Below, one piece after another: positions 1 to 64,000 of a stretch of 64,000 nucleotides of DNA (the first letter of the stretch is position 1; the number at the start of each line of letters is the position of its first letter). The position numbers and the translations under genes were made by a program. Source of the DNA: Aquimarina aquimarini (GTDB taxonomy: Bacteria; Bacteroidota; Bacteroidia; Flavobacteriales; Flavobacteriaceae); assembly GCF_900299535.1 (NCBI RefSeq), contig NZ_OMKE01000006.1, forward strand, positions 62,001 to 126,000, written 5' to 3'. Below the pieces are notes generated by a model. It did not search any database and was not told the origin of the DNA. It worked only from the letters and a program-made list of their open reading frames with translations.

Positions 1-618
1 ACCTGGTTTCACATAGTCCAAACAACAGGCAACAGGTGTTCCAAATTCAATAGACATTAAAATTTTTCCATTTGAAAGAGGGTATTTGAACCAATCTTTA
101 TACCAATCGATTTGTACACCAACATCAGGGAGTGCATCTACATTGTGAACTTTTGTGATCTTCATACTAGAAGGGTTCCACTCCACGATCACTCCTTCAG
201 CAAGCTTAGAAAAAAAAGCCTGCGTATCTGATAGAAAAACGGGAGGCGCAACATCTCCTGAAATACCTAAATGTGCAAAATTAATAACTCCGTTCTTTGA
301 CACTTCCAAGGTAACCTTGTCTACACTCCATTTGGTTATAGTTGTATCATCACGACTCCAAGTATAAGGGTGCTCATTATAGGAATAAATTCTATTGTTT
401 AACCCCAATTCGATTGCTTCAGACACCTTACTCTTAGATGGTATCTCTTCATGAACTTCCATATAATAAACTCTTCCTTCAGGTGTTTCCATTCGATAAG
501 CTAAAACATGAGCTGATTCAACCTCAGGGTTTCCTGAATTTGGCTTACTCGAATTACCTTTGCCACAACCATTGAATAGCAGCACTAATATGGATATTAC
601 ACTTAAAAATTTAATCAT
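1..618 (-). CDS. lipoprotein of unknown function (3' end outside window)
   Basis: An open frame runs from an ATG at 616-618 on the minus strand to the window edge, giving at least 206 residues with no stop. The first 18 residues are a signal peptide ending in the lipobox LFNGC (Cys18), so the protein should be lipid-anchored after export. The mature part starts with a Gly/Ser/Asn linker, then a mixed alpha/beta-looking region with several Trp and Tyr, and a CC pair near the visible end. I recognise no family. It stands alone at this edge; the 440 bases upstream hold no gene. Confident that it is a real gene, no function assigned. Confidence 0.75.
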   Translation of the reverse strand, partial: MIKFLSVISILVLLFNGCGKGNSSKPNSGNPEVESAHVLAYRMETPEGRVYYMEVHEEIPSKSKVSEAIELGLNNRIYSYNEHPYTWSRDDTTITKWSVDKVTLEVSKNGVINFAHLGISGDVAPPVFLSDTQAFFSKLAEGVIVEWNPSSMKITKVHNVDALPDVGVQIDWYKDWFKYPLSNGKILMSIEFGTPVACCLDYVKPG

Positions 619-1058
619 CCCCTCTTATTTTTATAGAGTTCAAAATTACATAATTATTTAAGTTAAAACTTTGTTGTTAGCTTTATAAAAATACTTCTAC
701 TTGGCTATTAACTCTAAAGTAATCAAAGGTCTTTATACTTGTTTGATTTTGTAGTTCCAATGTAAAGGGTTTTTCTAGTTTAGTAAATTCAAAAACATAG
801 GACATATTAGACATGAGTTAATTGACCTATCACTTAAAACCCAAAATTATGCAAACTTGTATTTTATCAGCCAATATATACAACAAGAAAAGGCAAAAAC
901 AGATAGATCATCCTACACTAAATAAACGTATTCAAATTCGTAATGTATATTATCATTGGCCAACAAATAGTATCTGTGGTATAGGGTAAGACTTGGTTTT
1001 ACCACATTCAACCACACTATTTTAATAAGATGAAGAACTCCTGCTTTTATATAAACTT
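619..1058. other. intergenic region between two minus-strand lipoprotein genes
   Basis: No reading frame of note. It must contain the promoter of the partial lipoprotein gene ending at 618. Positions 926-942 carry ACGTATTCAAATTCGTA, which resembles the CGTATTCRGAT elements near 38898 and 41905. No strong hairpin seen. Confidence 0.5.
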
Positions 1059-1922
1059 TTATTCCTCCTTCCTAAAAGCTTTTATGTGGTTTTTAATTTC
1101 TTCTATATACAATTTAACCCTTAAATCTGCATATTGTCGTCCATCTTTTGTATTGGCTTTTCTAGGGTCACCTGAGACTCCTCGATGATCAAGTTGTGCA
1201 TTTCCTCCCTTAATTGTATCACCTATGTCAAACAAATCTGGCCGAACATGCTTTTTTGAGATAGACATTATTTCAGAAACATCCCAATGACCACCATGTC
1301 CTCCTGCCGCTATGTTCCGTTTTTTAATTGACTCTTCAATTATCTCCCTTGCTTTTGCATAACCGCTACCTGCATAATACACATCTACTTTTTGGTTTCT
1401 ATAGCTTGAGGCAAGTGTATCTGCCAATTGCCTAAGAGGTTGTTGACTATTATAATGGTCACACATTAAAATAATATGCGTAAAACCACTCGATATCATA
1501 CTCAATGCTATTTCTTTATTGACATTATAAAAGGTTTGCTCTTCAAGAGATATTGTTCCTGGGAACTTTTTTAAGCTTATATGATTTGGAGCAAAAGGTA
1601 TTATTGGAACAACAAGAGTCTTTCCTACACCTTTAGCAACCCTTTGGGCATAAGATTTCAATTTGAAGTTATGTTTTCCTAGTACCACATGCGGTCCAGT
1701 TGCCTCAGTTCCTCCGCTATAAATTAAAACAGTGGAATACCCTTCTTTTATTTTTTTATTAAGTTCTGCTGTTGTTAAATCTTCTATAAAAACAGAGTCA
1801 TTAATCACCGGTTTATTTTCCCGTGCACAACAAGTTAGTATCAGCAAAAGAATGCACACGACTGATCCAATACTATTTTTAAAAATTTTCATTTTATTCA
1901 TTATTAGTTTGTATTTCGACAT
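1059..1922 (-). CDS. creatininase family lipoprotein
   Basis: Member of the creatininase/creatinine amidohydrolase fold (metal-dependent amidohydrolases). Residues 11-30 form a hydrophobic export signal ending LTCC, so it is probably an SpII lipoprotein facing the periplasm. Creatininase-like motifs are in order: GGTEATGPH (E73, H78) followed by LGKHN (H84), CDHYNSQ (D155), GGHGGHWDVSE (H209, H212, E217) and GVSGDPRKA. Relative to creatininase the second metal ligand of EQHGPH is Thr and the Asp of LGTD is His, a change I believe is seen in a subfamily with LGKHN, so the substrate is open. Alternative starts at Met8 (1901) and Met11 (1892) leave better signal peptides. The leader holds six CAA repeats. 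It is monocistronic as far as seen. Confidence 0.8.
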   Translation of the reverse strand: MSKYKLIMNKMKIFKNSIGSVVCILLLILTCCARENKPVINDSVFIEDLTTAELNKKIKEGYSTVLIYSGGTEATGPHVVLGKHNFKLKSYAQRVAKGVGKTLVVPIIPFAPNHISLKKFPGTISLEEQTFYNVNKEIALSMISSGFTHIILMCDHYNSQQPLRQLADTLASSYRNQKVDVYYAGSGYAKAREIIEESIKKRNIAAGGHGGHWDVSEIMSISKKHVRPDLFDIGDTIKGGNAQLDHRGVSGDPRKANTKDGRQYADLRVKLYIEEIKNHIKAFRKEE

Positions 1923-1929
1923 GATTCAC

Positions 1930-1947
1930 TTGTTGTTGTTGTTGTTG
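1930..1947 (-). repeat. (CAA)6 trinucleotide repeat in the 5' leader
   Basis: Six exact TTG units on the plus strand read as CAA repeats in the mRNA leader of the creatininase-like gene, 7 bases before its first ATG. They are preceded by the palindrome TTTGCAAA. CAA-rich leaders are unstructured and can act as translation enhancers, which would suit a genome without Shine-Dalgarno sites; slippage could also change leader length. Confidence 0.7.
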
Positions 1948-2115
1948 TTTGCAAACAGACTTATAAAATTCTAAATACTTTATTTAATGTGAGGATTAAA
2001 TTTAAAGTAGAACAATGCATATTACTAGAATAAACCTTATCCAACAGTACACCTCAACCTAACTACTCTCCTTTGTTTCCAACAATAAAACAGCATTCTG
2101 CAGCATCTTTGACAA

Positions 2116-2151
2116 AACAAAAAAATCGCCTAGAAAGTAATTTCTAGGCGA
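2116..2151 (-). terminator. intrinsic terminator of the TonB/DUF4374 operon
   Basis: An 11-bp perfect stem (TCGCCTAGAAA with TTTCTAGGCGA, loop of 4) at 2126-2151 is followed on the minus strand by a T-rich run. It lies 15 bases after the DUF4374 stop codon. Confidence 0.85.
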
Positions 2152-2165
2152 CCTATTGTTACTCC

Positions 2166-3488
2166 TTATTTTTTATTCTTCTTCGTTCCTTCATCCATTC
2201 TCATTAGACCTAGAATATCTCTACCTTCTACTGTTGCTCCCTTAGTAGCTGTACCTGTAGCAATATCTATCTGATAAATAGCTACCTCATTTTCTGCAAC
2301 TATAGTAGGATACGCTTTTCCATCCTCAACAAATAAACCTGTTGCAAAATAACCTGATCTAAACAAAGGAATTCCGTCTATAACAGATACTGTTTCTTGA
2401 ACTAGATCTACAATCGCAAGTTTCTGATTGAATACCGTATTATAAGCAGACCATAGATCTCCTACTTCAGGGTTGGTAATAATTGTAGCGAGTGCCTTAT
2501 TGTTTCCTAGATACGCAAGACCAAATAGTTTTCCTTGTGCTTTTTCTTCAATATTAAAGAAATAATTTGCATCAAAATCCGTTTCTCCGTTTTTGATTTT
2601 CAATATTCCTGAAGGTTTTGTAGCTGGATCAGGATTAAAGCCTGCTCCTTTAGCTCCACAAGACAAGGTATAGATATCATCACTTTCGGTTTTTATAAGC
2701 GTAGACATGGATGCATTTACACCAATATTACAAGTTCTATCATCCTCGATTATTTTTAATGGAGTTTCTCCAATATTAGGATATGAATAAACAGCCATAT
2801 AAGCTTTATTTGGTCTTAACGTTTGCCACTTCCCTTCTGCATCATGAACTTGATATGGTACAAACAAGTGGTTACCTCTTATCATAAGACCTGTGGGCAT
2901 AGCCACTAATCCTTCTACCTCATCTTTCCATACATCTGTCTTTATTTTCTTTGTTACACGCACATCCTCCGCATCTACAAAGTATATTTCTCTCTGTAGG
3001 AATCCAGCTCCTTGTGGTATCTCCATTGCCAACACCGTTTTCTCATCTTCAGAAACCGTAAATCTCTGAAAAACATCGTCATACAAAAACGGCTTATCAC
3101 TGACCACAACTTCACCACCATCATTTACATAAGAAATACAATTTAGGGTACTACTGGTATATCCAAAAGATAATAACGAAGAGTTCCCTACTGGCACACC
3201 AAATCTATATCCACTTGGCGCTTCTATACCTTTTCCTTCTGCAGATAATGTTCCAGACATAAGCCCATCGATATCATCAACACTTATTACATAGGTTTGA
3301 CTTGGTTTGCTTTGATTTAAAAAAAGCTGCATAACTAGGCGAGATTTGTTCTCTGAGTCTGGATCAGGATTCGAGCCTACTGGCGCATCGTCATCCCCAC
3401 TACATGAAGACAATAATATCCCTGCCATTAGAAATACTGACAGTGCTTTTGTTTTTATTTTATCACTAAATTTGCTGTTTATTTTCAT
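2166..3488 (-). CDS. DUF4374 domain-containing lipoprotein
   Basis: A 440-residue lipoprotein: signal peptide with lipobox LLSSC (Cys29), then an Asp/Gly/Asn-rich linker and a long beta-rich domain that fits DUF4374, a beta-propeller-like family found in Bacteroidota next to TonB-dependent receptors. Phrases such as GYRFGVPVGN, YMAVYSYPNIG and GLFVEDGKAYPTIV are spaced like propeller blades. It is the last gene of the operon sigma factor - FecR-like - TonB receptor - DUF4374, 120 bases after the receptor. Context suggests an outer-membrane-associated partner in uptake of an iron chelate, but the ligand cannot be read from the sequence. An alternative reading is a surface sensor for the same substrate. 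Confidence 0.8.
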   Translation of the reverse strand: MKINSKFSDKIKTKALSVFLMAGILLSSCSGDDDAPVGSNPDPDSENKSRLVMQLFLNQSKPSQTYVISVDDIDGLMSGTLSAEGKGIEAPSGYRFGVPVGNSSLLSFGYTSSTLNCISYVNDGGEVVVSDKPFLYDDVFQRFTVSEDEKTVLAMEIPQGAGFLQREIYFVDAEDVRVTKKIKTDVWKDEVEGLVAMPTGLMIRGNHLFVPYQVHDAEGKWQTLRPNKAYMAVYSYPNIGETPLKIIEDDRTCNIGVNASMSTLIKTESDDIYTLSCGAKGAGFNPDPATKPSGILKIKNGETDFDANYFFNIEEKAQGKLFGLAYLGNNKALATIITNPEVGDLWSAYNTVFNQKLAIVDLVQETVSVIDGIPLFRSGYFATGLFVEDGKAYPTIVAENEVAIYQIDIATGTATKGATVEGRDILGLMRMDEGTKKNKK

Positions 3489-3608
3489 CTTTATTTATTT
3501 TTAATTGTAATTAGACCTTCTAAAATTCAGGCCACTTATGATTCACTGATTTTTTACCGTTTATATCTTTAATTATTTCATATTTTTTTTAATTGTTTTT
3601 AGTTTTCT

Positions 3609-5981
3609 TTAATTCAGTACATTAAAAATTAGTTTTACGAAAAAGCTCCGTCCTGGTTTTTGTATCCTAAAATTATCATAAGCCTCAGTATCAAAAATGT
3701 TCAAACACGAAAGTGAAACATTGTAAGTATCCTTTTTTATGGAATATGCCAATGTTATATCATTAACAAACTGTTTAGGAATAACATTCTTAGTGCTTAC
3801 ATCTCCTAAGCCTTTCCAGGAAAGGAAAAAATCCTTTACATATCTACTATCAAAATAAATGGATAATTTGTTCTTTTTCTGGGCATCAAAAGGATGCACT
3901 GTTAATCTGGAATTTGCAAATAGGTATGGAATATTAGGAACTTCATTGTTATAATTTTCATTAGGCAGATCATTAACCGTCTTTGTTCTTTCTATAATTC
4001 TCTGATAAGTACCATTCAAATCAACAGAAAAATGTGGGTTTATTTTAAAGTTCAAACTAGCTTCAACACCTTGAGATCTTACGTTATTGATATTATTATA
4101 TCTACTGTAAGGTCCTCCAACTGCACCTAGTTGAATAAAATTCTCTGAAAATCTCAAAAAAAGATTTGCTTCTGCCTTCAGGCGCATGTCCTTAAATCTT
4201 GTGGTATACAAAGCTCCAAAATTGATATTGTTGCTGTTTTCAGATTCTAGGTCTGGATTGTAAGTAATAAATGCCCCGTCTCCCAGAATTTCGTAATCAT
4301 TAGGCAATCTATATGCTTTCTCAAAAGAAGTCTTTAAAAAAGTACTCTTAGCAACCTTATAAGAGAGTGTCCCTCCATACCCCGTTTTGTTTATTTTTGG
4401 CTCCGTAGATGTTAGTCGTCCATTTTGTTGTTCCTGAATTTCGATCTTTGCATTGTAAACAAATCTTTTTACAAATACTGATGCCCTGAGTTTATCATTT
4501 TGGCTTTTGTGGTCGTATGAAACACCCCCATAAATTTTATTTACATAGTTTGGGGTCTGAAACGTATTATTGAATTCATCTACCCTATCCTTACCTTTTC
4601 TCTTCAGATGGTTTTGAACAAAGCTTAGATTTATAGAATTCTTCTTGTTAATATGATAAGAAGAAGTTACAGTACTTCTTATAATATCGTCTGTGATTAT
4701 AAAGAACCTTTTTCTATTATACACCTCTCCTTCGGGCGAGTCACTGCTTCTGAGGAAAGACTCTGCCGCCCAGTTGTATCTAAGTGATGAAGTATCTATA
4801 ATTGTTCTTTTAACTCTACCTTTTAATATATTACCTTTTAAATCGAGTTTTCTCCATTTCTTCTTGTAGTGAAGCGAAAATAGATTTGTTTCTCCTTTGG
4901 AATGAAAATCTCCATATACAGTCTCAACATTAGTCTCTGGGTGTTGGTATTCTTTTTTGTTTTTACTACCTGTGTAAGCAACATATAACACATCTGCATA
5001 TTTTTTACCTTTAACACCTGCTTTTCCGTTAAACATATAAGACCTGTAACTATCGTGAAATCTCCTAGTGGAAATGGTCTCTTCAAAATTTCCTAAATCA
5101 AGCTCATAGACATTCACATCATCCATTCGATAATTATTATCAGAATGATTATAAAACCCTGAAGCAGTGGCAAAAAGCCCTTTCTTATTTATATATTGAC
5201 CATTGAGTGATGCTCTTTTAGTGCCAAAGGACCCCATAGAAACAGAACCGTTTAAGAATGATTTTTTTAGATCAATCGTGCTTATATTTATAGCTCCTCC
5301 CAAGGCATCTGACCCTAATTCTACAGGAACAACCCCTTTATATACCTCCATTTTTTTTATAAGATTTATAGGGAAATTATTTAGAGTCAAAGAAGAACCA
5401 AAATTCTCCATAGGTATACCATCCAAGAAATACCTTATCTTATTTCCCGAAAGACCGTTAACGTATAGTTCAAAACTTGAACCCATGCCACCACTTTCTC
5501 TAACCAGAATACCTGGAGTCTTTCTTATTACATCAGTAAGACTAAAAGGTTGAGCTTTGTATATATCAGCTTTAACAATGTCAATCTTATAACCAGTTTT
5601 TTTAACTTTCCGCTCCTCCGTTTCAACTAAAGATCTTACGATGACTTCATCTAGAGTACTTAGATCTTCGACAAGCACAAAATTGATTGTCTTCGTATCA
5701 TTTGATACATCAACCGTTTTTTGTAAGGATTTATGTCCCAAATGTTTCGCTTCTAAATAATACGTTCCTTTCTCGAGGTCGTTGAAAGAAAAGTATCCCA
5801 AAGAATCAGTAATTACACCCTTACTTTTATTTATAACAATAGATGCATATTCTATAGGTTCACCCTTCTGATCACTAACTCTTCCACTAATGGATCCAGA
5901 TTGAGAAAAACAATCAGTTATATAAACATTAGATAAGATGAATAAAAATATTATTATGTACGACTTTCTAAACAAACTCAT
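3609..5981 (-). CDS. TonB-dependent receptor, siderophore-type, with carboxypeptidase-like N-domain
   Basis: A 790-residue outer-membrane transporter powered by TonB/ExbBD. Residues 1-26 are a signal peptide; about 30-115 are a CarboxypepD_reg domain (SGRVSDQKGEPIEYASI); about 130-240 are the plug (DVIRKTPGILV, LDGIPMENFG, GSDALGGAINI); the rest is a 22-strand barrel ending in an aromatic residue-rich strand (FFVKLIFNVLN). The length is typical for an iron-chelate or haem receptor rather than a SusC (about 1000 residues), and no SusD follows. Its 5' neighbours, a FecR-like protein and an ECF sigma factor, point to Fec-type surface signalling, although no extra N-terminal STN signalling domain is visible, so the receptor may be only a target of the sigma factor. 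The substrate is not known. Confidence 0.9.
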   Translation of the reverse strand: MSLFRKSYIIIFLFILSNVYITDCFSQSGSISGRVSDQKGEPIEYASIVINKSKGVITDSLGYFSFNDLEKGTYYLEAKHLGHKSLQKTVDVSNDTKTINFVLVEDLSTLDEVIVRSLVETEERKVKKTGYKIDIVKADIYKAQPFSLTDVIRKTPGILVRESGGMGSSFELYVNGLSGNKIRYFLDGIPMENFGSSLTLNNFPINLIKKMEVYKGVVPVELGSDALGGAINISTIDLKKSFLNGSVSMGSFGTKRASLNGQYINKKGLFATASGFYNHSDNNYRMDDVNVYELDLGNFEETISTRRFHDSYRSYMFNGKAGVKGKKYADVLYVAYTGSKNKKEYQHPETNVETVYGDFHSKGETNLFSLHYKKKWRKLDLKGNILKGRVKRTIIDTSSLRYNWAAESFLRSSDSPEGEVYNRKRFFIITDDIIRSTVTSSYHINKKNSINLSFVQNHLKRKGKDRVDEFNNTFQTPNYVNKIYGGVSYDHKSQNDKLRASVFVKRFVYNAKIEIQEQQNGRLTSTEPKINKTGYGGTLSYKVAKSTFLKTSFEKAYRLPNDYEILGDGAFITYNPDLESENSNNINFGALYTTRFKDMRLKAEANLFLRFSENFIQLGAVGGPYSRYNNINNVRSQGVEASLNFKINPHFSVDLNGTYQRIIERTKTVNDLPNENYNNEVPNIPYLFANSRLTVHPFDAQKKNKLSIYFDSRYVKDFFLSWKGLGDVSTKNVIPKQFVNDITLAYSIKKDTYNVSLSCLNIFDTEAYDNFRIQKPGRSFFVKLIFNVLN

Positions 5982-5988
5982 TTTACTT

Positions 5989-6633
5989 TTAACTTTTTAA
6001 ACATATCTTATAATATTTTGATGGTATTTCATCTTCTGAAAAGTTATCAAATGCTAATGGATTATTAAGCTCGTAAAACCCCTTGGATGGTGAACTCATA
6101 AGATAAACTGCTTTATTGGATTGCAGTACCATTTCTACCCCATTGCAGGTTACAACCTGCTCTCTTTTAGTTTCATTAAACAGACGAATTGAGCCTTCAA
6201 AGTTTATACCGTATCTATCAACAATAACTTTTTGAGATTTACCATTTATGGTGGAGACATAGAGCGTTGATTCTTGTTCAGGAAAATTATTTTTTGCTAT
6301 TTCTTCATTTCTTTGTTTCTCAAAAGAATTCGGAAACAAATCTTCTGCAAAATAAAAGACCAGTGCCAAACATGCGGCTATAGAAATTTTAGTAACCATT
6401 CGACAAGTCGAAGAAGAAAAAACTTTCTGAATAGAATTACTTATCGGATACTCTTCATCTATATCTTTATAAATCTTTTTAAGTACTTTGTCACGACTGA
6501 AGTGAAATGAAAAAACATATTCTAATTCTTCTTCATTATAATTAGTATCCAACCATTTTTTTACCTGCTCTTTTTCTGAAGGGGTACATTTATTGGCTAC
6601 ATATCTTTTTAGTAATTCCTGCGAAATTTCCAT
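5989..6633 (-). CDS. short FecR-like anti-sigma factor
   Basis: A 214-residue protein with the FecR plan: cytoplasmic N-terminal helix bundle (ELLKRYVANKCTPSEKEQVKKWL), one membrane segment at about 82-100, and a periplasmic part. It is much shorter than usual Bacteroidota FecR proteins (about 300-400 residues): the periplasmic FecR domain is cut to about 110 residues, with the pieces VIVDRYGINFEGSIRLF and VVTCNGVEMVLQSNKAVYL left, and the C-terminal signalling domain is missing. It is 81 bases downstream of the sigma gene and 7 bases before the TonB receptor. Family knowledge says it would bind and hold the sigma factor at the membrane. The short form may be a natural variant. Confidence 0.75.
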   Translation of the reverse strand: MEISQELLKRYVANKCTPSEKEQVKKWLDTNYNEEELEYVFSFHFSRDKVLKKIYKDIDEEYPISNSIQKVFSSSTCRMVTKISIAACLALVFYFAEDLFPNSFEKQRNEEIAKNNFPEQESTLYVSTINGKSQKVIVDRYGINFEGSIRLFNETKREQVVTCNGVEMVLQSNKAVYLMSSPSKGFYELNNPLAFDNFSEDEIPSKYYKICLKS

Positions 6634-6714
6634 CCTAAATTTAAATCACTTTTCCGTTATTTAATTAGGTAGACGAAAACAAATCAAGTACCACAAAAAA
6701 AGTTTTTTTTTTTT

Positions 6715-7272
6715 TTAAAAAAGAACGACTACATTTTTTCTAAGTAGTTTTAATGCTTTACTGATTTGATATTCTACAGCTCTTTCCGAAAGATTAAGTT
6801 TATTGGCTATTTCTTTATTAGAAAGTGATTTATGACGGCTTAGAAAAAAAATGTTTCTTGATATCCTTGGTAGTTTTTTGACTAAGTTAAAAATACTGTC
6901 TTTGGTATTTGTATAGATCAAATCATCCTCTGGAGATAGATTTGACTGTTTTTCAAACTTGGTATCGAAAAAAAGTACTTTTTCTTTTTCATGTTTGCGC
7001 CAGTAGTCGATCAATTTATTTTTTGCTGCTCTCAATAAGTAATTCTCAATAGGTCCATTGACCTCAATAGCCTTTCTTTTTAACCATAATTTTGAAAATA
7101 TCTCTTGAAGTAAATCTTCTGCAATTTCCTTATTCCCTCTCAAGTTATATATAAAAAAACTTAGAATTTTAGGACCATGTAGATCATATAGTGCGGTAAA
7201 CCCTTCCAAAGATTTAAGATCGAGAACCTGTTTTTTCATTTTTTCCATTTGGACCAGTTTCTTTTTTCGCAA
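6715..7272 (-). CDS. RNA polymerase ECF sigma factor, FecI-like
   Basis: A 185-residue sigma-70 family protein without regions 1 and 3. Region 2 is seen in EIAEDLLQEIFSKLWLKR and ENYLLRAAKNKLIDYWRK (about residues 55-95), region 4 in the helix-turn-helix LSNKEIANKLNLSERAVEYQ (about 148-168). It is first in the operon with the FecR-like protein, TonB receptor and DUF4374 lipoprotein, so it probably drives that operon in response to iron supply or ligand. The listed start may be too early: Met9 (7248) or Met12 (7239) begin nearer the conserved part. The gap to the next gene holds a run of eighteen T. Confidence 0.88.
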   Translation of the reverse strand: MRKKKLVQMEKMKKQVLDLKSLEGFTALYDLHGPKILSFFIYNLRGNKEIAEDLLQEIFSKLWLKRKAIEVNGPIENYLLRAAKNKLIDYWRKHEKEKVLFFDTKFEKQSNLSPEDDLIYTNTKDSIFNLVKKLPRISRNIFFLSRHKSLSNKEIANKLNLSERAVEYQISKALKLLRKNVVVLF

Positions 7273-7660
7273 AGTGGATAACTCATTACCTAGCGTTAAA
7301 AAACAATATTTACAAAATTAAAGTCCAAATAGACTGTATCCTAATTTTATTTAGATTAATTAAAAATAAAATATTTTCCTAAAAAATCTTAAAATCCAAA
7401 TAATAAACACAATAAACTATATGCCAACACTTAACATTTAAAAAAGTATTTTTATTTCACCTTAGCACACTCATCAAAAAAACTTATTGATATTCTTCGA
7501 TTGATACAATATCAAACGAAGAATATCAATTGAATTAGATTTTTTTAACAAAAAAAGAACTTCTTTTTAGCTATATACATCAAAACCATACAATACAGCT
7601 TTATCTATGAATCAAAACAAACCTAAGAAGTACATCACACATTAAAAAAGAGAAAAAGGT
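7273..7660. other. intergenic region with a nested hairpin
   Basis: No gene seen. The part next to the sigma factor contains a TAATTTTG box on the minus strand (7313-7320) that fits a Bacteroidota -7 element for the operon, without a good TTG upstream. The remainder is very AT-rich and holds the hairpin at 7487-7529. Confidence 0.5.
7487..7529. terminator. nested perfect hairpin, probable bidirectional terminator
   Basis: Two arms of 13 bp, TTGATATTCTTCG (7487-7499) and CGAAGAATATCAA (7517-7529), enclose a second 6-bp stem TTGATA/TATCAA with loop CAA; only one A-A mismatch interrupts 19 pairs. A run of seven T follows within about 10 bases on both strands. On the minus strand it lies 130 bases after the broken adenylating-enzyme gene. 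Confidence 0.65.
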
Positions 7661-8172
7661 TTAAGGAATTTTAAGGGACTGAATTTTGTTTAATCTACTA
7701 TAGTCTATTTTACCATTAGGAGTTAAAGGAAACTCATCTATAATGGATAATTTAACCATACGGGGACTAATTTTAAGTTTAGACTGCACAAATTTTTGTA
7801 GTTTCTCTAAAGTTACTTCTGTAGAAGTCGAAAACACCTTTAGTTTCTCATCCTTAATATTAGTACAGGCAAGTGGAGTTTGGTGATATTCATTTTTTAA
7901 TAATTGCTCTATTTCATCCAAATTATAACGGAGACCTGCTAATTTTATAATTCGTTTTATACGTCCTGTAATATAATAAAACCCTTCTGCATCTACCTTT
8001 GCTATATCTCCTGTAGACAAAACCTTAGGTTTGACATAAGGTTGAAGATCATCTTTGTTTTCTGCGTATCCACCAAAAATATTGGGACCACTATAACACA
8101 ATTCACTAGTAACAGGGTCGATTTGAAAGCTTCCATTTAAAATAGGCTGACCTATTGATCCTATTTTTTCTA
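7661..8172 (-). pseudogene. C-terminal remnant of an AMP-forming acyl/amino-acid adenylating enzyme
   Basis: About 165 residues of the ANL superfamily can be read. The open frame extends upstream of any ATG: after an in-frame TAG near 8173 it reads LEKIGSIGQPILNGS, the core A5/A6 part, then YSGPNIFGGY, STGDIAK (motif A7), GRIKRIIKLAGLRYNLDEIE (A8) and PLTPNGKID (A10, with the catalytic Lys). Everything before A5, including the P-loop and the bulk of the 400-residue N-terminal domain, is gone. A TTG at 8099-8101 could start a 146-residue piece, but such a piece could not adenylate alone. I read it as a decaying gene, perhaps once part of an acyl-carrier or NRPS-like pathway. No partner genes remain nearby. 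Confidence 0.8.
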
Positions 8173-8485
8173 ACTAAATAATGGAGTAATAATATTCGTT
8201 GCTACTAGGATCACATCGAATATATCTAAATACATAAGACTGGAACACATAGAAAGATTCAATATTACTAATCCATCATCTTCAACAATAGATTCTATCA
8301 AGAATATTTATCTCTGGTTTAATAAATCGTTCTTACAATACACAAGTTAGCAATGGTAACCCCTCTTTACATACTAGGGAAAACCCCTGAAACCCCTATC
8401 CACAAGACACTTAACCGCCTCAATATTAGCTTTAATCACCTTTTATTTATAACTTATTACTAAACAATTTTAACCAATATTAATT
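8173..8485. other. intergenic region before the lectin-domain gene
   Basis: No gene recognised; no clear remnant of the missing N-terminal part of the adenylating enzyme was found. It carries a TAGGGAAAACCCCT palindrome at 8375-8388, 98 bases before the next ATG, one of four related elements in the window. Confidence 0.45.
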
Positions 8486-10564
8486 ATGAGCACAAAAGAT
8501 TCGATTTTTGCGGTACAATCGTACCCAGATCCAACAACAGGAGCAGTCACTTTCAAAACGCCTGCAGAAATTCAAGATTTTACAAACGCTCCAGATAAGC
8601 AAAAAAGATTAAATGTTTTATGGAATCAAAACTTGAATGGGTTTACAGAACAAGGTATGATAGGAAACCCCTGGAATACAGAAAACACTCCTCCAACAAC
8701 CAATTATTTTAACCCAACAAAAGACACTAAAGAATACACTACAGCCCCTATTCAATGGTCACCATTTCCTGGGCGATTGGCATACAATTATCCATCCCTC
8801 AATGACAGTCAGCTTAATGAATTAGCAGACAAAGGAAACATGAGCCAAAAGATTGCAGAAAACCCATGTGATTCTAGTGATCAAAAAAAGATTCCCTATT
8901 TTCCCTATGGCCCTCGTGGTTGGCAAGACGAATATTGCGAATGGGTTGTAACACGGGATCCATCAACAAACAAAATCACAAAAGTTCAGTTTACATGTGA
9001 GAACCCAGAATACTGGAACAGTCTTTGGAAAATTGATCCAAATAAAGTACTTAACATTTACAAAGAACTAACTGGAAACAATACTATTACACTTGAAGAA
9101 TTGAGTCTTCCAGGAGTAATCGACCCTTCAACCTCTCAACCTGCCTATAATCCATTAAATAAATATAATACTGGACCAGATGGAAATACAAACAATGGAG
9201 GAGCAATTCACTTAACAAGCACCCCCAATACACTTCAAACAGAAATCGGATTAGCTACAGCAGCAACGATTATGCGTAATAACCCATCAGGATCAACTGG
9301 AAATACACTCTGGCCACAACGTCAATTCAATGATTTATTGTGTGATGCTCAATTTGGTCAAAAAAACAGAAACAGCGACCCTAATATTGGAGGAAATGTA
9401 AACCTATTGGTAAATGACAACACCACGAGTATGGTTAGCCTTGCAAACCCTCCAGGATTATACATTCAAACACCAAATTTCACAAATTACATAACGCCAG
9501 ATAACTCTGATCCTTCTTCGTGGTGGAAAGTAATTCGAGGAACCAATTCTATAGATGGCCTTCCAGGAGATTTTATTCTACATGCTGTATTCGAAGCACC
9601 TGAAGATTCTGATTATGTTGTAGGAGATGTTAAAATTGGATCCGAAAACATTGAGTGGGGAAGCCAAATTGCACGTACTTTTCAGATGCATATTATAGGA
9701 GCAGCATATGCAGGAGAGAAAGGGCCCTCATATAATGCCGTAGTAGACAAGCCTAATCCACTTGCTCAACCGCTTCAATTATTTTACAAGGATGTATTTG
9801 AATCGATGTATAATACTTCAGTTCCAAACCCTGTAAAAAACCCTATTTCTTTGTTGAGTAACTCTACCTACATTCCTCCAACCATTAATTTAGGTGTCAC
9901 GCTAGCAGAAATGGTTATTACTACAGCAACATGTAATGCAATTGCTGGTAAACAGTCTACTTATCCTACGGTCACGTTTAATGATCCAGCAATTTCTGTT
10001 GAGATTACAGATGTAAAAAATGATGTTTATTACGCTGTACCCGGAAACAGTCAACCAAGTAATAACACCGCAATTTTCATTAAGGTAAGTATTGGCAACA
10101 ATGCAACTCTAGGCGTAAAATCTATACAAATCATTAATCATGATCAAACAGAAAGCACCCCTTTTCCTGCATCACTTGTCGTTAATCCAGTAACAGTTTG
10201 TTCGTATCAAGGATGGCAAAATACAGGGATTACAATCCCTGTAGGAAAAACTGCAAAAATCACATATAGTAGCGGAGAATGGACCGCAAACCCAAATAGT
10301 AATGGTGGGAATTTGTACGACGCCAGCGGAAACCCTGATCAGATCCCTTCAAAATCGGGATACACATTACCAGGTGCCAATGAAGGTGCTCTTATAGGAA
10401 AAATTGAAAATGGTACTCCTTTCAATATTGAGGATAATGCAACAACTCCAAGTGGAGAAGCTGGAGAACTTTCTCTATGTATCAATGATGACTTAAACAA
10501 TCAATACGGTGCAGGTCTGGCAGATAATATTGGTGAGATCGTTGTAACGATTACCATCAATTAA
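8486..10564 (+). CDS. 692-residue protein of unknown function with C-terminal PA-IL (LecA)-like lectin domain
   Basis: No signal peptide or membrane segment is visible. Residues 1 to about 440 are an unrecognised domain rich in Trp, Pro and Asn, with PYGPRGWQDEYCEWVV, a Cys pair (C-x-W... FTCENPEYW), then DPNKVLNIYKELTG and a GGAIHLTSTPNTLQTEIGLA block. About 460-560 look like a beta-sandwich linker. About 570-692 fit the PA-IL/LecA galactose-binding family: GWQNTGITIPVG, the GEWTANP turn, a GYTLPGANEGALIGKI strand pair, and INDDLNNQYGAG...ADN, which lines up with the calcium and sugar loop of LecA (YNDVPGTYGNNS). The partner gene 56 bases downstream codes for a cytochrome-like lipoprotein. 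The N-terminal function is unknown to me; an oxidoreductase partner role is only an inference. Confidence 0.75.
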   Translation: MSTKDSIFAVQSYPDPTTGAVTFKTPAEIQDFTNAPDKQKRLNVLWNQNLNGFTEQGMIGNPWNTENTPPTTNYFNPTKDTKEYTTAPIQWSPFPGRLAYNYPSLNDSQLNELADKGNMSQKIAENPCDSSDQKKIPYFPYGPRGWQDEYCEWVVTRDPSTNKITKVQFTCENPEYWNSLWKIDPNKVLNIYKELTGNNTITLEELSLPGVIDPSTSQPAYNPLNKYNTGPDGNTNNGGAIHLTSTPNTLQTEIGLATAATIMRNNPSGSTGNTLWPQRQFNDLLCDAQFGQKNRNSDPNIGGNVNLLVNDNTTSMVSLANPPGLYIQTPNFTNYITPDNSDPSSWWKVIRGTNSIDGLPGDFILHAVFEAPEDSDYVVGDVKIGSENIEWGSQIARTFQMHIIGAAYAGEKGPSYNAVVDKPNPLAQPLQLFYKDVFESMYNTSVPNPVKNPISLLSNSTYIPPTINLGVTLAEMVITTATCNAIAGKQSTYPTVTFNDPAISVEITDVKNDVYYAVPGNSQPSNNTAIFIKVSIGNNATLGVKSIQIINHDQTESTPFPASLVVNPVTVCSYQGWQNTGITIPVGKTAKITYSSGEWTANPNSNGGNLYDASGNPDQIPSKSGYTLPGANEGALIGKIENGTPFNIEDNATTPSGEAGELSLCINDDLNNQYGAGLADNIGEIVVTITIN

Positions 10565-10578
10565 TACTCATATCATCT

Positions 10579-10606
10579 AAAAGGGGGAAATTCATCCCCC
10601 TTTTTT
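10579..10606 (+). terminator. terminator between the lectin-domain gene and the CxxCH lipoprotein gene
   Basis: AAAAGGGGG (10579-10587) pairs with CCCCCTTTT (10596-10604), followed by further T. It ends only 14 bases before the ATG of the next gene, so it probably attenuates rather than fully separates the pair. Confidence 0.8.
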
Positions 10607-10620
10607 AATATTTCAAAACC

Positions 10621-12120
10621 ATGAAACATCTATATAAATTACTGTTTACTTTGCTTGGGGTAACAGGAATCATCTTGCATTCTTGCGCAAAGGGTAAAGT
10701 AGAAAAAACAAAAGTATTGTTCAATAAATTCACCAGCCCCCAATGTAATTGTTATAAAAACAATGTTGGAGATGGATTGACTATCAATTTTAACGATTCT
10801 GTTCCTGGAGATTTATTAGTTTTTGATCAGACCAAAGCAAACTGTTTTGCATGGCAGTCTTTCATTTCTTTAAACTGGCCAACAAACGGGAGTAACTTCT
10901 TTGGCAAACAAGGAGACAAATCCTTCGTGCAATGGGAAACATTTATGCCCAAAGATGTACTTTTTAATGCCCAAGGTACCAAACCACCAAACTGGGGAAC
11001 AATGATCTCTAAAGAATACATCCAAAAATTTGATTCCCAACGTTCTCTTCTTAATAAACAAAACACAAAACTCTTAACCTTCGTAAAAAAGGCAACCACC
11101 TCAGATACTTTAGAGGGATTAGACATTAGCCAAGCTTTTCCTGGTAATGCCCCCAACTGGTTAGGTGCTCAAAACCGTACCAATGTATGGTATGAGATTA
11201 TGTTGAACAAGGACTACTATGATTTTGTTGTTGAAAAAGGGTATTACAACGCCGCAACACAGCACGATTCTATTTTGGCTGGAATTCCGATCAATTTTCC
11301 TCAAGGAGAATATGGTACAAACGGTTTTGACGGGGCAACAGGTGCCATTGAACTAAAGGCCGCATGGATGGAAGTTACAGACCAAGGGAATAAAAAATGG
11401 AACCGGTATAAACTATCAAAAGCAACAGTACTAGATCCATATACATCAAAGCATCGGGTAACAACAGTAGCACTGGTAGGGCTACATATTTTGCATAAAA
11501 CACAAAATCAGCCAACATGGGTTTGGGCTACCTTTGAACATGTAGACAATGTTCCTGGCTCATCAGACTCAAGTAGTTATAATTTTTATAACGAGAATTG
11601 CACAGATACAACTGTGACTTTAAAAAACGGAAAAACAGTTACGGTAACATGTAAAGCAAATACACCTCCTCCATATTACTTAACAGATGCACCTCCTGTA
11701 CCGATCCAAATCACTCGACAAAACCCAATTGATCCCAATAATGCAAAACCAATCAACAAAGAAATACAACAAGCCATTGATTCCTTGTATAATAAATCTG
11801 TGTACCAATACTATGAACTCGTTGACGTAATTTGGGCACAAGCATATATGGCCGACCCAACAACCCCTGTAACTAGTCCACGTAATATAGCTCCAGCAAC
11901 GATGACTAGCGGAGCGAATATTGTGGCAAATACAACGATGGAAAGTTATATCCAAAATACTACATGTTACCAATGTCATGCGAGAAGCACTATTGCTCCT
12001 TTCCCTCCTGATTCTCTAAAAAATAATATTTTTGCAGATTTTAGCTTTGCAATACGTTTCGCTGGGTATACCAAATTTCAAAAAGAACATTGGAAATCTT
12101 CAGCTAAAAAAGAAGAATAG
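10621..12120 (+). CDS. lipoprotein with a single CxxCH cytochrome c motif
   Basis: A 499-residue protein with signal peptide and lipobox ILHSC (Cys22), so membrane-anchored outside the cytoplasm. The N-terminal part has CNCYKNN and ANCFAWQSFISLNWP, the latter a phrase I associate with a poorly described family often labelled cytochrome c-like. Near the C-terminus TTCYQCHARS gives one haem c attachment site (C449, C452, H453); a Met or His as sixth ligand is not obvious. Between them lie Trp-rich stretches without a known fold. It follows the lectin-domain protein, and I infer that the two act together, perhaps as an extracellular or periplasmic redox pair. The signal-less first protein against this exported second one is unexplained. 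Confidence 0.72.
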   Translation: MKHLYKLLFTLLGVTGIILHSCAKGKVEKTKVLFNKFTSPQCNCYKNNVGDGLTINFNDSVPGDLLVFDQTKANCFAWQSFISLNWPTNGSNFFGKQGDKSFVQWETFMPKDVLFNAQGTKPPNWGTMISKEYIQKFDSQRSLLNKQNTKLLTFVKKATTSDTLEGLDISQAFPGNAPNWLGAQNRTNVWYEIMLNKDYYDFVVEKGYYNAATQHDSILAGIPINFPQGEYGTNGFDGATGAIELKAAWMEVTDQGNKKWNRYKLSKATVLDPYTSKHRVTTVALVGLHILHKTQNQPTWVWATFEHVDNVPGSSDSSSYNFYNENCTDTTVTLKNGKTVTVTCKANTPPPYYLTDAPPVPIQITRQNPIDPNNAKPINKEIQQAIDSLYNKSVYQYYELVDVIWAQAYMADPTTPVTSPRNIAPATMTSGANIVANTTMESYIQNTTCYQCHARSTIAPFPPDSLKNNIFADFSFAIRFAGYTKFQKEHWKSSAKKEE

Positions 12121-12425
12121 TATTCTAAAGTTAAAATGTCTAGAAGCTATTTTTACCGGCCTTTGCTTTTCTTGAAAAAATCAAACTGTAACCATTTTTT
12201 TGAGGGTTACTAGTGAATGTTGTGATTCTCAAATGTTAAAAAAGTATCGATTCATGACAAAGAATGGATCAAGATAAGAGCAGGTTTTTCAATTTAACTA
12301 TGGAATTACAGAAGCACTTAAAAAACTCTTCAAACATTTTGCAATGTTAAATCAGTAAAAAATCTTTATATAGAAAACTAGTATCACAACAGAAGAAAAT
12401 CGACCAATGTTGTTCAAAAAAAACG
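12121..12425. other. intergenic region with possible gene debris
   Basis: No intact gene. At 12254-12357 one frame reads MTKNGSR, a stop, then about 25 residues (EQVFQFNYGITEALKKLFKH and a few more) before a second stop, which looks protein-like but is too short to place. A weak GTAACC/GGTTAC hairpin sits near 12188-12211. Confidence 0.3.
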
Positions 12426-12457
12426 AAAGCCCTAAGTGATTGAATACTTAGGGCTTT
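12426..12457 (-). terminator. terminator after tRNA-Gln
   Basis: A 12-bp stem AAAGCCCTAAGT/ACTTAGGGCTTT with an 8-base loop, followed on the minus strand by a run rich in T. It lies 6 bases past the 3' end of the tRNA gene; the plus side also has five T, so it may work in both directions. Confidence 0.8.
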
Positions 12458-12462
12458 TTCCG

Positions 12463-12535
12463 TTGGTCTACTAGGGCTCGAACCTAGACTCTTCTGGACC
12501 AAAACCAGACGTGTTGCCAGTTACACCATAGACCA
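12463..12535 (-). tRNA. tRNA-Gln (anticodon TTG)
   Basis: A 73-base cloverleaf is seen on the minus strand: acceptor TGGTCTA/TAGACCA, D arm GTGT-loop-ACAC, anticodon stem TCTGG/CCAGA with loop TTTTGGT (anticodon TTG), T arm CTAGG-TTCGAGC-CCTAG, discriminator A. The CCA end is not encoded. The weak U1-A72 pair is usual for tRNA-Gln. Confidence 0.95.
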
Positions 12536-12743
12536 ATAAGTGATTGCGGGTGCAAATTTAAAACTTTCTTTCATCTCTGCAAACATTTTTTTAATTTATT
12601 TTATTTTATTTCACTTCTACGGTTTCAAAAACAAAATAACAGGCTTTAAAATATAAACTTCTGTTAAGCGTTTCCTAAAAAAAACAAGGTTAAAGTATTT
12701 TTATTACTAAATTCGCCACACGTTATATAACCTAACAATTCTT

Positions 12744-15700
12744 ATGAGTACATTCAACTTTACCAAGTGGAATAAAATAACAGGATGGATCGTTTTTGCG
12801 ATTGCATTATGTGTTTACGGAATGACTGTAGAGCCTACTGCTAGTTTTTGGGATGCAGGAGAATATATTGCTACTTCATCAAAATTACAAGTTGGCCACC
12901 CTCCTGGAGCGCCTTTATTTCAAATGATAGGAGCTTTTGCTTCTTCTTTTGCAACAGATCCAACTCAAATTGCATTAATGGTAAATATGACATCTGCTTT
13001 TGCAAGTGCTTTTACTATTTTATTCATGTTTTGGTCAATAACCATTCTTGTAAAAAAGATAACTACAAAAGAAGAAGAACTGACCAGCGGAAAAGCGATT
13101 GCAATTTTAGGTAGTGGACTTGTTGGATCATTAGCTTTTACATTTACAGATAGTTTTTGGTTTAATGCTGTTGAAGCAGAGGTGTACGCCATGGCTACCT
13201 GTATTCTATCTGTACTTTTCTATCTAGGGTTATTATGGGAAAGAGATATGCATACTCCAAGGGGAAATAAATGGTTGATATTGATCTCCTTTATTGTTGG
13301 ACTCTCTTTTGGTGTTCACTTTATGGGACTACTATCAATTCCTGCAATCGGATTACTATATTACTTCAAGAACTATAAAGAGATTACTGTCAAAAATTTT
13401 ATAATTGCTAATATTACAGTAGTTCTCATACTACTATTTATATTCAAGCTTTTATTGCCCTCTACATTAAAATTCTTTGGTATTGCCGAAGTCTTTTTTA
13501 TAAACACTATCGGCTTGCCGTTTAACTCAGGAACTATCATTGCAGGGCTTATAATAATTGCTGTTTTCTACTTCAGTATAAAATACACTAGAGAAAAAAA
13601 CTACACGCAAGTAAACACTTTGCTACTTTGCATTATGTTTATACTTATTGGGTTTTCTAGCTGGATTATGCTACCTATTCGTGCAAATGCAGGAACTGTA
13701 ATAAACGAAAACAACCCAAACAATGCTCGAGAGCTTCTAGCATATTACAACCTTGAACAATATCCTGAAACTCATCTTTTTTATGGCCCACAATTTACAG
13801 AGATATACGCTCATTTAGATAAAGATAATCCGTATAGAGACGCAAAACCTAAATATGAAAAAGACCTTAAATTAGGAAAATACATTATTGTAAACGATTG
13901 GGAAAATGCAAGGCAAAATCTTGATGATGCTCATAAAGCTATTTTACCAAGAATGTGGAGTACAGAGCACATTGCTAACTACATGGAGTTTACAGGGCCT
14001 ATTAAATTCACTATAAAACCTGAATACCAAAGTGAAGAAGAGCTTCTTAAAGCTGTTACACAATTTAAAAGAGAATATGCTTCAGGCAAACTAGATAATG
14101 ACGATTACAATAAATTTCTACAATCTTTTGGTAATTATATTGATGTAGAGAAACCTTCCTTTTGGGACAATGTCGTCTATCTATTTGATTACCAAATGGG
14201 CTATATGTATTGGCGTTATTTTATGTGGAATTTTGTAGGAAGACAAGATGATAACCAAGGTAAGCTTACTGATCTTGAAGGAAACTGGTTAAGCGGTATT
14301 ACTTTTATTGATGAGATGAGACTAGGTTCTCAAGATAACCTACCTACTGATGTGCTTAAAAACAAAGCAAGGAATACTTATTACTTCTTGCCATTACTTC
14401 TTGGGTTAATCGGTTTTATGTTTTTATTACAACATGACAAGAAAAAATTCTGGGTTCTACTTGTCTTTTTCTTATTTACTGGATTGGCTCTAAAAGTATA
14501 TCTTAACGAAAGGCCTTTTGAACCAAGAGAACGAGACTATGCGCTCGTAGGATCTTTTTATGTATTTGCCATCTGGATTGGGATTGGAGTATATGCTTTA
14601 TTTGATTTATTCAAAAAACACCTAAACCCTAAAATACTTGCTCCAGTAATTACCACAGTATGCTTGCTAGCTGTACCTGTTCTATTGGCCTCTCAAAACT
14701 GGGATGACCACGATCGATCTAATCGATATACTGCACAGGCAATGGCAAAGATGTATCTACAGTCCTGTCAAGAAGATGCCATACTATTTACCATAGGAGA
14801 TAATGACACATTTGCTCTATGGTATGCACAAGAGATCGAAGGCTACCGTACAGATGTTAGAACCGTAAACACAAGTCTTTTTGCTACAGATTGGTACATC
14901 GACCAAATGAAAAGAGCTGCATACAAAGGAAAACCTATTCCTTCTCAGTTAACCCACGAATTCTATAGATACGGAAACAATGATGCAATCTATTATAAGA
15001 AATACCCTAAAATACCCGACACCTTAGACATAAAATCTTGGATGAGTTTTATTCAGAGTGACAACCCTGTTACTAAAGGAGATTTACAAAGTGGTAAAAA
15101 GGTAAATACATTTCCAGCTAAACACATACGAATCCCTGTTGATAAAAAAGCTGTATTAAAAAATGGTATTGTTGCTCAAAAAGATGCACATCTTATTGTT
15201 CCTTATATCGACATTCACTTAAAAGGGGATCTGTTATTCAAAAACCGCCTTTTAATGTTAGATATTATTGCCAACAACAACTGGGAACGACCTATTTATT
15301 TTACAGGAGGTAGCTATGGCGACGATGATTTTTTATGGATGAAAGACTACTTACAACTAGACGGGGTCACCTTTAAACTAGTCCCTATTCGTACCAAGGT
15401 AAACCCTCGAAACCCTTTTGAAATGGGTCGAATAGATACAGATCTTATGTATAAGAATGTAACTAGTTGGGATTGGGGTAATAGTAACGATCCAAATATA
15501 TACCATGATCCAGAAACTAGAAAAAATGCGATTACATACCGTAGTAATCTAGCTAGGCTTGTAGAAACCTTAATTCAAGAAAGTAAAAAAGATAAAGCCA
15601 AAGAAATTCTGGATTTGGCAATGGATAAAATGCCGATAGAATATTATGAGTATTACACTTTGATAGAACCTTATATCACTGGATACTATGAAGTAGGTGA

Positions 15701-16052
15701 AAAACAAAAAGCTCGTGACCTTTGGTCTAAACTTGCCAAAAAATATCAAGAACAACTCAATTATTTTGGTAGTCTTGAGCTTAAAGATCAATACCGTTAT
15801 GCTGAAGAAATTGTAACCAATGTAGAACGTTATCGTGGTGTCATTGATCTATTACTCATTAGTAAAGACAGAGAAATGATCGAAGAAAAGGCAGAAGAGT
15901 TTAACAAATATCTCAGGCTATTTAAAAGACTATACTCTTCAGATGAAGAATATAGTGACGAAGAAACTTTACGTAAACAAGAAGAAGAGTTAGTTAAAGA
16001 ATCTCAGGACCAAGAAAAGCCTCTGGACTCCTTAGACAGTATACCAAATTAA
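12744..16052 (+). CDS. glycosyltransferase family 117 / DUF2723 membrane protein
   Basis: An 1102-residue protein of the DUF2723 (GT117) family, related in plan to protein O-mannosyltransferases. The N-terminal half has about ten or more membrane segments, with the first periplasmic loop PTASFWDAGEYIATS (D37, E40) and VGHPPGAPLF (H52), the likely catalytic acidic site. After a soluble insert (about 360-510) a second membrane block follows with a NERPFEPRERDYAL loop, then a soluble C-terminal domain from about 660, including QEDAILFTIGDNDTFALWY and helical repeats. Family knowledge suggests transfer of a sugar from a lipid-linked donor to an exported acceptor; the acceptor cannot be told. It is followed by a terminator and a polysaccharide deacetylase gene. 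Confidence 0.88.
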   Translation: MSTFNFTKWNKITGWIVFAIALCVYGMTVEPTASFWDAGEYIATSSKLQVGHPPGAPLFQMIGAFASSFATDPTQIALMVNMTSAFASAFTILFMFWSITILVKKITTKEEELTSGKAIAILGSGLVGSLAFTFTDSFWFNAVEAEVYAMATCILSVLFYLGLLWERDMHTPRGNKWLILISFIVGLSFGVHFMGLLSIPAIGLLYYFKNYKEITVKNFIIANITVVLILLFIFKLLLPSTLKFFGIAEVFFINTIGLPFNSGTIIAGLIIIAVFYFSIKYTREKNYTQVNTLLLCIMFILIGFSSWIMLPIRANAGTVINENNPNNARELLAYYNLEQYPETHLFYGPQFTEIYAHLDKDNPYRDAKPKYEKDLKLGKYIIVNDWENARQNLDDAHKAILPRMWSTEHIANYMEFTGPIKFTIKPEYQSEEELLKAVTQFKREYASGKLDNDDYNKFLQSFGNYIDVEKPSFWDNVVYLFDYQMGYMYWRYFMWNFVGRQDDNQGKLTDLEGNWLSGITFIDEMRLGSQDNLPTDVLKNKARNTYYFLPLLLGLIGFMFLLQHDKKKFWVLLVFFLFTGLALKVYLNERPFEPRERDYALVGSFYVFAIWIGIGVYALFDLFKKHLNPKILAPVITTVCLLAVPVLLASQNWDDHDRSNRYTAQAMAKMYLQSCQEDAILFTIGDNDTFALWYAQEIEGYRTDVRTVNTSLFATDWYIDQMKRAAYKGKPIPSQLTHEFYRYGNNDAIYYKKYPKIPDTLDIKSWMSFIQSDNPVTKGDLQSGKKVNTFPAKHIRIPVDKKAVLKNGIVAQKDAHLIVPYIDIHLKGDLLFKNRLLMLDIIANNNWERPIYFTGGSYGDDDFLWMKDYLQLDGVTFKLVPIRTKVNPRNPFEMGRIDTDLMYKNVTSWDWGNSNDPNIYHDPETRKNAITYRSNLARLVETLIQESKKDKAKEILDLAMDKMPIEYYEYYTLIEPYITGYYEVGEKQKARDLWSKLAKKYQEQLNYFGSLELKDQYRYAEEIVTNVERYRGVIDLLLISKDREMIEEKAEEFNKYLRLFKRLYSSDEEYSDEETLRKQEEELVKESQDQEKPLDSLDSIPN

Positions 16053-16057
16053 CAACT

Positions 16058-16093
16058 AAAAGGAGGCTCTTAAAAACAAGCCTCCTTTTTTTA
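16058..16093 (+). terminator. terminator after the GT117 gene
   Basis: AAAAGGAGGCT pairs with AGCCTCCTTTT around a 10-base loop (16058-16089), with a T run. It ends about 15 bases before the GTG start of the next gene. Confidence 0.8.
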
Positions 16094-16108
16094 TACAATC
16101 AAATACAG

Positions 16109-16768
16109 GTGATCCCAACAAAAACTCCTAAAATCCTCAAAAGACTGTTCCCTGATTACGTATGGGACATTCCTTGTGATCACAAAAAGAAATTATATCT
16201 TACTTTTGATGACGGCCCTATCCCTGATGTTACAGAGTTTGTTCTTAATCAATTAAAACGTTATAACGCTAAGGCTACTTTTTTTTGTATTGGTGACAAT
16301 ATTAGAAAACATCCTAGTATCTTTCAACAAATCGTATCAGAAGGTCATACAATAGGTAACCATACTATGAATCACCTCAAAGCATGGAGGAACAATCTCG
16401 AAACTTACATTTGTAATACTATTGATTGCCAAAAAATGATTTCAAAATACACCCCTAAAGATTACCCACAATTATTATTCAGACCTCCTCACGGGCAGAT
16501 AAGTCAAACCAAATTGAAAGAATTAAAAAAACTAGGGTATTCGATTATATTATGGGATGTTTTATCAAAAGATTGGAAACAAAATATATCTCCTGAAATT
16601 TGCACTCAAAACGTTATTAAGAACGCAAAAGAAGGAAGTATCATCGTTTTTCATGACAGCATAAAGGCTTCAAAGAATCTTAAAGAAGCGTTACCTAAAG
16701 TCTTAGAATATTTTACTGAATTAGGGTATACTTTTGAATCTATCAAACTCAAACATACTCCTTCATAA
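16109..16768 (+). CDS. polysaccharide deacetylase (NodB domain) family protein
   Basis: A 219-residue CE4-type deacetylase. The NodB motifs are complete: LTFDDGP (D34, D35), HTIGNHTMNH (metal ligands H85, H89), RPPHGQ (R125), ILWDV and IVFHDS (H182). No signal peptide is seen, so it may act in the cytoplasm or be a short form; substrates in this family are N-acetylated sugars. The start is GTG, which fits because no in-frame ATG precedes the conserved region. Only about 15 bases separate it from the terminator of the GT117 gene. Its 3' end overlaps the converging thioredoxin-like gene by 20 bases. Confidence 0.88.
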   Translation: MIPTKTPKILKRLFPDYVWDIPCDHKKKLYLTFDDGPIPDVTEFVLNQLKRYNAKATFFCIGDNIRKHPSIFQQIVSEGHTIGNHTMNHLKAWRNNLETYICNTIDCQKMISKYTPKDYPQLLFRPPHGQISQTKLKELKKLGYSIILWDVLSKDWKQNISPEICTQNVIKNAKEGSIIVFHDSIKASKNLKEALPKVLEYFTELGYTFESIKLKHTPS

Positions 16769-17045
16769 GACCTATGAGCGTATTAGCATCCTGCTCTCCA
16801 CTTTGTCTCCATACCATTTCTCCTTTTTTATAGATCATTAAGGTAGGAAGCCCTTTGATACGTAATGCTGTAGCTAGTTCTTCATTTTTATCTACATCTA
16901 TTTTTATAACCCTTCCCTTGTCACCAAGTGCAGCGGCTACATCTTTTAACACAGGATGCATAGCCAAAGAAGGCTCATTCCATTCTGTGAAAAAGTCTAA
17001 TAAAACAGGTACTTCAATACCAATCAGATCTCCAAACTTAGACAT
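16749..17045 (-). CDS. thioredoxin-fold protein lacking both active-site cysteines
   Basis: A 98-residue protein with a complete thioredoxin fold: VLLDFFTEW, the helix MHPVLKDVAAALGD, the strand VIKIDVDKN, and GLPTLMIY with the cis-Pro (P67). The WCGPC active site is replaced by WNEPS (W22-S26), so it cannot do dithiol exchange; it must be a binding protein or chaperone, or use another chemistry. I have an impression that this variant recurs in Flavobacteriaceae beside normal thioredoxins. No signal peptide. It has its own upstream gap and overlaps the deacetylase gene tail to tail. Confidence 0.85.
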   Translation of the reverse strand: MSKFGDLIGIEVPVLLDFFTEWNEPSLAMHPVLKDVAAALGDKGRVIKIDVDKNEELATALRIKGLPTLMIYKKGEMVWRQSGEQDANTLIGLMKEYV

Positions 17046-17116
17046 GTTTAAAAACTTTTATGTTTGAGGCTTATTAGTAAGCACTAAACAGTTGTAAATA
17101 TAACACTTTCTCTGAA

Positions 17117-18373
17117 TTAAACAGGTTTAGTGCCTTTTCGCAATTCAATAATAGTAATTTCTGGCCATATCCCTACTCTCCCAGGAAAAGCATGAAAACC
17201 AAAACCTCGATTTACATTCAGATAACGTCCCATCTCATTATACATACCCGCCCATTGCTTATACACATACTGCACTGGACTCCATCTTATAACCCCTGGG
17301 ATTTCAATTCCAAACTGAAACCCATGAGTATGCCCACTCAATGTAAGGTGATAATGATCACTATGTTTCTTTACCTCGTATTCCCAATGTGAAGGATCAT
17401 GGCTTAACAAAATTTTAAAATCATTTTTTGCAACTTTCTCTGATGCTTTCCTTAAATCACCAGCTTTCTTAAAATTATGTCCCCAATTTTCTACTCCAAT
17501 TACAGCAATACGCTCCTCTCCCTTTTCTACAAAAATACTGTCATTAAGTAACAGATTAAAATCGATTTTAGTATGAATATCTTTTATTGCTTCAAAATTC
17601 GCGTCTTTTTCTTCCTTAGTATTCCATGTCACATACTCTCCATAATCATGATTACCTAAAACAGAATACTTACCATATTTCGGAGTTTTAACACGCTTAA
17701 AAGTATCGATCCAATCGTCCATTTCGTCAGCTACAGTATTCACAATATCACCTGTAAATAGTAACAAATCCATTTCTTGCTCATTAATTAAATCAACCGC
17801 ATATTCAATCTTTGAAGCGTCATCAAAACTACCTGAATGAATATCTGATATCTGTGCCAACCTAAATCCATCAAAACCAGAAGGAAGATCTTCATAATAC
17901 AATACATGATGCAATACTTTAAAATTGTATTTACCTCTAAAAATACCATGTAATAGCCCTGCAAATGGTATTGCAGCTACCCCTAATGCCAATTGACTAA
18001 TAAATTTTCTGCGGTCTGGCATATATTTACTCACCTTACCTTCAAAAAAAGTAGTTGACAAATAATTATACCCTGTAACACAAATCCTAACGACATCTTC
18101 TCCAAATAAAAATAACACCATAGCTAATTTAGGAACTATGGTCAATAACAACAAACCACTAGCTCTCAATGTGTACTTGGTGGGGCCAACACTACGATCA
18201 TAATTAGCAAATATATAAATCGCATATCCCAAGATAAGCAATGACACTAATAGATACCCTATTTGCACCCACATGCTTTTGGTGATCGTTTTTATCGCTT
18301 GATAAGCATAAACTTCAATACATATATATAATATAATAGGGAGTAACCAACGCATAGTGTATTCTAAATTCAA
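17117..18373 (-). CDS. membrane-bound metallophosphoesterase (YkuE-like)
   Basis: A 418-residue protein. Residues 1-115 hold three or four membrane segments; RRKFISQLALG (131-141) then resembles a Tat-type or internal signal stretch typical of this family. The calcineurin-like phosphoesterase domain follows with all metal motifs: ISDIHSG (D177, H179), FTGDIVN, VLGNHDYG, LLSHDP and LSGHTHGFQFG. Such YkuE-like enzymes act on lipid-linked or nucleotide phosphates at the membrane; the substrate here is not known. Met7 (18355) is a possible alternative start. Confidence 0.88.
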   Translation of the reverse strand: MNLEYTMRWLLPIILYICIEVYAYQAIKTITKSMWVQIGYLLVSLLILGYAIYIFANYDRSVGPTKYTLRASGLLLLTIVPKLAMVLFLFGEDVVRICVTGYNYLSTTFFEGKVSKYMPDRRKFISQLALGVAAIPFAGLLHGIFRGKYNFKVLHHVLYYEDLPSGFDGFRLAQISDIHSGSFDDASKIEYAVDLINEQEMDLLLFTGDIVNTVADEMDDWIDTFKRVKTPKYGKYSVLGNHDYGEYVTWNTKEEKDANFEAIKDIHTKIDFNLLLNDSIFVEKGEERIAVIGVENWGHNFKKAGDLRKASEKVAKNDFKILLSHDPSHWEYEVKKHSDHYHLTLSGHTHGFQFGIEIPGVIRWSPVQYVYKQWAGMYNEMGRYLNVNRGFGFHAFPGRVGIWPEITIIELRKGTKPV

Positions 18374-18746
18374 TTTGCAACAAAGCTATTTCTCCTTTTT
18401 AATTCTCCACCGTTTTTTAAGTAAAAATTAACGATAAATAAATTTTATTGACTAAAACCGTTAAAATCATAAGGATATCTAAGATAAATCTTAATATTTT
18501 ATTTCAGAAGTAAAATATTTATTTGTAACTTCGTTCCGTATTACTTTTAGGGCTTATTACCAATCATAGAAGAAATCAAATTTATATATAAAAAATTACT
18601 ATCGTATTTATAGCAGTTGATACATTGTTATCAATTTTATTTTGGGGCGAAATGCCGTCAGTTTTTGACGGCATTTCTTTTTTTGTTTTTGGTACAAATT
18701 TAAATAGTCTTCTTATTATATTGCATTTCTAAAAATTAAACTCATC
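18374..18746. other. intergenic region with a possible small RNA
   Basis: No coding frame. The strong plus-strand terminator at 18650 has no gene upstream on that strand, so a short transcript probably starts in this gap. A TAACTTCG box at 18529-18536 could be its -7 element, which would give an RNA of about 135 bases. See findings. Confidence 0.35.
18650..18683 (+). terminator. strong orphan terminator upstream of polA
   Basis: An 11-bp perfect stem AAATGCCGTCA (18650-18660) and TGACGGCATTT (18666-18676), loop GTTTT, followed by CTTTTTTTG. There is no plus-strand gene for 1.9 kb upstream. Confidence 0.85.
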
Positions 18747-21563
18747 ATGTCACAAAAACGCCTTTTTCTTCTAGATGCTTTTGCTCTAATTTTTCGAGGA
18801 TATTATGCACTGATCAAAAACCCAAGAATCAATTCTAAAGGTCAGGATACATCTGCTATATTAGGATTTGTAAACTCTTTATTTGATGTTATCAAAAGAG
18901 AAAAACCAGATCATCTGGCCGTTGCTTTTGATAAAGAAGGGAGTCGAGATCGATTAGAAATCTTTCCTGAATACAAAGCTAATCGCGATGAAACACCAGA
19001 AGCGATTAGAATTGCCGTGCCAATTATTCAAGAAATACTAAAAGCTATGCACATTCCTATTATAGAACGTGCGGGTGTAGAAGCCGACGACTTGATTGGT
19101 ACAATTGCTAAACAAGCAGAAAAAGAAGGGTATAAAACCTATATGGTTACTCCAGATAAGGACTACGCACAGTTAGTTTCTGAAAATATTTTTATGTATC
19201 GCCCTGCAAGAATGGGAAATGGAATTGAAATATGGGGGATACCAGAAGTTCAAAAAAGATTTGAGATAGAACGACCAGAACAAGTAATTGATTATTTGGG
19301 AATGATGGGAGATGCTGTTGACAACATCCCAGGCTTACCTGGAGTTGGTGATAAAACCGCCAAAAAGTTTATAGCTGCCTATGGTTCTATGGAAGGGCTA
19401 CTTGCCAATACAGACCAATTAAAAGGAAAAATGAAAGAAAAAGTAGAGGCAAATGCAGAGTTAGGCCTTCTTTCTAAAAAACTTGCAACCATAATTATTG
19501 ATTGTGATGTTACCTTTAATGCAGATGATTATGAGTTTACCAAACCCGACAGTCAAAAAGTTCATGAGATTTTTGAAGAACTAGAATTCAGAAGACTTGC
19601 GGATCAATTTATTAAAATTTTTAATCAAGATAGCACTACACCTACAGACCAACCATCTTCTAAAAAGAAAGCAACCCAAGCTGGTGCAGGACAATTCTCT
19701 TTATTTGGAGAGCCTAATGAAGCCTCTGACACGCCTACATTTTCTTCTAGAAAAACAATTGCTACTACAGAACATTTCTATCAGAGTATAGCTCCAGGGA
19801 TGGCAATGAAACTATTTTTGCAAAACTTACTAAAACAGAAAGAGGTTTGTTTTGACACAGAAACTACTGGGCTTAATCCGCTTACTGCTGAGCTAGTAGG
19901 AATTTCTTTTTCTTGGGAGTCTGGAAAAGGCTTCTATATATCATTTCCTGAAGATCGCAATAGCGCACAAAAGCTAATCGAACAACTTCGACCTTTCTTT
20001 GAGGACGAAAATATTACAAAAATTGGTCAAAACTTAAAATACGACATCAAAGTTCTTGCTAAATATAATATAGATGTAAAAGGAACTTTATTTGACACCA
20101 TGCTGGCTCATTATCTAATTAATCCAGATATGAGACACAATATGGATGTACTTGCAGAAACCTACCTTAATTACACCCCTGTATCAATTACGGAGCTAAT
20201 TGGTAAAAAAGGAAAAAATCAATTATCATTTAGACAGGTCCCTATTGAGAAGCAAACTGAATATGCCGTTGAAGATGCTGATATTACTTTTCAACTAAAA
20301 GAACATTTTGCCCCTGAACTCAATGAAGCTAAGACACTATCCCTATTTCAAGATATCGAAATCCCATTACTAAGGGTTTTAGCTGATATGGAAATCGAGG
20401 GCATCAATCTAGACAAAGCATTTTTGCAATCCTTGTCAGAAGAATTAGATAACGATATCAAAACCTTAGAAAATAAAATATACACAGAGGCGGGAGAAAA
20501 ATTCAATATCGCTTCACCCAAACAACTTGGTGTTATTTTATTTGAAAAAATGAAATTGGTAGACAAACCCAAAAAGACTAAAACAGGACAATATTCTACC
20601 GCAGAAGATGTGCTATCCTACCTAGCTAAAGACCATGTGATTATCCAAAACATTTTGGATTTTCGTGGTTTATCTAAACTAAAAAGCACTTACATAGACG
20701 CGTTACCTTTGCAGATTGATGAAAATACAGGACGAGTACATACAGATTATATGCAAACTGTAGCCGCTACGGGAAGACTAAGTTCCAACAACCCCAACCT
20801 ACAAAACATCCCTATTCGTACAGAAAGAGGAAGACAGGTAAGAAAAGCATTTGTTCCCAAAAACGAAGAATACACCTTGTTAGCGGCAGATTACTCTCAA
20901 ATAGAATTACGCATTATTGCTGCATTGAGTAAAGAAGAAACCATGATCGAAGCTTTCAAAAACGGAGAAGATATTCATGCCTCTACCGCCGCAAAAGTAT
21001 TTGATGTAGCCATAGAAGATGTAACCAGAGAACAACGTAGCAATGCTAAAACAGTCAATTTTGGAATTATTTATGGGGTTTCTGCATTTGGATTAAGTAA
21101 CCAAACTAACCTTTCTCGTAGCGAAGCCAAGGAATTAATAGAAACTTACTACAAAACATACCCTAAGCTACGCAACTATATGAGTGAGCAAGTTGATTTT
21201 GCCCGAGATAATGGATATGTACAAACAGTTCTAGGAAGGCGTAGATATCTTAAAGACATCAACTCGGCCAACGCAATTGTACGTGGTGCAGCAGAGCGAA
21301 ATGCCGTTAATGCTCCTATTCAAGGTAGTGCGGCGGATATTATAAAAATTGCAATGATTAACATTCATAAAAAATTAAAAGAAGGCAACTATAAAACCAA
21401 AATGCTACTACAGGTACATGATGAATTGGTTTTTGATGTATTCAAACCAGAACTAGAAAGTATTAAAAACCTAATCAAAAATGAAATGGAAAATGCATAC
21501 GCCCTAGATGTACCTCTTGATGTAGATCTTGGATTGGGTAATGACTGGCTTGAAGCACATTAG
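18747..21563 (+). CDS. polA: DNA polymerase I
   Basis: A 938-residue family A polymerase with all three activities. Residues 1 to about 290 are the 5'-3' exonuclease (LLDAFALIFRGYYAL, GVEADDLIGT, YLGMMGDAVDNIPG). About 345-530 are the 3'-5' proofreading exonuclease, which looks active: FDTETTGLNP (D370, E372) and the later AVEDADITF. The polymerase follows with motif A AADYSQIELR (D715), motif B RSNAKTVNFGIIYG and motif C QVHDELVFDV (D892, E893). Length is as expected. It works in Okazaki-fragment processing and repair synthesis. It has its own terminator and appears monocistronic. Confidence 0.98.
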   Translation: MSQKRLFLLDAFALIFRGYYALIKNPRINSKGQDTSAILGFVNSLFDVIKREKPDHLAVAFDKEGSRDRLEIFPEYKANRDETPEAIRIAVPIIQEILKAMHIPIIERAGVEADDLIGTIAKQAEKEGYKTYMVTPDKDYAQLVSENIFMYRPARMGNGIEIWGIPEVQKRFEIERPEQVIDYLGMMGDAVDNIPGLPGVGDKTAKKFIAAYGSMEGLLANTDQLKGKMKEKVEANAELGLLSKKLATIIIDCDVTFNADDYEFTKPDSQKVHEIFEELEFRRLADQFIKIFNQDSTTPTDQPSSKKKATQAGAGQFSLFGEPNEASDTPTFSSRKTIATTEHFYQSIAPGMAMKLFLQNLLKQKEVCFDTETTGLNPLTAELVGISFSWESGKGFYISFPEDRNSAQKLIEQLRPFFEDENITKIGQNLKYDIKVLAKYNIDVKGTLFDTMLAHYLINPDMRHNMDVLAETYLNYTPVSITELIGKKGKNQLSFRQVPIEKQTEYAVEDADITFQLKEHFAPELNEAKTLSLFQDIEIPLLRVLADMEIEGINLDKAFLQSLSEELDNDIKTLENKIYTEAGEKFNIASPKQLGVILFEKMKLVDKPKKTKTGQYSTAEDVLSYLAKDHVIIQNILDFRGLSKLKSTYIDALPLQIDENTGRVHTDYMQTVAATGRLSSNNPNLQNIPIRTERGRQVRKAFVPKNEEYTLLAADYSQIELRIIAALSKEETMIEAFKNGEDIHASTAAKVFDVAIEDVTREQRSNAKTVNFGIIYGVSAFGLSNQTNLSRSEAKELIETYYKTYPKLRNYMSEQVDFARDNGYVQTVLGRRRYLKDINSANAIVRGAAERNAVNAPIQGSAADIIKIAMINIHKKLKEGNYKTKMLLQVHDELVFDVFKPELESIKNLIKNEMENAYALDVPLDVDLGLGNDWLEAH

Positions 21564-21593
21564 AGGATTCTAAAAAAATCAGCTCTCTTACAC

Positions 21594-21631
21594 ATCTCAC
21601 ATACTTCAAATAGTATGTGAGATTTTTTTTT
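21594..21631 (+). terminator. polA terminator
   Basis: ATCTCACATAC (21594-21604) and GTATGTGAGAT (21613-21623) form a perfect 11-bp stem followed by nine T in total. Confidence 0.9.
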
Positions 21632-21764
21632 AAATAAGAATTTCATTTTACTCAAAAAAACCAACTCACTCCTAATTATATCACATCCATAACTACCATT
21701 GATCAACGATTTGCTCAAGCATTAATCAAATAAAATAACACATTCATAAAAAAACAAACCTCTC

Positions 21765-21794
21765 TTGCAGAACTCACACCATAGTGTATTTTTG
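21765..21794 (+). promoter_or_regulatory. Bacteroidota-type promoter of the first collagen-like lipoprotein gene
   Basis: TTG (21765-21767), 19 bases, then TATTTTTG (21787-21794) match the TTG-N19-TAnnTTTG consensus of Bacteroidota sigma factors. It lies 58 bases before the ATG. Confidence 0.75.
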
Positions 21795-21851
21795 CCGCTG
21801 TTTTTTTAACATACAAACAACCCATATCAATTAATTTAAAAACAAAAAAAG

Positions 21852-22571
21852 ATGAAAAATTTTTATTTAAAAACCATTTTAATCTGTTTCCTAAGTATTA
21901 CCCTTGTCAATTGTGAAGGAGAAGATGGTGCTATTGGTCCTGCTGGAGAAAGAGGACAAGATGGAATTAATGGAACTGACGGAACAAATGGAACTGATGG
22001 AACAAATGGAACCGATGGACAAAACGGAGTTGGGTTTGATGAATTGGTGAAATACGGAAGTATAAAAATCAATTTATCAGGAACCAGATCTGATGGCGTT
22101 GCGTTTACTGATGCATCAGAATTTAAGTTCAGTCCTGCTGGAGGTAGCGACCTATATAACGCTTCTTCTAAAAATGTTATTAATGAAACTACTACACGAT
22201 ATGAACTCTATAGATTCTTAAGTGCTCCTGATGACGTATACCAAGAAGCTACCACTCGTATCAACTTAAATACCATCAATGCAGGTGAAGCAAATCAAAG
22301 TTTTGAATTTCAGTTAGACATTTACAATTATGGTGTTACCACTGATGATCATAAGTATTTTAGAATCTCCGACAATTTTTCTGACACGAATCCCAATGTA
22401 ACTAATGTTAGTATCACAGATTACAATTTTGACGAAACTACTAACAATCTTACTTTTTCGTTTTCTTTTGACGTAGCCAGCGCTTCAAACGACACTGGAC
22501 ATGACCTTACCGTTTCTGGAGAAGTAAACACTATTGTTTTGGAAGCTATTAATAATAATACCCCAATATAA
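21852..22571 (+). CDS. collagen-like repeat lipoprotein (first copy)
   Basis: A 239-residue lipoprotein: signal peptide ending ITLVNC (Cys21), directly followed by a collagen-like tract of Gly-X-Y triplets from EGEDGAIGPAG to GTDGQNG (about residues 22-59). The tract is rich in DGTNGT units. A beta-sandwich-like domain of 180 residues follows (FDELVKYGSIKINLSGT, FEFQLDIYNYGV). The Gly-X-Y tract is expected to trimerise and hold the C-terminal domain off the surface. The next gene is a close paralogue in the same direction. Function is unknown; surface exposure and an adhesive or structural role are inference. Confidence 0.85.
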   Translation: MKNFYLKTILICFLSITLVNCEGEDGAIGPAGERGQDGINGTDGTNGTDGTNGTDGQNGVGFDELVKYGSIKINLSGTRSDGVAFTDASEFKFSPAGGSDLYNASSKNVINETTTRYELYRFLSAPDDVYQEATTRINLNTINAGEANQSFEFQLDIYNYGVTTDDHKYFRISDNFSDTNPNVTNVSITDYNFDETTNNLTFSFSFDVASASNDTGHDLTVSGEVNTIVLEAINNNTPI

Positions 22572-22601
22572 AAAGTACTTACTCATTATTATGTTACCAA
22601 C

Positions 22602-22637
22602 CCCCTATTGATAGTCATCAATAGGGGATTGCTTTTT
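22602..22637 (+). terminator. terminator of the first collagen-like gene
   Basis: CCCCTATTGAT (22602-22612) and ATCAATAGGGG (22617-22627), loop of 4, then a T-rich stretch. It resembles the terminator after the second copy. Confidence 0.85.
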
Positions 22638-22977
22638 ACTCTTCAAAGCACCAAAAACACTCTCACAATAATTAAAAAAGGTAATCACACATTTTAATTA
22701 TACTTACCAAAAAATCACCCTACCCCCTTTTTTCTCCAGTCTCAACCCCCTGAATAACTACAAATTAACTATATATCAGAATACTTATTTATACAAGTAT
22801 CTACCTGTAAACAGGAGGTGTGTTTTTACGGTAAATCGTGTTTTCTCGACCCGCATTCTCCCTCATCTTTGCCCTGTAATTATGATCATACAAAAGCAAT
22901 TGCAAAATAAACCGATACTATCAATGCATGATCAGAAAACATACCAATACAAATTATTAATTATAAACAAACAAAAA
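22638..22977. other. intergenic leader of the second collagen-like gene
   Basis: No gene. A CATCTTTG box at 22864-22871, near the TAnnTTTG consensus, probably serves the second copy; no good TTG is found 19 bases upstream. A long open frame continues upstream of the true start but has no coding character. Confidence 0.5.
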
Positions 22978-23691
22978 ATGAAAAATTACCTAAAAACAAT
23001 AGCAACATGTGCATTAGTAGCATTCTTTTGTAGTTGCGAAGGAGAAGACGGTGCAATTGGACCTGCTGGAGAAAGAGGTCAAAATGGAATTGATGGAGTT
23101 GATGGTACTAATGGAGCAGACGGACAAAATGGAACCGATGGACAAAATGGAGTTGGATTTGACGAATTGGTTAAATATGGGAGTATCAAAATCAATTTAT
23201 CTGGAACTACTCCTGATAACACCGCATTTACAGATGAATCTGAGTTCAAGTTTACACCTACTGAAGCAAGTGATTTATTCAACTTCTCCTCAGTAAGTAT
23301 AGTAAATGACAGTATTACAGAATACTCACTACGAAGATTTTTAAGCGCTCCTGATGATATATTTCAGGAAACTACTGCTCGTATCTTTTTAAGAGTTATC
23401 AATCCAGGAGAAACTACCCAAAGATTTGAGTTCAACCTAAACATTAATGATTATGCAATTGTTACTGATAACCATAAGTTTTTTAGATTTTCTAACGGTT
23501 TCTCTGACACAAATTCTAATGTAACTAATTTCAATATTACAGATTATAATTTTGATAGCACCACTCACAATCTTACTTTTTCGTTTTCTTTTGACGTAGC
23601 AGGAGCTGCAAACGACACAGGAAATGACCTTACTATTACTGGAGAAGTAAACACCATTGTTCTTGAAGGAATTAACAATAATGCAGAATAA
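22978..23691 (+). CDS. collagen-like repeat lipoprotein (second copy)
   Basis: A paralogue of the previous gene. I place the start at the ATG at 22978, because the signal peptide begins there and ends FCSC (Cys19); an ATG at 22882 in the same frame would add 32 charged residues before it. The collagen-like tract (EGEDGAIGPAGERGQNG to GTDGQNG) has about the same number of triplets but with other DG/NG units, and the C-terminal domain matches the first copy along its whole length (VKYGSIKINLSGT, RRFLSAPDD, NLTFSFSFDVA). The pair is a tandem duplication. Function unknown, as for the first copy. Confidence 0.85.
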   Translation: MKNYLKTIATCALVAFFCSCEGEDGAIGPAGERGQNGIDGVDGTNGADGQNGTDGQNGVGFDELVKYGSIKINLSGTTPDNTAFTDESEFKFTPTEASDLFNFSSVSIVNDSITEYSLRRFLSAPDDIFQETTARIFLRVINPGETTQRFEFNLNINDYAIVTDNHKFFRFSNGFSDTNSNVTNFNITDYNFDSTTHNLTFSFSFDVAGAANDTGNDLTITGEVNTIVLEGINNNAE

Positions 23692-23757
23692 CCATTTGAT
23701 TATGGTATTATTTACTCATTAAGTGAGATTTTAATACTTGGAAGTAGCTTACTAAAG

Positions 23758-23792
23758 ACCCTGTTGATAGCTATCAACAGGGTTTTAGCTTT
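23758..23792. terminator. bidirectional terminator between the second collagen-like gene and the serine hydrolase gene
   Basis: A perfect palindrome of two 13-base arms, ACCCTGTTGATAG and CTATCAACAGGGT (23758-23783), with T-rich sequence after it. It sits between converging genes and overlaps the last bases of the serine hydrolase gap. Confidence 0.8.
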
Positions 23793-24984
23793 TATTCTTT
23801 AAAGTATCAAGATAAAAGTCATAGTAATTTAAAAAAGTAGGGATCACAGGCCCGTTAAATGGGTTTGGCGCATTAAATAACACACAGATACCAATACCAT
23901 TCTCTGGATCGATTAATAATTGTGTCTTATACTGATTTACATTCCCACCATGATATACTACCCTACGTCCTCTATAGTCCAAAATACGCCACCCCATAGC
24001 ATAATAAGAATCGGTAACCCCATCCCACAAATTAACATAGGTACTTTTGGTACTTGTACAAATAACAGGGTTAAAAATAGTGGCAAGGCTCTTTTCTGAA
24101 ATAATATCAGCGCGATGCCCTAGCAATACTTTGAGATATTCTCCCATATCAGAAATAGATGCATTGATTCCTCCAGCCGCTGCTACATTATAGTAATTCT
24201 TATGAAGCTTACTAAGCTTATATTTTTTTGAATAATGATGATACGAATGCGGCAACGCTACATTATTATTAGCACTTATTGCCCCATAAGTACTAGAAGC
24301 ATTCTGCATTCCTGCAGGATCAAATATTCTTTCTTTAAGAAGTGTATTGAATGGTATTGTTGTTTGATTCTCCATTACTTTTTCAACAATAGAAAACACT
24401 GCATTCTGATACCCATAATCAACTCCTTCTCTAGCAACAACCCCTTTTCCTTTAAAGCTTCCTATAATTCGATCTACAGATAATCCTTTTTGAATAAGTT
24501 TTGTAAATGTATATTTATACAAACCAGAAGTATGCGATAATAAATGACTTACGCGAATACGCTCTGCCTGCTCTTTATCTTTCAAATTAAATGCATGCAC
24601 AGATTCTTTAACCTTCTGATCCCAATTTAGCTCTCCCCTATCCACCAAATTTCCTGATAAAACAGCAGTAACTCCTTTTGACAAACTTGCTATCCTAAAA
24701 ACTGTATTTACATCAACAGAATCCTGCGTATGAATTTCTTTAACTCCAAAACCTTTTTTATAAACTACGGTAGAATCTTTAACTATCACGATCGCCGCTC
24801 CAGGGCATTCAGAAACATTAAAATTTGTTGCAAAAAACTTTTCATAATGATCTAAAAAGAAAGATAATGAATCTGCTCTAGCCTCATCAGATTGCTCAGC
24901 AATCAACACCACCTTTTCTTTTGGTTTTGAGGTAGTACATGATACTACAAAAACTACACTAAATACTATATAAAAAAACTTCAT
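23785..24984 (-). CDS. serine hydrolase of the class C beta-lactamase/PBP fold, lipoprotein
   Basis: A 399-residue beta-lactamase-related protein. The signal peptide ends VVSC (Cys16). Active-site motifs are all present: S-x-x-K in RIASLSKGV (S100, K103), Y-x-N in DYGYQNA (Y192, N194) and the HGG box VYHGGNVN in the C-terminal third. Members act as D,D-peptidases, esterases or lactamases; nothing here marks it as a resistance enzyme, and its likely place is the periplasmic face of a membrane. Single gene, convergent with the collagen-like pair. Confidence 0.88.
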   Translation of the reverse strand: MKFFYIVFSVVFVVSCTTSKPKEKVVLIAEQSDEARADSLSFFLDHYEKFFATNFNVSECPGAAIVIVKDSTVVYKKGFGVKEIHTQDSVDVNTVFRIASLSKGVTAVLSGNLVDRGELNWDQKVKESVHAFNLKDKEQAERIRVSHLLSHTSGLYKYTFTKLIQKGLSVDRIIGSFKGKGVVAREGVDYGYQNAVFSIVEKVMENQTTIPFNTLLKERIFDPAGMQNASSTYGAISANNNVALPHSYHHYSKKYKLSKLHKNYYNVAAAGGINASISDMGEYLKVLLGHRADIISEKSLATIFNPVICTSTKSTYVNLWDGVTDSYYAMGWRILDYRGRRVVYHGGNVNQYKTQLLIDPENGIGICVLFNAPNPFNGPVIPTFLNYYDFYLDTLKNKS

Positions 24985-25053
24985 ATTACGACATCTTATT
25001 ACAGTCGCAAAATACGTTTAAAATCAGTTATTAGACATAAACTTTTTAAGAAA

Positions 25054-27771
25054 TTACAATACAAATCGATAAGTTGCCTTGATCAAAAACGTATTCTCAG
25101 GCTGCTTGTCGAGAATTTGATTGTTTAACCCTCTAAATAAGTGATTAGAAGAATCCCCATCTCCTGTAATTCCTTGTGACCACACCAAGAATATTTCAGA
25201 CCCAGGAATGTATTCCCAGCGCACCACTAGATTAGAACGAAATTGAACGAAAGAAAAATCTGGATTATCAAACGTGTAATCAACCACTCCATTTCTATCT
25301 TCGTCTACAGAGTATGTATCATCTGCAAAAGAAATCTGATTTTGATCAAATAAAGTTACCCTATCATTAAGATCATTAGCAATCGAATTATTAACGTAAT
25401 TAAAATCTTTATACCTTCCTCTAGATATAAAGGGCTGTCCGTAATATTGAATTGTTAAATTAGGATTAATACTATAATTCAAACGTAAACTAGCACTTAA
25501 TGTTTGCTGATCAATATTAGCTGTTATATATCTAGACACCCCATTAAAATCCTCCTTAGTAACATATTGTGTTTTATTAGGATTCTGCTCAAACTCAGGA
25601 TTCAGAGATACACTTAATGAATTAAATGGCTGATAATTAAGTCGCAACACATATCGCTTAAAGGAAAAATTATTCTGTCGTGTCCAGGAATTCACATGTC
25701 CCATAACAAAATTGAACTTCTTTCTTCGATCAGACCCAAAAAACAATACCCCTATATTCTCTTGAGAGAATCTCCAACGAGGCCCTCCTCGTAAAATAGT
25801 ATTTGTAAAGATTCGAGGTTTGTGTATAAAATTAGCTTCTGTCCACCAATTATTTTTATAATTAATCTCTCCTCCTAAAGAGTATTCAATACGATTATAA
25901 TTTCCTTCAAAATCAAATGCCGTAAATTGATTTGCTCTAATATTTGCCTCTCTATAAAACTTTGTTGGTTTCAAAAACAAGTATCTAATATTTGCAAATT
26001 GCCTAATATCATCAGCTTGCCGCAAAAAACCAATATCATTCAATTCCAATTCAGGAGAACGCCAAAAAACCCCCGCTTCATACCTCCAGTTTCCACCTCC
26101 TGATTTCCCACCAACAAGCTTACCACCTGTTCCTGTAAGTGATGTACGATCAGGATCTAATTCAACATGACTTGCATCTACACGCTGAAAAAGATGTGTT
26201 AACGACTCTTGCGTATCTTTGATCGCTTCTTTAGAACCTTTTACATGACTGGTTACCAAATTACCTTCTATAAAATACTTTCTGTTTCTCCAGTTATGCC
26301 TAAAATCTATACCTCCTGTATAAGCAGATTTCCTTAATAAATTAAGGTTATTTTCTCTAAGATTCGTTAACTCTGAAGTTTCATCAGTCTCAGAATTATC
26401 ATAATCTATATTCAATATATCACCCAAATCTCTATTGGTAGCAGTAAATATACCCCCGATAAAAGAATTACGATTATTAAAATCTTTTTGCAACCTACCC
26501 ACAATATAATTTGTCAACGGCTCTACAACAGCCTCTCTTTTATTACCCGCGTCATCTTCTATCTTAGAGACTTCTCTAGCTGTAACACTCTCTAACAAGC
26601 CTATTGACCATCCATCTTTTGTTTTCCCACTAAACTTTACCGCTCCAAGAATAGTTGTATTAACAGGAGAATCAATATACTCATCATTTACAGGATCAGA
26701 GCTACTAATTGGATTTTCTCCTACTGTTCCTTGAGGACTCCTACCGATCCTACGTGAATAAAAAAGATTATCAACTCCATTAGCAAAACGGTAATCAAAA
26801 ATATTTTTATTCTCTACAAAAAACGGACGTTGCTCTCTAAAAAACACTTGAAACCCATCTAACGCAATTGCAGCAGGATCCGCCTCTACTTGACCAAAAT
26901 CTGGATTCACAGTCAAATCCAATGTAAGATCATTGGTAATCCCTATTTTTGCATCTAGCCCCCCATTCAACTTAAAATCTGTTCCATCTCTAAAAGGGTT
27001 ATTTTCTTCTTCTGGATATGTATCCAACTGTGTTACAGCAAATGGCTGAATCTCTAACTGTTTTTGAGACTCTATATCAATTAACCCATGTAGTTCCCCA
27101 AACTCACTAATAAAGCCAGGAGCATCTCTAGGAACACGTTGCCAAACGGATCGCTCATCTTTACGAAAAATCATTCTACTTACTTGTAATCCCCATATTT
27201 GTTCTTTGCTTTTACCAAATTTTACTTGACTCAAAGGTATTTTTATTTCTGCAGTCCAGCCTTCACTATCAATTTTACTAGCCGCATACCAAATAGGGTT
27301 CCAGCTTTCATCCCAGTTATCACCATTTTGCGTTACAAACTCATCTCCTTTGACACCCGCCGCAGTAATTGTAAAAGAAAAAGCTGTTCTTTTATCATGA
27401 TATGTATCTAAAATAAGAGTAATACGATCTCCTGCAAAGCCATCACGTCTAGACAGTCTTTTCTCAATTTTTTCAGGAGCTGTATCATAACAGCGATACG
27501 CTACATACAAATATTTTTGATCATATAATATCTTAAATTTGGTTTGTTGACTTGGTGGAGTATTCTCATCGGGTTGACTTTCAATAAAGTTTTCTGCCCA
27601 TGAAACCACATCCCATTCAGATTCATTGATTAATCCATCAATCACAGGTTTCTTTTCACCTAGAAGAGGTTCTGTTTTATAAATTCTTTTTTTTACAACA
27701 CTGATAGAATCTTGTGCAATGACAGTAATCTGAAACAAAAAAAATACCAAAATATAGGTATAGCTTTTCAT
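25054..27771 (-). CDS. DUF5916 outer-membrane protein with CBM9-like N-terminal domain
   Basis: A 905-residue exported protein: signal peptide 1-19 (ITVIAQ), a carbohydrate-binding family 9-like domain at about 40-230 (PVIDGLINESEWD, KILYDQKYLYVAYRC, GWTAEIKIPLSQVKFG) and a long C-terminal region of the DUF5916 family, which looks like a beta-barrel (many alternating aromatic strands, for example FIEGNLVTSHV and YRFVL at the end). Such proteins occur in Bacteroidota outer membranes; their ligand is unknown. No SusC/SusD partners are near, and the gene appears to be alone. Confidence 0.85.
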   Translation of the reverse strand: MKSYTYILVFFLFQITVIAQDSISVVKKRIYKTEPLLGEKKPVIDGLINESEWDVVSWAENFIESQPDENTPPSQQTKFKILYDQKYLYVAYRCYDTAPEKIEKRLSRRDGFAGDRITLILDTYHDKRTAFSFTITAAGVKGDEFVTQNGDNWDESWNPIWYAASKIDSEGWTAEIKIPLSQVKFGKSKEQIWGLQVSRMIFRKDERSVWQRVPRDAPGFISEFGELHGLIDIESQKQLEIQPFAVTQLDTYPEEENNPFRDGTDFKLNGGLDAKIGITNDLTLDLTVNPDFGQVEADPAAIALDGFQVFFREQRPFFVENKNIFDYRFANGVDNLFYSRRIGRSPQGTVGENPISSSDPVNDEYIDSPVNTTILGAVKFSGKTKDGWSIGLLESVTAREVSKIEDDAGNKREAVVEPLTNYIVGRLQKDFNNRNSFIGGIFTATNRDLGDILNIDYDNSETDETSELTNLRENNLNLLRKSAYTGGIDFRHNWRNRKYFIEGNLVTSHVKGSKEAIKDTQESLTHLFQRVDASHVELDPDRTSLTGTGGKLVGGKSGGGNWRYEAGVFWRSPELELNDIGFLRQADDIRQFANIRYLFLKPTKFYREANIRANQFTAFDFEGNYNRIEYSLGGEINYKNNWWTEANFIHKPRIFTNTILRGGPRWRFSQENIGVLFFGSDRRKKFNFVMGHVNSWTRQNNFSFKRYVLRLNYQPFNSLSVSLNPEFEQNPNKTQYVTKEDFNGVSRYITANIDQQTLSASLRLNYSINPNLTIQYYGQPFISRGRYKDFNYVNNSIANDLNDRVTLFDQNQISFADDTYSVDEDRNGVVDYTFDNPDFSFVQFRSNLVVRWEYIPGSEIFLVWSQGITGDGDSSNHLFRGLNNQILDKQPENTFLIKATYRFVL

Positions 27772-27973
27772 AGTTATTAAGGGGTTTTGAATGATTGGAA
27801 TCTTTAAATATGATAGAATTTATTTTACTTCGTTACACTTTCTGTTTTTTTTAGTAAAAAATTAACATGATTTTGAAGATATCTTTTATGTAAAAACAAA
27901 CAATAGTACACAATTTTTATAACCTATCTAAAAATCAATATATCATGAGTCAAAAATAATATCAACTTGCTGT

Positions 27974-28003
27974 TTGCTATATAAATATATAATTGTACAT
28001 TTG
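27974..28003 (+). promoter_or_regulatory. promoter of rplM-rpsI
   Basis: TTG (27974-27976), 19 bases, TACATTTG (27996-28003): an exact match to the Bacteroidota promoter consensus, 52 bases before the GTG start of rplM. Confidence 0.8.
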
Positions 28004-28055
28004 CACCCCTATTTTATATAGGAAAAGGAATGTTTAATTAGTAAAAAAAATTAGT

Positions 28056-28511
28056 GTGGACACATTAAGTTACAAAACAGTATCTGCCAATAAAGCTACC
28101 GTTACAAAAGAATGGTTGCACGTAGATGCTGAAGGACAGACTTTAGGCCGTCTTTCTTCTGTAGTTGCAATACTACTAAGAGGTAAGCACAAACCAAGCT
28201 TTACCCCACACGTTGATTGCGGTGATAATGTTATCATTACCAATGCCGAAAAAATCAACTTAACAGGAAAGAAGTGGACAGATAAATCGTATATCCGTCA
28301 CACAGGCTACCCAGGAGGGCAAAGAAGTCTTACTGCTCAGGAATTGTATGACAAAAACCCAGAGCGTTTAATCGAAAAAGCGGTAAAAGGAATGTTACCT
28401 AAAAACAAATTAGGAGCAGCTTTATTCCGTAATTTAAAGGTACATGCAGGAGCAGAACACAATCAAGAAGCTCAGCAACCTAAAACTGTTAACTTAAAAG
28501 AATTTAAGTAA
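28056..28511 (+). CDS. rplM: 50S ribosomal protein L13
   Basis: A 151-residue protein with the full L13 sequence pattern ([69 protein letters not shown]). L13 is an early assembly protein of the large subunit that binds 23S rRNA. The start is a GTG at 28056; no in-frame ATG precedes the conserved part. Its stop overlaps the ATG of rpsI by one base (TAATG), the usual rplM-rpsI operon. Confidence 0.97.
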
Positions 28512-28897
28512 TGGAAGTTATTCACAAAATAGGTCGTAGAAAAACGGCTGTAGCTAGAGTATATCTTAAGGATGGTTCTGGTAAAATTACGGTTAATAAA
28601 AAAGATCTTGCTGATTATTTTACTACCGCTACTTTACAATACAAAGTAAATCAACCTCTTACTTTAACTAGTAATGAAGATAAATACGATGTAAATGTAA
28701 ACGTATACGGAGGTGGAATCACAGGTCAGGCAGAAGCTGTTCGTTTAGCAATTTCTAGAGCTGTATGCGAGCTAGACGAAGAAAACAGAACAATCCTTAA
28801 ACCAGAAGGTTTATTGACCAGAGATCCAAGAATGGTAGAACGTAAGAAATTCGGGCAGAAAAAAGCACGTAAGAAATTCCAGTTCTCTAAACGTTAA
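28511..28897 (+). CDS. rpsI: 30S ribosomal protein S9
   Basis: A 128-residue S9 with the typical start ([15 protein letters not shown]) and the basic C-terminal tail RKKFQFSKR that reaches into the decoding centre and contacts P-site tRNA. Translationally coupled to rplM by a one-base overlap. The core [18 protein letters not shown] is intact. Confidence 0.97.
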
Positions 28898-29028
28898 TTT
28901 ATTAAAACAGTATTTGTTGTTACCTCTATATGTAAGAGGGTTAGTTTAGCATCTAAATGTACAAGGTCGTATTATACACATAGCCACTTATACATTGCTA
29001 ATTCAACAGAACGTAAACTATTACAAAA

Positions 29029-29874
29029 ATGGCAAACAATATCGAAGTAAAAGAATTACTTGATGCAGGTGTACACTTTGGCCACCTTACAAGAAGATGG
29101 GATCCAAACATGGCACCGTATATCTATATGGAGCGTAATGGGATTCACATTATCAATCTATACAAAACTGCTGCAAAAATCGACGAAGCTACTGAAGCTT
29201 TAAAGAAAATAGCAGCCTCTGGAAGAAAAATACTTTTTGTTGCTACCAAAAAACAGGCTAAAGAAATTGTAGCCGAAAAAGCAAGCAAAGCAAACCAGCC
29301 TTATATCACAGAAAGATGGCCTGGAGGAATGCTTACTAACTTTGTTACTATTCGTAAAGCTGTTAAAAAAATGGCTGCTATTGATAGAATGAAGAAAGAT
29401 GGTACTTTCAACACTTTATCCAAAAAAGAACGTCTACAAGTAGATCGTTTAAGAGCAAAATTAGAAAAGAACTTAGGTTCTATTTCTGATATGACTCGCT
29501 TACCAGGAGCCCTTTTTGTTGTAGATATTACTCGCGAACACATCGCAGTAAAAGAAGCTCAGAAATTAAACATTCCTATTTTTGCAATGGTAGATACCAA
29601 CTCTGACCCTCGTCAGGTACAGTATGTAATCCCTGCAAATGATGATGCTTCAAAATCTATCGACAAAGTAATGACTTATGTAAGTGATGCTGTTATAGAA
29701 GGATTAAGCGAAAGAAAAGCAGCAAAAGAAGCTCCAAAGAAAGAAGCTCCAAAGAAAGAAGCTCCTGCCAAAGAAGTTCCAGCTAAAGAAGTTCCAGCTA
29801 AAGAAACTACTCCTGTAGCGGCAAAAGCTGAAGCTCCTGTAGTGACTGACACTGCTAAACAAGAAGAAGAATAA
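29029..29874 (+). CDS. rpsB: 30S ribosomal protein S2 with repeat-rich C-terminal tail
   Basis: Residues 1 to about 230 are a standard S2 (LLDAGVHFGHLTRRWDPNM, VGTKKQA-like VATKKQAKEIV, RWPGGMLTNF, PIFAMVDTNSDP). About 50 further residues form a tail of Ala, Lys, Pro and Glu with repeated APKKE and APAKEV units, absent from E. coli S2 but of a kind common in Flavobacteriia. The tail is probably disordered. In the usual order, rpsB is followed by tsf. S2 joins late in small-subunit assembly and binds S1. The 131-base leader after rpsI holds a small CCTCT/AGAGG hairpin. Confidence 0.97.
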   Translation: MANNIEVKELLDAGVHFGHLTRRWDPNMAPYIYMERNGIHIINLYKTAAKIDEATEALKKIAASGRKILFVATKKQAKEIVAEKASKANQPYITERWPGGMLTNFVTIRKAVKKMAAIDRMKKDGTFNTLSKKERLQVDRLRAKLEKNLGSISDMTRLPGALFVVDITREHIAVKEAQKLNIPIFAMVDTNSDPRQVQYVIPANDDASKSIDKVMTYVSDAVIEGLSERKAAKEAPKKEAPKKEAPAKEVPAKEVPAKETTPVAAKAEAPVVTDTAKQEEE

Positions 29875-29954
29875 ACAAATAGATATACCAATCTATTAAA
29901 TTCGAGGTTACATTTTTGTTATTATAACAAAACTTAACTTTAGCATAAATTAAT

Positions 29955-30005
29955 AAGTCGTTTAGTTCTTTACTTTTGCAGTATTGCTAAACGACTTGTT
30001 TTTTA
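29955..30005 (+). terminator. rpsB terminator with a promoter box in its loop
   Basis: AAGTCGTTTAG (29955-29965) pairs perfectly with CTAAACGACTT (29987-29997), then a T run. The 21-base loop contains TACTTTTG (29971-29978), an exact TAnnTTTG -7 box that probably starts tsf transcription 68 bases before its ATG. No TTG is seen at the -33 position. Confidence 0.7.
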
Positions 30006-30045
30006 CATAAACAATACATTTTACACATTAAATATTTTTAAAGAT

Positions 30046-31011
30046 ATGGCAAATATTACAGCGGCCGAGGTAAGTAAATTACGTAAGGCTACAGGTGCCG
30101 GAATGATGGACTGCAAAAAAGCTCTTGTTGAAGCTGAAGGGGATTTTGACAAGGCTATAAAAATCCTTAGAGAAAAAGGACAGAAAATTGCTGACAAAAG
30201 AGCCGATAGAGAGTCTTCTGAAGGTGCTGTTATCGCAAAAGTTAATGACGCTAAGAACAAAGGTATAATCGTTTCTCTAAACTGTGAAACTGATTTCGTA
30301 GGAAAAAACGATTCTTTTGTTTCTCTAGCTAAAGAATTAGCTGAAGTAGCCTTAAATACTTCTTCTAAAGAAGAGCTTTTAGCTGCAGATTTTAATGGTA
30401 TGACTGTTCAGGAAAAACTTACTGAACAAACTGGTGTTATTGGTGAAAAAATCGAAATTGGTGATTTCAAAGTACTAGAAGCTCCTTTTGTTGGATCCTA
30501 TATTCATGGTAATAAAATTGGTGCTCTTACAGGTCTATCTACAAAAATAGACGATGCAGAAACACTTGCTAAAGACATCTCTATGCAAGTAGCTTCTATG
30601 GGAGCAACTACATTGTCTTATAAAGATTTTGACCCAGAATATGTTGCCTCTGAAACACAAGCAAGAATCGCTGCTATCGAAAAAGAAAACATTGAACTTG
30701 GTCGATTAGGAAAAACATTAAAAAATATTCCTCAATTCATTTCAAGATCTCAATTGACTGACGATGTAATTGCAAAAGCAGAAGAAAATCTTAAAGCTGA
30801 ACTTAAAGCTGAAGGGAAACCTGAACAAATCTGGGACAGAATTCTTCCAGGAAAACTTGAAAGATTTATTTCTGACAACACAACTTTGGATCAAGAACAA
30901 TGTCTTCTTGACCAAAATTTCATCAAAGATGAAAAGAAAAGTGTTGCAGATTACGTAAAAACACTTGGTGATGTATCTGTAGTTTCTTTTGAAAGAGTTT
31001 CTTTAGGATAA
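30046..31011 (+). CDS. tsf: translation elongation factor Ts
   Basis: A 321-residue nucleotide exchange factor for EF-Tu. The N-terminal UBA-like domain (AAEVSKLRKATGAGMMDCKKAL) and the TDFV contact region (NCETDFVGKN) are intact, followed by the two EF-Ts core repeats and the C-terminal VASFERVSLG-like end VVSFERVSLG. Length is a little above the E. coli protein (283), mainly from an insert near 225-275. It has its own terminator and probably its own promoter. Confidence 0.97.
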   Translation: MANITAAEVSKLRKATGAGMMDCKKALVEAEGDFDKAIKILREKGQKIADKRADRESSEGAVIAKVNDAKNKGIIVSLNCETDFVGKNDSFVSLAKELAEVALNTSSKEELLAADFNGMTVQEKLTEQTGVIGEKIEIGDFKVLEAPFVGSYIHGNKIGALTGLSTKIDDAETLAKDISMQVASMGATTLSYKDFDPEYVASETQARIAAIEKENIELGRLGKTLKNIPQFISRSQLTDDVIAKAEENLKAELKAEGKPEQIWDRILPGKLERFISDNTTLDQEQCLLDQNFIKDEKKSVADYVKTLGDVSVVSFERVSLG

Positions 31012-31053
31012 TCAACAATCCAAAACAATATTTTCAGTTTTTCTGAAAAAAAT

Positions 31054-31087
31054 AAAAACCGCTTCTTTGTCAAGAAGCGGTTTTTTT
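31054..31087 (+). terminator. tsf terminator
   Basis: AAAAACCGCTTCTT (31054-31067) pairs with AAGAAGCGGTTTTT (31072-31085) and is followed by T. Confidence 0.9.
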
Positions 31088-31465
31088 CATCTTCATTTTG
31101 AAAATATCTTTTATTAAATAAACACTTACAAGCTTTTGAATCTCTCCAAGAGCTTACCCCCAAAATAAAAGACTAATTCCCCAATTAGTCAGTCATGAAT
31201 TAATACGATAAGATATCAATACATTAAAAGCGTTTACATTATTTCAAAGATATTTTCTCACCCCACATTTACTGTTTTTCCTTCGTTACAAACCTATAAC
31301 ATAATCCCACACCAATCAACACCTATTACAGGGGAAAATCACCCTTTTTCTTTAAACCATAAAAATCTTACTCCAAAACGACTAGTATAAAAACGCACCT
31401 TTATAATTCAAACTATTTTCTAAATTAAGAATATCATTATATTTGCATCACAGTTAAATCTCACA
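31088..31465. other. intergenic region before pyrH
   Basis: No gene. It contains an AGGGGAAAATCACCCT element at 31330-31345, one of four related palindromes in the window, and TATATTTG at 31438-31445, an exact -7 box for pyrH 21 bases before the ATG; the -33 TTG is missing. Confidence 0.55.
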
Positions 31466-32173
31466 ATGAAATATAAAAGAATATTACTAAAATTGTCGGG
31501 CGAAGCCCTAATGGGTGAACGTCAATACGGAATTGACCCTAAAAGACTAGCGGAATACGCTAATGAAATCAAACAAATCACCGAAAAAGGAGTGCAAGTT
31601 GCAGTAGTTATCGGAGGGGGTAATATTTTTAGAGGTGTTGCAGGGGCCAGTAAAGGAATGGACAGAGTTCAAGCAGATCACATGGGCATGCTAGCAACTG
31701 TTATTAACGGATTGGCCCTACAAAGTGCTTTAGAAGACGCTGAAATCCCAACCAGACTACAATCTGCTGTAAAAATCAATGAGGTTGCAGAACCTTTTAT
31801 TCGTCGCAAAGCTATGCGTCATCTTGAAAAAGGAAGAGTTGTAATTTTTGGTGGAGGAACAGGGAACCCATATTTCACTACAGATTCAGCTGCAGTACTA
31901 AGAGCTATTGAAATCCACGCTGATGTAATTTTAAAAGGAACTCGAGTAGATGGAATTTACACTTCTGATCCTGAAAAAAATGCTGACGCAACAAAATTCG
32001 ATTTTATATCGTTTGATGATGTATTACGAAAAGGATTAAAAGTAATGGACACTACTGCGTTTACATTAAGTCAGGAAAACGAATTACCTATAATAGTTTT
32101 TGATATGAACAAAGAAGGAAACTTATTAAAAGTAGTTGAAGGAAAAGCTATTGGCACACAAGTAAACCTTTAA
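31466..32173 (+). CDS. pyrH: uridylate kinase (UMP kinase)
   Basis: A 235-residue bacterial UMP kinase of the amino-acid kinase fold ([70 protein letters not shown]). It makes UDP from UMP and ATP in pyrimidine nucleotide synthesis. Forty-seven bases downstream comes frr, the standard pair. Confidence 0.97.
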
Positions 32174-32220
32174 TCATATGGGCTTATTTTTTGGTTAATC
32201 AAAAGAAAAGAATAAAAAAA

Positions 32221-32784
32221 ATGAATGAAGAAATAGATTTTATTATCGATTCTACTAAAGAAGCAATGCAAGCAGCAATTGCACATTTAGAAAAAAAACT
32301 ACTTAACATTAGAGCTGGTAAGGCATCTCCTGCTATGCTAGGAGGCGTAATGGTAGAATACTATGGCTCTTCTACCCCTTTGAATCAGGTAGGTAATATC
32401 AGCACACCAGATGCTAGAACAATTACCATTCAACCATTTGAAAAATCATTAATTACTGAAATCGAAAAAGGCATATTGGTTGCCAATTTAGGCTTTAATC
32501 CTATGAACAATGGAGAAAGTGTAATTATCAGTGTTCCCCCTCTTACAGAAGAACGCCGTAGAGATTTAGTAAAACAAGCTAAGTCTGAAGCCGAAGACTC
32601 AAAAGTTGGAGTGCGTAATGATAGAAAAAATGCAAATAATGAAATAAAAAAACTGGAAAAAGATGGATTGTCTGAAGATTTAGCAAAAAATACTGAAGTA
32701 GACATTCAAAATCTAACAGACACATATATTAAAAAGATTGATGAAATGCTTAGTGCTAAAGAAAAAGAAATCATGACGGTTTAA
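32221..32784 (+). CDS. frr: ribosome recycling factor
   Basis: A 187-residue RRF (LEKKLLNIRAGKASPAML, VEYYGSSTPLNQVGNIS, IQPFEKSLITEIEKGI, PPLTEERRRDLVKQAK). I place the start at the ATG at 32221; a TTG at 32191 in frame would add ten residues (MVNQKKRIKK), which the family lacks. RRF with EF-G splits the post-termination ribosome. A terminator follows at 32811. Confidence 0.97.
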   Translation: MNEEIDFIIDSTKEAMQAAIAHLEKKLLNIRAGKASPAMLGGVMVEYYGSSTPLNQVGNISTPDARTITIQPFEKSLITEIEKGILVANLGFNPMNNGESVIISVPPLTEERRRDLVKQAKSEAEDSKVGVRNDRKNANNEIKKLEKDGLSEDLAKNTEVDIQNLTDTYIKKIDEMLSAKEKEIMTV

Positions 32785-32810
32785 TTTTTCTCATACTAAC
32801 ATGAAATATG

Positions 32811-32841
32811 AAGCGTTTTCTTATTAGAAACGCTTTTTTTG
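32811..32841 (+). terminator. pyrH-frr terminator
   Basis: AAGCGTTTTC and GAAACGCTTTTTTT form a stem around TTATTA. It overlaps the upstream part of the following open frame, which helps to place that gene's true start further down. Confidence 0.8.
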
Positions 32842-32849
32842 TATCTTCG
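32842..32849 (+). promoter_or_regulatory. -7 box (TATCTTCG) for the DUF5686 gene
   Basis: The element directly abuts the T run of the frr terminator and lies 25 bases before the ATG at 32874. It is close to the TAnnTTTG consensus (one C in place of T). Confidence 0.5.
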
Positions 32850-32873
32850 TTTTTTTTGAACCTATTTGGTATA

Positions 32874-35315
32874 ATGCAGAACAAATTTTTTTGTTTATTA
32901 TTTCTTACTCCCTTTATTTTAATTTCTCAAATTAATATTAATGGTATTGTAGTTGATAAAAACTCTGGTCAAGCACTTCCCTTTGCTACAATAAAAACGA
33001 ATAATTCATCATATGCGTTAAGCTCTGTCAAAGGTGAATTCTCTATACGATGTAACACATACCCTACTCAGCTTACCGTAAGCTATCTTGGGTATCAAAA
33101 CGAAACTATACTTATCACAACAAAGAATTCTGAAAGAATTGAAATTAGACTCAATCCAAAAGAAGAAAATCTTGCTTTAGTAAAATTAAATTCTCTTGAG
33201 AATACTGCAATTGATATCATTTCAAAAACAATACGTAGAAAAAATAAAAACAATCCAAAAAAACTACAATCAGGTTATAGTTACAAAACCTATAATAAAT
33301 TAAAGATAACTGAGGATAATCAAGCTCTATTAAATATAATAGATACTAGTAAAGTTGACATTGAACATTTATTTAACAAAGCGCATTCTTTTTTATCAGA
33401 AAAAGTAAGCCTGCATCAATACAAAAAAAATAACAGTGAAAAAGAAACAGTTTTAGCTACTAGAATGACTGGTTTTCAAAAACCTGTATATAATATTTTA
33501 GGCATCAAAATACAATCCAACTCTTTGTATGATGAAGACTACACCATTTTTAATAATCAATACATAAGTCCTTTATCAAAAAGAGGGCATCGAAATTATT
33601 ATTATAAAATTCTGGATACCACAAAAACCAAAAAACCTGCTTATATCATTCTTTTTCAGCCTCGAAAATCTAAAGACTTTGCTAGCCTAGAAGGTGTGTT
33701 ACATATTGATATGGAAACACTAGCCATTCAAAAAGCCATTATAGAATTAAGAGGAGAACTCAATGTTACTGCCACTCATAATTTTAAATATTTTGATGAG
33801 ATCAAAAACTGGTTTCCTACACAACAAGAAATTACTATCAGGCCTGGCAACGGGAGACAAAAAGTAAGTTTATTTGGTGGGCAAATTTCTGTAGGAAGGA
33901 TAGGAAGTAATAAAAAACATTTTTCTGGAGCTAATGACTTTTTAATTTCTACTACAGATATTTTTGACATTGAACTTGACACCAAACAGAACGTAAAACA
34001 GAATCAGCCTGCTATTCAAATTGCCTCCAAGGCCAGTAATCGCTCTGAAAGTTTCTGGAATCAATACCGAACCAGTGCAATCACTGAAAAGGACTTAAAT
34101 TCATTTCAAGTAGTGGATAGCATTGTAAAGGCACAAAACATAGAGCGAAAAATTAATGTTATCCAAAGTTTTAATATTGGATATTACCCGATAAGCTTCT
34201 TTAATTTTGATCTCACTTATCCTATAAAATACAACAATTACGAAGGGCTTCGTATAGGATTAGGAGGACTTACCAATTCCAAATTCTCAAAACGATTTAG
34301 ACTAGAAGGCTACTATGTTTATGGTTTTAAAGATTCAAAATCCAAATATGGTGCTGGTGGAGGTTTTTTACTAAATAAGAATACAAGTTCATGGCTAAAT
34401 GTAAATTACACTGATGATATCAAAGAAGTAGGTAGTTTTCTATACTTGACAGACAGAAGAGTGTATTCTCTATTTGAACCGCGATTAGTAAATATAGATT
34501 TTTACTATAAACACAGAACATGGAGCACCATCTTACAACAACAACTATTACCTCGATTAATTTCTGAAACCCAATTCTCAGTAAGCAATATTAACCAAAC
34601 AGGAAGGTATCAATTCACAAAAGATGACAAACAGTATTCTTCGTATAAATTGGCAGAAGCTACAATCGCATTGCGATGGAGTCCATTCAGTAAATTCTTA
34701 AAAACTCCAAATCACTATAAAGAAATTCACGACGGATACCCCAAAATCACAGCTCAATATACACAAGGGCTTAAAGGAGTATTTGACAGTGATTTTTCTT
34801 ATTACAAAATAGGATTAAAAGCGGAATATATAATCAACAGAATCAACGAATCAAAAACAAGTTTCTTATTTGAAGCTGATATAGCTGATGGCGACATCCC
34901 ACTTACTCATTTGTATCACGCATACCCTAATGCTCCTACAAAAGAAACTATCTTGCAAAGGTTTTCTGTAGCAGGAAGAAGAACCTTTGAAACGATGTAT
35001 TTTGGTGAGTTTTTTAGCAGTAAATTAGCTACATTACAGATAAAACACAGGATAAAACCTGTAAAAATAACGAGCTGGTTCAAACCAGAACTTGTCTTTA
35101 TTACTAGGTATGCAATAGGAGATATTCATTACCCAACAAATCATCAAGGTGTAAACTTCTCTTCTCTACAACATGGTTACCAAGAATCAGGCTTCGAAAT
35201 CAACAAACTTTTCGCTGGTTTTGGACTGAGCTTTGCTTACAGATATGGAGCATATCACCTACCTCAATTTGAAGATAACATCTCTGGTAAGTTTACTTTT
35301 TATTTAAAATTATAG
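32874..35315 (+). CDS. DUF5686 / carboxypeptidase-like regulatory domain outer-membrane protein
   Basis: A protein of 813 residues from the ATG at 32874; an ATG at 32808 lies before the frr terminator and would spoil the signal peptide. The signal peptide ends near FILISQ. A CarboxypepD_reg domain follows (INGIVVDKNSGQALPFATI, LTVSYLGYQNET), then the DUF5686 domain (IISKTIRRKNKNNPKKLQSG, LFQPRKSKDFASLEGVLHID) and a C-terminal barrel-like half with many aromatic strands. Such proteins are common in Flavobacteriia and carry no known transport substrate. The gene follows pyrH-frr but has its own promoter box. Confidence 0.85.
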   Translation: MQNKFFCLLFLTPFILISQININGIVVDKNSGQALPFATIKTNNSSYALSSVKGEFSIRCNTYPTQLTVSYLGYQNETILITTKNSERIEIRLNPKEENLALVKLNSLENTAIDIISKTIRRKNKNNPKKLQSGYSYKTYNKLKITEDNQALLNIIDTSKVDIEHLFNKAHSFLSEKVSLHQYKKNNSEKETVLATRMTGFQKPVYNILGIKIQSNSLYDEDYTIFNNQYISPLSKRGHRNYYYKILDTTKTKKPAYIILFQPRKSKDFASLEGVLHIDMETLAIQKAIIELRGELNVTATHNFKYFDEIKNWFPTQQEITIRPGNGRQKVSLFGGQISVGRIGSNKKHFSGANDFLISTTDIFDIELDTKQNVKQNQPAIQIASKASNRSESFWNQYRTSAITEKDLNSFQVVDSIVKAQNIERKINVIQSFNIGYYPISFFNFDLTYPIKYNNYEGLRIGLGGLTNSKFSKRFRLEGYYVYGFKDSKSKYGAGGGFLLNKNTSSWLNVNYTDDIKEVGSFLYLTDRRVYSLFEPRLVNIDFYYKHRTWSTILQQQLLPRLISETQFSVSNINQTGRYQFTKDDKQYSSYKLAEATIALRWSPFSKFLKTPNHYKEIHDGYPKITAQYTQGLKGVFDSDFSYYKIGLKAEYIINRINESKTSFLFEADIADGDIPLTHLYHAYPNAPTKETILQRFSVAGRRTFETMYFGEFFSSKLATLQIKHRIKPVKITSWFKPELVFITRYAIGDIHYPTNHQGVNFSSLQHGYQESGFEINKLFAGFGLSFAYRYGAYHLPQFEDNISGKFTFYLKL

Positions 35316-35374
35316 TCTTTATATAATAAATCATTTTCTTTTCTGAAATTTATAAATAATCCTCTTCCAATCCT

Positions 35375-35382
35375 TACATTTG
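35375..35382 (+). promoter_or_regulatory. -7 box (TACATTTG) for the MMPL transporter gene
   Basis: Exact TAnnTTTG match, 18 bases before the ATG at 35400. No TTG at the expected -33 distance. Confidence 0.5.
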
Positions 35383-35399
35383 CACTAGGAAAATAAAGA

Positions 35400-37823
35400 A
35401 TGGCAAAATTATTCAGTTTCGGGTTTTGGAATGCACTAGCTGGGATTATTCTACGTAATAGAGCAATCATATTTCTAGCAATTATAGGGATTACAGTTTT
35501 TTTAGGTTTTCAGTGGAAAAACATGAGGTTTTCTCACTCTGAAGCCAATATGTTACCCGACGATCACGAAGTAAATCTACTCTATCAAGAGTTTCTTAAT
35601 AAATTTGGAGAAGAAGGAAACTTAATTGTTATGGCTGTAAAAGACAGTACTCTTTTTACTCCTAAAAAATTAAAAGCCTGGAATGATTTTAACAATTCAT
35701 TCAAAAAATATGAAGAGATTGATCTTGTAGTTTCTCTTGCAGATCTTAAAACTCTAAAAAAAGAAGATAACCCTTCTAGATTTGAGCTCGTTCCTTTTAT
35801 CAATGATTCTTCTTTTGATCAAAAACAGGTCACAGAATACAAAGAGATACTATTCAATAAGTTGCCTTTTTATGAAGGACTTGTTTATAGTAGAAAATCT
35901 CAAACCATTCAGAGTGCAATTTATCTCAAAAAGGATATTGTAAATACCAAACAAAGAAAAAAGTTCATCGAAAACGTCGTACAGCCCGCTGTAATTGCTT
36001 TTGAAAAAGCGTATGATTTAGACGTAAAAGTATCGGGTATGCCTTATATCAGGACTTTGAATTCTCAAAACATTATGGATGAGATCGAAGTTTTTATCCT
36101 TGCAGCTTTATTGGTTACCTCTTTAATTTTCTTTTTCTTTTTTAGGTCATTGAGAGCAACTTTTATATCTATGACTGCTGTGATTATTGGTGTAATGTGG
36201 GCATTTGGTATTTTGGGTCTTTTAGAATATGAGATAACCGTACTTACAGCAATCATACCTCCTCTTGTTATTGTTATTGGTATACCCAATTGTATTTTCT
36301 TGATCAATAAGTACCAACAGGAGATAAAAAAACATGGCAATAAAGCAAAGTCACTTCAACGTGTAATTACCAAGGTAGGTAATGCTACATTAATGACCAA
36401 TGTAACTACCGCATCTGGATTTGCTACTTTTGCTTTGACAGAGAGTAAATTACTTAAAGAATTTGGTATTGTTGCTTCTTTAAACATCATTGCTTTATTC
36501 ATCCTTTGCTTATTAGTAATTACTATTATATATAGCTACATGCCTCAGCCCAAAGAAAGGCATTTAAAACATCTGGGGAAAGGTTGGATTGAGCGACTAA
36601 TGGACTGGATGGAGAATATGGTAAAAACCAGACGAGTAACGATCTATTTTTCTTCTGTGATCATTTTGATTGTAAGCATCATAGGTATATATACCATAAA
36701 GGTTTCTGGAAGCTTACTAGAAGACATGCCTAAAAGTGCAGGATTCTATAAGGATATTGAATTTTTTGAAGAAGAGTTTGATGGTGTTATGCCATTAGAG
36801 ATACTCATCGATACCAAAAGAAAACAGGGAGTTCTGAAACTCTCAACGTTAAAACGTATGGAGAAGCTTCAGGAACTACTCGAAGAAATGCCTGAGTTAT
36901 CTAAACCAATTTCTATTGTTAACTTGGTTAAATATTCTAAACAAGCTTTTTACAATGGTAATCCAAAATATTACCAAATACCAACCAGTCAAGAGCGAAA
37001 TTTTATTCTGCCTTATGCAAAAAGTTTTGAATCCAAAGCTGGAGTAATGAAGAGTTATGTTGATTCTACTGGACAATATGCCAGAATCACAACTTTCATG
37101 AAAGATGTAGGAACAGAAGAGATGGAACGTATTGAGGCCACTCTTGAACCACAATTACAAAAGATATTTCCAAAAGACAGATATGATGTCTCTTTTACTG
37201 GTAAGGCATTAATTTTTCAAAAAGGAACTAAATATCTGGTATGGAATTTATCTCTTTCTTTAGGATTAGCAGTTGTTCTTATTGCCCTTTTTATGGCTTG
37301 GATGTTTCGATCCTGGAAAATGATTGTTATATCACTTATCCCTAATTTACTACCCTTACTTATGACTGCAGGTCTAATGGGGTATTTGGGAGTACCTATA
37401 AAACCATCAACCATATTAGTATTTAGTATTGCCTTTGGTATTTCTGTCGATGATACTATACATTTTTTAGCAAAATACAGACAAGAATTAAAATCAAATC
37501 ATTGGAGAATAAGAAAATCTGTTCTTGCATCTCTAAGAGAAACAGGAGTGAGCATGTTTTACACTTCAACTGTATTGTTCTTTGGTTTTTCTGTATTCAT
37601 GATATCTAGTTTTGGAGGAACCAAAGCATTGGGTGGTCTAGTATCTACTACCTTACTATTTGCTATGCTTGCTAATCTTTTATTGCTTCCTTCTCTATTG
37701 CTTTCGTTAGAACGAAGTATTGCAAACAAAAAAACATTAAAAGAACCCACCTTAAAAATCATTCCTAACGACGAAGAATTAGTAGAAAACAAAAAGAAAG
37801 GGGATAATATTACAAATGAGTGA
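35400..37823 (+). CDS. RND superfamily transporter, MMPL/HAE3 type
   Basis: An 807-residue membrane protein with the two-fold RND plan: one membrane helix at about 20-36, a periplasmic domain to 225, five helices to about 385 (with VLTAIIPPLVIVIGIP), another helix near 415, a second periplasmic domain, and five more helices (about 620-780) with PSTILVFSIAFGISVDDTIHFLAKY. The SVDDTIHF stretch matches the proton-relay region of MMPL-type proteins. It is shorter than AcrB-type pumps (about 1040), in line with the HAE3/hopanoid-lipid exporter group; a hydrophobic or lipid substrate is inferred only. No membrane-fusion partner is nearby. Confidence 0.88.
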   Translation: MAKLFSFGFWNALAGIILRNRAIIFLAIIGITVFLGFQWKNMRFSHSEANMLPDDHEVNLLYQEFLNKFGEEGNLIVMAVKDSTLFTPKKLKAWNDFNNSFKKYEEIDLVVSLADLKTLKKEDNPSRFELVPFINDSSFDQKQVTEYKEILFNKLPFYEGLVYSRKSQTIQSAIYLKKDIVNTKQRKKFIENVVQPAVIAFEKAYDLDVKVSGMPYIRTLNSQNIMDEIEVFILAALLVTSLIFFFFFRSLRATFISMTAVIIGVMWAFGILGLLEYEITVLTAIIPPLVIVIGIPNCIFLINKYQQEIKKHGNKAKSLQRVITKVGNATLMTNVTTASGFATFALTESKLLKEFGIVASLNIIALFILCLLVITIIYSYMPQPKERHLKHLGKGWIERLMDWMENMVKTRRVTIYFSSVIILIVSIIGIYTIKVSGSLLEDMPKSAGFYKDIEFFEEEFDGVMPLEILIDTKRKQGVLKLSTLKRMEKLQELLEEMPELSKPISIVNLVKYSKQAFYNGNPKYYQIPTSQERNFILPYAKSFESKAGVMKSYVDSTGQYARITTFMKDVGTEEMERIEATLEPQLQKIFPKDRYDVSFTGKALIFQKGTKYLVWNLSLSLGLAVVLIALFMAWMFRSWKMIVISLIPNLLPLLMTAGLMGYLGVPIKPSTILVFSIAFGISVDDTIHFLAKYRQELKSNHWRIRKSVLASLRETGVSMFYTSTVLFFGFSVFMISSFGGTKALGGLVSTTLLFAMLANLLLLPSLLLSLERSIANKKTLKEPTLKIIPNDEELVENKKKGDNITNE

Positions 37824-37966
37824 TCTTATCATCGCTTTTATATATTGGTAATATTCTTATATTGTGTACATGTTATCTATATAAAAGGATTGTATCTATT
37901 TACTTCCTTTTAACAACCATGCCTTTTTAGCCAAAAGACATCGGTTTAATAATATATACAATAAGA

Positions 37967-38461
37967 ATGGAAGAAAATTTAATTAAACTACACTCCTCAC
38001 GAGCCAAACTAGGAATTAATTTTTCAATAATTGTAAGTGTCAGTTTACTATATATTGCATTTAGAATTGGCTCACAAGTTTTTAAAACTATTGATAATTC
38101 TCATGTTATTTTAATTCTTCTAATTCCAATACTTATTATCAGTTGTATTTGGTATTATTTTCATGCATTTCTAGGGTATTTGGATTTAAGTAATAATCAA
38201 GTCATTTTCAAAAAACCTTTCCGAAAAAAAGAATGGATTGTAAAACTTGAAAATATTTCTGTAGTTGACACCGTTAGTTTTCCAATCATAAGTCGTGCAA
38301 AGCATATAAAAGTAACTTTCAAAAATAAAAATGGAAAAATGTCTGATTATTACTTATGGAAGAGCAGTAAATTTATGGGGCTTGGAGGAGATGAAGATGA
38401 GATATTATTTGATGCAGTACTAAAAAGAAAACAAGAACTACTCAGTTCTGAAAGCCTGTAA
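37967..38461 (+). CDS. small membrane protein of unknown function
   Basis: A 164-residue protein with two membrane segments (about 17-36 and 45-68), then a soluble beta-rich part (LDLSNNQVIFKKPFRKKEW, VTFKNKNGKMSDYYLWKSS) which might be PH-like, ending in a charged helix. No family recognised. The gene stands alone after the MMPL transporter, 143 bases downstream. Confidence 0.65.
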   Translation: MEENLIKLHSSRAKLGINFSIIVSVSLLYIAFRIGSQVFKTIDNSHVILILLIPILIISCIWYYFHAFLGYLDLSNNQVIFKKPFRKKEWIVKLENISVVDTVSFPIISRAKHIKVTFKNKNGKMSDYYLWKSSKFMGLGGDEDEILFDAVLKRKQELLSSESL

Positions 38462-39165
38462 GGCACAATACGCTTAAGAAAACCAATCCCACATGTATTC
38501 TACAAATTTGCTCTGAAGCTATCTTCCTTTACTATTCTATATACAAATAAATTTATTTGTTTTTAATACAAAAAAAGTCCCACTATAAATTAGCAGGACT
38601 TCTGTAAGATAGATTACCCCAAAATCTATCGAACTAAACTAAACTTAACGTAAACACAATCGTCATAATTGCATATATGCAAGATACTGTCCCTTTCTAT
38701 ATTTTAAAATACCTAGTGGGGGGGAAAAATCCCCTTTTTTTGGAGATATCGTGAAATTTAACATTATTTAAGTAAATAAAATTATCAACAAATTCACAAT
38801 ACACTGATAAACAATATATTACACGCTTAGCCAAGCACTTATTATTTCTCTTATTTTTTTAAAAAAACATGAATAACGTAAGATTTTAAGGCAAAAATGT
38901 ATTCAGATACGGTTTTTGCGTAGAATTGGTGTTTAAAAAGATGTCAGATTTACAAAACTTCTCTTCTTAAATTTATTGCTTTTAAAATCAGTTTCAATAC
39001 TATTTTACAGCATATTATTTTGAGTTTTTAAGATTATGCTTTCAATCAGATTAAAAAAATTATCTTTGCTACCTCAAAATTTGTACATTTTTTATTTTGT
39101 ACTTCTTTTATACATTAAAGAGTGCAAAATATGGTCATAAATAATATTAGAAAACAGAATATATA
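38462..39165. other. long intergenic region upstream of asnS with palindromes
   Basis: No gene seen. From left to right: a hairpin AAGTCC/GGACTT that, read on the minus strand, ends in a T run (38570-38602); AGTGGGGGGGAAAAATCCCC at 38715-38734; a hairpin GCAAAAA(N15)TTTTTGC at 38891-38919 enclosing TGTATTCAGATACGG; and a TATCTTTG -7 box at 39061-39068 that should start asnS about 90 bases before its ATG. Confidence 0.55.
39061..39068 (+). promoter_or_regulatory. -7 box (TATCTTTG) for asnS
   Basis: Exact TAnnTTTG match 98 bases before the ATG; the -33 TTG is not found at 17-20 bases upstream. Confidence 0.5.
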
Positions 39166-40608
39166 ATGAAGCATACTAAAGTAATAGAGGTACTACAAAG
39201 TGATAAACTATTACAGCCTGTCATCGTAAAAGGTTGGGTTCGTTCTTTCAGAAATGATCGTTTTATTGCGATTAATGATGGATCAACTATTAATAATATC
39301 CAGTGTGTTTTAGAAGATACTACCATAGATGCTTCAATCCAGAAAAGGATAACCGTTGGTGCTGCAATTGTAATAACAGGTACTCTTGTAGAGAGTCAAG
39401 GAAAAGGGCAACGTGTAGAAATTCAAGTATCTGATGTTCAAATCGAAGGAGATTCAGATCCTGAAGAGTTAAAGCTTACGATATTATCTCCTAAAAGGCA
39501 TAGTCTAGAGAAGCTAAGAGAGCAAGCACACCTTAGAGTACGTACCAATACTTTTGGGGCCATTATGCGAGTGCGTTCAAAGTTATCTTTTGCAATCCAT
39601 GAATATTTTCAGAAAAACGATTTTTACTATGTACATACTCCTATAATTACAAAGAGTGATGCAGAGGGAGCTGGAGAAGCTTTTAAGGTCACAAACCTTG
39701 ATCTTACCAATATCCCAAAAGATGAAAATGGCGCTATTGATTATAAAGAAGATTTTTTTGGAGAAGAAACGAATCTTACTGTTTCGGGCCAGCTAGAAGG
39801 AGAAACCTATGCAATGGGACTAGGGCAGGTATATACTTTTGGGCCAACGTTTAGAGCAGAAAATTCTAATACATCTCGTCATCTTGCAGAATTTTGGATG
39901 GTTGAACCTGAGGTCGCTTTTTGTGATCTTGATGGCAATATGGATCTTGCCGAAGATTTTATAAAATATGTTATTCAGTTTGTTCTAGAGAACTGTCAAG
40001 ATGATCTTGAGTTCCTAGAAAATCGTTTGATACAGGAGGACAAACAAAAACCTCAAATAGAACGTGCTGAAATGTCATTGCGTGATAAACTAAAGTTTGT
40101 TCTTGAAAACAATTTTAAGCGTGTTAGCTATACCGAGGCAATCGAGATACTTAAAAATTCTAAACCAAATAAGAAGAAAAAGTTTAAATTTCCAATTAAT
40201 GAGTGGGGTGCAGATTTACAAAGTGAGCATGAGAGATTTCTTGTTGAAAAACACTTTAAATGTCCTGTAATTTTATTTGATTATCCTGCAGACATCAAAT
40301 CATTCTATATGAGGCTTAATGAGGATGGCAAAACGGTAAGAGCAATGGATATATTATTCCCAGGAATTGGTGAAATCGTTGGTGGTTCTCAACGTGAAGA
40401 ACGCTTGGATGTTCTAAAAGAAAAAATGGCAGCCCTTAATATTCCAGAAGAAGAACTATGGTGGTATCTAGATACTCGTCGTTTTGGAACATGTACTCAT
40501 AGTGGTTTTGGACTTGGTTTTGAACGTCTAGTATTATTTGTAACTGGTATGAGCAATATTCGAGATGTAATTCCTTATCCTAGAACACCTCTTAATGCAG
40601 AGTTCTAG
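39166..40608 (+). CDS. asnS: asparaginyl-tRNA synthetase
   Basis: A 480-residue class IIb enzyme. The N-terminal OB-fold anticodon-binding domain (VKGWVRSFRNDRFIAINDGS) is followed by the catalytic core with motif 1 near the VHTPIITKSDAEGAGEAF strand, motif 2 FGPTFRAENSNTSRHLAEFW and motif 3 GFGLGFERLVLF. The sequence SGQLEGETYAMGLGQVYTFGP fits AsnRS rather than AspRS. It charges tRNA-Asn directly. The leader is unusually long and patterned. Confidence 0.97.
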   Translation: MKHTKVIEVLQSDKLLQPVIVKGWVRSFRNDRFIAINDGSTINNIQCVLEDTTIDASIQKRITVGAAIVITGTLVESQGKGQRVEIQVSDVQIEGDSDPEELKLTILSPKRHSLEKLREQAHLRVRTNTFGAIMRVRSKLSFAIHEYFQKNDFYYVHTPIITKSDAEGAGEAFKVTNLDLTNIPKDENGAIDYKEDFFGEETNLTVSGQLEGETYAMGLGQVYTFGPTFRAENSNTSRHLAEFWMVEPEVAFCDLDGNMDLAEDFIKYVIQFVLENCQDDLEFLENRLIQEDKQKPQIERAEMSLRDKLKFVLENNFKRVSYTEAIEILKNSKPNKKKKFKFPINEWGADLQSEHERFLVEKHFKCPVILFDYPADIKSFYMRLNEDGKTVRAMDILFPGIGEIVGGSQREERLDVLKEKMAALNIPEEELWWYLDTRRFGTCTHSGFGLGFERLVLFVTGMSNIRDVIPYPRTPLNAEF

Positions 40609-40636
40609 TATAATCCAGATAATTTTTATAAAAAAT

Positions 40637-40677
40637 AGCCCTGAAACAAGTAGTATTGTTTCAGGGCTACGTTTTTT
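40637..40677 (+). terminator. asnS terminator
   Basis: AGCCCTGAAACAA (40637-40649) and TTGTTTCAGGGCT (40656-40668), a perfect 13-bp stem with a 6-base loop, then seven T within 10 bases. Confidence 0.9.
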
Positions 40678-40896
40678 TACTATTTTGTACTTGTTAAAAA
40701 AAGAGGTACAAATTATTCTATTCAAAAGTTAACTCCTTAATCAATCTAATCTGTGGGTTAATTTTTATTCTCTACTATGTATCAATGATTTTTATATTTC
40801 CAAACATTGATGTGATTTAATAAGCTATTTTTTTAAGTATTTTTCTTACAATAATTATTGTGTTTTGAGGTTAGTTTATTTCTATTATAATCGTTA

Positions 40897-41679
40897 CTAA
40901 TGAGTATGTGATATCTTACCAAATAGATTAATTTGATCGATTCTTTTCTTTATTTTTTCTTCTTGATGTGCATTAAAATGATGTCTAGAATCTCTTTCTT
41001 GAGAGTTCATAATATTTTCTGTTTCATGAATATGAAATAATCCTAATGCATGACCTATTTCGTGTGGTGTTGTTGATGTAAACAAGTTTTCATCTGTTAA
41101 CAATACTCTTTGATCTCTACCGATCCCTGCAATACCTCTTATATTAGATCGTTTTATAATATAAATATTAATTTTATCTTGGTCATACGATTTTTTGGAT
41201 TGCATAAAAAAGGTTCTTGGTTCTGACCCTTCATTATCTCTAAGGTCATATAAATCTTCATTTACCATATTCATTGAGCTTTCTAATTCTAAGCCAATTC
41301 CTAATCTGTGAAAGTAATACCCATTCAGGTAATCCATAAATTCTTTCTCATTAAGATCATAAGAAGACTTATTTCCAGACTCATTAGATTCTACATAAAT
41401 GATTTTGATCTTTACAATTCTTTCTGGGCTGTCTACAAAAATAGGTTCTACAGGGACTGCACTTAGTTCATCTCCTGTACTACAGGATAAAATCAACGGT
41501 AATGATAGTATAAATAATACTATTTTACAGGTTACAATAAATTTATCTATATAGCTATTATCCTTTGTACCAGATAACCGATTGATAAAGTTTGTACTAA
41601 TTGTTTGATTAACTATTTTTTTAATTGGATCTATACATTTTGATACGGTATAGGACGTAGGTTTAGTAGTTTTCGCCAT
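40897..41679 (-). CDS. metzincin-like zinc metalloprotease, probable lipoprotein
   Basis: A 260-residue protein whose catalytic site is PHEIGHALGLFH (H206, E207, H210, H216), the HExxHxxGxxH zinc signature, with a NIMNSQ Met-turn (M224) as in metzincins/matrixins. A hydrophobic stretch (about 50-65) ends in LILSC (Cys66), a good lipobox, but 50 mainly polar residues lie before it. No other ATG or evident GTG/TTG is found between, so either the signal is a late one or the start is wrong by a frame. The proteolytic domain, about 85-240, is small, as in archaemetzincin- or snapalysin-like enzymes. Substrate unknown; its upstream region of 760 bases has the same layout as that of asnS. Confidence 0.8.
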   Translation of the reverse strand: MAKTTKPTSYTVSKCIDPIKKIVNQTISTNFINRLSGTKDNSYIDKFIVTCKIVLFILSLPLILSCSTGDELSAVPVEPIFVDSPERIVKIKIIYVESNESGNKSSYDLNEKEFMDYLNGYYFHRLGIGLELESSMNMVNEDLYDLRDNEGSEPRTFFMQSKKSYDQDKINIYIIKRSNIRGIAGIGRDQRVLLTDENLFTSTTPHEIGHALGLFHIHETENIMNSQERDSRHHFNAHQEEKIKKRIDQINLFGKISHTH

Positions 41680-42443
41680 CGCTTCATATTATTTTGGGTC
41701 ATACTTCTTGGGCATTGAAGTATTAGGTATTTTAAAAAAAGAGACTTCTTTACATTAATTTGGTCTTTTCTTTTAAACCATGTTAAACATTCTTCTTGGG
41801 GCTGTAGAAGATTATGAACATTTTGACGTATTTACCTTCAATATTGAACTAAATAATAAATTGGTAATTAATTCTATGTAAAGGTAGGGGCAGATACTTA
41901 ATATCCGAATACGGTAAACACGTAATATTTTTACGCAACATCTGAAACACAGCGTATTTCAACGACAAACAGCTTTATTTTCACTAAATTTTAACATTTA
42001 AATCATTAAATATGAAGGTTTAATACTACAAATGTTAATGGATTATAGGGGTTTTTTCCCCTGTTTTCATTTTAAAAAAATGACTAAATCATACATTTTT
42101 ATGATTTTTTTTCTTCAAACCTTAACTGATATTTGTAATTTTTGAGAGTTTCAACAAAAAAGCTCGTTCTTTTTATGAAAAAACGAGTTTTTAATATAAT
42201 CCAGCTTTTTTTTTAAACAAATTCATAAAATAGGCAAATCATCAATTTAGAATCCAAACATCATTTTATAGGTTCTTATCAATCATAAAATATTAGATTC
42301 AAAATAATACTATTTACACTTTGAATTTAGTATAACTGATATAATCTTTAACTTAATAATAAATAAGAGAAAATATAAAAGTGTAGTTTTAGAAAATTTA
42401 AAAATGAAGATTTGTAATTATACAAACGCTATGGTGGATTTAA
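41680..42443. other. long intergenic region with palindromes
   Basis: No gene. In the direction of the metalloprotease gene it contains AGGGGAAAAAACCCCT (42062 down to 42047), a CGTAA/TTACG inverted repeat (41935 to 41921), then CCGTATTCGGATAT (41914 to 41901), and the ATG 222 bases later. A hairpin CTCGTT...AACGAG with T runs on both sides (42155-42192) probably ends the catalase-ankyrin transcript. Confidence 0.55.
42155..42192 (-). terminator. probable terminator of the catalase-ankyrin unit
   Basis: ACTCGTT...AACGAG with T5/A5 complementary inner tracts, followed on the minus strand by six T. It lies about 250 bases beyond the last gene of the unit. The plus side could also terminate. 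Confidence 0.55.
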
Positions 42444-43025
42444 TTAGTTAGAATGTTTTTTTAATAAAACTTCAGAAATCAATTTTTTAATAGCTATTTC
42501 ACTTTTACTAGGTTTATGACCTTTGCTTTTTGCTCTCTTTATTTTTTCATAGTGAGGAATTTTGCCAGTTTTATCTAACTCCTTAAAAACTTCTTCAAAA
42601 AAACCATTGAGAGCTGGAATTAAAAACCTGCTAGATTGGTGTGTTTTTTGAATATGAATAAACTTCTTTGTATAAGCCAAGAAAATTTGAGGATAATAAG
42701 AAAAGGTAATTAATGCTTCACAAAAACTTTGATACACCTCTTCTTTAGTAAGATTATTTCTGAACTTTAATTTATCGCGATTTATTTGAGTAAGCGTATA
42801 TAACAACATACTTTCTTTAATAAAGAGACTGTAATCATTTTCAGAAGAGTAATATACTTCCATTCCTATATTAGTATTAATTACCAATACTTCATTTCTT
42901 ATACTTTCACTCAAAAAAGTTTCAAAAACTAATACAGTCGAAGAGGACATTAGTAATCTTCTTTTGATATCAGTAGACCTTATATTTACTGACTTAATAT
43001 TCTTTATACCTTGGTTCTTATCCAC
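42444..43025 (-). CDS. hypothetical protein downstream of the ankyrin gene
   Basis: A 193-residue soluble, mostly helical protein with no signal peptide and no family I recognise. Features: a hydrophobic middle (SFCEALITFSYYPQIFLAYTKKF) and a basic C-terminus (KIKRAKSKGHKPSKSEIAIKK) that might bind nucleic acid. It starts 9 bases after the ankyrin gene, so the two are surely co-transcribed, and the catalase gene is 175 bases upstream of that. A link to oxidative stress is inferred from position only. Confidence 0.65.
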   Translation of the reverse strand: MDKNQGIKNIKSVNIRSTDIKRRLLMSSSTVLVFETFLSESIRNEVLVINTNIGMEVYYSSENDYSLFIKESMLLYTLTQINRDKLKFRNNLTKEEVYQSFCEALITFSYYPQIFLAYTKKFIHIQKTHQSSRFLIPALNGFFEEVFKELDKTGKIPHYEKIKRAKSKGHKPSKSEIAIKKLISEVLLKKHSN

Positions 43026-43034
43026 TAGATATGT

Positions 43035-43490
43035 TTAAAAAAGTTCTTGAAATTTTAATCCTTGATTTTTGGCGTGCATTTCTGCGGTATACCCACGATT
43101 GTCTTTTACAGATATATCAGCACCATTTTCTACTAGTAATTTAATGATTTTTTTCTGCCCAAAGGTTGCCGCAAAAATTAAAGCAGTCGCTCCATTATAA
43201 TTTTTCTGATTTACATTGGCTCCAGATGCAATCAACAACCTCACTATATCGTAATATCCTTTGAAACATACTCCCATAAGTGCTGTATTTCCTGAACCAT
43301 CTTGTGCATCTATATCTGGAGAGTACTCCAAAATTGATTGTGTTATATCTTCAAGTCCATAATATGATGCTAATAATAAAGGGGTTGATCCTCTGGTATC
43401 TTTTGAATTTACTATTTCGGGGTTCATATTCAAAATCGCCTCTACTTCATTCAATTCTTCTGATCGAATAGCATTAAAAATGTCTTCCAT
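43035..43490 (-). CDS. ankyrin-repeat protein paired with catalase
   Basis: A 151-residue protein of four to five ankyrin repeats (GSTPLLLASYYGLEDITQSI, GNTALMGVCFKGYYDIVRLL, GATALIFAATFGQKKIIKLL, GYTAEMHAKNQG). No signal peptide, so cytoplasmic. It lies directly downstream of catalase. In Pseudomonas aeruginosa an ankyrin protein (AnkB) encoded next to catalase KatB is needed for full catalase activity, and the same arrangement here suggests a chaperone or haem-loading aid, though AnkB is periplasmic and this copy is not. Confidence 0.85.
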   Translation of the reverse strand: MEDIFNAIRSEELNEVEAILNMNPEIVNSKDTRGSTPLLLASYYGLEDITQSILEYSPDIDAQDGSGNTALMGVCFKGYYDIVRLLIASGANVNQKNYNGATALIFAATFGQKKIIKLLVENGADISVKDNRGYTAEMHAKNQGLKFQELF

Positions 43491-43664
43491 ATATATATTT
43501 ATTAAAAAAATGAATAGATATTATTACTTTGAAACAGTGCTAATAAATTTAATTTCTATATGCACGATTACCAAAGTCAAAATGATACAAGCAGATTGGG
43601 GTTCTTTTTTTTGAATTTCAAAGATCCCCAATCAAGCTCTAACCAATAAAACTAAATTGTTAAT

Positions 43665-45122
43665 TTAATATGTATTTTGTGCATTGATGTTTAGCGCTTT
43701 ACGAACACCTTTTCCATATGCTGGATCCGCTTTATCAAAATGAGCTAGTTGTTTTTCCACAATCTCCATAGAAACACCGTCCATTGCTGCTGCAATATTA
43801 TTAAAAAGTCGCTCTTTTTGTTCATCATTAAATAATCTAAAAAGATCACCTGGTTGCTTATACTCTCCGAAAGTATCATTTTCTTCATACCTAAGTACAT
43901 CTCCACTAATTTTCATAGGTGGTTCTGCTACACTAGGGTCTTCTACAGGTCCTCCTTTTGTATTAGGCTCATAATACGCATCAGGATTGGCATTGTTATT
44001 ATCAAAAAATCGCATAGCTCCATCCTTGTGATAGTGATTTACCTCTGCCAATGATGCATTTGCTGGTAAAGCTTCATAATGTGTCCCTAGTCTATATCTA
44101 TGTGCATCTGCATAAGAAAAAATTCTGGCTTGTAATACCTTGTCAGGAGAGAAACCTATTCCAGGTACAACATTAGATGGTGAGTATGCTGCATTTTCTA
44201 CATATTGAAAATAGTTATCTGGGTTTTTATTGAGCTCAAATTCTCCTACTTCAATCAATGGGTAATCAGCATGAGGCCAAACCTTGGTAAGATCAAAAGG
44301 GTTATATGGTGTTTTTTCTGCATCAGCTTCTGGCATAATTTGTACCATCATTTTCCATTTAGGAAAATCTCCTCTCTCTATAGCTCCATAAAGTTCTTCT
44401 TGAAATTTTTCTCTTGTCTGCCCTATTATAGTTGCTGTTTCTTCATTGGTATAGTGTTTATGCCCTTGTTGTGTTTTCATATGAAACTTCACCCAAAATC
44501 GCTCTCCATCTGCATTCCAAAATGAAAAAGTATGAGAACCATATCCATTCATATGCATGGGTGTTTGTGGAATCCCCCGATCACTCATCAATATAGTAAC
44601 CTGATGTAAGCTTTCTGGAGTCTGAGACCAAAAATCCCACATAGCTTCGTTAGATCTTAAATTTGTTTTAGGGTGTCTCTTTTGAGTACGGATAAAGTCT
44701 GGAAATTTATATCCATCTCTAATAAAGAATATAGGGGTATTATTACCTACCAAATCCCAATTACCTTCTTCTGTATAAAATTTTAAAGAAAAACCTCTTA
44801 CATCTCTCTCTGTATCGGCGGCACCTAACTCTCCAGCTACCGTAGAAAATCTAGACAATAATGGAGTTTGTTTTCCTACTTCAGAGAATATTTTGGCTCT
44901 GGTATACTTGGTTATATCATTTGTTACTGTAAATGTTCCCTGAGCTCCCCAGCCTTTGGCATGGACTACACGTTCTGGAATACGCTCTCTGTTCTGGTGA
45001 GCTAGTTTCTCGATTAATTGATAATCTTGCATCAAGACAGGACCTCTTTGTCCCGCCGTAATAGATCTTTGGTTATTTGAGATTGGGGCTCCTGCTGAAG
45101 TCGTTAATTTTTTCTTTGTCAT
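43665..45122 (-). CDS. katA: catalase, small-subunit clade 3 type
   Basis: A 485-residue monofunctional haem catalase. The distal His is in [12 protein letters not shown] (H54), the distal Asn in [12 protein letters not shown] (N127), and the proximal haem-ligand Tyr in [14 protein letters not shown]. The small size, without the flavodoxin-like C-terminal domain, places it in the small-subunit group. It removes hydrogen peroxide in the cytoplasm. An imperfect palindrome TTGATTGTCGC/GCGATAATCAA lies 75-100 bases upstream and could be an operator or the previous operon's terminator. The ankyrin gene follows. Confidence 0.96.
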
Positions 45123-45195
45123 TATTATTTATTTTGCGTGGATACTCTTTTTTATAAAGATACAACCATATACCACACAAAATCAACATCTTAAA

Positions 45196-45223
45196 TTGAT
45201 TGTCGCAATAAAGCGATAATCAA
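45196..45223 (-). promoter_or_regulatory. palindrome between LytTR operon and catalase gene
   Basis: TTGATTGTCGC (45196-45206) and GCGATAATCAA (45213-45223) match except for one G-T position. On the minus strand it may be the terminator of the LytTR operon (only TTTAAG follows) or an operator 75 bases before katA. It does not match the E. coli OxyR pattern. Confidence 0.45.
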
Positions 45224-45278
45224 AACTTATTGATGCAGAAAAATTAATCACTATAATCTATCTATCATATACTTACGT

Positions 45279-46058
45279 TTATTCTATCCACTTCCTAAAA
45301 TCTGAAGTATTTGATGAGCTTGTCATTACTTTATCATTGACTCCTTTCATTTTAATCAACAATCTATTCTTGAAATGGTTTTCAATAGTTTCTATATACT
45401 TAATATGTATAATTTGACTCCTATTAATTCTAAAAAAGTTTTTTGGACTTAATTGTTCTGTAATTACTCCTATCTTTTGAGATATTGGGTATTTTTTTCC
45501 GTTAGCATCTACTCCAACACAAAAATCACCAGATGCCTCGATCATACTTATATCTAAGACATTCAACAGTTGTATTCCATTAGTTCTTTTGATTACAAAC
45601 CGTTTTTTGTATTGCACTTGTTCTTCTTGTAGTGCTGATTTTAAAATATTGATTGTAGAATGATCCAACTTTTTATAAGAACCTTGGTTAAAAAGTGATT
45701 GATACTTTTGTAACGTTTTTTCAAAATCGTTTTGAGAGTATGGTTTCAAAATATACGCGATCCCATTTGTATTAAAAGCTTGAAACAAATACTCATCATG
45801 CGCCGAACAAAAAATTATTGGGCAATCAAAAGTTACCGAATCAAAGATATCAAACGATAATCCATCTAATAATTGAATATCAGATAGTAAAAGATCATAA
45901 GTATTAGTTTCTAGAAACGTTTTTCCATCTATTACAGAACGAGCCCAATCATGAATAATTTCATTATCAAAATATGCTTCCAAATATGATATCAACTTTT
46001 GATATGCAGGGATTTCATCTTCTAGAATCAGTATTTTCATAGCCTTAGGATTCATCAC
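45279..46058 (-). CDS. LytTR-type response regulator
   Basis: A 259-residue regulator: receiver domain 7-120 (ILILEDEIPAY, phospho-acceptor D60 in LLLSDIQLLDG, Lys in YILKPYSQ) and a C-terminal LytTR DNA-binding domain (about 160-255: FFRINRSQIIHIKYI). Met7 (46040) is the likelier start as it begins the receiver directly; with the first ATG the gene overlaps the kinase gene by 14 bases. It forms a two-component pair with the LytS-like kinase and probably controls the TonB-family barrel protein gene upstream in the same cluster. Confidence 0.93.
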   Translation of the reverse strand: MMNPKAMKILILEDEIPAYQKLISYLEAYFDNEIIHDWARSVIDGKTFLETNTYDLLLSDIQLLDGLSFDIFDSVTFDCPIIFCSAHDEYLFQAFNTNGIAYILKPYSQNDFEKTLQKYQSLFNQGSYKKLDHSTINILKSALQEEQVQYKKRFVIKRTNGIQLLNVLDISMIEASGDFCVGVDANGKKYPISQKIGVITEQLSPKNFFRINRSQIIHIKYIETIENHFKNRLLIKMKGVNDKVMTSSSNTSDFRKWIE

Positions 46059-47058
46059 TTAGTTTAATAATAGGTATAGCAACTTCAAACAATGATGTAG
46101 TATTAGTAATATGTATTTTTGTATCAGACAATAACTTATAACGCGTTCTCAAATTCTCTAACCCAGTGCCAAATGATTCTTCTTCTGAATACCCCATGTA
46201 CTTATCATTTCTTACAGTCAACCATTTTTCTTCAATCTGGATAACAACATCTATAATAGTATCATGAACAGCTTTATTATGTTTAACTACATTTTCTAAT
46301 AACGTTTGTATTGCTCCAGTAGGGATAAACTTATCATCAAGAGATACTTTTTTCTCTATTCTAAAATTATAACCTTTCCCAAATCTGGTCTGCATTAAAT
46401 AAATATAATTTTCTGCCAAATTAATTTCTTCTGAAAGCTCCATCACCTCAGCATCTTTGGTTAGAATCAAATATCGGTATATCAAAGATAATCGATTGAT
46501 ATATTCTTTGGCTTTTATGGCATCTCTATCAATCAATGCATCGAGGGTATTAAGGTTATTGAATAAAAAATGCGGATCTATTTGTGACCTCAACAACTTT
46601 AGTTCATTTTCTTTTTGTTGTTTTTGAACCTTAAAAAAGTGCACTTGATTTTCATAAAACTTTTTAGTCAATAATACTCCAAAAATAAGCCCTGAATCAC
46701 TTGAAGCGTTAGATATACTGATCAAGATTAGATTATGCCATCTAGGAAACTTACTCCAATGATTATCCCCAGACCAAAAGCCTACTATATATTCAATACT
46801 TCCAAAAAAACAGAGTACTACAACTGCAAAGACTATGAATTGTACATATTTAAGTTTTTTTATTAAATAATTGGGTATTAACCAATACATAAAGAGTAAA
46901 ACAACGCAAAAAGATGTAATAGTAGCTGTTGGGATATCTACAAAATATTCTATTAAACTATGATCTCTTTTATAATAGTCAATACAATTCATCAACGCTG
47001 ATATTACATAAAAAGCTACTATTAGTATGCAATCCGTTTTATTAAGTTTTGTATTCAT
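46045..47058 (-). CDS. LytS/YehU-type sensor histidine kinase
   Basis: A 337-residue kinase with four membrane segments in residues 8-130, a coiled coil, and the His_kinase domain LRSQIDPHFLFNNLNTLDAL (H163), which is the signature of the LytS/YpdA family. The ATPase part contains IPTGAIQTLLENVVKHNK (N box) and GTGLENLRTRY (G box). It has no extracytoplasmic sensor domain, so it probably senses within or near the membrane. It would phosphorylate the adjacent LytTR regulator. It lies 44 bases downstream of the outer-membrane protein gene. Confidence 0.92.
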   Translation of the reverse strand: MNTKLNKTDCILIVAFYVISALMNCIDYYKRDHSLIEYFVDIPTATITSFCVVLLFMYWLIPNYLIKKLKYVQFIVFAVVVLCFFGSIEYIVGFWSGDNHWSKFPRWHNLILISISNASSDSGLIFGVLLTKKFYENQVHFFKVQKQQKENELKLLRSQIDPHFLFNNLNTLDALIDRDAIKAKEYINRLSLIYRYLILTKDAEVMELSEEINLAENYIYLMQTRFGKGYNFRIEKKVSLDDKFIPTGAIQTLLENVVKHNKAVHDTIIDVVIQIEEKWLTVRNDKYMGYSEEESFGTGLENLRTRYKLLSDTKIHITNTTSLFEVAIPIIKLSDES

Positions 47059-47102
47059 ATAAAATCTTATTTCTTTTGTAATAATATTCTTTTAACTATT
47101 GA

Positions 47103-49472
47103 TTAATTATCATCATCTATCCTTTCTTGCTCTTCTTTAGAAACATTACTTCTCTTTTTATTTTTACCAAATTTGGAACCAAAGCTATAATGTAATTGCA
47201 AATATATATTTTGTCGAGTCCAATCATTCTCAATAGTTGCATTTACATTATCATAAGTAACAGCTCCTAGGAATTTCCTATTCAAAACTTCTTCAAACTC
47301 TAGACTTACTTTTAATTGGTCATTCATAAATTTCTTACTTATTGCCAGATCAATACCTGCCATCCACTCATGCTCTATTTGCCCTTCTAATCCTCCTGTT
47401 GTATAATATCCAGATATTTCTGAATTAACCCCCCAAGGCAACTTATATTCTGCACTGGTATACCAAGTCAAACTCCATTGTGATAAATCCAATGCAGGAG
47501 TTAATTTTTTTGATGTATATTCATTATAATTTACGATAAGCCCAGAAAACCCGTCTAACCCTTTTATAAAATCTAATGGTGCAAAAATACTGGCACCAAA
47601 ACTTTTATTTTCGGCAAGATTGATCACTGAACGAGAAGTTTCTGCTGATGTATCGTTTTGAGTGATAATTTCAAATAATGCATCTGTTGTTTCTTTATAA
47701 TTTACACTAAAAAACGGCTGATTCTCATAGGTAAGATTAAATCTAAAACTATTTGTAAATGCAGGTTTCAGATTAGGGTTCCCTTCTTCAAAAGTATATG
47801 GATCATAATAGTATACAAAAGAATTTAATGAATTATATGATGGTCGTTGTATTCTATAGCTATAGGCAATTGATGTTCCTAATTCTTGGGTTATTTCTCT
47901 ACCAATACTCAGGCTTGGAAATAGTTTAGAAATTGTTCTTGTTCTCGTTTCATTCTGGGTTACTGATATTCCTTTGGTATCACTTTCTTCCCAACGTAAA
48001 CCGCCTGAAAATGACCATTTATCAAGTTTAGTATTCAATTTTGAGTAGACTGCTATAATATCTTCATCTATCAAAAATCGATTTGTCTGGTCATTATTAT
48101 TTACAAAAACACCTTGATCATTTTGAGTAAATGATTGTAGGTCACTATCCGAATCTACTTTTGAATATTTTGCTCCAACACTCCAATCAAAATTATCATT
48201 TTCTGTACGCTTATAATCCCCCTTATATGTAAAAATCTTATATGCTGCTTCTTGATAATAACGCTGGTTGCGATATACTATAGAGCTCTCTCCTACTTTG
48301 AATAAATTATTTTGGTTATTATACTCATAATCTATATAATTGAAATCCAAGGTTATTTTATTTTTTTGATCATCATATTCATAATACGGACTCACTGTAA
48401 AAGTGCTTCTATCTCTATCAAAACTATTATCTGTAAACAGACTGGTTGCAGTACTGCCATCAAGAATAGTAGTTGTGTTGGCTGTTACACGATCCGATTG
48501 TGAGTCAATCCTATTTACACTTACTCCCAATGTGTGTTGATTCGTAAGATAATAATCAATCCCTCCTCGTACACTAAATGTTTCTGGATCATAGGGGGAA
48601 ATAGATGTTTGGTCATAGGTTTGATCCAAAACCGTACGAGAGATTATTAAATCTTCTCTCCATGATGATTTTGTATATCCTGCACTGGCCTGCCAATTCA
48701 GTTTATTCTTATAACTAGCAATTGATGCACTAGTGCCATACATAACATCTTCTACATATCCCACCGTACTCTTTATACTGCCATGCGTTCCTAATTTGGT
48801 ATTCTTTTTTAAGATCACATTAATAATAGGCCCAGATCCCTCGGCATCATATTCTGCTCCTGGTTGTTGGATTAGCTCTACACTTGCGATATTATCTACT
48901 GGCATTTCCCTTAATAATGCAGCCATATCTATAAAATCTGTGGTTTTGCCATTAATTAGTATACGAATATTCTTTTGCCCTCCATAATTCAGTTTTCCAT
49001 TAGTAACAATTACACCAGGAATCTTTTTCATTACATCTTGTAGATTGGTATTTATCATTTCTGATTTTTCGATATCTACAATCAGTTTTTCTGCAGTTTG
49101 TCTAATAATCGGTTTTTTATAAGTAAGAACAACCTCATCTAGTTGTTCTGAATCTAATGAGAAGTCAAATGATAAATTCATTGTACTTTTATCACACTTA
49201 AAGACCTTAGAAACCTTCGTTTTATATCCTATCATAGAAACCTCAATACGATATTGTCCAGTTTCTACATTCTCAAAAAGATAAATCCCATCTTCATTGG
49301 TAGCAACAGCAAAAATTGCTGTATTTGTTTTATCTGCGTATAAAATAGCATTGGCAAAAACCAAAGAAGCATTATTGTTGTCTACTATTTTCCCTGTAAT
49401 ACGGTGTTGCCCATAATTGTAAGTAATTCCTAATAGCACTAGGGAAAGAAAAATTATTTTTTTGAGTTCCAT
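47103..49472 (-). CDS. TonB-family outer-membrane beta-barrel protein (OMP_b-brl_3 type)
   Basis: A 789-residue outer-membrane protein: signal peptide 1-21, CarboxypepD_reg-like domain (RITGKIVDNNNASLVFANAI, about 24-110), a plug-like domain (LIVDIEKSEMINTNLQDVMK, ILINGKTTDFIDMAALLREM) and a barrel that fits the OMP_b-brl_3 family rather than classical TonB receptors. The final strand is LQLHYSF, followed by a charged 25-residue tail (GKNKKRSNVSKEEQ), unusual because barrels normally end in an aromatic residue. The two-component genes follow immediately. Function is not known; small peptides or metal complexes are candidate ligands in this family. Confidence 0.85.
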   Translation of the reverse strand: MELKKIIFLSLVLLGITYNYGQHRITGKIVDNNNASLVFANAILYADKTNTAIFAVATNEDGIYLFENVETGQYRIEVSMIGYKTKVSKVFKCDKSTMNLSFDFSLDSEQLDEVVLTYKKPIIRQTAEKLIVDIEKSEMINTNLQDVMKKIPGVIVTNGKLNYGGQKNIRILINGKTTDFIDMAALLREMPVDNIASVELIQQPGAEYDAEGSGPIINVILKKNTKLGTHGSIKSTVGYVEDVMYGTSASIASYKNKLNWQASAGYTKSSWREDLIISRTVLDQTYDQTSISPYDPETFSVRGGIDYYLTNQHTLGVSVNRIDSQSDRVTANTTTILDGSTATSLFTDNSFDRDRSTFTVSPYYEYDDQKNKITLDFNYIDYEYNNQNNLFKVGESSIVYRNQRYYQEAAYKIFTYKGDYKRTENDNFDWSVGAKYSKVDSDSDLQSFTQNDQGVFVNNNDQTNRFLIDEDIIAVYSKLNTKLDKWSFSGGLRWEESDTKGISVTQNETRTRTISKLFPSLSIGREITQELGTSIAYSYRIQRPSYNSLNSFVYYYDPYTFEEGNPNLKPAFTNSFRFNLTYENQPFFSVNYKETTDALFEIITQNDTSAETSRSVINLAENKSFGASIFAPLDFIKGLDGFSGLIVNYNEYTSKKLTPALDLSQWSLTWYTSAEYKLPWGVNSEISGYYTTGGLEGQIEHEWMAGIDLAISKKFMNDQLKVSLEFEEVLNRKFLGAVTYDNVNATIENDWTRQNIYLQLHYSFGSKFGKNKKRSNVSKEEQERIDDDN

Positions 49473-49652
49473 CTTTACTTTATTTGTTTCACTTTAATTA
49501 TAGAAACAAAACTATAATGGGTCTTTTATTTTATAAAGTAGATTCTGTCGAAACAGGATTAAAAAAAGATGAAACGGGTTTTTTTGACGATAGAATTATT
49601 TCTCAAAAAACTAAAGAAACTGAATACGTAATATATACTCTCTTCAGCCAAT

Positions 49653-50414
49653 TTACTCAGGCAATCGATTTTTCATTTTCAACAACTCTTGTTCTATAAG
49701 CAAGATTTTGTCTTCTACATCATCTCCAAAATCAGGTATTCTTCTAAAAAAAACATATCGTACTCTCCACATTTCTTTGATATCAGAGAGTGCATATTTT
49801 TCATCTTCTATATTTTTGTGATCAGCTCTTAGGATAACATTTCCTTTTGCTACATAAAGTCTTCTAAAAATTAGTTTCTCCTCTACTACTACAAAAACCA
49901 ATGTTCCATTATTTAACTTTTTTATTACCGTAGAAGGCACTTTTTCTCCAACAACAATATCCTTGGGATAAAACCCTTTATCATGTGAAGTCATTTCGAG
50001 ATTACTCACGGTATATCCTCTAAATTCTTTAGTAACATTCAAAGGTAATTGTAAAGTAGGCAACTCTTTTACAAACCCTTCCTTATCATATAAAGCAATA
50101 TAATCATGAGCTGTATTTTCTGTTATACAAGGAATACTGGCAAATTTCTCTCTTTTCAGATCCTCGGCATATGTAGTAAGATCACCTTTGAACTTCAACA
50201 GTTGATTTACTGTCAACTCACTTGTTAGCAAATCATCAATTGCAATGCTAAAATAATTAGCTACTTTAATTAGCGTTTCTATTTTGGGTTCACTTCTCCC
50301 CTCCTCATATGCCCCCAGAGTTCCTCTTTTTAAATCAAATAGCTCTGCAAAGCTTTGCTGGCTTAACCCTTTTACACTTCTAATTTTCTTTATATTTTTT
50401 CCAAAAAAAGACAT
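49653..50414 (-). CDS. XRE-family regulator with S24-like C-terminal domain
   Basis: A 253-residue regulator from the ATG at 50414; an in-frame ATG at 50435 would add seven residues before the conserved MSFFGKNIKKIRSVKGLSQQ. The helix-turn-helix is at about 6-60 (LSQQSFAELFDLKRGTLGAYEE). The C-terminal half (about 115-210) has the beta pattern of LexA/CI S24-like domains (GFYPKDIVVGEKV, GTLVFVVVEEKLIFRRL), but where S24 peptidases have G-D-S-M it reads SHDKGFYP, so the catalytic Ser is missing and self-cleavage is unlikely. It is divergent from the PspA-flotillin operon; repeated TGCTAA motifs in the shared region may be its operators. Confidence 0.87.
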   Translation of the reverse strand: MSFFGKNIKKIRSVKGLSQQSFAELFDLKRGTLGAYEEGRSEPKIETLIKVANYFSIAIDDLLTSELTVNQLLKFKGDLTTYAEDLKREKFASIPCITENTAHDYIALYDKEGFVKELPTLQLPLNVTKEFRGYTVSNLEMTSHDKGFYPKDIVVGEKVPSTVIKKLNNGTLVFVVVEEKLIFRRLYVAKGNVILRADHKNIEDEKYALSDIKEMWRVRYVFFRRIPDFGDDVEDKILLIEQELLKMKNRLPE

Positions 50415-50739
50415 TTTTGCTAATTTTATTTGCAATTATAAAAAATAATTGTACTTTTACACTAACAATATTAGCTAATACTTTTTAAAAATGCTAATTT
50501 TAGTAGAAATACTTTTTACACACCGCCCCCATCATAATAAAAAAGATAATTACTAAAATTTTTAGCAACTCAATCTTGTTATTAACTTTAAAATCATCAT
50601 TACTATGATAGTCATTGCGTATTACCTTGTTAATTTAACTATAAACTATATAGAGAATCTATACTGCTTTTTGTAATATTGATATACCCCAAACAACATT
50701 AAAACAATTACTAATTATCACAAAAAAATAAACCACCAA
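50415..50739. promoter_or_regulatory. divergent promoter region with repeated operator-like motif
   Basis: Three copies of a motif: TGCTAATTTTA at 50418-50428, TGCTAATTTTAGTA at 50492-50505, and TACTAAAATTTTTAGCA at 50551-50567 (the same motif inverted, with three extra bases). A fourth partial, TTAGCTAATA, is at 50471-50480. The first overlaps the start region of the XRE gene. They probably bind the XRE/S24-like regulator and may set expression of both sides. Confidence 0.6.
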
Positions 50740-51135
50740 ATGCAAGATTATTTTCAACTGGTAAAAGATTATTTACTACAACTCAACTATAATATCACTC
50801 ATGAAAATATAAGCGAAGGCATTATTATGATTAGTAAAGAAAATGAAGGAATCAAAAATATGATTCTAGGTGTTGCACCTCCTATTCTAATTATGGAACA
50901 ACATATTTTCAATATTAAAAATAAGAATGAAGTTATCTACAGAAATTTACTTCAGAAAAATCGAGACATTGTACACGGGGCCTTTGTTTTGGATGAGTCT
51001 GGCGAGAAAGTAATCTTTAGAGACACACTAAGAATAGAAAACTTAGATCTCAATGAATTAGAAGGTTCCTTAAACTCTCTAGGCTTACTTCTAAGTGAAT
51101 ATTCTGACCAAATTATAAATTATTCAAAATACTAA
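50740..51135 (+). CDS. YbjN / Tir-chaperone-like small protein
   Basis: A 131-residue protein with an alpha-beta-beta-beta-alpha plan (YFQLVKDYLLQLNYNITHEN, GIIMISKENEG, NMILGVAPPILIMEQHIF, LEGSLNSLGLLLSEYSDQI) that fits the YbjN / type III secretion chaperone-like fold. No signal peptide. It is first in the operon, 6 bases before the PspA-type gene, so co-translation and physical contact are likely. By analogy it would be a small helper that binds a partner in the operon. The family call is by pattern, not firm. Confidence 0.7.
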   Translation: MQDYFQLVKDYLLQLNYNITHENISEGIIMISKENEGIKNMILGVAPPILIMEQHIFNIKNKNEVIYRNLLQKNRDIVHGAFVLDESGEKVIFRDTLRIENLDLNELEGSLNSLGLLLSEYSDQIINYSKY

Positions 51136-51141
51136 AATACT

Positions 51142-51858
51142 ATGAACTTTTTTAAACGATTATTTAAAATAGGAGAAGCCGAAGCACATTCTGCAATTGA
51201 TAAAATGGAAGACCCCATAAAGATGACTGAACAAGGAATACGGGATATGAAAACAGATTTAGAAAAAAGTCTTGAAGCATTGGCGCAAGTAAAAGCATTG
51301 GCTATAAGAGCTAAAAATGATACAGAAGAATTTGTTCTGAAAGCAGAAGATTACCAACAAAAAGCAATGCTTATTCTAAAAAAAGTTCAAAATGGAGACA
51401 TAGACTCTGCAGAAGCAGATCGATTAGCCAAAGAAGCGCTCATAAAAAAAGAAGAAAACTTGCAACATAGTAATCGTAGCAAAGGTGAATCAGAAAAATT
51501 TGACACTTCTGTTAATCAATTAGAGAAAAATATACAAACGATTAAACAGAATATTAGTAAGTGGGAAAATGAGCTCAAAACATTAAAAGCACGCGTAAAA
51601 GTATCTACAGCTACAAAAAATGTAAATAAACAAATGGCAGAAATAGATAGTTCTAGCACTGTCTCTATGCTCGAACGAATGAAAGACAAGGTCAATCAAG
51701 AAGAAGCATTAGCAGATGCTTATGGAGACATCGCAAACACTTCAAAATCTATTGACGACGAAATTGATGCTGCTGTAGACACTACAAAAACAAGTGCAGA
51801 ACTTGATTTGGCCAAATTAAAAGAACAACTGGGTATTGACTCCTCAAAAAAAGAATAG
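51142..51858 (+). CDS. PspA/IM30 family protein
   Basis: A 238-residue coiled-coil protein with the PspA opening MNFFKRLFKIGEAEAHSAIDKMEDPIKM (split here at its first residues) and long helices without membrane segments. PspA/IM30/Vipp1 proteins are related to ESCRT-III and form rods or rings on stressed membranes. The C-terminus (from about 200: DDEIDAAVDTTKTSAELDLAKLKEQLG) corresponds to the last helix. Its partners here, a flotillin and an AAA+ protein, are those expected for membrane binding and remodelling. It appears cytoplasmic and peripheral. Confidence 0.92.
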   Translation: MNFFKRLFKIGEAEAHSAIDKMEDPIKMTEQGIRDMKTDLEKSLEALAQVKALAIRAKNDTEEFVLKAEDYQQKAMLILKKVQNGDIDSAEADRLAKEALIKKEENLQHSNRSKGESEKFDTSVNQLEKNIQTIKQNISKWENELKTLKARVKVSTATKNVNKQMAEIDSSSTVSMLERMKDKVNQEEALADAYGDIANTSKSIDDEIDAAVDTTKTSAELDLAKLKEQLGIDSSKKE

Positions 51859-52129
51859 TACAAAATATATACTATCCAATGGTAATAAATATTAGGCTAA
51901 TGACATTAACACTCAGGATAACAACAAGAAATGATAAAAATCGATTCTATGTCTATCAAAATAGCCTAATGATTGTATAAACAAAACCCCATAAAACAAT
52001 GTGATACTCACGAATAGTTATCACTATATACAGTGACCTTATAGCGGGTAATATTATCTATTTTTGACATATTAGGATTATGATAAAACTCGTATAAAAG
52101 TTTCTAATTAATACTAAAAAAATGAACCC
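51859..52129. other. spacer between the PspA gene and the YqiJ-like gene
   Basis: No gene. A 9-bp inverted repeat ATTAGGCTA (51891-51899) and TAGCCTAAT (51962-51970), 62 bases apart, may form a long stem; no T run follows. A three-codon ORF ATG-AAC-CCT-TGA at 52122-52133 runs into the next gene. Confidence 0.45.
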
Positions 52130-52834
52130 TTGAAAGAATTATTTGACATAGCAATCTCAATAGTCAATCTACCATTGACTGTTCTCTTTGGATTACTGAT
52201 CGTATATTGGTTTTTGACCACACTTACAGGACTGGATTTAGATTTCTTTGATGCAGATATAGATATCGATACAGATGTTGATATAGATTCAGATTTTGAC
52301 GCCAGAGGTAATTTGGATATTCCTGAAATATCCAATACAGAGGTAAAAAAAGAAGATGTAATTCGCCGCCGAGGTAAATTGAATTTTTTTCAAGTATTCT
52401 TGATTTATTTTAATTTTGTAGGGCTTCCATTCATGTTCACTTTTTCTTTCTTTGTATTATTCTGGTGGGCAATCACAATGGCAGGAACCTCTATAACACA
52501 TAGCTATAATAATGATTTTGGATTTGTATTTTTCTTTGGAGGAATCATCCCAGCATTATTTCTGACTAAAATTTTTACAATTCCTTTCAAAAGATTCTTT
52601 ACCAATTTCAATAATAAAGGAGAGGATGCACTAGAATTATTAGGCAGACAAGGAATTTTACAAAGTCCTATTTCTGGAGAAAAAGTAACAACATTAGAGA
52701 TAAAAATTCAATCTGATCCCATCAAAGTAATGGTAAAATCTAAAAACGGAATAGAAATTCCTGCCAATACTCCTGTAGAGATCATAAATCAAGTAAAAAA
52801 TAAACAACTTTATATCATTCAACCTTTAAATTAA
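52130..52834 (+). CDS. YqiJ-like membrane protein with C-terminal OB-fold
   Basis: A 234-residue membrane protein of the YqiJ type (partner of the flotillin YqiK in E. coli). There is a membrane helix at about 12-34, an acidic stretch with Asp at every second residue from 41 to 57 (DADIDIDTDVDIDSDFD), two more helices (about 90-115 and 133-155), and an NfeD-like OB-fold domain (170-234: GRQGILQSPISGEKVTTL). The start as called is TTG at 52130. An ATG eight bases upstream at 52122 is in another frame and stops at once; one extra T would join them. The flotillin gene follows after 5 bases. Confidence 0.82.
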   Translation: MKELFDIAISIVNLPLTVLFGLLIVYWFLTTLTGLDLDFFDADIDIDTDVDIDSDFDARGNLDIPEISNTEVKKEDVIRRRGKLNFFQVFLIYFNFVGLPFMFTFSFFVLFWWAITMAGTSITHSYNNDFGFVFFFGGIIPALFLTKIFTIPFKRFFTNFNNKGEDALELLGRQGILQSPISGEKVTTLEIKIQSDPIKVMVKSKNGIEIPANTPVEIINQVKNKQLYIIQPLN

Positions 52835-52839
52835 TATTT

Positions 52840-54939
52840 ATGAGCAACCTTGCAAATATTGCCATCATAGTGGTGGTAGCCTTAGTACTTCTCATCGTAC
52901 TATACTTTATAATAATCGCTATATTCTACAGAAAAATTCCGCAAGGAGAATCTCTAGTTCGTACTGGTTTTGGGGGTACATCTGTAGCTTTTGACAAAGG
53001 ATTATATGTAATCCCTGTATTGCATAAAATTGAAATCATGGATATTTCTATCAAAAAAATAGAAATCGAACGAACGGGTGTCAATGGGTTAATTTGTAAA
53101 GATAATATCAGAGCAGATATCAAAGTAGCTTTCTTTGTACGAGTGAATAAATCTGTTGAAGATATTATTAATGTTGCTCAAACTATTGGTTGTAACCGCG
53201 CATCAGAAATAGACACACTACGTAGTCTTTTTGATGCCAAATTCTCTGAAGCACTAAAAACAGTTGGAAAAAAGTTCGAATTTGTTGAATTGTATGAAGC
53301 CAGAAGAGAATTTAGAGATGAAATCATAAATATTATAGGAACTGACCTTAATGGTTATATTCTGGATGACTGTGCTATTGATGATCTAGAACAAACATCA
53401 CTAAATGTCTTAAAACCTGATAACATCCTTGATTCTGAAGGGATCAAAAAAATAACAGAACTCACCGCAGCTCAAAATATCAAGTCTAACCTTATCAAAC
53501 GTGACGAAGAAAAAGTAATTCGTAAACAAGATGTAGAAGCAAGAGAAGCAATTCTTGAATTAGACAAACAATTAGCCGAAAAAGAAGAACAACAAAGACG
53601 AGAAATCTCTAATATTAAATCTCGCGAAGAAGCAGAAATTTTAAAAGTTGCCGAAGAAGAACGGTTAAAATCTGAAACTGCTCGTATTGCTACTGAAGAA
53701 AAAGTAAAAGTAGCAGAAGAAAACATGGAACGCCAGGTTATTGTAGCAGCCAAAAACAAACAACGTACAGATGCTGTAGAAACAGAAAGAGTAGAAAAAG
53801 ACAGAATGCTAGAAGCTACTGAACGTGAACGTATTGTAACATTAGCACAAATCGAAAAAGAAAAAGTAGTTGAAGTAGAGAAGAAAAATATTCAGGATGT
53901 GATTCGGGATCGAGTTACACTAGAAAAAGGGGTCGTTGAAGAGCAAGAAAACATGAAAGACATTGAAGCTTTTAAAACTGCTGATCGAGAGAAACAAGTA
54001 AAAATTACAATTGCCGAAGCCAATGCACAAGAAGCTTTGATCACCACTATCAAAGCTGCAGAAGCTCAAAAAGAAGCTGCCAAGCAAAAAGCCGAAGAAA
54101 TCAATATCGAAGCACAAGCTCAAAAAGAAGCTAGTGAAAAAGAAGCAGAGGCTCGTAAAACATTGGCAGAAGCACAAGCCAAAGAAGAAGCCACTCTAGG
54201 AATGTCTGAAGCGCAAGTTATGCACGCCAAAGCAGATGCCAGAGAACGAGAAGGACTGGTTGAAGCAAACATTATAGAAAAGACAGCCAAAGCAGAAGCC
54301 GCAGGAACACTTGCCAAAGCAGAAGCAGTAAAAGAAGAAGGAGTTGCAGAAGCACATGTAATTAAAGAAAAAGCGCTTGCAGAAGCAGAAGGTAACAAAG
54401 AAATTGCACTTGCAGAAGCTGTTGGAATCGAAGAAAAAGCCGAGGCCATGAAAAAATTAGATGGTGTAGGTAAAGAGCACGAAGAATTCAAACTACGTCT
54501 AGACAAAGAATTACAAGTAGACCTTGCACATATCAATATACAAAAAGAAATTGCTGATGCACAAGCAGAAGTAATCGGAGAAGCTCTTAAAGCCGCAAAT
54601 ATTGATATTGTAGGAGGAGAAACCATGTTCTTTGATCAAATTGTAGGTCAAATCACAAAAGCAAAAGGAATCGACAGACTTGTAAAACATTCTGATAATA
54701 TACAAGATGTAAAAGATGCAATATTAGGTAGTGATGACGTAAAAGGAAATCTATTGCAAAAAATTAAAGAATTTGCGACTCAATACGGAATCTCTTCAGA
54801 GGATATCAAAAACCTTACAATAGCCAATCTTTTATTAGAATTAAAGCAAAAGACCACCGATCCATCAGAAAACAACATGTTTACAAACCTAATTAATCTT
54901 GCCAAAGGATTAGGGTTGTCTGATAAAAAACTGAAATAA
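52840..54939 (+). CDS. flotillin-like protein, YqiK type
   Basis: A 699-residue SPFH-family protein. One membrane anchor at 5-27, the SPFH/band 7 domain at about 35-210 (GESLVRTGFGGTSVAFDKG, ADIKVAFFVRVNKSVEDI, FVELYEARREFRDEII), then a very long Ala/Glu/Lys-rich coiled coil to about 570 with repeats such as EAEARKTLAEAQAKEEA and AEAVKEEGVAEAHVI, and a C-terminal domain (FFDQIVGQITKAKGIDRLVK). Flotillins build membrane-microdomain cages. It is directly downstream of the YqiJ-like gene and upstream of a strong hairpin and the AAA+ gene. The Ala/Glu bias makes antisense frames look open; these are shadows. Confidence 0.92.
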   Translation: MSNLANIAIIVVVALVLLIVLYFIIIAIFYRKIPQGESLVRTGFGGTSVAFDKGLYVIPVLHKIEIMDISIKKIEIERTGVNGLICKDNIRADIKVAFFVRVNKSVEDIINVAQTIGCNRASEIDTLRSLFDAKFSEALKTVGKKFEFVELYEARREFRDEIINIIGTDLNGYILDDCAIDDLEQTSLNVLKPDNILDSEGIKKITELTAAQNIKSNLIKRDEEKVIRKQDVEAREAILELDKQLAEKEEQQRREISNIKSREEAEILKVAEEERLKSETARIATEEKVKVAEENMERQVIVAAKNKQRTDAVETERVEKDRMLEATERERIVTLAQIEKEKVVEVEKKNIQDVIRDRVTLEKGVVEEQENMKDIEAFKTADREKQVKITIAEANAQEALITTIKAAEAQKEAAKQKAEEINIEAQAQKEASEKEAEARKTLAEAQAKEEATLGMSEAQVMHAKADAREREGLVEANIIEKTAKAEAAGTLAKAEAVKEEGVAEAHVIKEKALAEAEGNKEIALAEAVGIEEKAEAMKKLDGVGKEHEEFKLRLDKELQVDLAHINIQKEIADAQAEVIGEALKAANIDIVGGETMFFDQIVGQITKAKGIDRLVKHSDNIQDVKDAILGSDDVKGNLLQKIKEFATQYGISSEDIKNLTIANLLLELKQKTTDPSENNMFTNLINLAKGLGLSDKKLK

Positions 54940-54946
54940 AACAGCA

Positions 54947-54981
54947 TTGATTTCTCTCCTTGACTCAAGGAGAGAAATCAA
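54947..54981 (+). terminator. perfect 16-bp hairpin between flotillin and AAA+ gene
   Basis: TTGATTTCTCTCCTTG (54947-54962) and CAAGGAGAGAAATCAA (54966-54981), loop ACT. The T run after it is poor (TCTTATTTG), so it may be an attenuator or an RNA-stability element rather than a full stop. Confidence 0.6.
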
Positions 54982-55098
54982 TCTTATTTGCAAAGACACT
55001 CTTGTCTTTACTTATCAAAAAAGGTACTATTTGTTTCTTATTCAAAAAAAGAAACTAGCTCATTAAATCACTCTGATTAAACACTAGAGTATCATCAT

Positions 55099-58000
55099 AT
55101 GCAAGAAGAAAACAACAATCAACATACTCAATTGGATGGGGGCACTTATGAGATCATCCAAAACCGTTTGCAAAAACATAAAGGAGAACTCCAAAATCGC
55201 CTTATACGACTTAATGACGCACGTAAAGATGTTTTTGGTAATGTAGAAACCAAGTTAATTGCAAATAACCGCATTAATACAGAACATAACTGTATAGCTC
55301 AAGATATTGTTACCATTGGTCAATATTGTCTTTTTGGATATAATGTTCATTTTGGGTTACGTACCGAGATTACACTTGCAGATGTATTTAGTATCTATAC
55401 TTATACCGATGATCATTTTGTTGCAAAGCCTTTAGACCTAATCAATGATACTATCTTCATTGGTGAATTCACTAATCTCTATAAATATTATCGCAATACC
55501 GTATTTTCAAAATTTGCAATTGTTGGCAACTATTTGCATATGGTATTTCAGCTCAGTGATAGTATCACAGATATCAAAACCTTTAAATGGTTGATTAATG
55601 AAGGACAACTTACCTATGTAGATAATCGCAGTGAGCATGAATTCAAGTTTCCTAAACAACATGAGTTTAATTGGACAGAAGTTACCCGAGATATGCACCG
55701 CTACGGCACACACCCTCATATCTCTATCCTTGATAAAGTTTTTGTTGAAACTGTAGGAGGTGATTTAACCATCAAAATAGAAGATAACACAGATCAAGGT
55801 AAAGGTATTCTTGATGAAGCTGTAGAGCACATAGATCAGACACTAGATGATGGACAATATCGCTTTGCAGACTTAGGAAATCTTATTGCGTTAGAAATCA
55901 AACCTTTTCAAGAAAACCCCCGTCATTTTGTATACAACCATAAAATACAGGAAGTCAAAAAAATTGACAGCATAAAAGATTCCTGTATATTGCTCCCTGA
56001 TGATCAGGGAATCATATATCCCAACGGATATTATCTGCAATCTGGAGATTTTAAGCTATTTACCAATGAGGTATCCAATGTTAAGTTTCAGGAAAAAATA
56101 AGTTCTCCCAACGGAGAAGATTTCTTATATGTATTTTATCAAAGTAATAAGGGGTTATACACCCTTATGTCGTATAATATCATAGAACAAGAAGTAAAAA
56201 CACCTATTATCTGTAATGGATTTACAATTCTGGAACATGGCGAATTATGCTATTTCAGAACCGAAAATGAACAAACAAAACACCATGTAATACAAATTTG
56301 GCAAACCCCTTTTATAAAAGGAGATGTATTACCATCAAAACATACCGACACCCTTCTTTACAAAATTGGCAATAAAGACATAGTCAAAGCCATGGCAGAG
56401 TGTAATGCGCTGATCACTCTGCTTAGTAAAGAAGATAATTATGACGGATTATATGACGATCTCGCTAAATTTTCTAATGATATTATTGACAGTTATTATT
56501 GGATTAGAGAAGAAGAGACATATAGACTTGATACTCCTCTAGAAGAAATTAATGGCGCCGCCAATGCCGCGATTGATGAATTTGAAAAAGTAGTTCAATT
56601 ACGTAAAACAGCTTCTACTATTACTAAAGAAACTGAGGATAAAGCAACACATATTTTTGGTAAAATAAAAAGTAGCTCTTTTCGTGCTATCGATGATTTT
56701 GTATCTGTTCTATCGCAATTACGCACCTTAAGAGGAGAAGTAATAGGACTTAATGATATTAGATATGTAGACAAGCAATTTATTGAAACCTTAGAAACAG
56801 AAATTGCAGAGCAATCAGAGAAAATATCACAACGATGTGTTCAGTTTTTATTAGATGATAAATCACTACTCCCCTATCATGATCGAGTAGATGAAAAACA
56901 AATCGAACTCGATAAAATCAACAAAGTAATCAATGCAAAAAAACTAGAAGAAGAGGTAACTCAAATTGCTACCGATCTAGAAATGTTGATCGACATTGTT
57001 TCCAACCTACAGATAGAAGACACCTCACATTCTACAAAAATTATCGATAATATCTCTCTGATTTTTGCAACCATCAATCAGCTTAAAGCAGGGATCAAAA
57101 ACAAAATCAAGTCTCTAGGAAGCAAAGAAGCTAACGCAGAATTTGCTGCACAGATTAAACTTGTAGATCAAAGTATTATCAATTACCTTGATATTGCCAA
57201 TACACCAGAAAAGACTGATGAGTTATTAAACAAAATATCTATTCAATTAGAAGATCTAGAAGGGCGATTTGCCGATTTTGAAGATTTTATCACACTCATT
57301 ATAGAAAAGCGAGAAGAAGTTTATAATGCTTTTGAAGCTCGCAAAAATAGCCTAATAGAAGCCAGAAACAAAAAGGCTGTGGCACTAGAAAATGCCGCAA
57401 AAAGAATCTTAAAAGGAGTCACAAAAAAAGCACTCAGCTTTGCGTCTGCACTAGATATCAACGGGTATTTTGCATCAGATTTAATGATCAATAAATTGAG
57501 GGATATCATATCTCAATTAAAAGAATTAGATGATGCTGGCAAAGCAGAAGCCATTGAAACTGCCTTAAAAGTTGCCAAAGAAGACGCTACACGAAAACTA
57601 AAAGACAAACAAGATCTCTATGAAGATGGAGAAAACATTATCAAACTAGGTAAACACAAATTTGGTGTAAATAAACAACCATTAGATTTAACCATCATAT
57701 ACAAAAATAACACGCTGGCATATCACCTTACAGGAACCGATTTTTATAAAGAGATCACCAATGAGGTTTTACTAAAATCAAAGAAATACTGGGATCAAGA
57801 GTTAATTTCAGAAAATCAATACATTTATCGAGCGAGCTACCTGGCTTATAAAATCTATACCACCTATAACCAAAACACAAATCAGACTGATAATCTTGTT
57901 AATGTATCACAATCTACAACAGAAATAACAAACCGAGATCTTACATCATTCAACGAAAAAGAGTTACTAGAACTTGTAAAATCTGAAAGCAGTAAAAATT

Positions 58001-60063
58001 ATGCAGAGGGGTATATAAAGGGAGTTCATGATATTGATGCTTGCAAAATTCTTAAAGTATTAATCACCTTAGATCACGATTTGGGGTTACTACGATTCAC
58101 ACCAAACACCAGAGCTCTTGCACAATATTTCTGGTACAGTCAGAATCCCGATAAACAAACGTATTGGAACACTACAATTAAAGCTTCTGGAGAAGTATTA
58201 GACGTTTTTCCTGATAGTGATGAATATCACAAAGTAATCACCCATCTAGAATCAGAAATCCTTGATTCAGAACTACTCAAAAACCTGATTCAAGAAACCA
58301 ACAACACAAAAGAGATCACGAATAATATTGCAACTTATCTGTTTAACGAACTACAAAACAATCACACCTTTTGTATTAGTCAAACTGCAAATGAACTTTC
58401 TGAAACTTTTATTGCTACACTCAAAAAGAAAAAAGTATTTGTCAAATTTAAAGACGCTCTTCAATTAGACAACAAAACGCGCACCAATGGAAACACTAAT
58501 TGGAATGATAGAATAAATCTTGCCTTACAATGGGTTACTTCTTACATAAAAACGCATCATCCATCCCAGATTCAATACGCTCATGAAGTTGTCTCTGTCT
58601 TACTATTTAAAGACGAATCCACCTCAGAAATCATCCATGTTACCCCTTCACAAGCCATCGATGACCTAAAAGGAAGTCACAAAACCATTGATCAAGGTGT
58701 ATTCGATTTTAATTACCATAGTTTTATTTCGACACTAAAAGAGTATACAAAAATAGAAGTCCCTGCTTTTAATGCCTATCGAGAAGCAAAACATAAAGTA
58801 ACCGAGGAATTAAAAGAAGACCTCAAGCTAAGTGAATTCAAACCCAAAGTCCTCTCTTCGTTTGTAAGAAACAAATTAATTGACCAAGTATACCTTCCTT
58901 TATTTGGAGATAACCTATCCAAACAACTAGGTAGTGTGGGCGAGAATAAACGTACCGATAGAATGGGTATGTTGTTACTAATATCTCCTCCTGGGTATGG
59001 TAAAACTACACTTATGGAGTATATGGCAAATAGACTGGGATTAGTATTTATGAAAATTAATGGGCCTGCAATTGGTCATGAAGTTACTTCTGTTGATCCA
59101 ATGTCTGCAAATAATGCTGCTACTAGAGAAGAGTTAAAAAAACTCAATCTTGCTTTCGAGATGGGAAACAATGTGATGCTATATCTTGATGATATCCAAC
59201 ACTGTAATCCAGAGTTTTTGCAAAAATTCATTTCATTGGCAGACGGAACCAGAAAAATAGAAGGAGTATATGATGGTAACCCAAAAACCTATGACCTACG
59301 TAGCAAAAGATTTTGCGTAATCATGGCTGGAAATCCATATACAGAAAGTGGTGATAAATTTCAGATCCCTGATATGTTAGCCAATCGTGCTGATATTTAT
59401 AATCTGGGAGACATAATTGGTGATACTGCTGATCTTTTCAAATTAAGCCTCATCGAGAATGCACTGACCTCTAATCCCGTACTGCACCAATTAAGCAGTA
59501 AATATTTTGACGACATCTACCAGCTTATTGAGATTGTTGAAAAAGGTTCTCAAGAAGGCATTGAACTCAAAGGAAATCATACCAAACAAGAAATACAAGA
59601 TTATATTTCTGTACTCAAAAAAGTAGTCACAATAAGAGACACGGTGCTCAAAGTAAACGAAACCTATATAAAATCTGCCGCGATGGAGGATGCATATCGC
59701 ACAGAACCTTCATTCAAACTACAAGGATCCTATAGAGATATGAGCAAGCTAGTCTCTAAGGTGGTTCCTATAATGAATGAGAAAGAATTACAAACACTTT
59801 TACTCTCTCATTATGAAAATGAATCTCAAACATTGACCAGCGCAGCCGAAGCCAACTTGCTCAAATATAAAGAAATGACTCAAATCATTACAAATGAAGA
59901 GCATACTCGTTGGGAAATTATCAAAGAAACTTTTATCAAGAATAATAAATTAAAAGGCTTTGGAGACAAAAACGAAATGGCACAAGTACTAGCCCAAATG
60001 ATGCAATTTAGTGATCATCTAGCAGGAATACAGAAGGTCTTAAAAAAAGGATTAGAAAAGTGA
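55099..60063 (+). CDS. giant AAA+ ATPase (annotated elsewhere as DNA repair ATPase)
   Basis: A 1654-residue cytoplasmic protein. Residues 1 to about 420 look beta-rich, perhaps a propeller-like domain (LTYVDNRSEHEFKFPKQHEFNW); about 450-870 are helical, coiled-coil forming; about 880-1230 are of unknown type; an AAA+ module follows at about 1270-1480 with Walker A SPPGYGKTTLMEYMA (from 1296), Walker B VMLYLDDIQ (about 1363) and sensor-type VIMAGNPYTESGDKFQIP, close to MoxR-like ATPases. The family name in databases, DNA repair ATPase, has little behind it that I know of. The operon with PspA and flotillin suggests an engine that remodels membrane-bound coiled-coil assemblies, as Vps4 does with ESCRT-III. 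Confidence 0.88.
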   Translation: MQEENNNQHTQLDGGTYEIIQNRLQKHKGELQNRLIRLNDARKDVFGNVETKLIANNRINTEHNCIAQDIVTIGQYCLFGYNVHFGLRTEITLADVFSIYTYTDDHFVAKPLDLINDTIFIGEFTNLYKYYRNTVFSKFAIVGNYLHMVFQLSDSITDIKTFKWLINEGQLTYVDNRSEHEFKFPKQHEFNWTEVTRDMHRYGTHPHISILDKVFVETVGGDLTIKIEDNTDQGKGILDEAVEHIDQTLDDGQYRFADLGNLIALEIKPFQENPRHFVYNHKIQEVKKIDSIKDSCILLPDDQGIIYPNGYYLQSGDFKLFTNEVSNVKFQEKISSPNGEDFLYVFYQSNKGLYTLMSYNIIEQEVKTPIICNGFTILEHGELCYFRTENEQTKHHVIQIWQTPFIKGDVLPSKHTDTLLYKIGNKDIVKAMAECNALITLLSKEDNYDGLYDDLAKFSNDIIDSYYWIREEETYRLDTPLEEINGAANAAIDEFEKVVQLRKTASTITKETEDKATHIFGKIKSSSFRAIDDFVSVLSQLRTLRGEVIGLNDIRYVDKQFIETLETEIAEQSEKISQRCVQFLLDDKSLLPYHDRVDEKQIELDKINKVINAKKLEEEVTQIATDLEMLIDIVSNLQIEDTSHSTKIIDNISLIFATINQLKAGIKNKIKSLGSKEANAEFAAQIKLVDQSIINYLDIANTPEKTDELLNKISIQLEDLEGRFADFEDFITLIIEKREEVYNAFEARKNSLIEARNKKAVALENAAKRILKGVTKKALSFASALDINGYFASDLMINKLRDIISQLKELDDAGKAEAIETALKVAKEDATRKLKDKQDLYEDGENIIKLGKHKFGVNKQPLDLTIIYKNNTLAYHLTGTDFYKEITNEVLLKSKKYWDQELISENQYIYRASYLAYKIYTTYNQNTNQTDNLVNVSQSTTEITNRDLTSFNEKELLELVKSESSKNYAEGYIKGVHDIDACKILKVLITLDHDLGLLRFTPNTRALAQYFWYSQNPDKQTYWNTTIKASGEVLDVFPDSDEYHKVITHLESEILDSELLKNLIQETNNTKEITNNIATYLFNELQNNHTFCISQTANELSETFIATLKKKKVFVKFKDALQLDNKTRTNGNTNWNDRINLALQWVTSYIKTHHPSQIQYAHEVVSVLLFKDESTSEIIHVTPSQAIDDLKGSHKTIDQGVFDFNYHSFISTLKEYTKIEVPAFNAYREAKHKVTEELKEDLKLSEFKPKVLSSFVRNKLIDQVYLPLFGDNLSKQLGSVGENKRTDRMGMLLLISPPGYGKTTLMEYMANRLGLVFMKINGPAIGHEVTSVDPMSANNAATREELKKLNLAFEMGNNVMLYLDDIQHCNPEFLQKFISLADGTRKIEGVYDGNPKTYDLRSKRFCVIMAGNPYTESGDKFQIPDMLANRADIYNLGDIIGDTADLFKLSLIENALTSNPVLHQLSSKYFDDIYQLIEIVEKGSQEGIELKGNHTKQEIQDYISVLKKVVTIRDTVLKVNETYIKSAAMEDAYRTEPSFKLQGSYRDMSKLVSKVVPIMNEKELQTLLLSHYENESQTLTSAAEANLLKYKEMTQIITNEEHTRWEIIKETFIKNNKLKGFGDKNEMAQVLAQMMQFSDHLAGIQKVLKKGLEK

Positions 60064-60270
60064 TGAATTTATTAACTCGATTCATTCATTAGTGCTTCGT
60101 TATAAAGTTTGAAAGCACAGTAAAAAAAGGACTTAACTTAATGACATTGAACAGGGTATGGTCGTGTTTTATTTTGAAATATTAGACAAAAAGGCACAGT
60201 TTATTGAGTAAATTTAAGTTGGAAATGGTATTAGATCGCTTTATAAAATCCCCCATCATAAGGACAAGGA
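60064..60270. other. gap after the AAA+ gene
   Basis: No intact gene. A fragment of about 24 codons (LNDIEQGMVVFYFEILDKKA, ending at 60211) reads like protein but has no start. Confidence 0.3.
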
Positions 60271-60501
60271 TTATTTTATATCTTTTAACAATTCAGAAAC
60301 GGTAATTCCATGAATTTCGGCGATCATATACAAAGTATCAATTCTATAATTAACACCTTCTTCCCAACGCCAAACACTTTTGTTTTCAAGATTATTTTCA
60401 ATAGCAAAATTGCTATAACTCGTATATCCCGCATTAATTCGTAATTCTTTAATACGCTTACCAATCGCTTTATGCCTTTGTTTCTCTTCATCAGATGCCA
60501 T
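60271..60501 (-). CDS. small XRE-type transcription factor
   Basis: A 76-residue helix-turn-helix protein from the ATG at 60501; an in-frame ATG at 60534 would add eleven hydrophobic residues that the conserved MASDEEKQRHKAIGKRIKEL does not need. Motif: AGYTSYSNFAIENNLENKSVWRWE, then YRIDTLYMIAEIHGITVSELL. It is the size of phage- or plasmid-type regulators. It lies at the edge of the T6SS cargo genes and faces away from them. Confidence 0.78.
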   Translation of the reverse strand: MASDEEKQRHKAIGKRIKELRINAGYTSYSNFAIENNLENKSVWRWEEGVNYRIDTLYMIAEIHGITVSELLKDIK

Positions 60502-60885
60502 AGAAACAAAAATCTTGTTAAAAATTAAAAACAAATACGTCTAAAAAGCCGATAAATTCTTATCTTTATGTTTTACAACTAATTAATCCCACAAGGATAT
60601 GTAATTAAAATCGATTATGGAATACTTATTTTACATTCAAAAGGGTTTGAAGTAGCAATTATAAAGTTTATTGATGATACTAAGAATTACTAGACAGTAG
60701 AACACAATAGTTGAGTTTGTATTAGCTTTTTTTGCTCCAAGAATACCCCGTTACCTATGCCCAAATCATCAAACACCTACTTATGCGCCTATGGCAAAAA
60801 TGATAACTAAAAAAATATAAAAATTAATATACTGTAATTCATAATCTTATTACATTACAGTGCCAACACTTTTAAAACCAAAAGA
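60502..60885. other. intergenic region with a gene remnant
   Basis: No intact gene. At 60583-60693 a 36-codon frame (LIPQGYVIKIDYG, GFEVAIIKFIDDTKNY) has good protein character but neither start nor family; it could be debris of an immunity-type gene. The rest presumably holds the PAAR gene promoter. Confidence 0.35.
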
Positions 60886-61362
60886 ATGAAAAAACTTGTT
60901 GCAACTGTAGGCGATCAACACACTTGCCCTATGTATAGCGGTACTACGCCCCATATAGGTGGTACAATTATTTCAGGCTCTCCCAATGTTTTTGTAAATG
61001 ACAGACCCGTAGCACGTATGGGTGATAAATGTATATGTGCCGATGGTTCAATATCAATTATCATTCAGGGAGAAACAGGAGTTTTGGTAAATGGTAAACC
61101 CATAGCCTATGTAGGCTGCATGACATCACATGGCGGGGTGATTACTACAGGACAACCCAATGTTATTATAGATATGGTTATGCCTGTAAAAACCTCTCAA
61201 TTGGTAACGATGCCTATAGAACTGATGCCACCAACACCCGCAAGAAATATGCTAGACAGAATTAATGCGCTTGCTAATTCTAAAAAAGCGAGAGAAGCAA
61301 AATCAAAACAACAAGAATTAAAAAAACACGGCTATCTGGTTGATGTTAATTTTAGTATGTAA
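60886..61362 (+). CDS. PAAR-domain protein (type VI secretion spike tip)
   Basis: A 158-residue protein. Residues 1-96 are a complete PAAR domain (VATVGDQHTCPMYSG, GGTIISGSPNVFVNDRPVAR, GDKCICADGS, GVLVNGKPIAYVGCMTSHGG, TTGQPNVII) with the His/Cys residues that bind the zinc at the tip. The last 60 residues are a Lys/Met/Pro-rich tail, probably a link to cargo or VgrG. Family knowledge: PAAR proteins sharpen the T6SS spike and carry effectors; Bacteroidota use the T6SSiii form. The effector gene begins 12 bases later. Confidence 0.94.
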   Translation: MKKLVATVGDQHTCPMYSGTTPHIGGTIISGSPNVFVNDRPVARMGDKCICADGSISIIIQGETGVLVNGKPIAYVGCMTSHGGVITTGQPNVIIDMVMPVKTSQLVTMPIELMPPTPARNMLDRINALANSKKAREAKSKQQELKKHGYLVDVNFSM

Positions 61363-61374
61363 ATCTGCTGTTTT

Positions 61375-63000
61375 ATGAAAATTGACTATCCTGTATTGCC
61401 TTCTTATGGCGATAACCCCACCGAAGAAGAAAAAGAACGCACTATAGCTAGCCATTACGGGCATCAAAATCGTGCAGGTTTCTTTCCTGTTGGTATGCAC
61501 AATACGTGGCATGGTGGCATCCATATAGAAGATTTTGGAACAAATGTTAGTGCTATTTCAGACGGTAGAATTATAGCCTATCGCATACCCGAAAAGTATC
61601 TACATGAAAAAGATAATAAAGATATTAAATACTCCAACGGGTTTATACTCATACAACATCATTATAAAACCCCAAAAGGGGTATCACTACGATTTTACAG
61701 CCTGTATATGCACCTGCAACCCAAAGCAGAAATGATAAAAAACAAAGGGAAAAGCATACCAGATCTCTATGCAAAATATACGACAAAAGTAAAAACAAAT
61801 ACGATTGCAAAAGGTACAAATGCAAGACGGTACACTCCTAAAGTAAAAGATAAATACTTATCTGATGGTCGTACCGAAGAATATAAATTTATACCCCGCG
61901 GAGGTGTGCTTACCGAAGAAAAAGACGTTCCCGAAGATCATTGGACTAAGACCGCAAAAGGGTATAAGGGGGTCTATAAAGTATGCACCTATGAAGGAAC
62001 AAAATATTGCGTTAATAAAAATTATCTACAGCATAAAGGTGATACTAACTGGATAGTAAAACACACCGCAAACGAAAAAGACAAGTTTGCAGATAGCCCC
62101 AAAGGAACAATGCTTTATAATACTATCAATGGCACATATATAGGTATGGAATGTGCAAAAACAGCACTTGAAGTTGAAAAAACCAAAGATAAAAACTGGT
62201 ATAAAATCAAAGGCAGAACACAGTATGTTATGGTTGTCAATTGTGAACCTCTTACTAAACAGATCAAAGACGATGTAGTATTTAATGAGGTACAGAATGT
62301 AGATATACCCATTACAGCAGGGCAGATTATTGGTGTTCCTAGTCGTTATGAATCTAATGCCTCAAAAGGATATACCACCGTGCATATAGAAGTCTTTACA
62401 GATGATAGTGGCATACACGAGTTTATCAATAATATACAGGACAATGACCGCACATCGTATGAAGTTGCCAAGGAGCAATTATTACAGGTGGGCAAACCTT
62501 GCAATTTTTTAAAAGCCGATACCAAAGTAAAAATCTATCAGATTAAAGACGACTATACCCAAATCGGGTTTGAAGATGTTTTTTGTGAAGCTGTAAATGG
62601 TACAGACATAGGGCATGAAGGCAGTATAAAAGTATATGTAAAAGGGCGTAAAACTACCAAAACCACTTACTCAATTAAAGATGGGAAATTTGAAGAAATA
62701 AACGCTAAAATGAATAACATATTACCCAATAAAGACGTATTGCTGTATTGGGTTGGCAAGCCCTCTAGTACCGTACGAAAAGTTGGTTACGGCACAGCGC
62801 AATCAGGCAAAAAATACTGGGTAAAAACCAGTGAAGTCATAGGCGAAGTAGGCAATTGGGTAACATTATCACAAGATATAAGCGTTGTGTATGAACAGCA
62901 ACCCACAGCAGACACCGCCGATAGTAAAGCTAAAAAACCGCAAAGATTAGAAAAAAAGCCACTACAAAAGATAGTGCCAATACAGAATGGTGGCTTATAA
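61375..63000 (+). CDS. T6SS cell-wall effector, first frame: M23-like peptidase domain
   Basis: A 541-residue first frame. The N-terminal 130 residues are M23/LytM-like: GMHNTWHGGIHIEDFGTNVS (H46; the Asp of H-x3-D is His, H50), SLYMHLQ near 115, and VHIEVF (about 340), the HxHxE-like last ligand. So metal binding is plausible but the Asp to His change should be kept in mind. The middle looks like SH3-type repeats (KGTNARRYTPKV, WIVKHTANEKDKFADSPKGT). The frame then ends with PLQKIVPIQNGGL, a tail out of keeping with the rest. The sequence goes on without a break in the -1 frame from the A_AAA_AAG heptamer at 62952-62958. The PAAR gene precedes it by 12 bases. Confidence 0.85.
   Translation: MKIDYPVLPSYGDNPTEEEKERTIASHYGHQNRAGFFPVGMHNTWHGGIHIEDFGTNVSAISDGRIIAYRIPEKYLHEKDNKDIKYSNGFILIQHHYKTPKGVSLRFYSLYMHLQPKAEMIKNKGKSIPDLYAKYTTKVKTNTIAKGTNARRYTPKVKDKYLSDGRTEEYKFIPRGGVLTEEKDVPEDHWTKTAKGYKGVYKVCTYEGTKYCVNKNYLQHKGDTNWIVKHTANEKDKFADSPKGTMLYNTINGTYIGMECAKTALEVEKTKDKNWYKIKGRTQYVMVVNCEPLTKQIKDDVVFNEVQNVDIPITAGQIIGVPSRYESNASKGYTTVHIEVFTDDSGIHEFINNIQDNDRTSYEVAKEQLLQVGKPCNFLKADTKVKIYQIKDDYTQIGFEDVFCEAVNGTDIGHEGSIKVYVKGRKTTKTTYSIKDGKFEEINAKMNNILPNKDVLLYWVGKPSSTVRKVGYGTAQSGKKYWVKTSEVIGEVGNWVTLSQDISVVYEQQPTADTADSKAKKPQRLEKKPLQKIVPIQNGGL
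62952..62958 (+). other. candidate -1 frameshift site A_AAA_AAG
   Basis: The seven bases lie in the right phase (codons GAA AAA AAG in the first frame) for a -1 shift to AAA AAA GCC, the frame that stays open to the window end. An in-frame stop at 62931-62933 in the second frame and one at 62998-63000 in the first limit the switch to this short stretch. A stem AAGCCAC/GTGGCTT (62956-62962, 62990-62996) follows. A lost A in a run of eight would look the same. Confidence 0.55.
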
Positions 63001-64000
63001 AAACCAAAGACAATGAGCAAGGGTGGGTTAAAAAAAGTGATCTAACCAAAAAGAACCCTTACCATTGGGCAGATTATGGTTGGGAGATATTAGAAGATAC
63101 AGGCAACCAGTATTTTTATATGTTTGGCGAATATGTAGAAAAAAGCGAACCCCATGATTTTATCAAAAAAATATGGGAGTTAGCCGATAGCGATGGCGAT
63201 AAAGAACTCTCTAATTATGAGCTGCAACAGGCTGTAAGTACCAAAGATACCATAGACATACTAAGCAAACTGATCTGTAAACATCAAAGCGAATGGAACA
63301 CTTGGGCTAATATCAGTGATTTTGAACAAGAACTAATAGAGGTGCATAAAAAAGGGATTAATGAAGCCAAAGGCACAGATGATAAGGGTAATGACCTAAA
63401 ACAAAAGTTGGAACAGCAACGAGATGCTAAGATCGAAATGTTTAAAGATAAAATAAAGCATCTTTGTTTTTGGCAAGACATAAAAAATGGCGAAATTGTA
63501 CCAATGCAACAGCGCAGGCAAGCCTATATAGATAGTAAATACAACCCAGCACACAGGATATTCCCTAAAGGAACAAGTGCAAAAGAAATACTACTAGGTA
63601 AAGAGTTTGACGAACTAGAGAAAGATCGAGATAAAAGGCAGTTTCCTAGCGATAGTAATAATATTTATCACCTACACCCAATCGCTTTCGTAGAGCATAT
63701 GAAAATGATTACGGGAGGTAGAGCGCCGTGGATGGAATTTGCTTTACAAGAAGCGAAAACAGCTAAATTTATTAAAGAAACGCTAAGTCCAACATCCGAA
63801 ATGGCTAACAAATATCATACTTATGTAGGTAAGCCTAAAGCAACAGGTTCAACAGCATGGTGTTCGTCTTTTGTAAATTGGTGTTTAAATGAATCTGGAC
63901 AAAAAAATGCTAAATCTGCTGGTTCACAAAGTATCTTATGGAATGAAGGAAAGTTGTTTAAACGCATCGAGGAACCTGTTTATGGTTGTATAGTACTACT
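62959..64000 (+). CDS. T6SS cell-wall effector, second frame: EF-hand and CHAP/TIGR02594-like domain (3' end outside window)
   Basis: From the heptamer to the window edge about 347 codons are open in the -1 frame with no stop and no clear own start. It opens ATTKDSANTEWWLIKTKDNE, which carries on the SH3-like pattern of the first frame. Then an EF-hand loop DSDGDKELSNYE (63186-63221) with ligands at all usual positions, a helical segment with HLHPIAFVEHMK, and near the end GSTAWCSSFVNWCLNESG (catalytic Cys at 63861-63863), the start of a CHAP/TIGR02594-type cell-wall hydrolase. So the full product would join two peptidoglycan-cutting domains. The immunity gene is expected downstream, outside the window. 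Confidence 0.8.

What the first reader, a model, noticed from the sequence alone, without database searches (positions are those of the whole stretch)
50415..60063. PspA - YqiJ - flotillin - giant AAA+ operon under an XRE/S24-like regulator
Five genes in one direction code for a YbjN/Tir-chaperone-like protein, a PspA/IM30 (ESCRT-III-like) protein, a YqiJ-like OB-fold membrane protein, a flotillin cage protein and a 1654-residue AAA+ protein. Pairs of these are known (YqiJ-YqiK; PspA with AAA+ partners), and comparative studies of PspA contexts have noted related sets. The whole together suggests a complete membrane-repair machine: scaffold, polymer and disassembly motor. The label DNA repair ATPase on the last gene does not fit the context. 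The regulator has lost the S24 catalytic Ser, so it may sense a signal by binding rather than by RecA-driven cleavage.
Basis: partly seen in the sequence, partly recalled or inferred. Interest (0 to 1): 0.75.

Follow-up and report, generated by a model that had tools for sequence, protein, structure and literature searches.

The report
Flotillin-AAA+ membrane-stress operon with PspA
A marine bacterium carries a gene set, already described in print but not tested as a whole, that probably builds an ATP-driven machine on a flotillin scaffold to look after a damaged cell membrane; what is added here is its likely on/off switch and a possible tiny membrane peptide.

Summary
In detail: XRE regulator, CesT/Tir-like protein, PspA, YqiJ-like protein, flotillin and a 1654-residue AAA+ protein lie where stated. 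The five-gene set is already in print (Ravi et al. 2024, PMC11237479, section 19): a new member of a known kind.

The "complete membrane-repair machine" is partly supported. Of 71 related loci with enough upstream sequence, 70 have flotillin+YqiJ beside the AAA+ gene, but only 44 have PspA. There PspA comes all-or-none with CesT and the regulator; this trio also occurs unlinked or alone. The AAA+ domain's best fold matches are MoxR proteins (CbbQ, NorQ), though sequence evidence on its clade is mixed. So a flotillin-scaffolded remodeller is likelier than a dedicated PspA-disassembly motor. No DNA-repair context was seen.

New here: the regulator lacks the S24 catalytic pair across its family; conserved GCTAA-N5-TTAGC operator candidates lie in 39 of 45 regulator-CesT intergenic regions; a 23-codon hydrophobic ORF upstream of CesT shows coding-type conservation in 9 of 9 Aquimarina sequences. 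Function is inference; the nearest experimentally studied relative is the Pseudomonas aeruginosa bac operon.

The parts
49653..50435 (-). Divergent XRE regulator with a non-catalytic S24-like C-terminal part; probable start at 50414
   Evidence: HTH_19 7.2e-11, S24 15.9 bits; alignment A4 of 15; present in 44 of 71 testable loci, always together with CesT and PspA there
50419..50433 (+). Operator candidate O1 GCTAATTTTATTTGC, just in front of the regulator's start
   Evidence: sequence re-read
50429..50459 (+). Possible Bacteroidota-type promoter (TTTG, 19 nt, TACTTTTA); consensus recalled, not tested
   Evidence: read from the sequence; inference
50461..50475 (+). Operator candidate O2 ACTAACAATATTAGC, 42 bp after O1
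50493..50507 (+). Weaker operator candidate O3 GCTAATTTTAGTAGA (2 mismatches)
50552..50566 (+). Operator candidate O4 ACTAAAATTTTTAGC
50605..50676 (+). Candidate 23-residue hydrophobic peptide gene (MIVIAYYLVNLTINYIENLYCFL)
   Evidence: kept without indels in 9 of 9 Aquimarina sequences; column-shuffle test; position and hydropathy in 29 of 40 loci
50740..51135 (+). CesT/Tir-like protein (CesT_Tir_1)
   Evidence: Pfam 3.4e-57; alignment A6
51142..51858 (+). PspA/IM30 (ESCRT-III superfamily); the only PspA found in the held genome
   Evidence: Pfam 1.5e-42; Vipp1 6zvr 5.4e-27 over profile 1-230; single match in G000
52130..52834 (+). YqiJ/NfeD-like membrane protein with an Asp-rich repeat after the first TM-like stretch
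   Evidence: relatives match YqiJ_N (7 of 16) and NfeD (2 of 16); alignment A3; hydropathy
52840..54939 (+). Flotillin-like SPFH protein with a long coiled-coil part
   Evidence: Band_7 in 3 of 17 relatives; A2 mean column identity 54%; QmcA chain weak, E 0.0028, coiled-coil part only
54946..54984 (+). Strong hairpin between flotillin and AAA+ genes (approximate ends)
   Evidence: -24.6 kcal/mol, z -6.57, 0 of 200 shuffles as stable
55099..60063 (+). 1654-aa AAA+ protein: helix, beta-propeller (about residues 51-404), coiled coil, helical middle, AAA+ (about 1240-1600), C-terminal helices
   Evidence: DUF3686 6e-178, DUF7902 2e-24, AAA_5 4.8e-8; models of residues 1-500 and 836-1654; fold matches; Walker A SPPGYGKTT in 55 of 55

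Best explanation
Two modules joined in one locus. (1) Core: YqiJ (membrane, OB-fold type) + flotillin + giant AAA+ protein. I think the flotillin and YqiJ form a membrane scaffold or cage that gathers damaged or unfolded membrane-associated clients, and the AAA+ protein, held on it through its propeller and coiled coil, works as a hexamer that remodels or releases those clients with ATP (inferred: scaffold, docking, hexamer, substrate). (2) Plug-in: regulator + CesT/Tir-like + PspA, in many relatives with a tiny hydrophobic peptide ORF. The CesT/Tir-like protein would hold or control PspA, and PspA polymers patch the membrane (inferred from other systems). The non-cleaving regulator would sit on GCTAA-N5-TTAGC sites around the divergent promoter and let go on an unknown signal (sites shown as conserved; binding inferred). 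Shown here: gene content, core/plug-in split, missing catalytic pair, conserved sites, coding-type conservation of the peptide, ATPase motifs, folds. Not shown: any function.
For: Flotillin+YqiJ beside AAA+ in 70 of 71 loci, plug-in in 44, all-or-none. Flotillin in 11 of 11 and YqiJ in 10 of 11 loci from other phyla. In 199 family genomes the flotillin profile (E<=1e-30) hits 18, all among the 19 with the AAA+ gene; the one lacking it (G079) has the AAA+ gene near a contig start. The trio is unlinked from the AAA+ gene in G033 and stands alone in G180. Operator candidates: 92 sites (<=1 mismatch) in 39 of 45 regions, shuffles mean 0.57, largest 4; 2 sites in 1 of 27 regulator-less loci; 41-43 bp between the first two in 35 of 45. 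ATPase motifs invariant. Literature: SPFH protein YdjI brings PspA to the membrane in B. subtilis (PMC8581546, abstract); FloA-NfeD holds unfolded proteins without ATP (PMC11222466, passages).
Against: No binding, expression or phenotype data for this operon. One locus with 10 kb upstream (L105) has the AAA+ gene without flotillin; two truncated loci (L096, L102) have 1.5 and 2.1 kb upstream and no flotillin piece. The 80 loci are the best of 541 and many are close relatives, so counts are not independent. The operator motif was read off the same sequences that were then counted; the genome as a whole has no excess (15+9 against control 16+11). The peptide is missing or not hydrophobic in 11 of 40 loci and absent in the unlinked modules L153 and L154. 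No docking between AAA+ and flotillin was tested. Deleting the P. aeruginosa homologue of the flotillin (paFlo3) had only a slight effect on biofilm (PMC13086221, passages).
Confidence: 0.45

Rival explanations
1. PspA-disassembly motor: the AAA+ protein works like Vps4, recycling PspA polymers on a flotillin platform.
For: PspA is strongly tied to the AAA+ gene in the family (16 of 19 against 2 of 180) and is in the same locus in 44 of 71. Ravi et al. compare PspA-AAA+ pairs with ESCRT-III/Vps4 (PMC11237479, passages). By sequence, p97/CDC48, Rix7 and RuvB chains match a short Walker-A stretch (best E 6.3e-5), and spastin appears among Foldseek matches (E 7.1e-5).
Against: 26 of 71 loci (14 Planctomycetota by title) have core without PspA. 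Best fold matches are MoxR proteins (CbbQ2 Z 17.8, NorQ 16.7). Pfam reports no MIT domain, which is absence of a match only.
Confidence: 0.2
2. Membrane analogue of the FtsH-HflKC arrangement: the flotillin cage encloses or caps the AAA+ ring and controls access of membrane-protein clients, without a protease.
For: An SPFH protein as constant partner of an AAA+ protein; HflK/C cages with FtsH are known (abstract starts in the listing).
Against: No TM-like stretch in the AAA+ protein, unlike FtsH; no model of the complex was made.
Confidence: 0.2
3. Conflict or anti-phage system: a MoxR-like ATPase with propeller and SPFH scaffold responding to membrane attack by phage.
For: Patchy distribution (19 of 199 family genomes; 10 of 395 in the phylum sample, the window's genome included in both). 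MoxR-vWA conflict systems with propeller or Band7 parts are in print (PMC7159879, passages).
Against: PADLOC gave no specific match beyond HTH and weak coiled-coil or P-loop matches; no toxin-like effector or vWA domain reported in the operon proteins by Pfam; no match in 50,697 phage records, which speaks only to phage carriage.
Confidence: 0.08
4. DNA-repair ATPase, as the Pfam and NCBI labels say.
For: Label only: Pfam description of DUF3686 and 'DNA repair ATPase' in annotated records.
Against: Constant partners are membrane scaffold genes; none of the 14 largest neighbour clusters printed was recognised, by eye, as a dedicated DNA-repair family (neighbours were not scanned with Pfam).
Confidence: 0.03

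Closest known systems
CesT/Tir-PspA + band-7/flotillin + propeller-AAA+ + YqiJ/YuaF operon (Ravi et al. 2024, mSystems, PMC11237479; example ANH61663.1)
   Same: The same five gene kinds; the paper also notes shorter operons of flotillin, YqiJ and sometimes AAA+ (section 19 read)
   Different: The paper's text has no mention of LexA, S24, XRE or operator (figures, tables and supplements not seen). The regulator, its sites, the peptide and the counts are from this work
Pseudomonas aeruginosa bacABCDEF (PMC2587700, PMC10948618, PMC13086221; passages)
   Same: CesT/Tir-like BacA, PspA-like BacB, short NfeD (PA14_16160), SPFH protein (PA14_16180), one operon by RT-PCR; loss of bacA/bacB affects biofilm and rhamnolipids
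   Different: BacA is a DUF2170 protein; a sigma-54 site is proposed; what BacE and BacF are was not seen in the passages and could not be checked here
Bacillus subtilis PspA-YdjGHI (PMC8581546, abstract)
   Same: SPFH protein and two membrane proteins needed to place PspA at the membrane
   Different: No AAA+ partner in the abstract; other membrane proteins
Staphylococcus aureus FloA-NfeD (PMC11222466, passages)
   Same: Flotillin with an NfeD partner
   Different: ATP-independent holding of unfolded proteins; no AAA+ partner described in the passages seen
MoxR AAA+ proteins NorQ/NorD and CbbQ/CbbO (listing)
   Same: Best fold matches of the AAA+ domain
   Different: They work with vWA partners; no vWA domain was reported by Pfam in these operon proteins
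Escherichia coli YqiJ-YqiK (PMC2636767, passages)
   Same: NfeD-like and SPFH gene pair
   Different: No AAA+ or PspA partner mentioned in the passages seen; DUF3686 was not found in the E. coli control genome

Membership tests
Ravi et al. 2024 group 1 operon | CesT/Tir-PspA dyad | tested here: met
   CesT_Tir_1 and PspA_IM30, adjacent
Ravi et al. [quoted passage not shown]
   N-terminal TM-like stretch; Band_7 in 3 of 17 relatives but not in the window protein itself; FloT model in 1 of 17
Ravi et al. [quoted passage not shown]
   Propeller match over residues 51-403 (DCAF1 WDR, Z 9.2, rmsd 4.5, 204 aligned; Foldseek TM only 0.24-0.29); AAA+ domain; coiled coil inferred from sequence
Ravi et al. 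2024 group 1 operon | YqiJ/YuaF three-TM protein | tested here: met
   YqiJ_N in 7 of 16 and NfeD in 2 of 16 relatives; three TM-like regions
ESCRT-III/Vps4 pair | ESCRT-III-superfamily polymer protein | tested here: met
   PspA/Vipp1 family, 6zvr 5.4e-27
ESCRT-III/Vps4 pair | Vps4-type AAA+ (classical clade, MIT domain) | tested here: inconclusive
   No MIT match in Pfam; best fold matches MoxR; short p97/Rix7 sequence matches
MoxR AAA+ | MoxR-type AAA+ fold | tested here: met
   CbbQ2 Z 17.8 (rmsd 4.0, 252 aligned), NorQ 16.7, dynein 15.3, midasin 13.5, ClpA 13.4. Pfam is mixed: AAA_5 4.8e-8 against AAA 7.4e-7 in the window protein, AAA ahead of AAA_5 in L136
MoxR AAA+ | vWA-domain partner in the operon | tested here: not met
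   Pfam scan of the operon proteins lists none; elsewhere in the genome not searched
LexA/CI-type S24 repressors (RecA-driven self-cleavage) | Catalytic Ser and Lys | tested here: not met
   By eye on A4 (motif recalled): Ser position is Glu in 11 of 15, Thr 1, Asp 1, unreadable 2; Lys position is Arg in 11 of 15, Lys 1, Asn 1, unreadable 2
Known anti-phage systems (PADLOC) | Specific PADLOC model match | tested here: not met
   Only generic HTH matches and weak matches such as LmuB, JetC and mad8
P. aeruginosa bac operon | Same AAA+ (DUF3686) as a bac gene | not testable with these tools

The most novel reading that the evidence does not exclude
The constant unit is a flotillin/YqiJ membrane cage with its own soluble, protease-free AAA+ remodeller, in effect a chaperone counterpart of FtsH-HflKC found across several phyla, onto which Bacteroidota plug a separately moving stress cassette: a non-cleaving S24-like repressor with phased operators, a tiny membrane peptide that may act as the sensor or anchor, a CesT/Tir-like keeper and PspA.
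Probability: 0.3. Interest if true: 0.75.

Novelty: new member of a known kind. Interest (0 to 1): 0.45.

Why it matters
PspA is the bacterial relative of ESCRT-III, and whether bacteria use an ATP-driven motor with it is open. This gene set offers a direct test, and the comparison here says which partner to test first: the motor follows the flotillin, not PspA. The operator candidates and the peptide give a defined switch to assay, and the misleading 'DNA repair ATPase' label on a family with hundreds of members could be corrected.

Tried and rejected
DNA-repair role: no such context found. Phage carriage: no match in phage records. Regulon beyond the operon: the site pattern has no excess in the held genome; one further match lies inside the regulator's own coding region (window 50247-50261). 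RNA families: none at gathering score in 49500-60500. Sequence search of the propeller part against solved structures: only one match, E 0.61. DUF2170 in the own genome: none. Literature: 'DUF3686' in 0 papers; 'DNA repair ATPase' with 'flotillin' in 0; 'PspA', 'Flavobacter' and 'flotillin' together in 1 unrelated paper; four or more of MoxR, AAA+, beta-propeller, flotillin, SPFH, PspA in 6 papers (5 listed), none of them titled on this operon except Ravi et al.. An early idea that the peptide is present in every module was dropped: missing or not hydrophobic in 11 of 40 and in L153 and L154. 'REG, CesT and PspA always together' holds for the 71 loci only: G016 has CesT-PspA without the regulator, pQBR103 has a DUF2170 protein and PspA without it.

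Full report
What is there. A divergent XRE regulator faces five genes in one direction: CesT/Tir-like, PspA, YqiJ-like, flotillin-like and a 1654-residue AAA+ protein. G+C of the five genes (34%) is that of the window (33%). The genome has one DUF3686 gene and one PspA.

Already in print. Ravi et al. 2024 (PMC11237479; [quoted passage not shown] Their text does not contain LexA, S24, XRE or operator; figures, tables and supplements were not seen. The gene set is therefore known; its function is not tested there in the parts I read.

Core and plug-in. A scan of genome contigs gave 541 relatives of the AAA+ protein; the best 80 were kept. Profiles built from the window proteins were run over their ORFs. 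Of 80 loci, 71 have at least 6.5 kb upstream: 44 have regulator, CesT, PspA, YqiJ and flotillin; 26 have YqiJ and flotillin only; 1 (L105) has none. Of the 9 shorter ones, 4 show flotillin and 5, with 0.2-2.1 kb upstream, do not. By record titles the 44 read as Bacteroidota (I did not look each up) and the 26 as 14 Planctomycetota, 9 Bacteroidota, one each Calditrichota, Desulfobacterota and unplaced; one of the 26 (L090) has only 2.3 kb before YqiJ. In plasmid-collection records, some of chromosome size, 12 held a homologue (33-46% identity); in the 11 fetched flotillin precedes the AAA+ gene in 11, YqiJ in 10, PspA stands upstream in 2. One of these, pQBR103, combines a DUF2170-PspA-DUF2491-DUF350-DUF1190-glutathionylspermidine synthase run with YqiJ-SPFH-AAA+.

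Phyletic profile. In 199 genomes of the window's family, the one of the window included, 19 have DUF3686. The flotillin profile at E<=1e-30 (my threshold) hits 18, all among the 19; the exception, G079, has the AAA+ gene near the start of a contig. PspA over the Pfam cut-off is in 18: 16 of the 19 and 2 of the other 180; four more genomes without the AAA+ gene have weak matches under the cut-off. Fisher's test gives 9e-19 for PspA and 1e-24 for flotillin, uncorrected for kinship. In G033 regulator-CesT-PspA lie on another contig than YqiJ-flotillin-AAA+; G180 has the trio and neither AAA+ nor this flotillin; G003 has PspA and CesT on another contig; G016 has CesT-PspA without the regulator, followed by other genes; G019 and G122 have the AAA+ gene and no CesT or PspA. 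In a phylum-wide draw, 10 of 395 genomes have DUF3686, G000 among them.

The AAA+ protein. Two models were made from alignments of 56 and 55 sequences: residues 1-500 (pLDDT 86.5, pTM 0.85) and 836-1654 (87.3, 0.76). The first holds a beta-propeller-like part whose best matches are WD40 propellers (DCAF1, Z 9.2, rmsd 4.5, 204 aligned); Foldseek agrees on the kind of fold with low TM-scores (0.24-0.29). The second holds an AAA+ domain whose best matches are CbbQ2 (Z 17.8) and NorQ (16.7), then dynein (15.3), midasin (13.5) and ClpA/B (about 13) (Foldseek order). Against a clean MoxR label: by sequence the profile matches p97, Rix7 and RuvB chains over a short Walker-A stretch, and Pfam AAA and AAA_5 trade places between members. 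Walker A (SPPGYGKTT) and sensor 1 (MAGNP) are identical in 55 of 55, and the DDIQH of Walker B and the Arg of LxNRAD are invariant in the same alignment, so the ATPase should work. Residues 500-836 were not modelled.

The regulator. In alignment A4 of 15 the HTH part is well conserved and the C-terminal part drifts. At the S24 serine position, read by eye against the recalled motif, 11 have Glu, 1 Thr, 1 Asp and 2 cannot be read; at the lysine position 11 have Arg, 1 Lys, 1 Asn, 2 unread. S24 is matched at E<=1 in 11 of 15.

Operator candidates. In the 45 regulator-CesT intergenic regions (window included), GCTAA-N5-TTAGC with at most one mismatch occurs 92 times in 39 regions; 100 shuffled sets gave a mean of 0.57 and at most 4; 27 regulator-less loci gave 2 sites in 1 locus. 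With up to two mismatches, 35 of 45 regions have two sites 41-43 bp apart, and 33 third sites lie 30-32 bp further. The motif was found in these same sequences and many are related, so the figures show conservation, not independent discovery. As outside checks, the stand-alone module of G180 (L154) has two one-mismatch sites, one identical to O1, and G003 (L155) has a perfect site in front of its regulator (read); in G033 (L153) one one-mismatch and three two-mismatch sites occur. No excess exists over the whole genome. Binding is not shown.

The peptide. Between regulator and CesT the window has a 23-codon ORF (50605-50676). Nine of nine Aquimarina sequences keep it without indels while the flanks have several. 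Pairwise substitutions at codon positions 1/2/3 are 204/153/316. Against 2000 column shuffles, 34 reach the observed number of synonymous codon differences, 0 the mean BLOSUM score, 11 have as few stops. Over all 40 loci with at least 150 bp, 29 have a hydrophobic ORF of 12-30 codons (mean Kyte-Doolittle >= 1.0) 15-110 bp upstream of CesT; shuffles mean 3.98, largest 10 of 200; reverse strand 4; regulator-less loci 1 of 27. It is missing or not hydrophobic in 11 of 40 and in L153 and L154. In Aquimarina its stop overlaps an invariant TTTTTGTAATATTG stretch, whose like also stands upstream of CesT where no peptide is seen; part of the conservation may belong to that element.

Mechanism. The constant partner of the AAA+ gene is the flotillin/YqiJ pair, so I place the motor on that scaffold. 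FloA-NfeD of S. aureus holds unfolded proteins without ATP (PMC11222466, passages); an AAA+ partner would add the ATP step. YdjI, an SPFH protein, is needed to bring PspA to the membrane in B. subtilis (PMC8581546, abstract), which fits PspA as an added effector. The P. aeruginosa bac operon has a CesT/Tir-like protein, PspA, short NfeD and SPFH protein in one transcript, and its bacA and pspA-like mutants are affected in biofilm and rhamnolipids (PMC10948618, PMC2587700, PMC13086221; passages); deletion of its SPFH gene alone lowers biofilm by about 20% only. Whether BacE is the AAA+ protein I could not check.

Verdict. Real, ordinary in the sense of already catalogued, and still untested. 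The additions here are the core/plug-in split with counts, the motor-domain assignment with its mixed evidence, the family-wide loss of the S24 catalytic pair, the operator candidates and the candidate peptide.

Noticed in passing
window 54946-54984: Very stable perfect-stem hairpin between flotillin and AAA+ genes (-24.6 kcal/mol, z -6.57), not followed by a long T run; may set the AAA+ level or protect the upstream transcript.
   Followed up: partly
window 60886-63000: PAAR-motif protein (Pfam 1.1e-22) followed by a 541-aa protein that by eye looks like an M23-type peptidase; suggests a secreted-effector pair downstream of the operon.
   Followed up: no
L056, L058-L061, L066 between PspA and YqiJ; several Aquimarina loci between flotillin and AAA+: Extra small genes inserted in the operon in Aquimarina relatives (a YbjQ-like protein by eye, an 83-aa TM-like protein, others), absent from the window, whose gaps there are 271 and 159 bp.
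   Followed up: partly
L029 9327-9758, L047 10168-10602, L057, L060, L076, L090: DUF559-type endonuclease-like ORFs (name by eye) between flotillin and AAA+ genes in distant loci.
   Followed up: no
L097, L108, L113, L127 near the operon: Phospholipase D (HKD)-like neighbour by eye; Ravi et al. note such a gene in proteobacterial versions.
   Followed up: no
window 52130-52834 and alignment A3: Asp-x-Asp repeats after the first TM-like stretch of YqiJ in several Bacteroidota, Planctomycetota and Calditrichota members; possible cation-binding segment.
   Followed up: no
window 50247-50261: A perfect operator-like site inside the regulator's own coding sequence.
   Followed up: no
L136 (pQBR103) 986-14190: A plasmid locus that joins two of the operon groups of Ravi et al. 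(polyamine group and flotillin-AAA+ group).
   Followed up: partly
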